Source: Styela clava
Taxonomy: Eukaryota > Chordata > Ascidiacea > Stolidobranchia > Styelidae
Length of the DNA stretch: 64,000 nt
Assembly: GCF_964204865.1 (NCBI RefSeq)
Contig: NC_135255.1
Coordinates: 6,229,135-6,293,134, forward strand
Direction: 5' to 3'
In this document: piece by piece, positions 1-64,000 of the stretch
Layout: each line of letters opens with the position of its first letter
How positions within the stretch are numbered: position 1 is the first letter of the stretch
Notes under the pieces: generated by a model
Database searches by the model: none
Told to the model about the DNA's origin: nothing
Seen by the model: only the letters and a program-made list of their open reading frames with translations
Translations under genes and position numbers: made by a program

Positions 1-3000
1 TTATTTTCTATGAAATACGATAATTGCAACATTATGACATCCAAAACATGATGACAATTGAAAAAGATTTAATATTTTGGCCGAAGATGGACAAAATCGT
101 AAAATTCACAATTACGAATGCATTCTAAAATAATATTATTGAATATGGAATACCGTATATACATTCTTGATTGGGTCATTCTCAATAGTGAACTTCGGTA
201 TCATTCATCGGTATGAATTAATAGAAATTGAATTTACCTAGTAAATGCGTAAATAAACATTGCTTTGATTGATTTGCTATTTTTATAGTGTCAGGATTTT
301 ATGTGAAGTTTGTTTATTTTTGTTATTCAACCATATGCCAAATAAATAGTGACAAATTTCCAGATATACAGTATTCTCAACTATTCCCAAAATCCAAAAT
401 CCACTATATTAAATTAGACCAATTTCTAACATATTCAAAAAACAATTATTACATAAAATTGAAATGCAGTTCTCTTTTTATCGTGAACCCCAGATATGTT
501 AAAATAAAATATGAGAACAGAACGTCAAAAATTAAATAATCAAAATTCAAAACTTTTGACATATATTAGATATTATTTGCAAATTAGACAAAGACAAAAA
601 TACATTTTCAAGAACTACGGTAATTCCAAATCATGTGTTTTTCTCCACGCTATGCCCAAAGTTAGCAAATCAGATGCTGACATATATGGTTTTGCCATAA
701 AACTGTATTGAGAAGACTGAAAAAAGTAAACATCAACCCTTTGCAATTTAAAGTGAAAATACTTCAGTGTATGAAAACAAAATTTTCAGACAACAGTGAG
801 TTTTCTTCATTTTGTATCCTACAACTTTTCTTGGAGCAATTATTCAAATTAAAAAACAATACCATAACAGCAATGCTAAACTACCGTCCGGTATATGTTT
901 TCATGAAACGCTCGTCTTCTGGAACCAATTGCCGAAAAATATCCAAATACTGGAACTTTTTTAAAACAAACTAAATAAGTAGAAAAATAACTACAGTAGG
1001 AATTCCAGAAAATTTTTATGTTCATCCCTTCGTGAAAACAACAACCATTTGAAACAATGATTGATCTTTAATTACACTTTGTGTCCTATTGCAGGAGTAA
1101 CAATAATGTTGCAATTTACAATCATATTGTGGTGTTTCGTGCCCAGCGATTCTTCAAGCTGAAACTGAATTGTGTAACTGATGCATTGTAATTGAATATA
1201 CTTTGCAAAATTAAATGTAAGAAATGGTGTAAAAATAATAGGATTTTTATTATGGTCCTATAATGTTAAAAAAAACAGTATACATGTTTGAATTTAAGAT
1301 GTTATTTCTATTGTTATATTATATGCAATAGCAAGTCGTACATAACCAGTGCATAATAAATCACACAAAATGAATGTTTCTATCACTTTGCTTCATGTTG
1401 AGGACTTATATGCATTGCTTTTTATATTTTGCATTTGCATGCAAATCAATGTCAAAGTTACTTGTTGCTGTAAAAAGTGAATCCTTAACTTTGTAAACAA
1501 CACATATATTACTGAGCTGACTTTAGTTCAGCATTTTTATAGGCTATTATAATTATTTCAAATTTCCTTTTCGTCGCACATCGGACATTATTTTCAAGCC
1601 CTATACACTGGGAGAATGAATCAATTCACCATGTCTGTGAATAAAATTGAACATTGTACCCTTCTAATTCAAGCCGTGTTTCATTTTCTATGCTTACGAT
1701 ATGAAAATCAATGTGTTGAACGAGGTTGAAGTTGTGTCATAATTCGATAAAACTTATGAGTTACCTCATCATACCGGTGTTGTCACACGTGTGTGTCAGA
1801 AATGATAACGGTTTGCATCACATAAATCATGATTAGGTGACATACATCAAATAACGTCAATGCAAAATAAATCATCTACTATATATACAAAAAGTATATA
1901 GTTCTTGTAAGCGTAGTCGTACAAAAATACCATGTATAACAGGCAACAAAAAATATATACATCATTTAACATCCTCTACTATATATAGGTCTACAAAGAA
2001 AGTATACCATTCAATGTTAGTATAACATAACCTTGAAAATTTACAAACGAAAACAACATAAGTATAGAAAGCACTAAAACCAAATGCTATACGTCTCTGA
2101 CATATCGGAAGCATTATATTTCTTAGCACTATCTGCGTTTTTTGAATGCTCACCTCAAAGCTAGAAAAGTTTTATGAAATGAAGTTCAAATGAGAATAGC
2201 ATATGCACAATGAGAACTAAATCAAACATACATCATTTACAAATAAAAATAATAATTTAAATCTACAATAAATAAATGCCCATCTACAATGCATAGAAAG
2301 CCTTATTATAGTAAAGTTCTCAAAACATCAGAATAAGCTACCAAAAGGTTACTTAGTATCCATCAAATTGTCTAAATTTATGAAATTTTGGATTCTGATC
2401 AAGATTTTGAAGAAAAGACCACATACTCAAACAATGTGCGACTTTTTGACAACATACAAACTGAAAAAGATAATTGAAAAAGGGGGTTCAAACAATAAAC
2501 CATAACAACATAATTGCCGCAAGAACTGTGAAAAACATGCTCTTTTGGCGTATTCTACACCAAAACAATAACAAAAATTCACTGCACAGACAACAAATAT
2601 CCTGTCAATAAGGCATGGCATAAACAATAGGAGTGAATGAACGATAAAAAGTTGAAAACAATATTGCCAAGTTTCTGCAGGATTTCCACAAAGAAGCAAA
2701 GGTTCCGAATTAATATCACTAATAATTTCATTAATTTAGCAATTTTCACAGATTGCGAAAATATAGACAAAGTTGATAATAGGCAACAGAAAGCACGGGG
2801 TCTGTAATGTTCATAATTTATGACGTTCCAAGTTTATCATGGAAAATAATCAATACAAAATTATCTCATAATCTCATGCGTGTAACGATTATTCCAAAAT
2901 GTTGTCATTGTGTCATGGACCATGGTTTTATATAAAACTCACATTTCATGTTTAGAATCCATAATGGAAAACTTGTTAAGTTGAATGTCAGAATATCGCT

Positions 3001-5654
3001 ATCTTTCAATAAGGATGAAATATTTGCATGTGAGAATTGGGGATGGCCAAAATTGAATATTTCACTATTCAGAATACATTCTGAAAAAATATTTTTGAAT
3101 ATGAAATATCAAACACATTCTAAATTAGCGGCAAGTTCATGTTGAAAATTACATAAATTACCATATCCTCAAATCGTTTTCTCCGTGCTGTTTGTTATCA
3201 GTTGAGATATCGTACGTTTTGACCTGCCTAATTTTTAGATGACAATGTTCTAAATTATTCCTTATTAATTCAAAAATTTACAATATAGAACATAATGAAT
3301 CTCAAATATATTCGAATATTCAATTCGATTTGAAAATCCCTTATGACAATTGCTTATTATTTGTTGTAATCTAATGTTAGAAATCAGATGCAGATAAACT
3401 ATTGTTCTTCCCTAGCCTATCTTCTGATCTGAACTAACCTAGGGGTACCTCATAAAGTCATCTAGCCTGATAAATGCTAAAAAAATATACAAAAATATTG
3501 AGATATGGACTTTTTACCCAATATCTGCAATGTACATTCTCTTACACTTTTCCTAACTCATTCGGTTTTGCAAAATTCTACATTGTACAAACCCACAAAG
3601 CAAAAACACTTTATCTTTCCTGTGCAGATGGTTAATTTTACTGGCAGAACAGTAAAATTTAACTTTCAAATACCTTTCAAAAACCTTGCAAAAACGTGGT
3701 TCTTAAATTTTCACCAAATTTTACATATATTTTTTGACCTCTCATTTTCCAATATACTTTCCAAAGTGTACCGATACTGATCAAAATGTAAAAGTAAATA
3801 CTGCAAAATTTGTCGTTACTCTATTATTAAACCAAGATGTCAGTGCCATCCGGCATATTAGAAATATACAATGTTTGCTATGGGTATATATGGCTGGCGA
3901 CAAACAATAGCTACTTAAACACTTATAGCAGGGCAAATATTTCGCTTCTAAGGATAAGGCATCGTACGATATGGCATGCGGCGTTTAAATAATAAAGTTA
4001 TATAAAACAAATGCAAGCTGATGATATTACTAAGGTTTCTTCGACACGCAACCTGCATTCTTAACTTCCTTAATGAATATAATATCAATATACTAAATTA
4101 CCGGCAGAGCAATGGACATTGAAATTGAACGAACGGCTACTCCACGATCGTATCTGAATTAAAATTCTAGAAATTTGTATAACAGTTCGATAATTCGAAT
4201 ATTATGAACATGTATGATATAAAATTGCAAATCGCATCATAAAAAATGCAATTTCAATTCGTACTCTAAACTTAGAATTTCATTTTTTAAAAGAAATTAA
4301 TTCCACATTTCTTGTACAAAAACTAAAGTTTAACTGAATGTAGGTGCTATTATTAAATTTGGGCAAGCAAAACTACTTTTGTAAAAGTACAATTCATCTT
4401 ATACTTCTAAATAATTGGGGCAAAGCTTAAATACCACAAACAAAACAATATTGTCTTACTATCATTATTTTGCTGCATAACGAGGAAAATCAAAATCTCA
4501 TTCTAAATCACATTTACAGAATAAAGCATCAAAATAAATACCTATAGATATCTTATCATACCACTGATACGATTAACCTGGCCTGGCAAAAACTCTTTGC
4601 ATTTTTGCCAACTCTACAATAGCGACAGTAGAAATCAATACCTTGCTATATTAATAGACCGAGCATGGATATAAATGACTGATAAAATGATGCCAAATAT
4701 TATAAGCTATTTTATTCAAATTTTGCAGCGTGAACTTTAGGTTCATTCAGGTACATATATCAAGAAATGATCTGATTTTGAACTGCAAAATTATAAAATT
4801 ACAGACAGTTTTATTAGCAGTGTGGCTATACAAAAAAAGTTCAAAATTCTTAAACTAATTCTGTCTAAATATGTCAAAACAGGTAAGGTTAAGGTATTGT
4901 GTATAAAAGTGTAAGTCATGCCGAGGCTAAACGCCAAGTTGACAAATTTGAATAATATTATTGACGTTATAAAACCCTATAATTTTTTTTTTAAATAGCA
5001 CAATGACGTCTGCTGATTGATGTTCAGTTCTAAATAATTTCAGGCAGCAGGTAAGAGACCAAGAGCCTTAGCATGAAACTGCACCATTCTGTTCCACAGA
5101 CTACAAAACCGAAGAACATTTACATGATAAATTTAATTTTCACATGTCTGCTTAGCAATCAGTTTGAATTTCAAATAATCTTATTAAATTTGTCGATATT
5201 TAGCATAGTATCATGAATATATCTGCATCTACTGGTTGCTAAATTTTGCTTTCACTGAAAAAATTTGATTCTAAATAGTGTCTTTTCCACCTAGAATTAA
5301 TTTCAAATTTCTTTCGCACTATATTCTTTGATCATTCGTAGTGTCAAGCCAAATATTTTTTTTCAATTAAAAACTACAAAAACAATGAATAATGAAGATA
5401 ATTAAATCTGTAACTTACAATTATAGGGGATATGTATGTCACAAAATCAACAACCCTAGCTAATAGAATGTTAGTCCAAAATCTTAGTTTATAAAAAAAC
5501 ACTGACAAGAAAAAAAAATTCTCTTTAAAAATTTCCAAGTTTAAGGCCGTATTACATTCTTCTTGCTGGTAAAATTTCCAACTTCCAACAAAATTTCACC
5601 TGATTTGAAATTCAATAATGATTTGACAGTTGAAAAAAAGCAATACACAAATAC
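1..5654. other. No recognised gene; AT-rich spacer or intron
   Basis: I see no open frame with family similarity and no chain of exons with matching phases. The stretch may be partly intron of the minus-strand zinc-finger gene, whose 3' exons I could not place. A short candidate exon on the minus strand near 4590-4620 has splice-like borders but is only about 36 nt and too weak to claim. The rest is low-complexity AT-rich sequence. Confidence 0.5.
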
Positions 5655-8600
5655 CTGTTGGGCAGTGTTGTTGGCTATTGTTTCAGTTGGCTTCTGTTCT
5701 ATCAGCATTGGAGGTCTGTAAAAAAAAAATTACTTTACAGAAAGACCGAATTTAATTAAAATTTCCCAAATTGGTCATGTCAATATCTATACAAAGATAA
5801 TAGACCATTTCTTGGCCAGTGAGATAACTTATTAAATTACATTTTTCTAAAAAAATGATGGAATGGCATAAGCATTATAAAAAAAATTCTCTCAAAAATA
5901 TATTAATCAGAAGAGAATACGGTTATGCCAACACTAATTCTACACATCCAAAACAAATAACTGGTTACCAGTCCATGTCCTGTATAAGTACAGTTAACTA
6001 GTTATAACTGAACCGCCAAATGGCGAGGAGCCCAGCAATCCTTTTGCACATAACTATCACCCATGTGACTAGAACCTGGTTCCCATGGCAATGTTCCTAA
6101 CACTAACCGCAGAGCCTACACGGACAAGTCGTCTTTAAGGCATTTTAACGTAAGGATATATGGTTGAAAAATGATGAAGAAATAGTCATTTTTGCATAAC
6201 ATCTTAAAAATGATGCTAATCCAACCTTCTATTAGCAGAGGAATTGACAGAATTATTGTTGACATCATTAGAATGTAGTTTCGCAACATGTTTCTGCAGC
6301 GATCTGACATCCACATAAGACTTGGTGCATCCTGGTTCTTTGCATTGAAAAGGTTTGGTTTTTGCTGGACCATTACTTCTGAAAATAAGAGAGCAAACCT
6401 CAAATATATGAAGCAGAGGGTAAATGACTCCATTATAAGACTTCAAATATGAAATTTCCCTGTTCAACCACGATAGAAATTCACAAAAAAAAATTGAAAA
6501 CATTGAGCCTTTCAGTGATTCCTTCCACTTCCAAGCACTAAAAATGCAAAACTGATTGGTGCATGACACAATTATGACATGATAATACATTCTAATAGTG
6601 GAAGCATTTGATTTCGAAACAAAGTCAGTATATTCTAAGCAGCACGTTTTGGAGCAACACTTTATTTCAAAAAACAAATGTATCGAAAAGACGAGTATTT
6701 TTTCAATTCGAATAAGAAACCTTAGCTACTCCATGATATAGACATTCAAACTTTTTTTTTCCTTCATAGTGTTCTCACTTTTTCACCATGAAAAAGACCT
6801 TGTACAAGTAGAAGTAGGATATGTAAACAGCAGAGCTACTACTTTTGGAAGGATTGCATGCTTTCCATTTCAGCATTGGGATTACAGGATAGAATTTACA
6901 TATTTATCCCGGGAGAGAGGAAAGTCGACTAGACAGCTTAATCAAACGGCAAACCCACAGCTTCTTGTACGGTTACGGGATTAGTTAGCTAGTAATTTGT
7001 TTCAGAAGCACAGACTTGATGGTGGAGGAAGCGGTGTCTAACCAGCAGTTACATGAACCACTTTCCGGCAGCGAGTAGTCCAGCGATCCTCTCGCACATA
7101 ATTATACCCACTGGATTCGAAGCTGCAAACTCACACAGGGTAATTAGAGGTGTGGTGGCGAGTTAGGTCCAACGCTCTGACACCAGGTCATCAGCCCACA
7201 ATTGCCCCAAATGTATAATTCTAGAACATAAAAGTCTAGTAGCATGAAAATCCAACATCCAGTTCCTAGTGATGTTATACCTTCCTCCACCATTCCCAGT
7301 TACTTTGCGCGTCGCAGTTGCTGATGCTTTGCCAGTAGACTGTGTTTCTTTGTAAGTTTCTTTTGTGGTACTTTCATTTCCACTAGAATCCAACACCATT
7401 TGGTTGCTCGGAGATAAATCTATTGGTAGAATATTAGAAATATTGTACCATTAATAATCACAAGAGAAAAATCCTCAAATATATGGTCCTGAAGGGAAAT
7501 TCGACTAATATATACACTGCAATGCCAGTAAAATTTTACCTGATTGCTATTTATTTTTATAAAAAGAATATTACGAAATGATATATGAAGGTGAAGACCA
7601 CCCAAACTTAGGGTGAAATATCAGTCCCTGTGGGACAATTTGAAATATAAATAGTACATAAATATGAACGGTCAAGCAAATTCTCCCACAGTCAAGTGGT
7701 GAAAATTAGAAAATAAATTAGTCCATTTGTTGAAAGAAGCGATTTTTAACAAACTCGACAAAGAGCCGCCCACAAAAAGTAATGCGAAACAATCCACAGG
7801 TCCAAGGTACACAATCAGAAATCAATCAATCAATCAGAAAATATTAAATCACTTGCAAATCAGTATTCTAAAGGGAACCTACATAATACAGCAATGATTT
7901 ATATTGAATTCAAACATCTATTTAACAGTGAATTTATAAAATCTAATATAATACGAAGTTTAACAAATTCTACTATAATTTTTGCTAAAACAAATTATTT
8001 TGAATATCTGTACTAAAATTTAGAGACAGTGCCACAATTAATAACCAAGACGTATTACAATAAAACTAACAAATCATGAAAGAATCCAAGAGGCATTTTG
8101 CGGTAATACTACCTATAAAACATGTGAATCACTTTCTCCCAGATTAATATTAAGCCGCTCAGCATAGCCCGTAATGCCTTTTTCACAAGACGAATATAAC
8201 TTAATGAAGAGCAATGAGTTGGTCAATTATAATACCTATACCCATTCCATGCAAGAGAATAATTCAGACAACTAGGAAATTGATATCGAATGAATATTAA
8301 TTAGTATAACAGTCACACAGTTGGAAATTTCAGTTATTACAATGTATGGTGAGGAAACCAAGAAAGCTGTAATAGATAAAGCAAGATTCAGACATTTCCA
8401 TGCTGATGTAAATTCAGCCCAAATATTCAAAAGCAGTTGAACAAGTTTTAGTCATATTATAGTCACTCCCATAAATATTCACTCCCTCCTATTACATAAT
8501 ATAAAATTTTGAATAGTCGGTCACGTTTTCTGATTGTATCTTCGCAAAAAAGCATACAACTGGCTCATACATAATAAATAAAAGTAATAGACCTAGTTGA

Positions 8601-9930
8601 GAACTAATGAGAAAACGTCATACATCAAATAATCAGGTTCCTAATATAAAATCACAGAAAACATACATCAAATCACACATATATTACATCATCATTAGTG
8701 AATCAACATTCTTTTTCAAGCCAAAACAGCATTCTTTCAAACAAATTATTACAAATAATACCTGGGACATAGGATTGCTCTTCGAATAAACGATACTCTG
8801 GTTCACTGCTTTCCTCGTCATGGAACTGACCACTGTCCTCCATGACGGACTGACCAGACATGTCTCCACCTCCCATGCTGTTTGGAGTTTTAGGGTCATC
8901 GCCTTAATAGGGAAATGTCTTGGAAAATATTTTTCTAAGATTTCCTTATTTTTAAGAAACGTTCTTATTTTGACATGTGTCCTTATTTTTTGTCTTATTT
9001 TAGGGGTAATGGTTCTTATACTAGGTTCTAAGATTGGTCAATTTGAATGATTGATTTGCTAGAAATGGTATTAAAACCCCATTGATTGCTACGCGCATTT
9101 ATGGCGTAATTATACGTAATGACAAATTAATTACCACAAGGTCAAAACAATAGCCTACCGGCAAAGATCAGTTCATGTAACTTGAATCAAAATACAGAAG
9201 AATCTGTTCCATCTCACAAGTGAAATGGAACAGATAGTTTCTAAGAATAAAGAACTGCTGGAGCAAATTCTTTCTCTTAGACACTGCTTGCATTGGCATG
9301 AATACATTTTGTTTATGACATTTTGGTCTTTGTTATCTTAGTATTACGTTTCCCCGATGCCCCTATTTTTGGGTTCATATTGATGGCGGCCCTGCATATC
9401 CAACAGTTTCAGAAATCTAGGACGTTTTGCACAAAACTTATGTTCTCACTAGAATATGTTCCAAATGATCTGAGTTCTGGTTTTTTCGGTCACCCTGTAT
9501 AAACCGATGCACAAGTAGGCTATATATTAAACATTCTAGACATGTATGAGCAAAGGCAATTCCAAATTGATCAGACTGATTTTAAAAAAGGAGTAAAAAA
9601 ATAATCTAATTGAAAAAATGACTGTTTCTTTTAGATTTTTCCATCATTCATAAGTTTTGGCAATTTTGGGATATTGATCCATTATATTCCTACAATTCTT
9701 TTGCACTGTGACGTTCTTTGAATTTATCACTGATTTTTGTAATACAACACTTGCTTGATACAATTATTCAAGTTTGATCAATTTGGAAATTAAATAATTT
9801 CTGAACAATTGAAAAGCATGAATTATGTCATACCAAATAAATGTGACAAGTGAGGATCTTTGCTTGACAGCAACAAATTTTTCTTGTCGCGCTTTACGGC
9901 AGATGGATCATCTGTAGAAAATTCTTCCAT
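5655..9930 (-). CDS. Single GLI-like C2H2 zinc-finger protein (3' end unresolved)
   Basis: Five exons join in one frame on the minus strand: 9930-9834 (ATG at 9930), 8902-8762, 7419-7281, 6378-6226 and 5715-5655, with phases 1, 1, 2, 2, 0. The first 125 residues are hydrophilic, rich in Ser, Asp, Glu and Gly, and look disordered. One finger follows: C138-x4-C143-x12-H156-x4-H161, with a KPF linker before it and a CxxPGCTKxY core like the last finger of GLI/GLIS proteins. No other finger is visible, which is unlike GLI, GLIS or ZIC (five fingers). The exon 4 donor is GTTGGA, a weak site. If it is not used, translation continues to a stop at 6216 and gives 179 aa. Exon 5 ends at a good donor (5654), so a longer form would need exons I cannot see. 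A nuclear DNA- or RNA-binding role is inferred from the finger only. I do not recognise the orthologue. Confidence 0.7.
5962..6118 (+). repeat. Dispersed SINE-like repeat, partial copy
   Basis: Holds the recurrent blocks GGTTACCAGTCC, GCACATAACTATCACCC and a diverged tail that reappear at 6870-7180, 30553-30720 and 48476-48735. It lies just downstream of the zinc-finger exon 4. Confidence 0.5.
6870..7180 (+). repeat. Dispersed SINE-like repeat, nearly full copy
   Basis: The longest copy of a family found about ten times in the window. Recognisable blocks in order: GATTACAGGATAGAATTTAC-like start, TTTATCCCGGGAGAG, a GGAAAGTCGACTAGACAGC block, GGGATTAGTTAGCTAG, ACTTGATGGTGGAGGAAGC, CTCGCACATAATTATACCC, and a GGATTCGAAGC box that resembles a tRNA B box. 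It lies in intron 3 of the zinc-finger gene. The tRNA link is inference. Confidence 0.6.
9330..9394. mobile_element. End of a hAT-like element
   Basis: The sequence ending TTGATGGCGGCCCTG at 9394 reads, on the other strand, as a hAT-type terminus beginning CAGGGCCGCCATCAA. I could not find the matching left end or a target duplication, so this is one end or a remnant. It lies in intron 1 of the zinc-finger gene. Confidence 0.35.
9405..9497 (+). mobile_element. TA-flanked MITE fragment (family of 14116-14327)
   Basis: The right end GGTCACCCTG is followed by TA, and the body (AATCTAGGACGTTTTGCACA) closely matches the right half of the copy at 26079-26273. The left half is missing, apparently replaced by the adjoining hAT-like end. 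Confidence 0.6.
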
Positions 9931-12018
9931 ATTGTTTATATTTGAGAATTACTTCATCCTAAATACAAAAGAAATTAGAAATTACAAATAAAAATATCAA
10001 ACACTAGAAATGTCCAATTGCTAAAATGAATGCAAAATATATATGAGAATCGAAAAATTCAAATATTTTTAACAAATACTGAATAGTCGAATAACGAACA
10101 TTTTTATTATATAAATACAACAGTAGTCCAGAACGCCGGAAGTCAATATTCCATTTAAAAATTATAAGACTGAAAATTCGGTGACGAAGTGGTGAATCCA
10201 GAACACAGATTTAATATTATTTCAATTTTTATCTTCTTCCTGAATACATTGCGTTTGATCTTTTTATCAGTGTTTGTAAATGAAGTGTGCCAATTTTAAG
10301 TGAACACTATTATCATTGCTGACATCGGGGATGCAGACCACAGATGGGAGATGGGTTCAAAACAATACCCTTCTAAAATTATCTGAGAAATGGGAAAGTC
10401 GGTAATGAGAAGTGCTATTTTCTCATGGCTAATTTTGTTTTAAACTCCAATTGTTTTCGTCGGCGTGACATTGTTATTTTGGCCATGAACATCTATGTTA
10501 TTTTGGTAAACTACGGTACTGCGGTATGTTTCAACTAATTCTACCTATTTGAAAGTATCTCTCTTCACATGTTGTGTGTGAATACCTCGCACTCATCTTT
10601 TTTATGGCATAAAAGCTTATTACAATGAGTAGCCTATATCATTCGTTTTTTATCGTACTGAAATAAACTAGACTCTTTGGAGTTTTATCACAGATTTTGG
10701 GATTTTTCTAAAGGCGATATCTTAAAAATATGGCATATAAATTGCTTGTGTGAGTTGTGTCGGTCATAGATTGAATGTTTCATACAACAGAAAAATTATT
10801 ATCTGCTGAAAAAAGTCTGCACAATTAACAAGTGGCGTAATACCTGAATAACGGCGAAACCTAACAAATCACAGAATTATGAATTTTGCACAGAAATTCT
10901 GAAATTTGCAGTTTTTTTTTAACAAAAAGAAATTTAATTCAGAAACTTCAGTATCTTGAACAGGGTATCAATAATTCACAGAAATTTAAACATTCAGACA
11001 TTACACATCATTCAAAAAAGAAATCGCTGCCACATTGCATACATTGGGGATAGTCTACTTGTACATCTCATCTTCTTACAGACAGAGATCTACAAATTTT
11101 AGGGATTGCACATGAAAACAAATTTCAGTGCTGTAAATTTAAGGTAGGTGCAAATCGCAATTAAACTATGGGCTGTCAGGCCACAGTCCAGCATTCAAAC
11201 CGCGGCGTGATCAGCCTCGTGCTGCAGTCTGCAAAATAAGGATAGCAAACGGCTAAAACTGGTCTGTAAAACGTGAAAATGCCGATAATTATGAATAATC
11301 AAGAATTACCTTACCTTGAAAAATATATTCTTTCACCTGGCATTGATTACCAATTACGTTTAGATCACGCAGAGACCAAAATTTTGCAGATATTCAAGAA
11401 TAAAGTGAAAATTTTAAAACACCTTGCGCATTTTGCACACAGCAATGGAGGAACTTCATTGTGCGTGCGTGGTCGAGCGTGTCCGTACGTCACGGCGAAC
11501 AAGACATGACGACGAAAGGAGAAACTGTGTTCAAAGTTAAAACGTTCAAACTAAAACTAAGGGGGATCTTAAATAAAGCGCAATATAAATTGAGGAGTGA
11601 GTGTTTAAAATATATTTACACAGTATAATAACACCTGACGTATACTTCAAGAAACTCTGGCTAACGCGAACATGCCATTGATCATGCAAATCTGCTCACA
11701 CTTGTTGTAAAACACAAAATGGATAGAGGATTGAATACTTGATCAAGTTGCACCCCATGTTCATACCTCAAACGTAGTTCAAGTAGCCAGATAAAGCGAA
11801 AACAGTATCGACCAAACAACTTTGCTCACACTTTCTGCAAAACTCTGCGAAATGTTGAAAACACTGCCTGACACTAAGCATTTCTAAAACAACAGTTGAC
11901 CGCGTAACACAAGAACTGACTTGATAACTATCATAAAATACCGAATAAAATCAACTGCACACAAATAAAAAAAATATTCAGACATGATTGATTTTTTATT
12001 AGCACCAGTGAAAAACAT
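9931..12018. other. Intergenic spacer: zinc-finger 5' flank and CEBPZ 3' flank
   Basis: No coding exons seen. The part next to 9930 must hold the promoter of the zinc-finger gene, but I see no clear TATA box. The part near 12000 is the 3' untranslated region of CEBPZ. A 78-codon open frame at 11273-11509 has no visible splice support or family likeness. Confidence 0.5.
11995..12000 (-). terminator. CEBPZ polyadenylation signal
   Basis: TTTATT on the plus strand reads AATAAA on the minus strand, about 20 nt after the CEBPZ stop codon. This would give an unusually short 3' UTR; position and motif support it, but other signals could be used. Confidence 0.5.
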
Positions 12019-15000
12019 TTAACGTCTAGTATAACTCTTCCTTCCTTTTTGAAAGTTTTTCTTTTGAGAAAATCTTTTATTCTTCCTTGAATCGAACTTA
12101 TTTCCTTTATTATTTCGATTGGAAAAACCACCGCCTTTCTTTTGAGCACGTTTTCTTGCAACAATCTCCTTCATTTCCTTCTTCCTTTCCCAATTCAATT
12201 GTTTCACGCTTGAGCGATCTGAATTTCGAATTGCACCACTACCAGATGAATTAAACCTGAAATATCAGTAAGAAAATACACATTAGATAGTAGAAATATT
12301 CCAAACTGGAAAAGTAAAGCCATCACAAGTGTGCTTTATTCAGGACCAGATGACATAATATAACAGCCTGTGACACACAAACTGGAGAAAGCAAAATCAT
12401 ACAATGGCTGAAGACTAATCAAGACTAGCATGTTACACCCATCACAAATATCCAGTCAACAATTGCTGTGCATGCCAATTTTGCATCAGGGATTGGTTAT
12501 ATCTAGAGAACAGGCTCTATCTAAGATCCATAGTTAACCAAGGATAATTCAATTATCAAGAAAGAGACTAGGCAAAATGTGGTAAAAAGTATAAAAATTG
12601 AACGATTCAAACAAGGAAGTAAATGATTAAAACAGATACAAAACACAACAAAGTAGTGAAATAAAAATAAAATCAGAGAACTTTAATCACAGAAAGAAAT
12701 ACTAAAAGAAAAATACTTAAGGTCCAACTAGTAATGTTTATTTACAAATTAGTTTAAACTAGAAACGGAAATACTGGTGTATAAAATATGTCATACTTGT
12801 TCTGAGTGTTTTCCTCCAACATCATATCAAAAGCTTCAACGTCGGCTGCAGATGATGATTTCTTTCTATTCTTTTTATTAATCTTTTGTTTTGGAGCAGA
12901 ATCATCTGAATATATACAAAAACAATGCTAATTAATCATGTTAGATTTGATAAGGTTACAATTGAAACGACGCCTTACCAAATCGGAAACATATTAACAG
13001 CTAAAAGCAAAAAAAACTGACAAACCGATGACAAGCGAACATTGGTGGGTAATAAGCAGCATATTTATTTTCTACTGCAATAACGATGTTGTCGAACTAC
13101 TGCCAGTAGTGTACCCGAGATCTTATAGAATGGAGAGGGGCATTTTAGACTTAAAATATGATATAGTTATATTTGATACCCAACTTAGAAGTCTGGACTT
13201 TAATATTATTGCACAATACCAAAAATGTACATCAAATGTCACAGTGACTGATTTTAGTCAGGAAATGGAGACATGCACCAATGCACCTCTCAGTACATCA
13301 TTGACAACCATATATATACTAATCAGTAGCAGCAGGTTTCAACGACTAATATGCTAGTATACAAGTCAAATCATTCCAATAGCGGAACCAAGAAAAACCT
13401 CATAAACCTTATGCTATAGTTCAGGCTGGACTAGAGAACTAGTTAAAAGATAGTTATATAGAGAGTTATACAGATTAATCAATAAAATAACAATTTTTAT
13501 GCGTCACCTTCTTCTGGTACATTATCAGTATCATCATTGACATTACCAAAAGTCATTCCACTCTCACTAAATGGTTCTTCATCATCAAAATCCACTTCAT
13601 CATCTTCACCTGAAACAAGAAGAAGCCATTTAAATACCTGTTAGGATAATTTATCTATCCATTTATTCTTATTCCTAACTGAAAAGGGTGTGCTCAGTAT
13701 GAGAATGGATAATACTGGTCTCTCGCTAAAAATTCAGAATTCAATAAATCTCAGATGGACATTATGCAAATTCAAAATGAAACGCTGCACTCAGAATTGA
13801 CTAGCAAATATTTGCATAAGTCTAGTTGCAAGAGCAATGTAGGTTTATGTAGGGAAAACAAGCATCACATTTATGCCTCATTTATTTATACTGGATGGAA
13901 GAAAGTGTAGTATAAAGTGAAAAGAACATTATCACTGATATACCAAGATACATATAAGTTTTTCTTTTCAACAATCAGATGTCAGTCGACTGTGACTGGG
14001 TTGAAGGACTTAAAAATGCAGATTAACGCTGTCAAAGTAATAGGTAAATAATCACTGTAATTCTGCATAATAAGCTGTATAGCAATAGTCAATCAACAAT
14101 TTTCATCAGTTTATACAGGGTGACTCTAAAAAAGAACAGGTCATTTGGAAGTTGGAACTTATTCTATAAAAATATAACATTTCTGCAGAGCATCCTATTA
14201 AACTGAAACTTTTGGGTACAATCACACAAAAACAAAAAAGTCTGAACGTAAACAAAATTAAACGAAATATCCTTCTTTCCGTAGAAGTAAGGAATTTGTG
14301 GATTTTGTTTTCTTTTGAGTCACCCTGTAATAGATAGAACCAAGATAAGAAAACTTTCAAACAACTTGGCAATTACCCATATCCTCGAAATCTCCATCTT
14401 CATCTTCATCACTGTTCTCGTCCATGTCCATTTTTTGCTTTTTATTTTTTGGGCCCATACTGGCAGCATCAGCGAAATTATATTGACTTTCGAGCTCTGC
14501 TTTTCCTTCGGTTGAGGAAAGAAATTTGTCAAATTCATCATCTGACACTTCTTCTATATCACTTCCTTCTTCATTAGCGATGGATTTCTTGTTTTGGTTT
14601 TTGTCTGAGTGTGTTGAAATAGCAGCACGAGCAGCAAAATATCTAAAATCAGAATATGTTTTCATGAAGATTCAAGTACAGAACAAATATGCGATATTTC
14701 GATTCCATTAATGAATAAATAGCGATAAAAATGTACATTCAAAGATTAATGCTTTTGAGAATATTTTCTGTACTAAAATGATTTCCTTGAAAAGAATTCG
14801 TTCTTGCTGAATAATAAAGCCGGGGGGATGTCTAAAATAAATCAAATTTTCGAACCGAGTAGAATATTTCATTGTCATACATACTTGAAACAAATTTTAA
14901 ACAGTATTGAGTTCATAAAAATGAAAATCAGACGACTAAATCGCTCTATTAAAATGATTAGCATTATTATATACATACAAATTCCAGCATTAATAGGAAT

Positions 15001-18000
15001 AAATCTATCTGAAATTGTCAATATTTCTCATACAGCACGATTACCTTTGTAAGAAAATTTCTTCTGGATTGTATGATTTCTTGGCTAAAAATTCTGGCGT
15101 ATTGGCGGCTACTGCTTGAGTCTCAGCCATGGTTCGCTTCCTTTTTCTAAACAGAGATTCCCCAGCATTTGCACCAATCTCTTTATCTTGTCTTGCTTTT
15201 GGATTCCGGTATACAAATTTATCAAGAAATCTGAATCCAAGAAAATACACTTTACCAGGTAATTACCAGGAGCACCGAGAAAAGAGAATCCAAAATATAA
15301 CATACTGCTTCTTATTTAGTATATTTTGAAAAATTAAGCCTAGTAAAATAGGTTATCATTGACAAAATATATCAACATGAAAGTGGTACTGTAACTGCAA
15401 CCTGAAGTCATTTGTTATGAACTAGCCCGAAAAAGGGTCAACTAACATTGACACAATTTTATTATAACTGACAAAATCAGAAAAACATAAAAGTAATGAA
15501 ACCAGGGAAGTATAAAAGTAATAGACTCCTGGAAGACACTTAAATCATCAACTACTGGGAATCTCAAAACAATAGCTGTAGCAGCCGAACACAAAAAAAA
15601 TTTGCGACTAGAACAAAACTTAAGCAAAATGATCTATAGGTGAACTTTATGGCCAAAAAGCCTTCTCAAAACCACTATTTGGGAACGCAAATTGTATATA
15701 TCGGATATAGAAATTGAACGAATGAGCAAAAATTAATCACTGATAATAAAATACTCATTACATTAATTCATATTTTAGATAATTATAAGACAAACTACCC
15801 AAAAAACTAAAAATGCTTTATAAAGCATTTGAATCGAGACTACATCTGCAATTTCGCTGTCAATTCGACTTACCGCATCAAAGTGAAGTCTTGCAATGGA
15901 TCGCCAGAATATTTATCAGGTTCATTATTTCTTCCAATGTCAGTAATTTCTGAGGCAAATTTGACAATGGTTGGATGAAAATGAGATCTGATTTGATGGA
16001 GTTCCCAAAGAGAAGTCTTTTCTGCATTTGCAAATGTCGGGTTGCGATGAGTGGGATCGTACGTAGTTGATTGGTGATGAACATTCTTCTTGTGCAAATG
16101 CGTCCATGAATTACCTGCAAAAACATTAATATTCTAATTCAATAATAAAAATTTTGTCTGTCAAACACGATTTTACCACGTTTTTAAACCGCATGTCACT
16201 TCCATACATTAGATAAGAAACAAAAAAGGTTTAAGAGTATATAACACTTTTCACTAATACGCAATGCTAATTGAATAACTGAGTTGCAAGTTTTGATTTA
16301 AAGCAGGAGTCGGCAAATTCAGGCCTGCGGGTCGGATCCGGCCCACTTGTGTCTGCGGAAATTACAAATATAGTTTTTATGGATATAAATTTTCCTATTG
16401 AGCTTTGAGCCTTCAGCCCAGTAAACAAGTCTATTATATACAACTGGCCCACTCTAAAAAGTAATTGCCAATTTGTGATTTAAAGTGAAGTATTTTCTTT
16501 TTTTTTTCTCAAGTTTGGTAATAAATTATTTAGTTATAAATAGTCTCAGCAATAGAAGTAACAGTGACTCGCTGTGAATATCTTATAAGTAAAGTCATTA
16601 TAAACAGTGACATGTGAACAGCTACATCGATGTTAGCAAATTGCCATCAAATGACAGTCAACCAGAAACGAAAGCAATTCAAGACAGCATAAAGGAAAAC
16701 AATTCCATGCAGTCGAAGTTTTGAAAAACAAATCCAATTAAAAATAGGGCGAGTCTGTTCAAATTTGCTATGATTTGGTAGAGTTCTTCAACTCATATAT
16801 ATACAATTAATTCTTTAGTTATACTAATTCTTTCAAAAAACTATATTCTAATTATCAGTTTATCACATAAAAACAAACCTTCTGTTTTTTGCTTGTCACT
16901 AGCATTTTCAATATTGGAACTTTCATTGATTTGAGTACCATCATGTTTGTCAGCATCAGAAAAATGTTCTTCATCACTGTCTTCATCAATTTTTCCTTTT
17001 TTACTACCTACAAATGAAAAAAAAGTTGGAATAATAAATAAAAGAATAATAATAGAAAAACAAAAATAACTATTTTTTTTTATTGAACCTGCACAAGGTA
17101 CTGGTAAAATCGACTCAATTACAAATGAACCACAAAAAATGGTTCCATCAAGTCCATGCATCTGAAACAAGTAACCGGCTAACTAATCCCATACCGGATA
17201 TGTACTGGTAACCGTACGAGAAATTGTGGTTCGGCATAATATGGTTGGTTAAGCAGTCTTATCGACTTTCCTTTCCACTAGGTTAAATATGTAAATCCCA
17301 TCTTTCCTCAGTTTAAATTGTTACCTGCAGTAGAGACAGATTTGAAGCGATTCCCACTCAAAAAACATCTTATACTTGGTCTTGATTTCGATAACTCCGC
17401 TATCAAAACAAGCACTGCACTTGTATATGCTGCATGTTGTAATGTACAAGTTTGTAAAAGGCGTTTCAAGAATGCTTGTACTCTGGCATCTGATGGGTCC
17501 GCTTTCATTGATCTGAAAAAAAATTAAAATGTCATCTAGATATAAACAGCATTAAAAAGAACTTGTACACATTGTTTATGACCACACACTATTCAGTGTA
17601 TATACGGTCTTTTGCATTGTGCAATATACAGTTTTGCAATTTAACTAACTGGCGACCATAGAACCCTAGAAAGTTTGAGATATTTCATTATGTATGATCC
17701 TTGTTTGTCCCACTATTAATAGTATTAACAGCAAATTATTAAAACACTATTTGCGACACAACAGTTATTCGACCGATAAATCAGCTTATTCATAAAGGCG
17801 AATCACAGCTTCACAAAATGTAATAGACCAGGCCAGGCGCGTAGCCAGGATTTTCAAAAGGAGGGGGGTTTCATAATCATAAATTCCCATTGCGGTCTGT
17901 AACAGTCTTCGCATTATGCGCTCGTTATTAAAGGGACGTCTTTTCAGCGTATAATGATTATTCTTGTCGCGTGAAATATTCAATCTCTGACAACTACAAA

Positions 18001-21000
18001 ATTCTAAAATGTCTTTATATATTAGTTTAATTGTGTCCAACCTAACTCGCGGTTGCTTCTTCTTACGTCAAAACTAAAACATTAGTTCTCTGAAATGCCA
18101 CGGCGATCGGTGGACATAAAAATATGAGATAAACGGTGTATTTAATTTTAATACGTATTTTTGGAATCTTGCCAACTCGTTATCGCCGTTAGAAAAATCT
18201 CAATAACTGATATAAAATCCCGAAAAGTACAATTTTATTTCGTTCAATGAAAATGCATATGAAGTATATCGTTAAATCAAAAATACATATTCATCGCCGC
18301 GATTACACCACTTGCTAAAAGAGCCGAAAACGAAAAATGATTTTTCTGTTGTGCAAAGTAATCAATTCGTGACCGATAAGGGCATATTTAAAATGTCTTG
18401 CTTTATTAATTTAATTGTCTTCAATTTAACCAGCGTTTGCGTCGACAAAACAAAACAATTTTTTACAATTCACAATTTTAAAATACCTCGGCCATTTGCC
18501 GACATAAAAATTTGTGGTAACTGCCCGTCGCCTATCATATATTGTTTTGATCCGTATTTTTTCTATTTTGCAAATTCGACAAATTTGAGATGTGCTTGTA
18601 ACATTGACTCCGTTCAATCGCAATGCTGACACTCCGATTATTTTTAAAGATAAAACCTCCTGAAAAATCCGTAAATCTGCTGTAAATTCTCACGGAGTAA
18701 AATTTATTTCAGTACAATAAAAATTGATGGATATACTTCGGATTAATTATCTTATATATCATCACAAACCGGGAAAAAATCGCATTTCCAACCTTGTTTA
18801 ATGATAACACGAAAATTTTCTATGACAATTTTAAAGTAATGGATAAAAGGCAAATCCCACCCACAATTAACCGTGTTTCGATTTTAGTGACGGTATGTTC
18901 CTAAACGACGACCAAATATAATGTGTGCCGTAGGCACACGAAATTTTGCAATTTTGCGACTAGAAAAGCGTTTTTAGACTGTCGCGGGACTCAACAAAAC
19001 TTATATTGTTTACGGTTTTATTTTCAGTATTTTATAATGCCGCTTTTTAATCAAATTTAGATCGCGGTTTTACTCCTTCTTTTGTCTTTAGAACCTCGCC
19101 ACCGATGAACGTATAATAACTCACGAATTCACAATTCCGTGCAAAGTACAAAAAATAAAATAATTATCATGGTTATCGTGGCACAAATTTATGATTTAGA
19201 AAGAATAAAAACTGACGTAAGGGCGTTCACGGCCTAAATAACACGCTGATGAAAACATGGGCGATTTTAGCAGGAGGCAATTGCACGCTTTTTCAGTTTT
19301 CACATTTCCGTGCGGTTACAAAAATAAAATAATTATCATTGTTCCCGCGGCACAAATTTGTGCTTTAAAGAGCGTTCACGGCATAAATAACATGCCGCGT
19401 TGATGAAAATGAACGGCGATTTTAGCAGAAGGCAATTGCACATGTTATCGGCAACTTTTTCACTTTTCGGAAAATTCAAAAGGGGGGGGTTTCGACCCCG
19501 AAACCCCCCCTGGCTGCGCCACTGAACCAGGCTAAAACTAGTAGACTGTACTTTTCATTTAAATTTCGAAACAACCTTGTGAATTCGAAACGTCAAACAG
19601 TTTTGTTTTCAGTAGCCAAATTGCCAAGAAAAAGCATAAAAAATCTTGCAATTCTTTCCTCATAAACTTCAGAAGATCAGAGCAACATCGAATGCTGCGA
19701 TATTTGTAATAAAAATCCTAGCATTGCCGAAACAAATTCTGATTTAAAACTGAGATATACATTATGTATTTATATTAAAATGGGTAAACCTGTAGTATGT
19801 GCACCAGGTAAGGGTTAGACCATAATTCTATCCTGATTTTCCTTATTTTAGTTCCATTACGAGTTCAGGGACTGTTTGTGTTAGCCAAGTGTATATACCC
19901 CCTACCCATAGGCTTCCGTCCCTTTACGCAACTTGACGTAAAGTAGGCGAACAAAATTAGTTACCGGTACCTCCAGATTGGTACACATACTTCTGAAGCC
20001 CCTTAAAATGTACCAACCTATAAAGAAGATTCAAATACATAGGATGCCTGTTTGTACATATTGGTAATTCAACATGATATAATGAACTGTACAATGCATT
20101 ATAGTATCGGTCAGACAACTCATCTCTGGAAGACAAAACCTAGAAATAAAAAGATGAAGACTGTAAGAAATCGACCAAGTAAAACTTAGTGAGCAAATTT
20201 GTTTCAAACAATTTATAAACACTTGAATAAATATGATCAATCTAATAACTAGCTGCTATAAAAATAAAAATGGCCTCTAGCCTTTTTTTATGTTTATTCA
20301 AGAGAAGAAAGTCGATAAGGCAGCTTGGATATATGGCGAACACAGACATTTATGTCAGTGAGGTTGGTAAAGTGGGCAATACCGTTTCATAGAGGGTGAA
20401 AGAGATACAATAGGGAGTGATAGCGCATTCTCAAAAAGTTCGAATCATCGTTAAACGTGTTTTGCATATGGATTGCAGCTGACCAAAATGTCCACAAATG
20501 CTCGTTAAGAGCACATCCATATGAAACATACCATAATCAGTTTATTTAATTGATTTGTAAAAATTTGTTTGGAGCTTTACGTTCTTTGTATTGTCAATGG
20601 TGCAATTAGATAGTGCTGTAATAGGAGGGCATTGATACATCAAAGTTTGAAAACCACCGATTTCTGTATTAGCTAACCAATCAATCATTCAAAACCAAAA
20701 TGGGGGAGAAGGCCGTTCGTTACTGGCCAGTGATTACATGAACCACCCTATGACTAGTCTACTAATAATTTTCAAATGAATTCGTAATGTGTAATCAATT
20801 ATTTGATACAAACATTCTCCTAATATTTAGCAGGATTTGCCAACCAAGCCAATAATATTATCAATCACGGTAATATTTACGAAACAAATCTATATACACT
20901 CATACTGCATGTTCAACAGAAATAATAAAAAAGGCTAAAATATTTATAGAGACTTCAGAAATTTGATGCAACACAATCCAATAACCTAACTAACTGCTTC

Positions 21001-24000
21001 AGCTTTTTATATACAAAGCAACAACTGATTTTCCTACCTGAAGCAACAGCATAAGAGCTTGCACCGTAGTTCCAAAACTTGAAACATGAACCGTTCGAAA
21101 TAAAACATTCAATTCTTCGATGATTTTAACATCTTCCGTGTTAGCATATGGATAAGCTCTATTGACACCTAAAATTTAATTCAAATTAATATACAAAAAA
21201 AACAGGGTTATCAAAGAGAAATTGGTGGGCTTTTGTGCTACTAGATTGTTGATAGATTTTGAATCGCTCAGGGACTTCTGAAAATGGGTAACGGAGCAGC
21301 AGCCACAAATGTCCAGAGTCTTTGAAAGGGGACCGCGAATCAGGAAAGTTTTTGTAACTGAACTAAAACTAACTAAATCATTACACTATATCAGGGGTGG
21401 CCAACACGTTGATTGCGATCGACCAGTCGATCCCAACGTCTTGAGTAGGCGATCGCGTCATCACGTCTGAGAATTCGGTAATATATTTCAAAATATTGCC
21501 TTAAACAAGTTTCATGCAGCGCATGTTGTGTGCTTTCAAAACAGAAATTATACGTTAAGTATAATTAAATATTATAAGTATTTATGCCTGGGTAAGACCG
21601 ATAGAGCATATTATTACGTGACAAAGGCAAGTTTCACTGCTGCCAATTTGAAGTGATAAACTTGCCGAATATCGTGTGCCTTGACTGATGAATGATCGTA
21701 CAATAACTTCTGCAGTATGCTGAAGTATTTGGTTCACTCGCAGTGGCATCTGAATACCTAATTCTTTCTAATTCCAAGCGAGCAGGGGATCAGATGATTT
21801 GAACAAATCTTAAATAAATGATGAAGCATTTACTCCGCATACAATTATATATTCAAATTAACTAGGACGTAAAAAACACGAATTTTTATGGCCGAGCTTA
21901 TTGGAAGCGGCGGAATTTGGAATTTTTTTTATGCGCATGTGCAGTTATCTGTTTTTTTGTATGACCTCATTTCCAATCAGTCGATCTCGGGCTATTTTGA
22001 CGATTTTAGTCGATCGCGGTCGCAAGTAGGTTGGTCACCCCTGCTATATATCATAAGTATCCAATGTCCTACACAATTAAGTTTAGGAATTCAATACAAA
22101 CAGCTGACTACAATATAAGACAATATTTAAGGAAACTGAAAAGAGATCTAATGTTGAGTCAAATATGACTCCGGTCATTCAGCATGTTTAAAAGTAAATT
22201 TTGGTCTACAGTCAATATCATTGGAATAAAACTATACCAAGTATTCTAAGTATAGAAAATACATTGAATTACATTGTTTGGTATACAAATAGTTATAGTT
22301 AGTTACTATAAGAAATACAGGTTCATTAACGCAAATGTTAAGATATTCAATAAAAATTATGAAAATTACTCACCCATGATAGATTTGAAAATTCTATCTT
22401 TATCTGAGACTACTTTTGAAGCACAGATACACAAATAATTTAAAATTAATATGGAATGTGATAAAGATAAACTAGTTACCAGTTAGCAATGCGCTCAGAA
22501 GTTTGTTATCCACTTGCTTCTTTTGTACAGCTGCTTTGAAAAATCCAAGATAAATTTGTATAAGATTGCTTGCAACGTCTTTCCTGAAATGATTTCAATT
22601 TGTTTAAAAAAGAAGCAACTTCTATCTATGTTATTTATTCAAAAGAAGCTATTGAATAACAACGAAGAATTAATTTTTCACAAAGGAAACATTGTTTCGA
22701 GGGCCTCCAAATGTGACTTCTGCTATCTGCTACAAAAAGCATCACAAAGAAATATTTGGTGATAGCGTTGACGAGCATACACTATAAAAAACCTCCAAAA
22801 AATTCTCTTTATACCTGTCATGACTTAAAATCTGGGAGCTGAGAAAACATATGCAATAGTATTGGCATTTTGGTTGAATGTTTGGTCGAAGTAAAAGATC
22901 CCGAACAGAATTGACAACAATTCCTTGCATGACTGGATGTTCTTGTATAAGACAATGAAGCATGTGAAGTCCTTTCGATGCTATTTTGTGACTGAAAAAT
23001 ATATTGTTCGCATTCAAATATAAGCATAAAAGATAAATGAATCACCGGGCAAAATAACTTCATTTCAGGGATTGATTGTTTAGGTAGCATATATCCTTGC
23101 ATATAATCCGAGTTTAAAACTAAAAAAAACGTGGCTTATGCGTGCATAACTCCGATCGCACTCAAACGAAATGACATTATGCTAACTTAATTCCAACAGT
23201 TACAACTCAAACCATGCCAAGTTCTCACAATAAGATTCGTAGGGTCGGCTTATATGCAAATTTTCATAAATCCCCCGTACCCCTCACCCTGGGCGGAATT
23301 AGTTGGGTTGGGTTAGTGCTGACTCAAAAAATTCCCAGTCCATTGGGTGTCGCTGCTCGATAACCACTTTGGTTCCTCGTGACTTCCCTTCCCCAGTAAA
23401 ACTGTGCAAATTATTTTTTTGTCATAATTTATTATGATTGTGATATTTTTTACTGGTTGGAAAGAATAAACTTGACTTGACTTCCAAAAAAGTACATCCC
23501 CTAGTATTACTGCTGCTTATACAGAGTAATAATAAGTAGTTACTTGTTCGAAGTCTTGTTCAGAGCGAGATTGTAAAATCATGTATTGAAAATAAGAAGG
23601 GATTTTACAGGCACATTGTTCAACAAGTGAAATCCCTTTTTTCCAAAATTATTTCAGTCTATTATTCTCTTTTTTTACTAATTTCACAAAACAACTAGTC
23701 AAACTTACTTTGGATCTCCTAATTTGTTGACCAACATTGTTAATAATTCTCTTTCTTGCTCTGGTTTTGCTGTCAGTAACTCTAAGGTGATTTTCATTCC
23801 TGTATGCAAAAAAAGGTTGATGCAAGTACATTGAATTACTGTATCATATATTTTTGAAGAGAACCAGGTTTCAAATATTCGCATTCTCAAACCAGGGTTT
23901 TAATTATATATATTATGGAAAATTGAAGAAAATCCAATCAATAATACTTTTAATGAGTAAATAACTAAAGCAACTACACATGGTCACTTGCTATCAGTCA

Positions 24001-27000
24001 ATTTCCACGTAAAAAGCATAGGCATATACGCAAAGCATATTGTTATTCATGTTGCTATTCATATATTCCATCGCCAACTTGTTACGCCTCAGCTCTTGCC
24101 CAATTTATTATTAAAATGATCCAACCCCTTAACTTGGTGCTGAACACTGCAGAACTTTAAAAGAACTATCCTTACACAAATTTCCAAACATCTGGTGGGA
24201 ATTTAGAAGTCAGCCAATAGTTTGACTTTATAATATATATCAAACTAGAAACCCCAGCTTTGCTAATGGGTTTAGGATTTCAAATTTTCTAATAGACAAA
24301 ATGATAAAAAAATCAGCAAACCTTTTATTTTAATATTATCGAGCGAATCTTGAAGGAAAAAATTTCCGAGAGAATCGACAAGTTGTTTGTACGAATTCTT
24401 CAATAAATCTTCATATGCCCAGAAAATGACTCTACGCTGAATTTCTACTCTTTTAGCGTTGAAATTGTTAGATTCGTCATTAAACACTTGTTTCAATGAT
24501 TCCACTGGTTGAGAATGAAAATGTCGAAGTCTTTTTGACTCTGGCAGAAGCTCAGAAAGAAAAATGTCACGTAACGCTTCCAATCCTGCAAAAATTTATA
24601 CAAGAGTGGTTTAGCTTACCTTTTTAGGTACGATTGCTCGAATCAATGCAACAAGCCCCCATTTACAAGTGGAAACTATATTGATAGAGAAGTTGCAAGC
24701 GGTCAATAAATAAGACAGAATTAAATTTACATGAGGAACCTCAGTTAACACAGTCTCTAGTCCAGTCACAAAGTGCTAATTGGGAATAGAAACGGATAGC
24801 CAGGCGATCATTGCAGTTGAATATACTTGGATGACAGAGGAAGCCCTAAATGAACACTGAACAGTTATTAAATTTACAAAATTGTCCGACTAGGAATGTC
24901 TTTATCATTTCCGTTTTCGTTCGTGTTGTATTCGAATTCTTTTTTCTGATTTTGGTTAATCATAATTTAGAACGTTTCTGTCGATACATTCCAGGGTTAC
25001 GCAAGTTTTCACTCAAATCCTATCTAGAGTCTATACTCTATAGGCCTATTAATACATGTATATTGTTTAAATATAATCAAATGCCTAATAAGTTTGCCAC
25101 TATTATTAAACTTGCCAAATTTTTTAAGATCATTTTGTTTTTCCAGTATTAAGTTTGTTTTAATACATATTCAAAGTTTATGCAATTCATATCATAAGAG
25201 ATAATTAAATTATTGCAGTTGTTCCACAAGCCTATGGAAAGTTGCATTAGGGTTCCATTCCACCAAAAGGGTTGAAAATCACTAATTTAGGTATTTAGTC
25301 ACAAAGATAACTGTAAGGTAGATAAAATGAGTGAATAATTAAAACGAGTTGAATAAAAATTAAAAAAAAAAAATTAAAAGCTGGAAGGAAGTTCGAATAC
25401 CTATAACAGCCTCTCTCTTTCCTTTCTTTCTTAACATTGCTAAAAATGTATCCAGGCACCAATAATTATGTACAGGAGCATTCTGCAACATCAAAGTATA
25501 TGCTGCAACTTTGTCAGATAAAGTACCTAAAACAAGAACAATTTAGATTAATTAAAAATTTAGTTAGATACAAATTCGAGAAAATATTTTAAAGGATATT
25601 AGTAATTGTACCATCATGTGATCAAGCATTCATAGTATTATGATCAGTGATTGTAGGAATAAGGAAAAGATATCATTATATCCCATGACATGCCATATAG
25701 AATTGGTTAGCGAGATACTTATTCCAGATGCATAAACCAGCAGTTACGTGAAGCACCCTACAGCGATGAGGAAGTCAGACAACCCTCTCGTAAGTTGTAC
25801 AGCCAAAGATTGGTCATTTGGCATATTATGTTGAATGTGGAGACATGTCTGTCAGCATCATGATTATGCGCAAAAATATTACGGGACATCTTGCAGACAT
25901 ACCATGGTTCACATAACCACTGATTGGTCACAGTTTCCTCTACCATAAGTAATCATTTTTCATATCTATAAATTATGCTACAAGGCAGATTGTAACATCA
26001 AAATGTTAATTATTGCCAATGAATGCTGATAATTATAATTTTGTCAGACAACTTCACTGGATATTTGCAAATATTTTACAGCCTGACTCATAAAAAACAG
26101 AACCCATAAATATCTTAAATACTTCTATGGAAATGAGGAAAATTTATTTGACATTTGAGCTTCTGTTTGTATATGATTGTACTCAAAAATTTCAGTAATC
26201 TAGGACATTTTAGACAAAAGTTCTCCCTAGAATAGGCCACAAAGAAAATGTTTTTTTTTTCAGGGTCACCCTGTATTAAGAACCTTTTTCTGTATATACA
26301 CATGAGAGTAGCAATTGGTGGAGAGGTATAGTCAAGGCAAGTTTATTTGTTGAGACCAGCAAAACACATAGGTACAACAACAGGTATGGATAGAAAAAAA
26401 CATACAATATCAAAATTTTAAACAGTATACAATAACTACCTGAAGAAATGACAGTTTTCATCCACATATCATTTCCAGATTCCTGTTTATTTTTACGATT
26501 TTTATATAACTGGGCTTCGTTGTCAAGTAAATTGGTGCCGATTGTCTTCAACTGAGAGACAATATAATCATTTGCTTCCAATGCACTGCTATTAGTATGC
26601 ACTTTTGATATATCATTGGAATACCTAAAAAGAATAAATGTTTAGGGGAATCTAGTTACACTACACACAGCTGAGATTTTGAAAAGAAAAAATCAGTAAC
26701 AAACAGATGTCCAACAATTTCAGTCTAAACAAAAACATTCATTTTAGGGAGTAAGGTTGCTGAAATTACTATAGTTTAAGAAAAATTTACTTATTGCTAT
26801 TGGTACTGAAAATAAGATGATGACAATTTTACCTCCCCCTGGATAAATATGTAAATCCTATCCTATCCTTTACATTGTATTGCTATCTATATGTGCTGAT
26901 TTTGCTTCAAAATATAGGTTGAAACATCAGTATCGGTTAATTAGGATCATATAAATTGCAATATTTTGTGTGGAATCAACGTTTTCTTTAATCACGATTT

Positions 27001-30000
27001 TGTCAAATTGTATACAATATTTTACAGTGCAGGCGTGGCAGTGTGGCGCATGTTCGAATCCTAGGGGATTATTATGAGCGAGAGAATTGCTGAACTCCTC
27101 ACCGCCGTAGGGTGGTTTAAATAACTGCTTGTAGATTACGGATTTCAACACCATCAAGTCAAATTTATCATTTCAAGCAAGATGTAAGGGTTGGGCAAAA
27201 ATAGACTCTTTTTAACTTCTGATACTGTAAAAAAATTAAATCAGTCTTCTTCAGGACAATTCTGCATTAGCAAATTGAATATCTAAAAAAATTTTAAAAT
27301 ATAGTAAACTTCTTTCTTGAACAAAATCCAATTTAGAAAATATATTATTCAATATTGTATTTGAAAATATTATGTTAAAATGTATTTTCGTAAATATAAA
27401 TTATTAGATTTTGGTAATCCATGTATTCATATCATGTGTAAAATTTCACTACATATTGTTTTTTAATGATGACCTATCAGAAAACTAAACAGCAATGCAT
27501 AAAGAAATTTTCTTGCATTGTTCTTTTGTGCCATCTTTTTGCCTGTTATTGTGCTATTGCCAAAGGCCAAAGCCTATGTCAGCAGAACTTATTTTATATA
27601 TAAGTCGATATGTAAATTCAACTAATATAAAAATTATGACACAGAAATTTTCAAACCTGACATGACTTGGAATGAAAAATTGCCTTTATTAACATTAAAT
27701 TATGACAAAAAAGATTTATGATGTGATACATTTGCGGGCACGGTAGTGTAGTAGTTGAAACATTGGACTATGATTTTTCATAGCTTGAAATGCTATTTAG
27801 ACCCTTAAAAATCCAAGTTTTCTGGCCGGTTACGGTGTAACTTGGTAATGATAAAGTCCAGAAGCCCCCTCGCCTTTCAAATTACCTGGCTATGCCCCTG
27901 CCCTTACATATAAGCGGCTACCTTTACAGAGCATTGTTCGGGCAAAAGAGTATGAATGCATCATACAAAAAAATCAGTGCGATACATGAGTTTGTATCGT
28001 GCAGATAAATAATCAAATCGCTCACAAAGATAACAAATAATTTTTCGTTAATTTTTTTAGATCCCATGGCACATTGAAAATGACCTGACAACGTACAGTT
28101 TGAAAACCACTGTTAAGACACTATCATGCATTCTTTGTAGCTAAGCTAGCTCTAAAATATACTAGAACTTATTCAATTTTACTTGGTAGACTCACCATGG
28201 CCCTCCTGGTTTGATAACAGACTTTTTTGGAACTATTGCTGCTATTTCCAATATTTGTTTAAATACATCTGCAGGCAATTTCGATTTTAATGATGATTGT
28301 GAAGATAGTGGAATTTTATCAGAAGTGCTTGATATTTGGTCATCTTGAATAGGAGCAGAATGAGTTTTCTGAAAAAAATAAAATAATTCTCAATAAAATG
28401 AATTCAATTTATGAGTTAAAATTGATATTTATATTTCTAACCAAATAGGTCTTCAATGGGCAAATAAAAATATACATAAACAAAATAGGCAACAATAATA
28501 TCAATTTCAAATATCAATAGTTTCCTTTATACCCTTGTAAATTGGAAAAACATAAAAAGTATGAAGGTGCAATACCACCCCACAAACGTTTAACAATTTT
28601 ATATTGCAATATGGGTAAAGATCAAAAATTGAAAAAGTTGTAAAAAGTCCGAAGTTTGGAACAGATGACTTACTTGAATGGATCGGAGAAATAATATTCA
28701 AAAAGGGTAATATTGCGAAAACACTATCTTAAAACTCATTCCCATTGAAATATTTGGCTTCACACATAATGCTATCCAAAAAAGAATAATTAAAAAACAT
28801 TCAAAACTGGTGAAATTTTTACTTTATCATTCTTTCTTTTTTTCTCAGGTTCATTACTCTTCTTGAATTTTGATTCTCGCTTCCCGGTTACTTTCAAATC
28901 CTTCGTCTTTATGGGTGATTTCGATTGGCTTTTGAACTGATCAGATTTTTTGTTTTTTTTAATGGAAGATGTTGGTGGGTTCTCATCAGACTCTTCTTCA
29001 TCATATTTATCAAACCCAATGGATTTAAAAAAGCTTTTGAATTCATCATCCTTAAAAAGAATGGAGATTAGGAAACTCAAGACGAAGGTCAAAGAGTAGT
29101 TTGCGATTTGCGAAAGTGAAAATTTACATAGAAAATCAAAATGAAGACTTGTGATCTGATGTGAATATAAAAAGAAAAATATCATAAACATAGCCTGAAA
29201 AAGTTATTGTGTTTTGTCTGGACCACGATTTTCCCCCAAAAAAATTTGCCACTGTTTGAAAAAGTTTTCACTAGAAAATATCTGGATGAATATAATTCAA
29301 AGAATAAGAGTTATGGAGTGAAGCTTACTCTGAAAATAGAGTCTAGCGTATTGTAATAGGATTGGTGCCAGAGGTGACGTGATATTTTTTAGGCATTCAT
29401 AGAGTCAAAGTAGCTTATGTACCATTTGTCAGAAAGGACTATTTTTTTATTTTCTTTCACTACGGACAATCTTTTAGTTTGCGTATCAAAGCCGAACTGT
29501 ACCAGTTTTTAATTTTAGTTCAATGCCTTATGTCCATTTTCAGGTTTGCCTGTTGGGTCCATACTATTACTAAAACGTGATTTTCTCACAAGTTTGACAT
29601 AATACAAGATAATTTGTTCTACTCCATCTTAAATAAATAACTGGTTGAAAATTTCCATACGTCTCTCGAATCGTAACTGGGCGTGAAGCCGAGGTGTTGA
29701 GTTATCTTTCTTTTATTGACTAAATATCGAAATCCTAACCTAAATTTGAAATTCGAAGCTAACTCAGAAAATTTTGCCAAAAAGCTCAGATTGATTGAAA
29801 GCATGTTTTAGATAATTTTCAGACCACAGTGGGATTCAACTATAAAGTTTTTGATCCTAAATTTATCACATAATTGAGATACCTTTAAACTTCCTTTTAT
29901 CTTTTCTGTTTTAGTAGCAGAGCCATCCTGAAGATTTTTCAGCGCTTCAAAATCATCCGCAGTCCCGCCAAGTTTTATAACTTCGTCCAATGTAAATTCC

Positions 30001-30023
30001 TGTGGCTTAGATTTTCTACCCAT
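12019..30023 (-). CDS. CEBPZ: CCAAT/enhancer-binding protein zeta (Noc1/Mak21 family), complete, 19 exons
   Basis: Exons on the minus strand: 30023-29883, 29050-28823, 28368-28196, 26624-26440, 25526-25401, 24585-24322, 23799-23709, 22991-22815, 22583-22480, 21168-21038, 20139-20018, 17512-17325, 17007-16879, 16114-15874, 15230-15045, 14642-14377, 13609-13508, 12905-12797, 12256-12019. All have GT..AG borders and matching phases; the sum is 3201 nt, 1066 aa, close to human CEBPZ (about 1054). The N-terminus has the family's EVIKLGG motif. Residues 182-515 form an alpha-helical HEAT-like region containing the conserved LVNKLGDP motif. The CBF/Mak21 domain runs from roughly 515 to 770, with the family signatures EKTSLWEL, HFHP and YSGDPLQDFTLMRFLDKF. 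An acidic Asp/Glu region (about 650-680 and 850-950) and a Lys/Arg-rich nucleolar-type tail (988-1066) follow. Known family role: with NOC2L in early 60S pre-ribosome assembly in the nucleolus; also reported as a CCAAT-binding transcription factor. The large intron 11 (17513-20017) hosts a hAT-like element. Confidence 0.96.
14116..14327 (+). mobile_element. TA-flanked MITE (mariner-like), complete copy
   Basis: 212 bp with inverted ends CAGGGTGACTCTAAAA and TTTTGAGTCACCCTG, flanked by TA on each side (14114-14115 and 14328-14329). The TA target and ends suit a Tc1/mariner-type non-autonomous element. No transposase. It lies in CEBPZ intron 16. Confidence 0.8.
16305..16457. mobile_element. hAT-like element remnant
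   Basis: Contains AGGAGTCGGCAAATTCAGG, CCTGCGGGTCGGATCCGGCC and CAACTGGCCCACTC, wording typical of hAT-type termini (CAGGGGTGGCAAAC..GGCCCGCGGGCC). Borders are not clear. In CEBPZ intron 13. Confidence 0.4.
17174..17310 (-). repeat. Dispersed SINE-like repeat, minus copy
   Basis: Blocks CTAACTAATCCCATACC, ACTGGTAACCGTACG, GGTTAAGCAGTCTTATCGAC and AATATGTAAATCCCATC are the reverse complement of the family at 6870-7180. It sits in CEBPZ intron 12. Confidence 0.65.
17834..19524. mobile_element. Non-autonomous hAT-like element, 1.7 kb
   Basis: Left end CAGGCGCGTAGCCAGG and right end (reverse complement) CAGTGGCGCAGCCAGG form inverted termini. The flanks GACCAGGC (17826-17833) and AACCAGGC (19525-19532) match at 7 of 8 bases, which fits an 8-bp hAT target duplication. 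The inside has a tandem duplication of roughly 180 bp (about 19127-19300 and 19306-19470) and a G-run/C-run hairpin at 19476-19510. No transposase frame. It makes up most of CEBPZ intron 11. Confidence 0.75.
20302..20750 (+). repeat. Diverged SINE-like repeat pieces
   Basis: GAAGAAAGTCGATAAGGCAGC at the left (about 20301), an AGTTCGAATCATC box resembling a tRNA B box near 20438, and GATTACATGAACCACCC at the right (about 20730) match scattered blocks of the family. The middle is not recognisable. In CEBPZ intron 10. Confidence 0.4.
21392..22043. mobile_element. Non-autonomous hAT-like element, 652 bp
   Basis: Ends CAGGGGTGGCCAA and (reverse complement) CAGGGGTGACCAA form good inverted repeats; GCGATCGAC-type blocks recur inside both ends. 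It is bordered by CTATAT on both sides, consistent with a short target duplication (6 exact bases; an 8-bp version has mismatches). In CEBPZ intron 9. No transposase frame. Confidence 0.8.
23280..23485 (+). repeat. Retroelement-like 3' tail
   Basis: Shares GGTGTCGCTGCT and GGTTCCTCG(T/C)GACT with 50330-50500, and both copies end in an AT-rich tail with AATAAA-type wording (GAATAAACTTGACTTGACTT here). This looks like the 3' end of a SINE or LINE. In CEBPZ intron 7. Confidence 0.5.
25690..25945 (+). repeat. Dispersed SINE-like repeat, diverged copy
   Basis: CCAGCAGTTACGTGAAGCACCC, the AGCGATGAGGAAGTCAGACAA stretch and CAACCCTCTCGTAAGTTGTAC correspond to family blocks at 7030-7110. The second part, beyond about 25810, runs in the opposite sense or is unrelated. 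In CEBPZ intron 4. Confidence 0.45.
26079..26273 (+). mobile_element. TA-flanked MITE, second copy
   Basis: 195 bp, left end CAGCCTGACTCATAAAAAAC, right end AGGGTCACCCTG, with TA on both sides (26077-26078, 26274-26275). It matches 14116-14327 at the ends and 9405-9497 in the body. In CEBPZ intron 4. Confidence 0.75.
27005..27130 (+). repeat. tRNA-like SINE remnant
   Basis: GCGTGGCAGTGTGGCGCATG followed by GTTCGAATCC resembles spaced A and B boxes of a tRNA-derived SINE. It does not fold into a tRNA and has no partner end. CEBPZ intron 3. Confidence 0.35.
27735..27905 (+). repeat. tRNA-like SINE remnant
   Basis: GGGCACGGTAGTGTAGTAGT followed by TTGAAACATTGGACTA looks like the A-box half of a tRNA-derived SINE; the later GGTTACGGTGTAACTTGG block recalls the GGTTACCAGTCC family. 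CEBPZ intron 3. Confidence 0.35.
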
Positions 30024-30552
30024 CCTATAATATATACTATAATAGAATAAACAAAATAAAAAGTGCAATTAGTAATAAGAATTCAAATTTAAAAAATCTG
30101 AAAACAAAGAAATTCAAAACAAAAATATAAATGGCATCAAAACCTAAAACGTAGTAAAATGATAATTAAGCAAGTTATTTTACTGATCAAAAGATAGCTA
30201 CATTTCTGATTTCATAGTACTTATCTTCAAATATAAATTTTAACTAAATTTTATATATAAATTCTGAATTACTTATCTAAATTCAATTTGCTGATTCACA
30301 TTATGCTCAAAGTTTATTTCCAAGCACTCTTGCCTATAAAAAAATGCGGCAATATTAATTCATATCATGAAATGATGATTTGTAATTTTTTTGTAACTGT
30401 GAATTATGTCAAAGAATTTTCCAGAAGACAGATATATTTGATATTCCGTATACATAATGTGAAGAAATTCCATGAAAAAGAAAAAACAATAAAAAATAAC
30501 TAATAAATATATTAAGATAAGATATTCATTTCTTAATATTCTTGTTCATATA

Positions 30553-30720
30553 AAGATGGGATTTACATATTTATCACGGGGGAAAGGAAAGCCGAAAAGA
30601 TGTCTTAATCATATGGTGAACCACGGCCTCACGTCCGGTTACCAGTCCAGGTCGGGTCTGGGATTAGTTAGCCAGTTATGTTTTTGGAAGCACGGACTTG
30701 ATTATTAGATACAGCCTAAC
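30553..30720 (+). repeat. Dispersed SINE-like repeat, good copy
   Basis: GATGGGATTTACATATTTATC, GGTGAACCACGGCCTCACG, GGTTACCAGTCCAGGTCGGG and GGGATTAGTTAGCCAG are the clearest versions of the family's blocks. It lies about 530 bp upstream of the CEBPZ start codon. Confidence 0.7.
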
Positions 30721-31671
30721 CAGTTTTTAGTGGAATATGGAATAATACATAATATGTGCCACTATTATTAACCATACAAATATTATTTCGTTTGTATAAT
30801 TTGACAATATAGTAATTTCTGCATATTTATTTGAAACAATTGGGTAAGGATTAACAAATGTCAAAATACACGATACTCCATTATAGTCGATTTGAAAAAA
30901 AAATTGTGTCTTAGAATAATCATTCTAATTATTGTAGCTCTGCGAATTCAGAATATAAAAATACAACGTTTATTCATGATATGCACTTTATATGCTGGAG
31001 TTAAGAATATCTAAATCAGGAGCATGCAACTGTTTATCGCAATGGGCCGTGCTGGATTAACCATTAGACAAAATAAGCATGTGCTTAGGGCACCAACGAA
31101 AGAGGGCACTACTAAAAATTCCATTGCGGAATTTGCAATGGTGCCCCAGTGATCTATGAAATAATTTGAGTTGGTCTGACAACTCAGACCTCAATATTGA
31201 CCCCAGGGCCAGGTCATGCCTTTTAAAGGCCCTGGCAATGGGTCAAACCCTAAAATGATGGCACACTGTGAAACAAACCATACCTTTTAATCAAAACATG
31301 ACACCAATAAAGCAAATCACCTTATCGAATCCTTGAACAAACAAAATTTAATTCAAGTCTAACACAACACAAATACAAAAATGCTGACAGTGCCGTTACA
31401 ATAAAAAATAATATTCAAAAGACTATACCAGGGCCCAAAGGCTGTATGTTGCATGCCTCTGATCTGATTAGCTAGTTGTTTCTTCCTTACTAGTTTACAA
31501 ATTTCATTGATGTATTATTTCATAGCTAAATCAAAATTCATTCACATGGACTGACAGATAACATTGCTAAACAATAGTTGCGTTTTTTAATATTGTTTAT
31601 ATTTTTTTTGAATTCCTCAAATCTCACAATCAATCCCTAGTTAAAGATTAATAGTTAGATAATATTACAAA

Positions 31672-31838
31672 TAAGCAAGAACTTAATATGCTGACAATGA
31701 AATAATATGGTAAAAAAAGTTTTCATCAAAAAGTTAGCAATCAGTTTTAAACAGAACAAAAAGAACATTAAGTATGGGTTGAGAAATAAAATCTGGTACA
31801 TATGCGAGTTGGCCACATTGAGACAAACTACGGCATCT
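31672..31838 (+). repeat. Direct repeat flanking UBE2Z, left copy
   Basis: Closely matches 34308-34500 over its whole length (for example ACTTAATATGCTGACAAT, CAATCAGTTTTAAACA, AAAATCTGGTAC, TATGCGAGTT, GAGACAAACTAC). The two copies are direct repeats on either side of UBE2Z. Confidence 0.8.
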
Positions 31839-31872
31839 TGTAAGGCGGCCAGTCTGTAGTGACAATGCATTA

Positions 31873-31938
31873 GAACAGTGGTCCGCAAACTGCGGCTTGC
31901 GGGCCCGATACGGCATGCAATCCAAATTTTTGTGGCTC
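31873..31938 (+). mobile_element. hAT-like terminus
   Basis: CAGTGGTCCGCAAACTGCGG followed by CTTGCGGGCCCGATACGGC is typical hAT end wording. I could not find the other end. Confidence 0.4.
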
Positions 31939-32401
31939 TCGAATGACTATACTTTTAATTGATGAGAAAACAAAAAAGTTTAGCAAATTTACACAAATTT
32001 ATTTTAGCTGCGCATAGATATATTCCATAATAATGGCTTTTGGATGTTATTTTTATTTTTTGAAGTAATCAGCCGAACGTGTGTACCGATAGTTGTAATA
32101 AGCATAGAAATAGGAGTTAGAGGTTCGTCATACATTGAAGTTTAATGTAGCGAGAGTTTTAAAAATAAAACCTAAACTCAAAGGCGACTGAAATCATGTC
32201 AGTTTATGCACGGCATTCATATTGAAGATTGCAAAAGTAACAATAAACTAACATAAAAGATATATTATACTATATTAAGATATACTCATAAACAATACAA
32301 AAATAAACATTATTATATCATTGACATTGATTTGGAACTATTCCATCTATTAAGCTTAAAAGTACGGTGAATATAGAGTAAAAATTAATTGAATTTTGAA
32401 G

Positions 32402-33190
32402 TTAATGAGACGGACCTGGCTCATCAGTTTCCATTGGAACTACATATGGACTATTAGAAAGTGTTTGTTTTATTGACTCAAGTCTGGCAAGTAATTCCCC
32501 AAATCGGAAATGTCCTGTATTTTGATTAAATGGGTCTTGCATTGTTCTCCCATCCATTTTCATCAAATTCTTACAAGTGCTAACATAATAATCATAATAT
32601 TCCATAAAAGATGACTGCACAACTTTTTTAACTTCAGTGTCCAATGAATTGTTAATCGCCATATCACAAACAGCAACTCTTATTGTTTCATGTCTAATGC
32701 AATCATTGTATCGCATCGAGTCACCAGCTACTCGTTCACTTGCAAATCCCGGTTCATTATGATACGGTGACTCGTTCATCACAGATTGTATTGAAATAAG
32801 GACAGATGATAAAGATTGGGCGGGACTCCAACCAGGCCCAGACCAAGTTCCAAGTATGCTCAAACACACTTTGCCATTTTTGTAGAAATTTGGGTTGAAA
32901 CGTACCATTCCAAGACCAGTTGTTAGCAATTTTACTCTGGGGGGCTTTAATGGGTAATTAGGAGGACAGCGTATGTAAAATAAGAAAAATCCCCCTTCGT
33001 AAGGAGTGTCAAAAGGTCCAGTTACTATGGCCTGTAATCGTGTTATATCATCTGGATTAGGTAAGATGACAACGCCTGGTGGAGGCGCTCTGTATATTTC
33101 CAAAATATCTTTCTTCAGTCGGACTATGGTGGTGTGAGATGGAGCTTCATTTCCCCAGTCATGAGATTGCAGAGGATCCCAGTATGACAT
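32402..33190 (-). CDS. UBE2Z: Ubiquitin-conjugating enzyme E2 Z
   Basis: One exon encodes 262 aa from the ATG at 33190. The UBC fold runs from about residue 21 to 165, with [14 protein letters not shown], the [20 protein letters not shown] region and active-site Cys109, then the UBE2Z-specific C-terminal part ([30 protein letters not shown]). UBE2Z accepts ubiquitin or FAT10 from the E1 UBA6. Human UBE2Z is 354 aa with a long N-terminal extension, so this product would be short. However, the frame is open without a stop from 33190 back to an AG acceptor at 33226-33227, so an upstream coding exon is possible. The intact frame and conserved residues argue against a pseudogene. All its plus-side and minus-side neighbours are unrelated in function. 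Confidence 0.95.
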
Positions 33191-33524
33191 AATACACAAA
33201 AAATATCTACTATACTGAATAACACCTGAAAAATATAGTGAAAAACAAGAGCTGCTGAGTCAAAGTTCGGATACAGTTTGGTGTGTTTTTATTAATTTTG
33301 GAGTCAAAGTCAGAGACATAATTTTAAACTCCTCAAAGTCAAATTTCAGACAGATTCCAAGTACATTAAAACATCATAAATAACAGTCGGTGCAAACCCC
33401 TCTTTTACTTGACGGTCTGAGCCTCTGTATCGACTCAAACGGCAAATTTGCACAGTTCAAAAAAACTAAAAAATCTAAATCTAAAAAAAAATCTAAAAAC
33501 TTCACCATTAGATTTCTCGGAAAA

Positions 33525-33749
33525 AATAATCCAATTTACCAAAGAAAAAAATTATATCGTAGTATTTGAGAGTTTTTAGCAAAAAAAAACGCAATTTGGT
33601 CAAGTGACGGCAGACGCACGTCACTATTGATTTAAATTATTAAAAAGCCAATCTTGGTGGATCTTTCAAATCTGCCGTCATGACAGACGTCCTCGTAGAG
33701 TGTTCGTTTTATTGAACCAAATGTTGGGACATTTTGGAATCGGAGAACT
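33525..33749 (-). repeat. 225-bp repeat upstream of UBE2Z (shared with XRRA1)
   Basis: Closely matches 54746-54973 throughout: shared blocks include AATTTA, TTTTTAGCAAAAAA, ACGCAATTT, GACG.C.GACGCAC, GATTTAAATTATTA, TTTTATTGAACCAAATGT and GGAATCGGAGAACT. It lies 335 bp upstream of the UBE2Z ATG, in the same orientation relative to the gene as the other copy is to XRRA1. Confidence 0.85.
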
Positions 33750-34307
33750 AATGAAAATACTGCCCTACTGAAAATAGGACTGTCCTAACTTAAAATGGAA
33801 TTACACTGTCCCAACTCAAAACGAAATTACTAACACCAAATGGCCAAACTAGGAAGTTGTTCTGTCAGATCATGTATAGCGGACAATGGACAATTCAAAT
33901 AGCCTATGTGTGGATCAAAATATTTGCTATGTTCTGAAATAGTTAGATAGTAATAATACAATATGAACTACAGACTGACAGACAGACAGAGGACCAAAAG
34001 AACTACTTCGTCTTTAAGCGACAATTACATATAAACGACTAGTCTAAACAATTGCAAAAGTTAAAATATATGATAGCCTATTTCAGTATTCAGGTATTTG
34101 TTCCTGTGTTGATTCAATTCAGCGATTGCAATGATTACAGGACTAAATTACTGTACCGTACCGTAGTTATTTTTTGTTTCAAATCATATAATTATCTGGC
34201 TGTGCTTACATGTTCCACTTACAGGTTGACGTTTGTTCACTAATTTATGAACGTATCTGAGTATACCCTGCCACAACCACCAGTCAGTATGCTATACGTA
34301 CAGAGTG

Positions 34308-34500
34308 TAAGCAATAACTTAATATGCTGACAATAAGGTAATATAGTACTGTAGTAAAAAAAGTGCTAACAAGTTTTATCAAAGAGTTAACAATCAGTTT
34401 TAAACACAACAAAAAGAACAGCAAGTATGGGATAAGAAAGAAAATCTGGTACCTATGCGAGTTCGCCATATTGCAGTATTGAGACAAACTACAGCATCAT
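34308..34500 (+). repeat. Direct repeat flanking UBE2Z, right copy
   Basis: Partner of 31672-31838. It carries small insertions (for example near 34346-34372) relative to the left copy. Confidence 0.8.
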
Positions 34501-34970
34501 CAACTACGGCTTCATTTGTATATTAATTCTGGTGATCTCTCATAAATCCTAATTAGATACCGACAAGTGGTTCAAATTTTCATCAACCAAAGACGGAAGA
34601 AATTGTCAGAAGTTTATTACATTCAATTATCTATTTCATATTTGCTGTTTTTGTTAAATCGCCTTCAAAGTACTGCCCGATTGTGGATCGCGTTTTTCTA
34701 TGATTGTTTTATTTTTTGATGGGCGGGCACGTACGCTTTTTAAATTTATTTTGAGTTATGCATGTTTCCCAGGTTTCTCTGCATTTTGTTTTATCCGTTT
34801 ACTTTTTGTATTGTTCATGTTAGAGAACCAAAATGAATGATTGACAGAGGCATGAATAGGGCCAAGTTCGATAATACCGGTACTCAGCCAATTGATCAAG
34901 CGTGGAATTTGTTTGAAACTTTATTTACAGAATTATCCTCTAAATTCTTATAGATGTATACCGGCCAAAT

Positions 34971-35073
34971 GTATACCGGTATACATATTTCTGCAGTATT
35001 GCTGGTATTGGGTGTTAATGTTACGGTACTGCAGCACTGCATTACGTATGGTACGGTACCGTACTGCAGTACC
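34971..35073. repeat. Cluster of perfect palindromes
   Basis: GTATACCGGTATAC (34971-34984) and GTACGGTACCGTAC (35051-35064) are 14-bp perfect palindromes. GGTACTGCAG (35025-35034) is repeated inverted as CTGCAGTACC (35064-35073). The stretch also repeats the short word GGTA. It may be a transposon end or a GGTAC-rich simple repeat. Confidence 0.7.
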
Positions 35074-35267
35074 ACTGTGTTAGATAACTCACATGACTGC
35101 ATGGTCGCGGATTTTTTTACCATGCCTGAGTATTTTTTTTTTTTCTTTTATGATTCCACAATGTGGATTATGCAATAAATAAAAATCATATTTTAATAAA
35201 TGAATAACAATAATCAGGTTTACATAAATAACAAATGCCTGAGTATTGTTAGGGGTATCTTTATGAT

Positions 35268-35392
35268 ATCATGGGCTGGTGATCTGACGAGAGGTCATGG
35301 TTCGCCTTATGACAGTATGATTAAACCATCTTATCACTTTCCTCTCCCCCGATATAAATATGCAGCCAAAAAATCCTATCCTATCACACAAA
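35268..35392 (-). repeat. Dispersed SINE-like repeat, minus fragment
   Basis: GGTCATGGTTCGCC, TTAAACCATCTTATCACTTT and CCTCTCCCCCGATATAAATA correspond to the reverse complement of the family's first half; it ends in ATCCTATCCTATC as other minus copies do. Confidence 0.55.
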
Positions 35393-35599
35393 AAATTATT
35401 ATTTAAGCATTACTGTATTAACACAACGATGAAAATAGTCAAGAAAATACCGCACTTGATATCTTACCGCGTATACCTGTATACCGACATCAGCCCCGCG
35501 TATCGACGCATCCTTCTATTTCGTTGTCTCCATTTTATTTTACCTCATACACGTGGGGTATGCTCAAAATAGTTCCACCTCGAGATGGCGCATCAGGGT

Positions 35600-35612
35600 G
35601 CTGCCTAGCAAC
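35600..35612 (+). promoter_or_regulatory. X-box (RFX-binding motif)
   Basis: GCTGCCTAGCAAC fits the RFX consensus of two half-sites, GYTRCC and RGYAAC, with a one-base spacer. It lies 108 bp upstream of the start codon at 35721. X-boxes at this distance are typical of ciliary gene promoters in animals. The match is by eye and short, so chance cannot be excluded. Confidence 0.6.
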
Positions 35613-35720
35613 AGACGCTTGTACGAAGGGGTACTCGGTACGCGTCGTGTAGGGTCGTAAAGTTTTATAAGCCTGGTCAATTTGATTTACATTTAAAATA
35701 GAACACACTTCAACTTCAAG

Positions 35721-36731
35721 ATGAATCAAGAAATGCTATATCAATTGGGAAATTCCCGTGAATCGTGGTGTGCAGTGGAACTTAACAAATCACAAGACTG
35801 GTGTAGATCTGAGAGAAGACATTCAAAAGTAAGGAAGGATGCCCTAATATCGATACTGAAGTCCTATTTGCAAAGCAAAGCTTCAACGAAAAAGATAATT
35901 TTTTATTTGTCATTGGCTAGCAATCAGTATGTGGTGACGGGACTTCAACGTACCCCAAACTTTATTTAGGCATGTCAGACTGAGTTGAAAGTCATTATCA
36001 GTATAAAGTACTATATAACTTAAATGTTTGTAATATTTTGTTGTGTGTTGAACACCAAATGCCAGATAATATAATATTTTAACCAATTGCAGGAAAATTT
36101 TGTCAGCACCGTCTTCAATCCGACAGTAAACACCGATTCAGAACCAAGATGTCAGTGGAAAATTGATGCTCCTACCCATAGAGAAAAACGCCATTTCTCC
36201 TTCGCCAGTAAGTTAGAGCCTCGACTTATACTTTGCTCATTAAATTAGAATATAGTAAAGATGACTGCATGCAATAGGGTTTTCACGGAATTACTCAAAA
36301 AATATTGATGATTCAATTTGAATCTAAATTTTGGGTGTAACTCCTAATAAATGTTCTATTCCAATTTAATGGCTATGCGTTAAAATAAGTCAACAGTTGT
36401 CGCCTGTAATCCTCGTGTGTCTCGATTATATTTGAAAATTACACTTTTTGTTCGAATATATTCAATACAAAACATATTAGCAAAACATTTAGTTTCTTTA
36501 ATGTAGCTACAGTTTTATTTTATCTATTCTATGTATGAAAAATGATAAATAGTATATATATTCAATTTAAATATAAAAAAAATACGTTGTAGACCAAATT
36601 AAGAACAATCTTTAAATTGAAAAAATGGCGCTAAATAGCGCGACTCAATTAGCGCTACAGACATAATTTATGACTCTTTTCAAATAAAATAATTCATTTA
36701 TCTTTTTGTAGATGCTAATCAGCTGAAGTGA
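35721..36731 (+). CDS. Small 80-aa protein, candidate ciliary/sperm gene
   Basis: Three exons with GT..AG borders and matching phases: 35721-35828 (phase 0), 36093-36207 (phase 1) and 36712-36731 (stop TGA at 36729). The product is hydrophilic with no signal peptide, membrane segment or known domain that I can see. It has a Trp/Cys-containing first part (SRESWCAVEL) and a basic second part (WKIDAPTHREKRHFSFA). The RES-x-C-x-VE stretch and the W-K...H-x-x-HF stretch recall vertebrate SPATA45, a short testis protein, but this is from memory and tentative. The upstream X-box supports expression in ciliated cells or sperm. Good splice sites and a continuous frame over three exons support a real gene despite its size. 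Confidence 0.65.
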
Positions 36732-37139
36732 AGATTCCCATTGCATGCGTATATTAGCTGTCGTATACATCGACTCGAATCATTTCTATAGTTTTTGCTG
36801 TTATTTACCTATTGGTGTTTGAGAATAATTTGCCATATCTTGCTATAATGATTATAGTTTAGCTTTTAGTTCGCCATCTATAAATTGTTGTATATTAGTT
36901 TACCTAAATGTGTTGCTTCGATAGCCTATTTATTTTCGTGCCATATTTTAAATTATAATTTTATACTGCTAATATGCTCTGTGCATTTCACTAATAGAGA
37001 ATATTAAGTTAAGTGTTTCTGTTGATATGATTGCTCTCTGTAAAACGAGCATTGATTTTATAGCAGAAATCAAAAGAGTTTGCCAATTAGAAATAAACTC
37101 TTTCCCGACACCTATACGCAGCACTATTGGGCCCATGGC

Positions 37140-40100
37140 CAGTGGCGTGCCTAGAGTAAAGATGCTAAGTATGACTACTTACACGTATTCGATTCTTATC
37201 CGATTCCTAAATTTTTGATTCCGATTCTCGATTCCTCGACATATCTTGCCGAGAAAACATACCCACTTAACCGCTTGAACCCGGCAAGCCGGTTTACCGG
37301 CTTGTTTGAGTACGCTCTGTGCCCCGGCAAGCCGGTTTACCGGCTTGTTTTTCGTGTCGGAAGGAATCAACTTTATGATCTCGTATCTCAAGAACCACAA
37401 TGAGTATTTAAATAAATTTTAGATTGCATGAAAGCTTGTTATTGGGACTAATTATATTGTAAATATCGGTGCTCTAATATACGATGTTTCAGTAAAATTA
37501 GCAATTTGAAAGTGCGTATGAAATTATTGTATGATAACAAATATTTAATATAAAGAATTTCGACTTTTTGCCTAAATAGCCACATATTCAATCGGCAATA
37601 TATGTGGAGAATTTGAATAGCTTTTTATATACGTATCCAAAACGATTTTACGATGAGCCATTCAAATTTTATGGCCAAATATATTAGATTATCTGTAGAT
37701 TTAACAGTGACGCTGCGTCAAAATGATGTACTCATTGAAGAGAGGCTACGTCTCGTCACGTACAACTTTACGTATATTACGCAAATGCAACTAAACGTGA
37801 CGATATCCGCAATAACGTTACGTCGAGATGTTATTATTTAAATGTCCGCAGATAGTAATTAATTAACCCGATGCTACACATTCAAAATTCGCACTACGCT
37901 TTGACTTTGACTGCCCGCTCAAGCCCCATTAAGTTTTGGTTACGTATACGCAATATGAACAAGATTGTGATTTTATTAGCAAATAACGGAACAATAAAAA
38001 CTATCAAAAATGTATGTACATAAAAGACTGCTTGCTAAAATTTTTAAATTGAATATTGCACTTTGTTGTGCCCGGAACAATGAAGAACATGAAAATACTA
38101 TGCAGATAAAAGACACATTCTAAATCCAATATTGCACTTTGTTGTGCCAGTTATACCTATGGTTGTTGGTTTCGTTATCTATACATAGGTACTCATTACA
38201 GAATTTGTACTTATATACTGTCTCGCATCGTTTCAGCAACGCTTTGTCTTTATCAGCTGGATTGGTTTTTTGGCAATAATGTAAATTTTGCTGCATACGA
38301 CGCATCTATTATTAGAACTGGCATTTTGCGGTAGGGTATCTAGTTCTGGCGACGTATATGATCTTGTTGGAATAAGAGTTGCTCTTTCTGCATTATTAGT
38401 TCTCTCAGATATTGATCCATCCACTTGCTTCGCCTAACATTCGTACAATCAGATATTTTGATCTGCAGAGCAGGAAAGTACTTATTTTGGTTGATATTTG
38501 AACAAATACTGATGGGCGAATAAAACATTTTCCACGTGAAATTTTATATGACGATATTAACTTCACTTCGCTATTACTGCACGCATTACTCGACGTCGGT
38601 ACTTCAATCCATACAGGGTTAATATCATATCGAAACTCGGCGACCGATGACCCGCTGAGAACGTCGTCGTGAAAGTTATCTTGCGCATTTTGCCACGCAA
38701 TACGTTTCGAACGTACGAATCAACATCTTCATGACGGTAGTCACGTGATCGACTTTTGCGTAGCTGCGTAATCAGTGCGTCATGGCCGCTTATCGAAGTT
38801 GTTCACCCGACACAATGATACACAATTAAATATTTAAATATAAAATTGGTTATATGGCAGCCACAATAATAATTCGAATATCAACAAAAAGCTTATAAAA
38901 AACTCTTTATGAACATCAAATATTGGCGGTATATTTTTTACCAAAATAACAAAATTTCAAGCCAAAACTCACATACATGCAGAAAAATCACTGTTAGATT
39001 AGGATCAATTTTATTAATTTTGACAAAATGTATTTCGAAATGGAAAATACATTCTGAATGCACGATAAAATTTCCTTTCGATTGAAATGTCACACAACGT
39101 GCTACCTATAATTGGTAAAAAATTATAAGCGTGCCAAATAGCCAGTATTCAGACTTATTTTATTGTTCTACCAATACGGCGCCGCGAACCTTCAGGGTGA
39201 GCGAGTAACTTCGCTCAGAGCCGTCAGAGTTCAATACTATATGAAATCAAACACGGGAGCTATGTTCAAATATGTGGAAGGATAAAATTAAGTAGTATGA
39301 ATATTTAATCTGTCACAGTAGACAAAATCGCACAAAAAAAAACGAATTCCTGAGAACCCATAGAGACTTTTGAAATAAATAAACGTAAAAACCTTTTAGC
39401 CAAAAATACATATATATATAGTGAAGTTTGCGACGTCGTAGCAACTCAGCATAGCAGTAAATCAGTAGCCTACATAGCCTATATGTGAAGGACTTGCCAT
39501 AAAACGTTGTTTGCAATCCAAATGTAATCCTAAGAATCGATTCCAATGCATCGGAATTGATTCTAGTCGATTCCGCGGAGAATCGATTCTGTAATCAAAA
39601 CCAGACTTGATTCCGCCATCGCTAGGCCCTAGAGGGGGACGAGAGGGACAGCTGCCCCGGGCACCACGTTGTGAGGGCAGCAGAACCAAGCTGTAGAGTT
39701 TACGTTATTACACTTGTTTTTCTCGATGTGTTTTTATCTGATTAAAAGCTGACAGTAGTCTCGTGTGATTGACTGCGGTGATGATGAGTCAACAATGTAT
39801 GTTTTCCCGACCGTTGACCCAAAAAAATTCTTTCTATATTTCACAATTGCAACATTTTTATGGCTCATTTTGATAGTGGTTTCGAGAGTTGACGCCTCAA
39901 ACTGGTTAATATGTCCCAAACAATCATTTCAATTCAAAATATTCAACCCTGTTATTTAAAAGTACCGATGTCAAATTAGCGGCTGTCAAGTTTATCTTTG
40001 ACTAGCACCGAAAAGAAATTCCTGACGAGCGAGGTGGAGGAGGCTGTCGTTCAGACATTTGTTGGCAGCAAAGTAGCGATTAGACATAAGTTTGAGTTTG

Positions 40101-40305
40101 TTGTTTATTTAGTTTAATGATTTATTCAGTAAAACAAACGTTTCTTTCTTACTTGACTTTTGATTTATTTGGTCTCATGTATAACGACATCTATAAACTC
40201 TTTGACCCCCGAATTAATAATATTAATTATTTTTTTGAGTTAAGAATAAGGGGCGTTATAATCAAAAGCTCTCCCGGGACAGCAGAAAAGTTTGGCACGC
40301 CCCTG
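37140..40305. mobile_element. Possible 3.2-kb hAT-like element
   Basis: Left end CAGTGGCGTGCC and right end (reverse complement) CAGGGGCGTGCC are inverted. The flanks CCCATGGC (37132-37139) and CCCATGAC (40306-40313) match at 7 of 8 bases. Inside are a twin hairpin (37285-37347), a short tandem duplication ending ATATTGCACTTTGTTGTGCC (near 38055 and 38130), an ATCGATTCC-rich stretch (39530-39600) and a second internal terminus-like block (CTGCCCCGGGCACC, about 39650). That last block may mean one element nested in another. No transposase frame seen. Confidence 0.55.
37285..37347. repeat. Two identical 20-nt hairpins, 43 bp apart
   Basis: CAAGCCGGTTTACCGGCTTG occurs at 37285-37304 and 37328-37347. 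Each can form an 8-bp stem with a 4-nt loop. The preceding CCCCGG/CCCGG is also shared. Confidence 0.85.
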
Positions 40306-40791
40306 CCCATGACTAGTGTGTAAGGTAGTTTATTCCTAGCAGTTTGCCATTACAGCTGTAGCGTAGGCTATGTACGATTTAACGTCCAAATGAACATAGG
40401 CTAAAAGAACTGCAGGATAATAATTTATTGAAACGCCTAATTTAAGGATTAATCTGCGCACGTAATGTAGTAACGTTTGTGCAAAAGGAAATTGATATGT
40501 GTAATTGATATGCACGCTTCGGACTTTCGAATTTAAGTTTTATCTGCACCCATGCCTTTCGATATTTACTGATCGTGTTAAAATTCCCAACAATAGAAAT
40601 CCAAAACGCCTCGTGTCTATAACCGGAAGTGGAAATAGCTATTGATCTGGTTGAGTCACATATACCGTATATTCTTGAAATATTGCTAACACAAGCTTAC
40701 AGAAACATATGCGTCATGCAAAATAGACTATACCATAGGCGACGAGAAGGAATTGAAAAACAGTGATTTTTATGAAAGAAGGGCAAACAGC

Positions 40792-41730
40792 ATGTTGGAA
40801 ATACATCCTAAAATTAGTTTGAAAGGGAAGGAAAGATGGCGAACGTCAAAGCGAAATATAAAATGGTATTTTTTGTTAGCAATCGTTGTTTTTATATTTT
40901 TCTGGACTTTCGTAAAAATGCGAAAATTAGAATGGTCGCCGTCGATTCAAAATAGTGTATCTGTGAAATATGGAGGATATGAGAACATTCGCGGATCATC
41001 GCCATTGAAATTGCGTTGCACTACTTGTGCTCTTGTCACCAACTCCGGGCACACAATCGGATCGTACTTGGGGCGTCAAATAGATCAAACCGATTGCGTA
41101 TTTCGGTTGAATCGAGCTCCCGTTACAGATTACGACGATGACGTGGGGAGCAAAACTACAATACGCGTGGTGTCAATGAGAAATCTTAATGCAACTTTAA
41201 GCAACGAAGCTCTCAGAAAATCACTTGGTGATGTTGTTATAGTGTACAGCAGACATAAGAAAAGTGAACATGCTGTCGCCCAGAACAAAGTTCGGCGTTT
41301 GATTTCCGAAAATAATATCGAGGCATCTATTTTTATGATAACGGATGAAACACTGAAGATAATAGATGGAACATTTCGTGACCATGTTTATTTGGGATCG
41401 AATAAGGCAATTACAACAAAAAACTTGCCAACGACAGGGTTTACTGCCTTTACAACTGCAATGGAAATATGTCAAAACCGGTTGGACATTTATGGTATGG
41501 TCCCCCCATATCACTGCTTGAAATATATGAATACATATGATGCTCCATACAGCTATTTTCCCCCAGGAAACCAAATTCCAAGCTGCAAAAGAGAGAATAG
41601 TTATGGGAAGCGCTATGCAAGTTCACATATTTTCACGGAGGAAGCCATAGCTATTCGGGATTTAACACAAGACTGCAGTGAAGTCAGATTTTTCTCTCCA
41701 GACTGGAAGAAAAGACTGAGTGAGCAGTAA
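40792..41730 (+). CDS. ST6GalNAc-type sialyltransferase (GT29), single exon
   Basis: 312 aa from the ATG at 40792; the frame is open further upstream, but the next ATG (40772) is in another frame. It is a Golgi type II membrane protein: short basic cytosolic tail, membrane segment about 25-41, stem, then a GT29 domain. Sialyl motif L starts at C76-x-x-C79 with ALVTNSGHTIG and runs through DCVFRLNRAP to DVGSKTTIRVV. Motif S is at about 213-236 (PTTGFTAFTTAM..IYGM). Motif VS is H279-x4-E284. The PDW near the C-terminus is also typical. Motif III, usually HYYE after Pro-Tyr in ST6GALNAC3-6, reads SYFP (254-257). Family role: transfer of sialic acid from CMP-sialic acid in alpha-2,6 linkage to GalNAc on glycoproteins or glycolipids. 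One N-glycosylation site at N133. Vertebrate homologues have introns, so the single exon could be an ancestral retrocopy. Confidence 0.9.
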   Translation: MLEIHPKISLKGKERWRTSKRNIKWYFLLAIVVFIFFWTFVKMRKLEWSPSIQNSVSVKYGGYENIRGSSPLKLRCTTCALVTNSGHTIGSYLGRQIDQTDCVFRLNRAPVTDYDDDVGSKTTIRVVSMRNLNATLSNEALRKSLGDVVIVYSRHKKSEHAVAQNKVRRLISENNIEASIFMITDETLKIIDGTFRDHVYLGSNKAITTKNLPTTGFTAFTTAMEICQNRLDIYGMVPPYHCLKYMNTYDAPYSYFPPGNQIPSCKRENSYGKRYASSHIFTEEAIAIRDLTQDCSEVRFFSPDWKKRLSEQ

Positions 41731-41830
41731 CCGTCTCACGGGATGGCCATTGACTGGCGAACAAGGCATCTCGCGAGCATATAAAATTTTGTACTGTCCC
41801 AAATGACAATTAATCGACCTTAAACTAAAT

Positions 41831-41836
41831 AATAAA
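41831..41836 (+). terminator. Sialyltransferase polyadenylation signal
   Basis: AATAAA about 100 nt after the stop codon. Confidence 0.55.
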
Positions 41837-43994
41837 CGGAACTCGGAGACTCTAAGTCCATTTTATAATTTGCAATATTTATCCTTTTCCTTAATCCGAT
41901 TTTGGATGCACTGTGATGTTCATGTTATTATTATTCTTTACATATTTCAAATACCGCATTTATTATATTATCATCAAGCGATATCGAATAATAAAAAAAA
42001 CATTTTGACAGTAATATTGTGTTGGGGCTTCAAAAGTTTGCAGTTAGACCACCACGCACGTCAGAGCTAGAGCTGGGTGTCTTGAAACAATGATCCTGTA
42101 CGTCGAAACGGAGAGGTTTAGACATTCGGAAACGCGTATTATGACGTCATATAGAATGCTAACGGAAATCGTCAAGGTATCACCTTTTGAACCAATGAAA
42201 AATACATCATTTTTGTCGAAATTATTGCAGATGTGTATGGCTTCGCTGGTTGAGAACATTCCGTGGCATGGGATAGAGTAGCAAACAATAATATCGGTCA
42301 GAGACTGAAGACTACCTTGTGTCTCATCACTAATTAATTAATAACCCGCTAATTATACGACATAATTCATCCAAAATCAATAGGCTTCTGGTCCGACATA
42401 TGATGAATGCACATGCAAAATTTGGAGCAGATTAAACCTCGCTTTCGTGAGATACCGCGTGCATCTAACAGACAAACAGACCTATCAATACCTATCAACA
42501 TACTTACCGATTAAAATTGATAAGTAATAAGACCAACAACTACATGAGATTCTATGCTAGTAACATTGATCCACTTACATAGTAACGTGATAATAATTTG
42601 TCACAGCTTGACCTTAAATATCTGTTAGTTCCATCCATCTAAACTCCCTGAAAAAGAGTCTCACTGCAGACCATACAGCTAGAAAATTGAGATCTGACTA
42701 AACAGGCAAACGCGTAGAAGTTTTTGAAGGAAGTGCTAATTTGAGACCGCGTGACATAATTAATCAGGGGAAAGTGGCTACCTTCTTCTAACGTTTTTCT
42801 AATTGTTCACCAGTTTTCTTTCATTTACATGTACAAACTTGAACTGTTTACGTATTTTTCTCGTGCTATTTGTTCACTGTTTTGTCGTCAACTAAAACCG
42901 TTCGGAAAAAAATAACCTGCACGAGGTGCGTTGTATTATCATTTCATATTCTCGAATTAGCTTCAAGTGCTTTCTTTTTCGTGGATTTAATCCTTGGAAA
43001 TATCTGATATTTTACAATGAACTCGATAATGGTGCCATGTTTTACTGTTTGTGACAAACTTGTAGGAATTGTGTTTCGTTTTGATTCGGAGATAAAATTT
43101 CGTTTCGATTTTGAAACACCAAATAGAAATTTATTTTAAAAATTCCGCGTAATTTTCTTTCAGCTATATATTAACTTCTCTCGCGAAAAACAATCATGAA
43201 AAAAAGCTCGTAGTCTACTCAGGTTCGCTTACAAATCCTTTCGAACTCCTTTCGCATTTTCTCGGTTGCATTGTATGCAGATTGATTCGAACCATTCGAA
43301 AAAACGAAAAAAATGAAAACTATATAATCAGACACACGCCGATAATCAGAACTATACCATTTATGGTTAGAAAAAGTGATTTTTTACGCTATCGCCAACA
43401 ATTTTGCAAATATATATGTACGCTACGTATTCTTTTCAAACTAATTTCTAATTAGATTTTTTTTCTGATATAAGATAATACCAGCATGTTTGTTCCATTA
43501 TGTTTTACATCACTATTTGCATGATCGCTGGCAGATAGAGTTACCACAAAAATAAAAAATAAATTTTCACCTAATATAAAGAAACGAGGAAGATCAATAT
43601 ATACGACGTTTACACGAGTACGTGAATATTTATTCGTGTTTAGCTGTCTATGTGCTGTACCACGAGCCACGTAATAGTAATCATAATGTCTCAACGAGCG
43701 CAATCATATAATGTAATTTATCTTCGATAAATGTTTTGAAAGAGTTGTAAAAAGCCTAATTTGAATCATTCATAAATTTAAAAATGAAATAATGCAGTTG
43801 GCAAGCAGAATCGTATGAATAGTGTTATTATTTCTTTGCCAAGTATGCGCATTGCCTGAGGCCTAGTTAGGTACATGCGTCGTCCTTTCTGCCTTACGTT
43901 AGATGCCGGAATACTTCTAACGTAAACCGGTTGTAACGCTTGTACATGTGAACGATTAGACGTAAACAATGAATTCAGATTATTGGCAGTTCAG
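41837..43994. other. Spacer between sialyltransferase and GT31 gene A
   Basis: No exon or defined repeat recognised. It must contain the promoter of the GT31 gene that starts at 43995. Confidence 0.5.
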
Positions 43995-46900
43995 ATGTCT
44001 TATATCGCTCCTTGTCAGGTTATTAGGTATTTAATAAGTAAAGCATCCATGATTGCTAAATTATCAGAAATTCTTCATGCTAATAAGCATATTATCCGAG
44101 GAGCGATTGCCGGAATACTCTTTGGATTCGTGTATAACTACGGTCGAATGGGATGTCTGATAGGACGGAATGCGTTAGAAGAGCTGTATAAAACGTAAGT
44201 AAAATATTATGCAATGGTATATATATATATATATATAGATAGGAAATGACTGGGCCCTTTCACATGATTCGTTAGCAGTTATTACCACAGACAACATTGT
44301 CAAGAAACTGATGACAAGGGTACGCTTCCATTTATCATAATTTGCACCAATATTTCACCACGGTATATAGGCTATACTTTATATATATATTTGGTAAAAG
44401 TTTTCCTAAATTCTTTTTAAAGTCCTGTTTTGTGATAATGATTGAATTGAACATTTTTTTACCTTTTTTGCAAATTCAAGAATCGTCATTTAGCTTTGGA
44501 ACTGTAATCAAAATAATTATACAATGCCACCAGCACCTGCAAAGCCTTGGTAAACTGTTTTTACTTGAACGACCTCTAGCTATATATATATATAATATCG
44601 GAAAGTATTTGAACATTGAGGAAAGGTTCTTCTATACTCAGGATTTCGCTTTCTCAATTACAAAAGCGCAAAGAATAAAATAGCTTACATGCGTGTTTGC
44701 TCTTACAATATAAAATTAAAGATGTACCGATACTACTTTTATCGCCGATATGATTACGATCCGATAGCAACAAAAAATGGCGAAACCGATATGCTGATAT
44801 TTCAAAAAGCCAATATTCCGATACGAATATTTCGATAATATATAATTTTCATTCTGACTGCAGGGACAGACAGAATAAAATAGTTATCTGCAAACTATAT
44901 TCGTAGTGATCATTATTTCAGCCTGGAGAACGGGTATTCCAGAATATAAGAAATTGGTATTTATGATTTAAATGCATATATGACGTGTGATTGGAATCAA
45001 TGCTAAAGTACTTGAATTAATAGCATAGTAAATTGCTTTGCAACATAGTACTTATGCAAAAGTGGCAGTTTCTATGGTAAATGAAAACGTGGCGCTATAA
45101 TACCCGTTTAAATTGCTAGGGTGGGGAGCGTTCGTTACTCAATGGCCAGACCGAGCAGTACGCTTGTACACAATCACCGACTATAGTATACTATTCAATA
45201 ACTGTGAAAAAAAATTCAGTTATCATATCACCATCCATATGAACCTACTAACTTTTAGAACAAGGTCTATTTGGAATAAGACATCGAACATTTGCTTTTC
45301 CCATGGTATACATGAGCAGGTAGGTTCCATTACATTTGAACCCACGTACATTTGAACCCATGACAATTGCACCTGTATGCCATTGCACCTATGGAATTTT
45401 TTTTGTTTCACGGATAGTTAAACCCATACTAACCCTAACCCATGGGTTTTAGCACCCGCAAATAGATTGAACCCGTGGATATACGCATGGGTTCAAATGT
45501 ACATGGGTTCAAATGTACGGTCACCGAGCAAGTAGACTCCTGGTTCAAGCGGGATACGTAAGACACTTGCGACAATTTTATATAAGATTACATTTTGTGA
45601 TTCAAAAAAATTAACAAAATGTAAGTACCGGCGCGGTTTCAACAAGATAGAGAGGTAACGTGGTAGCGCGATAGTGCGTATACACAGTCAGATTCGAAAA
45701 TCGTTCCGCGTATAGGGTAAGTGATTAGTGATAAAATACATTCCAGAGTGCGAGCACAATTCTAGCTTTCCCGGAAACTGACGGGTCGATTGGGACGAAA
45801 TTTGGCACGTAATTTTGGGCTGGTTTCCACGTGACCCAATAATTATTTTGTTGCAATTGGACCAGAAAAGTTTTTTGTGATTTGGAGGCGGATACTGGTT
45901 AAATAAGCCATCAATCAAATCACAATCGAATTATTTCGTGATTTAGAAGCTGTTCAGCGTCGTTTCGGGGATGGGAAAGCGTTTGTCTGATCACTGGCAA
46001 CTTTTTCGAGTAGTTTTGGCGGTGGGCGCCGTGATACAGAACTGTCATGGTTAGACAATACTTCTGAATATCGAAGTTAATTAACAAAGTCAATTAATTT
46101 TGTCGTTTCGCATGTCTCTTTCTATATTTAGTCCTATTTCGTAAACACTAAGCCTAAATTTTCTTTAATTTAATAATTTTCATTGCGTTGTCTTCCAACG
46201 AGAATCTCATGTGATGGGACAGGCTTAAATTGCGATGGGACAGGAAAATATGTCCCATGAAGAAGCCTGGTAACGAATGATGATTAACACTTTTGGATTT
46301 TGCTCCGGAAAGCTTTGATTTCGCAAAAAAAAACGTTTCAAATTTCTAGTAAGAAATTCGAGATGGGTCGTTATTAAAAAAAAAATTGTGTAAAGGTCTA
46401 TAAAGACCCAATATCACACTGCGTACACTCTTAGATCCAGTTGTATTGTAAATGACATTCAATTTCAGGAACGAGCCGGATATACCAGAAATGTTTTTGC
46501 AAAATCTATCAAGCCCAAGTATTCCAACACCAGGAGATGACGGATTTCGACAAATGTGAGTAAAAGTTGGAGAAATTCTGCTTCATGTTGATTTTGAAAA
46601 TATTGAATATGACGAATAATTTTTAGAAGCTTTACTAAATTACTTACCAACGTACATCTGGAGAATTTATGCATGACTTCTCTCCATCCATCTATCCGTT
46701 CTGTTTTTCGCATTTAGGCCATTTAAAAATGCCACGCAGAATACACTTATTTTACTGAAAAGTATTGAAAGGTAGAAAATTATATTCCATTAATATAGCA
46801 CGCCCAGACGTTTTATGGGGTCAAAACACTTTCTGAAAATTATTATGGAATTATTACATAACATTGGCCGATATTTTTGAAAAAAACATTGTAATGGCTG

Positions 46901-49900
46901 AAATAAAAAGGCGTCTAAGATCAAAGTATTGTCTAATTCAGACCATGGCGACTGAAAGATATTATAGATACGAATTCGAAAGAAAAATATTCTATGATAT
47001 TCATTGTAACAATGGCCTGCTTTGATGTAAAGCGGAGATTCAATGCTCGTTTAACTTGGGGTACTATCAGCAATATTGAAGAAAAACGGTGAGTTGCTGT
47101 ATATGTTACTATTCTGTAAGGCCAATGTGATTTTAAACAAGTGAGCGATGCTTAAATTTATGAAAACGGAGACAAAACGGCAAAATACTGAAAAGAATTG
47201 CACCGAATGTCATATGAAGATGCGCCCGAGAGCCAATAAATTTATCTCGAGACGCTCATCCTTTAATAATAAAAATTCAGGAAATTTGAAACTACGACTC
47301 TGGCAACAGGATATTCCAGCAAAATGCCAAATTTGACTACCGGTGTGACTAGGGTTGCCAACCGTCCTTTATTTTTTAAAAGACAATCCTTTATTTAAGC
47401 GTCTCGGTCCTTGTCCTTTTTGGCATTTGAAAAAGATGCCAATTGTCCTTTATTTTTTCCAACGTCGTTTTGCCCAATAGTCATAGTACTGTGTTTGACA
47501 TGGTTCTGTTCTTAAAATATCGTCTACGTTTATGTATTTGCAAGTTTTTAATTTCGCTTTGGTTCGGCTCAAATAGCCGAAAAAATAACAATTTTCATTA
47601 ACATTGTTTGGGCCAATGTTAAATAAACATTAAATGAAAAACACATGAAGAAGATTGTTTTAATATAACTTTTTAGTTTGTATATAATCTTTATTTCATT
47701 GTTTTATATTGTTCTTTTCTGCAAGTTACAAGATGATGACGGTAATCTATGTCCTTTATTGAAACTTTTTATAGTTGGCAACCCTAGGTGGGACCCCACC
47801 AGTTTTGACAATATACTGATCGATAGCTCGAATCAAAGAGTCTTTTATCACAGTTACACAACGAACTAATCTCAGTTCCATAACACCGCCTTCATTGTCG
47901 AGTTTTCTTGATAACTTTTGTTAACTTTAGTACTTTTTTCTCAAGAATCGGCGTGATATTTGTCGTCGGAGATGGTATAACGACCACTCATAATAAAGTG
48001 TTGAATGATGAAAACAACATTTATGGTGACATATTGCAGACTAACACCAAGCAAAATGATAAACAAAAATCAATTTTGGTAAGATTTTTGATTTTCTAAT
48101 CATGAACCATAGCAGCAGTTAAGTTATACGTTCGTGTTATAATTTCAGTCCGCTGTTTACTATATATGCTCATAATTTTTTTCAGTCTCATATAAACGGT
48201 CTTCCGGAAAATCATATGTTCGAAAGTCACGTGAATAGACTTTAATTTCTTCAAAATATTGCTCTCTAGAGTGGAGGCCATTTATATTTCATCTAGGCAA
48301 TGCAAAAATATGGATCGACAAGCTAAAATTTAATTTTTGTATTTCGAGTAATTTATTATAATCCGGGGTTAGTCTCCGTAGCGTTTGACCCGTTTCGAAA
48401 ATTTGATCGATTCATGTTTTGTGTTCATGCAGTATTATTAAAATACTGCACTGTAAATAAACTTCTGTCAAACATATTGCGAACCACGGCCTTGCCTATG
48501 GTTAACAAGTCGGGTATGGGGATAATTAAGCCAGTTATTTGTTTGGGATGAATGGAATTGATGGCGAAGGAAGCCGTTATAGACCAGCGGTTAGGTGGAC
48601 CACCCAACGACAGCAATCCTTTCACACAGAATTACCCCCCAAGGGATGCGGACTCTTGCAGGGTAATCAGAAGCGTATTCTTGGGACTCTTGCAGGGTAA
48701 TCAGAAGCGTATTCCTAACGCTTTGCACGACGCGTCAATCGATTTGAAACAGATATTACATGGATTCCGAATGTACCTGCAAAATTAAATATGGCCCCAT
48801 TCATGAGTTATGGTCGGATTTGGAATCGTTAATCTTGAACTATTATTTTTTAGCTATTGTCTGGTTACCAATGGATAATCCAAAACTTGTGGGGACGAAC
48901 TGAATATGTTATTAACATGGACAGTACCATTTTCCCATACCTTCCAAATTTATATGAATATATTATGAGAATAGAAAAATATCAAAAACAAAATCTTATT
49001 CACTGCGGGTTTGGAATGAAAAGACCTCGACGTAAACCCAGGTAAGATAATTTCAATTTAACTTCATTAACATGCCTAACATGCCCGTGATTCCAGGTTA
49101 TTATGGGTAGTTCTCGCGTCCTGGACCTGGTCGGTGAAACATCGAACCCACTCTTTTCAGCTCATCAGTGGTGTATTAATGAGTAAATTTTTCAAAAGGC
49201 AAAGATGATAAATATGTGTGGTTGATGTGGTTCAAAGGTTTGTAAAAAAAAATAAAAAATAAAATAAAAAAAGCTACTGGAATTTTAATAGACCCATAGA
49301 CATTATATTTTAGGAGCTATCTAATTTTTTGTTTATATATATATATATATGCCAACTAAAGTGTCACTGCTGTAATAATAATGCCCATATTTGTGTTATT
49401 ATTAGGATAATAGTTTATCATAATATTAACATAATAGGTAATAGTAATAATAACATAACATGATAATAGTTTAGCGTAATAAATATAGAGTGCAATAGCA
49501 TTATATATATGCGTCCGAAGATTATGTAAATTAGCTTCACTATCTTTTTTTTTTCTAGGGATCCAAGTTTTCCGAACTATGTGTACTTGAATGATTATAA
49601 CAAACCATTTTTTCCGTCTCACTGTGAATCAAATCTTGTTGTTTCATCTTTCGATATGATTCGAAATCTTTACGGAACGGGTATTCTTACGAAAATGACT
49701 GAAGTAGGTCCAGACGTTCACATTTGGGGCATCTTGAGGGAGAAAATTCGTAAAAACCAACAACAGGAAAAGATGAACATCATAAGTCCTGAGGAATTTC
49801 TCAACACAAGTGACGCAAAAATTATTCTTCCATTAGCTTTTCAAATTCCATCTTTAATTACAAAGGGCAAAAACCCTTACAACTCATACTGGAATAGAAC

Positions 49901-50063
49901 AAAATCTGGGTTCCTCATTAGCGACTCAGAAACCGTCAAAAATAACAATAAAGAGAACCGTGTCGTACTGAGGAAGGCAAATTTGAGTGATAAAACCACG
50001 GCTGATAAAGACTTTAAATCATTTGTTTATAGGTGGAACCGATTGCCTATGAGAATTGTATAA
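43995..50063 (+). CDS. GT31 beta-3-glycosyltransferase-like protein lacking DxD (gene A)
   Basis: Seven exons: 43995-44194, 46469-46555, 46718-46771, 46942-47088, 47946-48078, 48854-49041, 49559-50063. Phases are 2, 2, 2, 2, 0, 2, and the product is 437 aa. Topology is type II with a membrane segment at about 36-51. The GT31 fold is recognisable: a FDVKRRFNARLTWG block like the RR..IR.TWG motif of beta-3-galactosyltransferases (exon 4), a VIFVVG strand (exon 5), and a C-terminal half matching the PxYCxGxGYVxS and EDVyvG region (exon 7). Key motifs are changed. The DDD/DxD metal site is M229-D230-S231, the GDI.Q.DF.DSYRNLT block is scrambled, and EDV is P321-D322-V323. The frame is intact, so it is either a recently decaying gene or a pseudoenzyme or changed-function protein. 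Compare gene B at 60884. A family member in the Golgi would add galactose or GlcNAc in beta-1,3 linkage. Confidence 0.85.
44218..44237. repeat. TA microsatellite
   Basis: Ten TA units in GT31 gene A intron 1, 24 nt after the donor. A similar TA run is at about 49328-49350. Confidence 0.9.
45331..45517. mobile_element. Foldback element with 32-bp inverted ends
   Basis: The left arm 45331-45362 and right arm 45486-45517 are reverse complements with one mismatch. Each arm is itself two tandem copies of GTACATTTGAACCCAT. The centre holds further inverted wording (CCATGGGTTTT, ATTGAACCCGTGGAT) and a CTAACCCTAACCC stretch that resembles a telomere repeat. In GT31 gene A intron 1. Confidence 0.85.
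47350..47786. mobile_element. Non-autonomous hAT-like element, 437 bp
   Basis: Exact inverted ends TAGGGTTGCCAAC and GTTGGCAACCCTA, with flanks GGTGTGAC (47342-47349) and GGTGGGAC (47787-47794) matching at 7 of 8 bases. The body repeats GTCCTTTATTTTTT. In GT31 gene A intron 4. Confidence 0.85.
48476..48735 (+). repeat. SINE-like repeat with internal tandem duplication
   Basis: GCGAACCACGGCCTTGCC, GGTATGGGGATAATTAAGCC, ACCAGCGGTTAGGTGGACC and CCTTTCACACAGAATTACCC match the family at 6870-7180. A 31-bp block beginning GGACTCTTGCAGGG is repeated with a 34-bp period at 48650-48714. In GT31 gene A intron 5. Confidence 0.75.
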
Positions 50064-50157
50064 TATATATGCTTGAAGAACCTGAAATATTTTTATAATA
50101 TAACGCGTCAGAGGCGATGTAACAACTCTAAACTGTCAATAACGCTGTAGCTTTCGA

Positions 50158-50500
50158 AAGCAAATAACTGGCTAACTAATCCCATACCCGACCTGGACTA
50201 GTAACCGGACGGGAGGCCGTGGTTTGCCATATGATTAAGCCGTTTCACCGGTTTCCCTAATCCCGGGATAAATAGGTAAGCCCTATCCTATCCTAGTTGT
50301 GCCTAATTTAGTTACTTTTTTATGCTAATACCAACCTGCATCAGCTAGGTGTCGCTGCTTGAAGATCTCTCTAGGAGTCTAGGTTCCTCGCGACTCCGTC
50401 ACACATTAACACGATCAGTATATTTTATTTGTCGTTATACAGTTTCTATCTGCTTGTTTTTTGTGATGACAAATAAAAGATTGATTTCTGTTGCCTCTGT
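50158..50500 (-). repeat. SINE-like repeat (minus) joined to retroelement-like tail
   Basis: 50158-50302 is a minus copy of the family (AACTAATCCCATACCCGACC, ACTAGTAACCGGACGGGAGG, GGGATAAATAGGTAAGCCC). 50330-50500 then matches 23280-23485 and ends in an AT-rich GACAAATAAAAGATTGATTT tail. It lies just after the stop codon of GT31 gene A, so may supply part of its 3' UTR. Confidence 0.65.
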
Positions 50501-52410
50501 ATCAGCCTAATAGGATTGTATCGAGACTAGATAATTAACCTATGTATATATGATCACGAGAGCGGCAGAGAAGACATTTTAAAAAGATTTAGAACAATAA
50601 TCACAGCTCAATCATGACCGATTTGACGTAAACAGATTTAAACTGTTACCTAACACGTTTGCAGTGAGTTTGTTTAACATAGATTTGACGTGTAAACATT
50701 GGCGTATCTGACATAAAGGGGTGCATGGCCCCTCAGGCCAATTTTGTCACATTTTTATTGCAATCCTGTATGCAGTAAGACATAAATTAATACGCATTTT
50801 TCATCACCATTTTGCTCTATTTTTGAACAATTTATTGAAAACCGGACGTTTCCTGGCTTGCTATCAATAATCCTTTCACCAAATGAACCAAACGGATAAC
50901 GGATGCCTTGGATAACTTTGACAGTGAAGTAGTCTGAAGGGCGATTCTTTGAGATATTGTTAGATATCAGTGGCTACTTTATCTGGCTTTGTTCGGAGCC
51001 AAAGGCACGAGTGAGCGTCGTGTTACGTCATTATACAAAAAATAAAATTTTGCTCCCCCTCCCGTGGCCAGGTGGGCCGCCGTACGCCACGTTCGTGTTG
51101 TTATTGGACACGAGGTCTTGATGGACGTGGAAATTGTTTGGTATTTTGTTGTTGTTGTTGTTATCGTTCTTCTAGTTTTCATTCATATATGTTCGTGTGT
51201 GTAATATTGGTAAACTCGCATACACAATAACTGTATATCGTCATGCAAGAATTCGCAAATAATTCAAACACAGGTGTGTGTGTGTGGTTCACGCAATCGC
51301 TGGCCGATTACGGCTTCCTCCACCATCAAGTCCATGCCTCCGAAAACATATAACTGGCTATCAAGTAACTAATCCCATACCCGACCTGGTATTTAAGAGT
51401 CTGGAACACATAAAAATTGAACGAAATTATCAGCGCTAAAAAGTACTTGACTTGACACCACTCTATTGCAAATGAGTATTTAGTTAGGACGAACGAAACA
51501 CGCAGTCATCTCGTGAACCAAATTACAATTATTCTCAATATAATATCTATATCTTAAGATAGACTTTTCGTGTTAGTACTGGTACAATTATTGAAGTCCA
51601 GATATGCACAACTCTTATAGCCAAGTCGCCGGATTTTAGTCCATTATTATGTTTTAATAAACCTCATCCCATGGTGAGTATAAATATCTTGACCCACCAC
51701 AAAAAATAAAATCCATGACCAAATGATTTTTCTACAAAATATAATATATTTATTTATTCAACTATTATTTTTCACATATTAAACCAGTTGCATACACACA
51801 TTCAGAATACAATATTTCTGATCAATTAATTGTAAATAAAAAATAAGAAGAAATAGAAGGGTGCTGTTAAATAAATTAGGTTAGAGGAAAATTAGGATAG
51901 ACGTTTTTAGATGTAATTTATCAAAATTGAATTTCCATTAAACATGTTTTGTTAAACATCAAAAATTTTAATAGTTATGATATTTTTACAATTCTTCCCA
52001 TATAACAATATTTCATGTTTATATAATAACCAGTAATACTGTGATATATCCAAAATTTTATTTCATATAACTTAAAATGGAATATTAGTTCAAACAATTC
52101 GTTGTAACTAAAAAATATATAAAAAACACTTTTGTAAAAATTATTCTCATGTAGGCTAATTAGAAATTCTAGAATAGTCCAGTATTCTAAAATTCAATCC
52201 TCCAATTAATTTCAATTTTGAAGATTCAAGATGGAAAAAGTATGTTACAAACCTGAATTTCGACATACGTTAGGAATTCACTATGGAAATGGCAAATTTT
52301 ATAGAAAAAAAATAGTTTTAGTTGTTATATGTTGAATTCTTTAATATAGAACCTTTTTAATAACAATTAACTCATATAAAATGAATTTTTTCGACATCCT
52401 TAAATGTAGT
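50501..52410. other. Spacer between converging GT31 gene A and XRRA1
   Basis: Contains a diverged hAT-style block near 50700-50770 (TGGCGTATCTGAC, GGTGCATGGCCCC) and a minus SINE-like fragment at 51290-51395 (TTACGGCTTCCTCCACCATC, CTAATCCCATACCCGACCTG). 51700-52400 is AT-rich with no exon seen. Confidence 0.45.
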
Positions 52411-54588
52411 TTATTTATTAAGAATTGTGTTTTGTAAATTTGCAACTTCCTGCTTTGTCTGTTCCAAAGCACGCTGAGCTTGCCTTGATGCTTTTAGCGA
52501 CTCTTCTCTGACAACTCTGTATTTCTTTTCAATCTCATTCAAAAGGCTATCTGCTTCAAGCTGTAAAGTCTTATCCGTTTTATCATTTAATGCAGTAATA
52601 AGTGGAAGTTCCATTGCAGCAGCAGGTCTATCTCTCATCCTAGATAATGCATCGTTCAATTTTTTAGATTTGTTGAGTTTGGAGTTGGGTTTCGGTTGTG
52701 ACCTCACGTCATGTTTTAGTCTCTCTACTGTTACGATTGAATTGTCTTGATATTTAAATTTTCGCAGCCGTGCTTCAGGAGGTGCTGTTACGGATGTAAC
52801 TGCCAGTGGGTGATGGAGGATTTGCCTGAGCATTTTTACATTACCCTGAATCGAGAGATTTTCATGGATATCTGGGTCAGGTTTTGCATCCTGTAAAAAC
52901 TCCTTCATAATTTGAGACTCTGTTTTAACAATTGGCTTTTCTGTAACCGAATTCGATTTTTCTGTTGTCTTTATGGTCTGCTTATCTTCAACAACCTCTT
53001 CTCCATACTCATCTTGTACTTGTGTAAGGAAAACGTTGTCTTGATCAGATTCTTTATTTGGCAAATGACACTTATCAGCAAAATTTTCCCGTTGTACTGG
53101 ATCAGGATTTTTGTCTATAACAGGTGGACGAGGAACATGTCCAATTGCTGGTTTCCGAAACTCTTCTAACATCACATCAAACGGATGTTTCATGATTTTA
53201 GGTACACGAGAAGAAACTCTACGCCTATCATGATCAGGAACTCTCAATGCTGGTTTCATTACAGGGGCCCTGGGTTTGAATCTCATGATACTTATACCAA
53301 GCCTATTGTGTAAGTAATGTGATAGAAGAGGTGGTTCACCTTTGCTATTGTTTATCAATGGATTTCCATGTAATACAAGAGCTTGTAGTGCTGGCCATGC
53401 CGCAATAGCAAGAAGATGTTCTTCTTCTGAGATTTTATTATTCGCAAGACTTAAAATACGAAGATGTTGAAACGGCGGAGTAGAAGACGATGTATTGTTA
53501 TAAGATGAAATATCTGTTGTTGCGGCAGTATCCTTGTCATCAACAATTTGCAGTTTCTCAGATAAATCTTCTTTCTTTTCTGAAGTCTCTTCATCCAACC
53601 CCAAAGGCTTAATAATTCCTGATATTGTTTCATTGGAAATTTGTGATTTATTTTTACCACTTTTACTTGAAGGCCTAGAGCGATTACTCAATTTCACACT
53701 CGTGGGTCTTGATTGCGAATGGGAATGAGCTGCTGATAGCACCCTCTCTCCAACTACTTTAAGATAAGGCACAAGAGTTATTTCGTTTTTATCAAGATTG
53801 AGCTCTCTCAAACTAGGCAGTGCTGCAAGGGCCGCAAATGTTGACATATCATGCAATCGATTGTCATCTAACATAAGAACTTCAAGGCTTTGAAAACGAG
53901 TATATGTTTCATCACTATCTTCATCGAGAGAAAAAGGCTGACAAAGGTCTGGATGAATTTGTGACAGTCCATTTCCGGTCAATGTTAGTACTTTGAGTTT
54001 AGGTAAATATCCAAGTGAAAGCATATCACTGGCACTTAGATTATTATAAGACAAATCCAATACTTGTAAAGTGGCAAAATCGCCAGGTTGTATACCAATG
54101 TTTCGCACACCATTTACTGGCATTTCTAATTCTCTCAAATTTGGGAAAGTTGAAAAAGGTCGCACAGTGAGAAGATTTTCAGCTGCATTAACATAAGCAA
54201 CATTTTTAAATTTTGAGAAATCTGAGGTCTCGTCAAATTCCAAATCACAGTCACTGATATTAACACTGCACAAATCATTGATAGAATCAACATGGTGATG
54301 TCTCAACAAAAATTCTGTAGTAAGATTGTTGACAAACTCGGATCTTTTGCCTGGTGCTGCAAGTGATCCTTTTTCATCACCATCAATGTAATTCTGTTGT
54401 TGAATTTGGCTAACATCTTTTTTTGGGGGTTTCGGTTTGAATTTGCGACTTTGTTCATGAGCATATGCTACAATCCATGAACCAGTTCCCTCGTGTGTAA
54501 TTCTTGATATACCTCTTGCTGGAAAACAGTTCACAGCAAAGGTGCTATCGTCTTCAAGCTTCCAAATAGCACTTGCTGGTGCCGCCAT
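52411..54588 (-). CDS. XRRA1: X-ray radiation resistance-associated protein 1
   Basis: One uninterrupted frame of 725 aa from the ATG at 54588. N-terminal WKLEDD..NCFPARGISR matches the start of vertebrate XRRA1. Leucine-rich repeats span about 105-290 (NAAENLL, FPNLRELEMPVNGV, LQVLDLSYNNLS, LKVLTLTGNGLS, LMLDDNRLHD) and resume at about 385-430 (LRILSLANNKIS, PLLSHYLHNRLGI). The VFLTQV and AKPDPDI motifs of the family follow. A coiled coil ends the protein (about 675-725). Human XRRA1 is about 790 aa and split into many exons; here a single exon encodes all. The family is linked to response to X-rays in cell lines, with little mechanism known. The stop codon overlaps AATAAA on the minus strand (52412-52417), a possible very close poly(A) signal. 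Confidence 0.92.
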   Translation of the reverse strand: MAAPASAIWKLEDDSTFAVNCFPARGISRITHEGTGSWIVAYAHEQSRKFKPKPPKKDVSQIQQQNYIDGDEKGSLAAPGKRSEFVNNLTTEFLLRHHHVDSINDLCSVNISDCDLEFDETSDFSKFKNVAYVNAAENLLTVRPFSTFPNLRELEMPVNGVRNIGIQPGDFATLQVLDLSYNNLSASDMLSLGYLPKLKVLTLTGNGLSQIHPDLCQPFSLDEDSDETYTRFQSLEVLMLDDNRLHDMSTFAALAALPSLRELNLDKNEITLVPYLKVVGERVLSAAHSHSQSRPTSVKLSNRSRPSSKSGKNKSQISNETISGIIKPLGLDEETSEKKEDLSEKLQIVDDKDTAATTDISSYNNTSSSTPPFQHLRILSLANNKISEEEHLLAIAAWPALQALVLHGNPLINNSKGEPPLLSHYLHNRLGISIMRFKPRAPVMKPALRVPDHDRRRVSSRVPKIMKHPFDVMLEEFRKPAIGHVPRPPVIDKNPDPVQRENFADKCHLPNKESDQDNVFLTQVQDEYGEEVVEDKQTIKTTEKSNSVTEKPIVKTESQIMKEFLQDAKPDPDIHENLSIQGNVKMLRQILHHPLAVTSVTAPPEARLRKFKYQDNSIVTVERLKHDVRSQPKPNSKLNKSKKLNDALSRMRDRPAAAMELPLITALNDKTDKTLQLEADSLLNEIEKKYRVVREESLKASRQAQRALEQTKQEVANLQNTILNK

Positions 54589-54745
54589 GATGAACTTTAA
54601 ATACACTAACTTGAATTGAGAACTTAATTCACATTGTGTCTCTGTATATAAAACTCACAATTATATAATGTACTATTTTAAATCCAAAAATCAAAGTTGA
54701 AGACTGAATTTTGCATCTTAATTAACTAAGGATTTCAAATATTAA

Positions 54746-54973
54746 AAATAATCTAATTTAACGAAGAAAAAAATGTTACCATAGCATTTGAAATTTTTTT
54801 AGCAAAAAACGCAATTTTGGTCATGTGACGACTGACGCACAGTACGATTGATTTAAATTATTACAGAGACAAGCTTGGTTCGATCTGCTGCCATGCAGAC
54901 GCCCTCGCTTCAGAAATGAATAAACGTTTGTTTTATTGAACCAAATGTCAGGACATCTTGGAATCGGAGAACT
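54746..54973 (-). repeat. 228-bp repeat upstream of XRRA1 (shared with UBE2Z)
   Basis: Partner of 33525-33749, with substitutions and small indels. Its near edge lies 158 bp upstream of the XRRA1 ATG, in the same relative orientation as at UBE2Z. Both copies carry several TGACG/CGTCA words and ATAAAAC. Confidence 0.85.
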
Positions 54974-54989
54974 GTCCCCTTCTGTAATA

Positions 54990-57900
54990 TGATCCATATT
55001 ATGATTTTACTGCACCAATGGCAAATTTTACTGAAATTATTCCCATACACTTTATTCTTGAAATACCATAGGACTTTTTCAAAATATCTTCAAGTTTATA
55101 ATTCATTCCAGTCAAATTTTCTTTGAATTTAATAATTTGTTAGTCCTTATGTCTGTATGTAAGTTGTTATGATAATTATATTATACAGAAGAAATATTAA
55201 AATTTTGATTCAATCTGTATCTGCACATCATTGAGATGGGGTTAGTTTTTTTATGAGACGTTTCCATGACATTGCTCAAAACAATTTTCCATAAAAGCAG
55301 TTACATAAATGGGCTGCTACTGAGATTTGAAATATCAGAAATTTCTTAGCCCAGCATATTTTTTACACCTCCTGTGATATGGTAAGTTGGGTTCATTTGC
55401 TGGTTCCTCCCGAACATTGAATCTCTTTTATTTGATAGCTCTAATATGGAAGACATTATAAACATTCATACAAAAGAATATATTTGTTGTGATAAATGAT
55501 AAAGATCAGATATATTCAAGCAATAATCATACATATCATTAATAGGTGAAAATGTGATATAGTTGATGTATACAATATACAGATATATGAAGAAACTATG
55601 ACAAACACTGATGTTTTTTTTTTATAGGCATCTGCCTAAGCCCTAAACTAAAGCCTAGGATGTTTATTGCTACACATACAGAATAGTTTAGAATTGTTAT
55701 TTGAAGCTCACAACAACTTGCTCCTCAAGTATACACAGCCTATATATTTCATTTCAAACATAAATGACAAAAACGGGGCTAATAGACTGGCTATTTTCTA
55801 TATATTTAATGTCTTCTGCTACAAACAGACAAATGCTAGCGAGCTTGTTAGTGAAGTCGTTTCGGCATGCGAGCGCCATTAAGTGACAAACATACATGGT
55901 TGCTAATGGAAATAGCAGCTAAATGGCTAGAGCAACTATTTCATGCACCAGAGCGTGAAGTGTTTTCGCGAAACTCCTCAATGGTTGGCAACAACGACTA
56001 ATGGTTGGCACTCACAAACTGGTTTGTTGGTAACATTAAGTTAATAATTATTTACTGATTACTGAGTAGGTCTGGCAATATATTCGATTATAAGATCAAA
56101 TCGAATATAAGAACACAATTTACTATTCGAATATCTGGTAACACGGGGCGTGGACATACATAACACTCCCGGGCCTCTGAATCAAAGAATAAATCATTAC
56201 ACAACACAATTGCAGATTTCCAACGACCATATGATAATCTACTCACAGTTTTCTCTAACAAACAAAGACGTTAAAATTGAGTGTTTTATTTGCGTTATAG
56301 TGTTTTTATTCTTTCATTTTTAGTGGCTATGATTCTGTCTCGATGTTTAAATGAGCATAATGTGCGCCACTGTCGCGGGAATATTAAGTTTTAGTGGACC
56401 GTTTCGTAAAATTTGAAACATCAATACAAGTATTTAGTGAAGTAACATTACAAAGGCAACGGTATTGATTTCTTTAAATACTCATAATCTCCGTCATTTT
56501 AATGGGAAACATATGACAAACTACCGTTATTGGTAGGCATACTTGAGTTTCAAATTGGTAAGAAATCTTCATTAGTGGTCAGAAGACATTGTTTCGTTGA
56601 TTAGCATGTAATCTATTACTCTATTATTAAGCGTGAAAAGTTGAATAGATCAAGTTTAACACCAGTGGTCATGCAGAAAATACCCAGAAGCTCTTAGCGA
56701 CATCAATTCATTGATACACAAACTTGACACTGTACAAATAATGATTAGTGTGTAATTTCTTTGCAGGCAAAAAGAATGATAACCCATTATCATCTGATTA
56801 TATCCCATCAATATTTAATTTTCGTCTTTCCCAGAGGGGTAAAGAATAGTTGGAAGGAAAAAGGTGGATTTTGAAGGAAGGCAAAGAAGACATGTTCGTT
56901 ATTTTCCATGGTCTCAAAATATCAATAGTGAACCTTATTTATTGGCTGTGGCCTGGCAGAGTAGCGCTGACTAAAGTCATGTGGGATTCACCAATAAACG
57001 AGTCAAACGCGTAAGGAACATCGTGTCCAATTATTACCCACTATATATCACTCATGCAAAGATGCCGACGAGACGCGTAGAGTTCAAAGTGAACTGGCAG
57101 TTTTGATGACCCGTTCACTACGTTACCGCTGCCCCTATAAATCCGCAAGGTTACATGAACGGGTTACTGGAGTAGGCCTACGCGTCTCGACAATAGCGGA
57201 GATCCTGGGCGCCTACCGGCTTCTTCTCTCATCCTTCTATAGGATCAATCATTGTATTTTTGCTATTCCCCCAAACCCACCTTAAGTTTGAATTACCAAG
57301 GACGGAAAAAAGCGGGCTTGTGGCACGTGACACAATATTTGAGCTAATTTTAGAACAGTCCTCACGTGCTCAGTCAGTCAGTCAGTAGTTTATTTTATCA
57401 CATACCAAAAGTACACAATAGACAGAAATATGCTCCTTACAGGCGGGCACCGCGTTGGTGAACCCTGGTCTAAGGGTTGCCTGGTTTGAATGCATTATTT
57501 GAAACAATATGGGAACAAGGAATTGATATTGTGCTGAATGTGCAGAATGACTCATAAGTAAAATGTGATTGTCAGAATGGTAATTGTCATATATAATTGG
57601 TCTATACTTTCGTATTTTGGAGTAAATAAAGTTAATAAATCTTATCGTTTTGCATGTCTCTATGTAAATGTAAGACACTAGACCTGGAATTTCGTGAATG
57701 TAATAACTTTAATTAAACTACATTCTGTATTCCATATTATTATTAAATATATACATACATATATGATATACAGTGGCTCGATACAGTATAATATTTCCTT
57801 TGGGATGGGATGAAACAGGCTTAAATAGCCATAGGATGGAACAGCTACCATGGACAAGTCTAGTTATCTATATACATATGTCTTTGTGTAGCAGAATCTG

Positions 57901-60467
57901 CGTGTTAAATGAACTGGAGAACAGGGACAGAAAAAAAAGAATTGTTTGCGTTGCGTATACTTTGGTTTGAACGAGGAAGAGAGCCACAGCACTTTCTATG
58001 TCAGGGAGTAAGACTTTATAACCATCGCCACGTTGTCATTTTAGTAGAAATTGAGCATAGAGTCGATATATCTTTCTGCTATAATTGTGGTAGAAGTGTT
58101 TTTAATAAACCTTCGTATGACCTGAATCTCCAGGTAGTTCGGGCGTGGTCGGGTATGCTGTTCAAACTGCATATTCCAAATGCAGATTGCGTTCGATATT
58201 CGTCCACTCCAATTAAACGGGGTAATCCCTGGTTTTCTGCGTGCACAAGGGCGGATTACGATCAGCCGTATAGTCACAATTTGTAATATTTGGAGAGCAA
58301 TATAAAAAACGTACTTCTACTGTTTTTAAAAAATCTCCTGTGACATTTTCTAACCGATAACGATGCCGTAAATGCGTCCAGATTGCAGTTCAAATTTAAC
58401 ATTATTACTATAGAATATAATATTTTATTACTAATCATCTTACAGAGTTGATTTAGTAACGGATTATACCAACAGTTTTTTAATGAAGGCAGTACAATGC
58501 TGCCACATGCTGTTCCAGATAATAAGACGCTGGAAATAAAACATGAATAATTTTAAATATGTTCCAATTCATTAAAACATCGCGTTGGCTGTAGCTTGTG
58601 CGCAACAGTAGTTTTTGATCGATATACAACAGAGTGCAGGTAATTTTAGTTTATACAAAATCTCATTCCATGATTATATTTAGACCTTCTGTAGAAAGTA
58701 TATTAATATGCTATTCTGGTTTAGATTATGCGAGAAACTAGAATTTAATACGACCAGTGTCTACGGAATACATGGATCCAATATTAATTATATATTGAGT
58801 ACCTTTTATTGAGAATTTTTAATTCAATCAACTTAATCTAATTGATGAAAAAACTCATGAAATTAAATTATCATTTTTATTTCTTTCGGTTAGTTAGACT
58901 AACATGTCGATAACTACGAAAATATGAAATTAGTACGGTCGAGACTCAAGATATTGTTCAGTTATCTCTTATTTCCTTGTTAGGTAGCCCGCAGTGTTCG
59001 AATTTCGATAAGTAATAGTCGGGCTTTGACATAGGCGAGAGACCTATTGTTCAATACAAATGTATTGCAACTGATAAGAACATCGCTCTCAACGGTGTGC
59101 GATATAGGTGACGACTGACGATTAAAATGTACTTATTAGAGCAAAGTCAAAGGTGATAAGAAAGGTACTTATTTAAAATAATAGACCAGCTGACGTAAGA
59201 GCATTGCCTCGGGCAACAAGGAGTGAGGCTGAAATCACGATGTTATGACTAATCATATAATTTTCCAATGAACTACAGAAATGTCATCAGAAATGATCGA
59301 AGGGAAAGTACGTTATGCATTTGTTTGAGTGAGAAATTTCGCGATGGCTTCATAGTAGAAAAGGGCTCATAGTAGGAAGATTACGAGGCAGTTCAATGTA
59401 ATATCACAGATACTTTGATCGTCATTATAATACAAGAAATATTTTAAGCTGTTAGACAATTGGTGCCCAATTAACCAGACGTAGGTACTTTCTAATGCTT
59501 TAGAATGTGACAAGACTCTTACTAGAGACCGCAGTGACTGCCTTATTTCTCCGCACTTAACCCCAAACACTTGACGTAATAGGGCATATGTATGAAAGTA
59601 AGGTCAATTATACACCAGAAACGATAACTCGAATGTTAAAAAGAGACTCAATGCTATAATATATATATATCGCACATGAACAAAAATACTGATTGTTAAG
59701 ACAACAACATTACAATAAAATGCACAGACCGTCGTCGCGTATGATGTATTCTATTTGCGAAACGAAAATTGCCCTTTGCAAGGGCGGCAAGTTATTCTAC
59801 TGTTAGTTAACAATAGGCTTTGATCCGGTGAATATGGTATGGTATTTATAGACAATAAAATAAAAAGTTAAGGATGAATCAGACCTGCTAGTGAATACCG
59901 CAACTTCTATTGTGTATGGACTTGTTATACGAATGTTAGTGCTAGCATTCGCCATTTCTTCTTCTACCAATGCGCCTTTAATGATCAGTAAAAGTATTCT
60001 GTTACCTCAGCTAGATTTGACAAATTCAAGGCAAAAGTCGAAATGATTTGACTCATAGTTGTCGAGTACTTTTGAGTTTTTCCTCGGTGTCCTATATTCT
60101 ACGTAAAGTTATTCACGTTTTTTGTACTTCCTTAATTTTCGAAACAAAGACTAGAAAGTTTCAGGATATCAGTAAATTTGCTTATAGCCTGATGAGCTTG
60201 TACACAGTGTTCTGTTTAATTAATATACAATTTTGACTATTAGAGGTATAAAGGATTGTCATCATGGGCCTGGACAAAATAATTACGAAGCATCGGTAGT
60301 TACTTTCGGACGAGATTGTCGAATAGACTTTTTAAAGTATTGACATATTGTCCTTCACCAATTTCCAAATTAAACAAATAGCTTTTAACGTAATATATAA
60401 TAGATATTTTAAAATCTATTGAAAATCAATGCATATCTTCACTGAATGCATAATTAGTTAATATTCT
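54990..60467. other. Gene-poor spacer between XRRA1 and GT31 gene B
   Basis: No exon chain recognised in 5.5 kb. A 125-codon plus frame at 57909-58286 has a C-x-x-C pair but no family match, flanking splice support or coding look, so I do not call it. ATTCGAATA-rich wording near 56080-56140 and a CAGTCAGTCAGTCAGT run near 57370 are probable repeat traces. Confidence 0.45.
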
Positions 60468-60619
60468 CAGGGTGACCAAAACAGAACCCAGGTCATTTGC
60501 ATTTGGATTACTGAAACATTCGGGTACAACCATGCACAAACAGAAGTTCAAGTGTTATCTTCTTTTTTGTGTAGAAGTCATTAGGAAATTTATGGGTTTT
60601 GTTTTTTAGGGTCTTTCTG
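60468..60619 (+). mobile_element. TA-MITE family, diverged copy
   Basis: Left end CAGGGTGACC then AAAACAGAACCCAGGTCATTT, right end GGGTTTTGTTTTTTAGGGTC..CTG followed by TA. It matches the copies at 14116 and 26079 but with a damaged right end and no left TA. It lies 265 bp upstream of the GT31 gene B ATG. Confidence 0.65.
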
Positions 60620-60883
60620 TAGATGACTAATTTTCTTGGCAGTAAAACTCTGCCTAGCGCAGTAAGTTGTTTAAAATTATAACGGTATTTTCACTATTTT
60701 AAAAAACATATTATGGATGGTCATTTTGCCCAAATTTTCAGACGTTTGTGTTGAAATACAGTATCGTATTACTGATACAAATACAATTTTCCACCTTAAA
60801 ATACAAATGCTTCGTTTCAGAAAAAACGTCCAAAATATACATTTATAACATAATAATATTTACATGAGAATTAGAATATACAC

Positions 60884-63800
60884 ATGACCCCTCAGATGAA
60901 GTATGCTGGAAACGGGTCTACCGTATCTAACGGTCATCATTTGCGAAGTTACAAATTTCTAAAACTTGAACCGGCTATAGTTCGAAATATTCATCTGAAA
61001 CTTATCTTTGTAACTTTTGCAACTTTCTGCATTGGAGTTATTATCGGTTTTAATGTGAAGGATATAATGATACAGACTTGTGGTACGGCAACATCATCAA
61101 TAGTACACCAACCGATAAGAAGGGAAGTTCTCAAAGTTTCGAAACCGAAGTAAGAATAGCTTATAGTCAGTCTTAACAAAACGAAAATTGTGTTAACACC
61201 GACTAATCATTTTAACAAATAATGTACTTCCTTATTTCCCCAGAAACGAACGCATACCGTTCGAACAACTTCCAGAAAAATATCTGAAGAACATCCCGAT
61301 GCCACCACCAGCAAATTCATTTCCGTTGAGGTAAGAGTAACCACACAAAGCATATGCAGTGATACTGTCTCTAAAGTGAATAAATCGTGTTTTTATTTTA
61401 CTTGAATGCATTTTTTTTTCATATTATTCATAGAGTTGGATAACGACTAGGGCCGAGCATTTCGATTCGAATAGTAAATTATTCGAATTACTTCATACGA
61501 AAATTTCGAATCGCCGCCATCTAGGTTTTTTTCTGTCCGCAAAGGGTCGAGATGGATTCCAAACTTTTTTTTCATTAAAGCCATATTTTGACAATGCAAT
61601 TCTGACATATGACTCTTTTCTTCCTGATGAGTTATTGAAAAAACATGTTTCCTATTGTGTGTGAACGCTCAGCGAACTTCCTGAGTGATGGATTATATGT
61701 TTCCAGTAATTTATGTGTTAGGAGGACACATTACAATAAAAAAAGTCACATACAAATACACATCTTCCACGTATGCGAGATTCGATTCGAAGGAAATATT
61801 CGATTTGATTTTGAAATCATCAGTTATTTGAAAACAATTTTTCGGCATCTCAGCAGCGCAAAAGCAAATCGGTATTGGAAAAGGTTATTACCGGGTATGA
61901 AAAAAGTGGACATTTTAAACATAAGCCAACTTTTGCAACACGATTACAATTAGGAGTTGGGGTTTGTCGCTCAGTCTGTTTAGGTCTTGGTTTACAGGGG
62001 TTTTAATTCCAACTGAAGTTGTTTTAGACTGACTAATGGGGCGTTAGAATCTACTACTGGACAAAAGCCTACCGGTGGATTTAAAGAAAATAGATGCTTG
62101 AAAATATTCATGTAATGCAGCCTACGTCAAACTTCGCATAACTTCGGTGTTTGTGTTTGTAACCATTCCTTGAACAACTTTCTCAAAGAATGCAAGTTGT
62201 AAACATGTCGGATTTTTTATATTTACATTATACATATATTATATACGAGAACAAAATGAATAAATAGGTAATCACGGTTATGGTTATGGCTTAGTATATT
62301 ATGCTATTGTGAATTGCGAGTCTTCAACGCTTACTTCTCTGAAATAGCATAATAATTCAATTTAATGAAGATATAAATATGGAGGTTAGCATAACATGAC
62401 AAGAATGTTCTCTGCTATAAATTGTGAAGCTTTTTGTGAATATTCCTTACGCGTTTGCGTCGTTTATTGTTGAATCCCACACATTTTTGATTAGCTCTAC
62501 TCTTCTCCGAACACGACTAAGAAATAAGGTTTACTATTGATATTTTTAGACCATGGAAAATAACAGACATGATAAATGATTCTTCGGATGCAAATCCCCC
62601 GTTTTTCCTTACAATTCTGGTGAAATCTGCAGTTAGTTATGCAAGACGAAGATTTCAAATCCGACAGACGTGGGGATCAATGAAAAGTATAGAGGGCAAA
62701 AAGTGCGTTCTTTTATCATATCTTGTTTAAGGCAGAAAATACCTGTTATATATTGTTCTATATTATCCCACCCTAGCTATGGTAAGGAGAATATTAATTT
62801 CTACTGCATGAGCTGTATGGAGCCGCATACATTACATTATTTTTAACTGACTGCAAAGTATTATTGATTGGGTAGACTATATCTCTGAATCTACAATGAA
62901 AGGAAGACCTAATTATTGTTTATTAATAGTAAAAAAAAAAATTTTATTCAATATTTTCTTTAAATCCATATTTAGGCTAAAAATTGAACTCGCATTAGCA
63001 TACATTATCCGATTGTATATTTTTTTTATACAATTGTTATTTAATTATTTCCCTAATCGCTTTTTATTACAAACATTCGAATCTAAATTGTATCATCCTT
63101 TTTATAGGATTGCTGTGATTTTCGTTATCGGGTTGGCAACTTCGAAAATACAACAAGAATTTTTAGAAAAAGAAAATAAATTATACGGAGACATCGTTCA
63201 AGGAGACATAAAAGATACATATCGAAATTTACCTTTAAAGGTAAAGTAGTTTATCTTCTATATACATCTGCGACCCCTCAGGGGAAAATTGCGTGGCCTG
63301 CGGAGACGTGCCAATTTTGAATATTGTGCGGCCCGAAACGAGTTTTCAACTTAATTTGGCGATAGCCGATACCTGAGTCCAATTTCTTATCTATGCCTAT
63401 GACGTCACAATGCCTCAACAGCTACCTTGTGCAAACAACGCATGTCATAAAATCAGTAACCAAAGTATATTTGTGCCTGAAACTACTAGAAAGCCTATGT
63501 TAAATAAAGGTGCGGCCCGAGTTTTTACCCAGCTATTTGTATCTGGCCCTCCTGTATTAAAGGTTGCACACCCCTGGCATACACAATCAACTCCCATGAC
63601 CACTGCTCTGATAAGATAGTGGTTTCTAATCTATTACTAACTGTCATCTGAGAAATACGGTCCCAGCCTTCGCTGCATGCATTATTTTTGTTTGTTTTCA
63701 TTAAAAAAAAAATAATTCTGTTTATAATCGACTCGTTTTAATCTGAAGTATTTTTTAATATTTTTTTTCAAGGTACTTTCCGGTTACCAGTATATTGTTG

Positions 63801-64000
63801 AACATTTTGGTAACGCCAGCGAATACTACGTTTCTACGGACGATGATTGTTTTATCAACATTCCAAATACATACGAGTATTTTACCGATCTTGATCCGGC
63901 TAAAAGAAATGCTGCTCATTGTGGATACATTTATTCTGCTCGGTCGTCTCGTATATCGTAAGTATAATATATATAACCTGGTGCTGGATTAATTTCAAAC
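60884..64000 (+). CDS. GT31 beta-3-glycosyltransferase with intact DDD (gene B), partial at right edge
   Basis: Five exons visible: 60884-61149, 61244-61330, 62550-62702, 63108-63240, 63773-63957, with phases 2, 2, 2, 0, 2; the gene continues past the window (274 codons seen). Type II topology with a membrane segment at about 38-57. Family motifs: ARRRFQIRQTWGSM (exon 3), VIFVIG, YGDIVQGDIKDTYRNLPLK (exon 4), and the metal-binding D236-D237-D238 in STDDDCFINIPN (exon 5), followed by HCG. This is the standard beta-3-galactosyltransferase/GlcNAc-transferase pattern: Golgi enzyme, UDP-sugar donor, Mn2+ dependent. Exon lengths 87 and 133 are identical to those of gene A; 153 and 185 nearly so. 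The two are paralogues. Acceptor and linkage cannot be told from sequence, and the EDV motif lies beyond the window. Confidence 0.92.
63277..63577. mobile_element. hAT-like element remnant
   Basis: The right end GGTTGCACACCCCTG reads as CAGGGGTGTGCAACC on the minus strand, a hAT-type terminus, with GGCCAGATAC and TCGGGCCGCACC next to it. The left side begins CAGGGGAAAATTGCGTGGCC. No target duplication found. In GT31 gene B intron 4. Confidence 0.55.

Follow-up and report, generated by a model that had tools for sequence, protein, structure and literature searches.

Gene A, a GT31 gene of Styela clava, is best read from its sequence as a long-standing duplicate of the B3GALT/B3GNT type that has turned into a pseudo-glycosyltransferase and has been retained for a non-catalytic role, a reading to which we assign a probability of about 0.58. 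It concerns one gene model in one genome, and was reached within a window of 64,000 nucleotides, the whole stretch of DNA that was analysed.

Results

Gene A occupies 43995-50063 on the forward strand, and its six exons are spliced into 1260 nt that encode 419 aa and a stop. All five introns are GT/AG.

43995..44194, forward strand, gene A exon 1: encodes the N-terminus, in which a stretch at about residues 37-57 weakly resembles a signal anchor
46469..46555, forward strand, gene A exon 2: 87 nt, the same length as in gene B
46942..47088, forward strand, gene A exon 3: start of the GT31 domain, with motif 1 as ARLTWG
47946..48078, forward strand, gene A exon 4: 133 nt, the same length as in gene B
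48854..49041, forward strand, gene A exon 5: includes what was once the DxD site
49559..50063, forward strand, gene A exon 6: covers the loop on the acceptor side, the xED region and the 3' end

Codon-usage scoring, for which three other genes in the window served as the training set (the leucine-rich-repeat gene, the GT29-like gene and gene B described below), gave the spliced frame as the best frame for 6/6 exons. The sequence-only reading, whose span of 48854-50063 corresponds to exons 5 and 6 only, had described gene A as an intact GT31 paralogue of seven exons and 437 aa. The spliced open frame and a match to Pfam Galactosyl_T bear out the intact paralogue, and splicing in frame with no stop was likewise obtained, but the exon number and the length were not, as translation from the ATG at 43995 across the six coding exons yields 419 aa. 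Splicing of gene A did not recover the claimed seventh exon or the 18 additional N-terminal residues, and the N-terminus of the 419-aa model is provisional. The best 19-residue mean hydropathy of the anchor stretch was 1.3, versus 2.3 in gene B.

The start ATGs of gene A (43995) and gene B (60896) both stand directly 3' of an AG (gttcag and cctcag, respectively, immediately before the ATG), as expected at a splice acceptor that follows an upstream 5' exon or receives a trans-spliced leader. Intron 1 of gene A contains a pair of inverted repeats (45331-45362 and 45486-45517; each of 32 bases, with 96.9% similarity and a spacing of about 120 bases) that resembles a small terminal-inverted-repeat element.

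Gene A matched the Pfam profile PF01762, Galactosyl_T (GT31), at 3.3e-15 with 56.8 bits (cut-off 23), residues 126-316 aligning to profile positions 1-188 of 195, and the gene B fragment matched the same profile at 2.1e-24. Among solved structures, seven distinct sequences matched gene A with E no higher than 1; the sole GT31 protein was human B3GALT5 (3.5e-07), the remaining six were chance-like matches to other proteins, and no C1GALT1 chain was found among the seven. Gene B matched B3GALT5 (2.2e-19), B3GALT6, four B3GNT2 sequences and, weakly, C1GALT1 (0.37). For the B3GALT/B3GNT members of GT31, the accessible part of PMC7948737 gives motif 1 as (I/L)RxxWG, motif 2 as (F/Y)(V/L/M)xxxDxD and motif 3 as (E/D)D(A/V)(Y/F)xGx(C/S). 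Motif 1 of gene A, A131-R132-L-T-W135-G136, keeps the Arg, Trp and Gly and carries Ala in place of Ile. On these sequence comparisons, genes A and B are both of the B3GALT/B3GNT type, and gene A is not of the C1GALT1 type. Nothing scored above cut-off in NCBIfam, and the whole window held no RNA family at the gathering scores of Rfam; searches for relatives gave 16 pattern matches in viral contigs and 208 in prokaryote genomes, none of which was confirmed.

Gene B begins at 60896 on the forward strand, about 11 kb from the end of gene A at 50063, and runs beyond the window end, with exons 1-5 inside the window and its last part, including its own xED (EDV) motif and C-terminal His, outside.

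60896..61149, forward strand, gene B exon 1: a further in-frame ATG stands 12 nt upstream of its start
61244..61330, forward strand, gene B exon 2: 87 nt
62550..62702, forward strand, gene B exon 3: motif IRQTWG
63108..63240, forward strand, gene B exon 4: DTYRNLPLK intact
63773..63957, forward strand, gene B exon 5: DDD intact, residues 232-234

The two genes are 36% identical over the shared part. Exons 1-5 measure 200/254, 87/87, 147/153, 133/133 and 188/185 in genes A/B, and with the exon lengths so matched all five comparable introns share their phase. A gene for a 725-aa leucine-rich-repeat protein on the opposite strand (52411-54588, reverse strand, one open frame) separates the two GT31 genes, so that they are not immediate neighbours. 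Just upstream of gene A is a 346-codon open frame of the sialyltransferase family GT29 (40690-41730, forward strand; PF00777, 8.3e-26), and an open frame of the ubiquitin-conjugating enzyme type was found at 32402-33259 (reverse strand; PF00179, 4.1e-28). When 43800-51800 was compared with the whole window, a dispersed repeat family emerged whose copies are 69-83% alike and stand in both orientations, at 50158-50289 (just past the gene A stop), 48470-48562 (inside gene A intron 4), 51284-51389, 30555-30702, 17145-17238 and 6886-7061.

In B3GNT2, as described in the parts of PMC7948508 and PMC7948737 that were available, Asp215 and Lys223 bind the uracil and Thr216, Phe217 and Leu220 cradle it; Asp245 touches the sugar and Asp246 the ribose, the metal ligands are Asp247 and His376, and Asp333 is the base. 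The altered sites of gene A are spread over three different exons and include the following.

48052..48078, forward strand, gene A codons 181-189: QNDKQKSIL in place of DTYRNLPLK
48920..48928, forward strand, gene A D212-S213-T214: in place of DDD, the first Asp kept and the metal-binding last Asp changed to Thr
49710..49718, forward strand, gene A P303-D304-V305: possible remnant of xED (EDV), register uncertain

At B3GNT2 positions 215, 216, 217, 220, 223, 245, 246 and 247, gene B reads D, T, Y, L, K, D, D and D, and gene A reads Q181, N182, D183, K186, L189, D212, S213 and T214, so that D215, F217, L220 and K223 of B3GNT2 are represented by Q181, D183, K186 and L189. The uracil-binding pair Asp215/Lys223, present as D and K in gene B and the three human enzymes, is absent from gene A. 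The alteration claimed for the SYRNL block was confirmed, as QNDKQKSIL stands where DTYRNLPLK is expected. B3GNT2 Lys149 corresponds to Thr in both gene A and B3GALT5.

Motif 2 of gene A reads Y207-V-I-N-M-D212-S-T214 and departs from (F/Y)(V/L/M)xxxDxD in its last Asp, which is Thr. The loss of the DxD that had been claimed holds in that the motif is altered, but not for the motif as a whole, as its first Asp (D212) is retained. Nor does the claimed placement of M-D-S opposite the DDD stand: the ungapped alignment gives D212-S213-T214 (D230-S231-T232 in the earlier numbering), one position off, and rules out the M-D-S register, and B3GALT5 reads DSD at the D-S-T site. The Ser in the middle place of the DxD is no loss, because B3GALT5 carries it. 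Over 10 donor columns, gene A showed a mean similarity drop of -3.17 versus -1.45 in conservation-matched columns (p=0.014; 20,000 draws with 9 to 57 matched columns each, from few comparators), and gene B showed the reverse, +0.87 versus -0.65 (p=0.99975). A cruder test on 17 columns invariant in four comparators, of which gene A lost 4/5 at the donor site versus 5/12 elsewhere, was not significant (p=0.29). These comparisons suggest that the donor site of gene A is likely altered beyond the rest of the protein, which we grade as likely rather than proven because the comparators are few.

The proposed change of EDV to PDV in the xED motif was recovered in part: of four MAFFT runs, only the global-mode run sets PDV on xED, and later runs on trimmed gene A differ in register. 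In Pfam coordinates the EDV of B3GALT5 falls at 176-178, and gene A residue 316 falls at profile position 188, which is consistent with either of two registers: PDV plus an insertion of one residue, or, if nothing is inserted, D304 at x. When gene A was cut after PDV or PDVHIW, the Pfam match ended at profile position 165; a profile of B3GALT5 and B3GNT2 ended at gene A residue 292, short of xED. The best candidate for motif 3, PDVHIWG, differs from (E/D)D(A/V)(Y/F)xGx(C/S), and its register is uncertain. It is possible, judging from these alignments, that the catalytic base is retained as D304. The first MAFFT run misplaced the tail of gene A, and the rows for B3GNT2 positions 331-376 were left out; its acceptor-side rows 282, 289 and 300, with P, N and F in gene A and I, W and Y in B3GALT5, were not weighed.

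Histidines of gene A occur only at 28, 32, 160, 239, 273 and 306, with none in residues 307-419, so the C-terminal metal His that follows the xED region is missing under any alignment. According to the part of PMC7185993 that was available, this His is not essential in every GT-A family, and water can substitute for it; loss of both metal ligands is a stronger sign than loss of the C-terminal His alone. The earlier prediction that gene A is inactive as an ordinary Mn-UDP-sugar enzyme is backed more firmly than the sequence-only reading could show, because gene A has lost the two protein ligands of the metal as well as those of the uracil.

The last 74 residues of gene A (346-419; 49839-50060) are rich in Lys and Arg, with 15 K+R versus 6 D+E. 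This tail carries N-glycosylation sequons at 364 and 393 and is, by rough register, longer than the stretch of B3GALT5 after the metal His.

An alternative splice form that restores a DxD was looked for and not found. When gene B and B3GALT5 were searched against the 64 kb by tblastn, exons 5 of genes A and B were the only exon-5-like matches with E below 1, and one chance-like match was seen at 903-1019 (E=1.9). DxD-like strings at 47717 and 48633, from a motif scan of the forward frames of the gene A locus, had no exon-5-like tblastn match and were rejected. Beyond the stop of gene A, 50183-50242 weakly matched (E=1.3) the B3GALT5 stretch that contains the metal His. A missed 3' exon at this place was rejected, as it lies inside the dispersed repeat copy at 50158-50289 and its frame differs from that of exon 6; the match is most likely due to chance.

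Among 37 columns that are hydrophobic in all three human enzymes, 29 are hydrophobic in gene A (background 0.45, p=3e-5) and 32 in gene B; most of the hydrophobic core of the GT31 domain, and with it the fold, is thus preserved in gene A. The 22 columns invariant in three human comparators are changed at 13 in gene A and at 6 in gene B. Over 148 A/B codon pairs, pN was 0.40 and pS 0.82 (saturated), with pN<pS in 500/500 bootstraps, and randomly paired A/B codons gave a pN of 0.72. Because pN/pS draws on the two lineages at once and pS has reached saturation, the constraint indicated by these codons is joint: it applies to the lineages of genes A and B together rather than to gene A alone, and gene B alone could supply part of it.

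In neutral simulations from the gene A coding sequence (1000 draws per setting), the probability of no stop was 25% at 0.02, 3% at 0.05 and 0.6% at 0.1 substitutions per site, and when frame-breaking indels were added at an assumed 0.075 per substitution, the frame stayed open in 3.8% at 0.02. To reach the observed A/B identity by neutral drift, about 0.5 substitutions per site are needed (43% at 0.4 and 30% at 0.6, simulated from gene B), and at this level about 20 stops are expected over the length of gene A. None is present, so nearly all of the divergence of gene A would have arisen with the frame kept. No fewer than 9 base changes among 15 bases are required for the five clearest donor losses (a hand count from codons, with the family residues assumed ancestral and the sites picked afterwards), whereas 0.05 per site predicts about 0.75; nine changes in fifteen bases are too many for a brief final decay. 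In relative rate tests, gene A had more changes than gene B with B3GALT5 (20 vs 6, p=0.009) or B3GALT6 (24 vs 7, p=0.003) as outgroup, and 15 vs 11 (p=0.56) with B3GNT2. Because neutral drift would disrupt so long a frame early on, the donor losses look old and gene A looks retained.

Discussion

Several features tell against the pseudoenzyme reading. The faster rate of gene A against two of the three outgroups also fits relaxation, the first DxD Asp and perhaps the base are kept, and the anchor is weaker than that of gene B. A dying duplicate, its function already lost and its stop or frameshift yet to come, would account for that rate as well as for the weak membrane anchor and for the 13/22 invariant columns changed in gene A versus 6/22 in gene B. 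We nevertheless consider this unlikely, in view of a 419-codon open frame across five GT/AG introns, the 3% chance that a neutrally drifting frame stays free of stops at 0.05 substitutions per site, and the five donor losses, whose minimum of 9 changes in 15 bases stands against about 0.75 predicted at 0.05 per site.

The retained sugar-contacting Asp, together with a base that is perhaps D304 and the Lys/Arg-rich C-terminus (15 K+R vs 6 D+E in 74 residues), would also suit an active transferase that works metal-free or with another donor, as in GT14 and prokaryotic GT6, which lost the DxD independently and remain active according to the accessible part of PMC7185993. Against this, the uracil contacts are lost too, Pro stands at xED unless the register is off, and no particular basic residues that could stand in for the metal were recognised in the sequence, so that an active gene A seems quite unlikely. 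Its fullest form, a metal-independent GT31 enzyme that positions the sugar by the kept Asp, retains the base and replaces the DxD metal, the C-terminal His and the uracil clamp by new donor contacts, is very unlikely, and such a mechanism is not described for GT31 in the portions of the literature examined. An error in the gene model or assembly, whether a missed exon or collapsed alleles or paralogues that hide an intact form, appears highly improbable. The evidence does come from one assembly, the N-terminus differs between models (437 vs 419 aa), and the weak match at 50183-50242 (E=1.3 to the B3GALT5 metal-His stretch) lies 3' of the stop; that match, however, falls in a dispersed repeat and in a frame other than that of exon 6, the window holds no second exon-5-like stretch at E below 1, the exon lengths and phases match those of gene B, and the altered sites sit in three different exons.

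Among known systems, COSMC (C1GALT1C1) beside C1GALT1 (T-synthase) is, like gene A, a GT31 paralogue with no working DxD. The accessible parts of PMC5493369 and PMC7185993 describe COSMC as the chaperone of its paralogue, with no stabilising interaction with Mn or UDP-Gal, and the latter reports the loss of both DxD and xED. COSMC groups with C1GALT1, whereas gene A is of the B3GALT/B3GNT type, still has the first Asp of its DxD and may have the base as well, and its partner role is only proposed. A COSMC-like chaperone role for gene A is only an analogy, and a looser one than the sequence-only reading implied. The precedent of B3GNT8 and B3GNT2 is, as an analogy, at least as close. B3GNT8 belongs to the same subfamily type as gene A, and both have changed donor and metal residues; in B3GNT8 these are Asp245 to Gln, Tyr289 to Phe and His376 to Arg, and B3GNT8 is 20-fold less active alone and more active as a heterodimer with B3GNT2 (PMC7948737 and PMC7948483, in the parts available). 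B3GNT8 is still an enzyme, whereas gene A keeps Asp245 and loses Asp247, the His and the uracil pair. The active GT31 enzymes B3GALT5 (8zwp) and B3GNT2 (7jhk) share with gene A the domain, the Arg, Trp and Gly of motif 1 and the first DxD Asp, but carry all of Asp215, Lys223, Asp247 and the C-terminal His, which gene A lacks. The metal-independent GT14 transferases have no DxD metal site, like gene A, but use basic residues on the diphosphate, as described in parts of PMC7185993 and PMC7948508; no such residues were identified in the sequence of gene A. Among the literature matches listed, from which subscription journals were mostly missing, no title or abstract opening pointed to a B3GALT/B3GNT-type paralogue like gene A.

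Under the pseudoenzyme reading, the product of gene A would no longer bind a metal-UDP-sugar and would still fold as a GT-A domain within the secretory pathway. It may be kept for binding something else, most simply an active GT31 paralogue that it would serve as a heterodimer partner or folding helper; alternatively, it could hold a glycan acceptor without transfer. Gene B or another GT31 gene of the animal would be the candidate partner, and because gene B, a relative in presumed active form, lies about 11 kb downstream, partner binding is directly testable. In our judgement, large glycosyltransferase families can be expected to produce inactive paralogues. If the reading is true, the B3GALT/B3GNT branch of GT31 would have given rise to a non-catalytic paralogue that was retained, separate from the C1GALT1/COSMC pair, and gene A would offer a natural case for how dead glycosyltransferases steer live ones.
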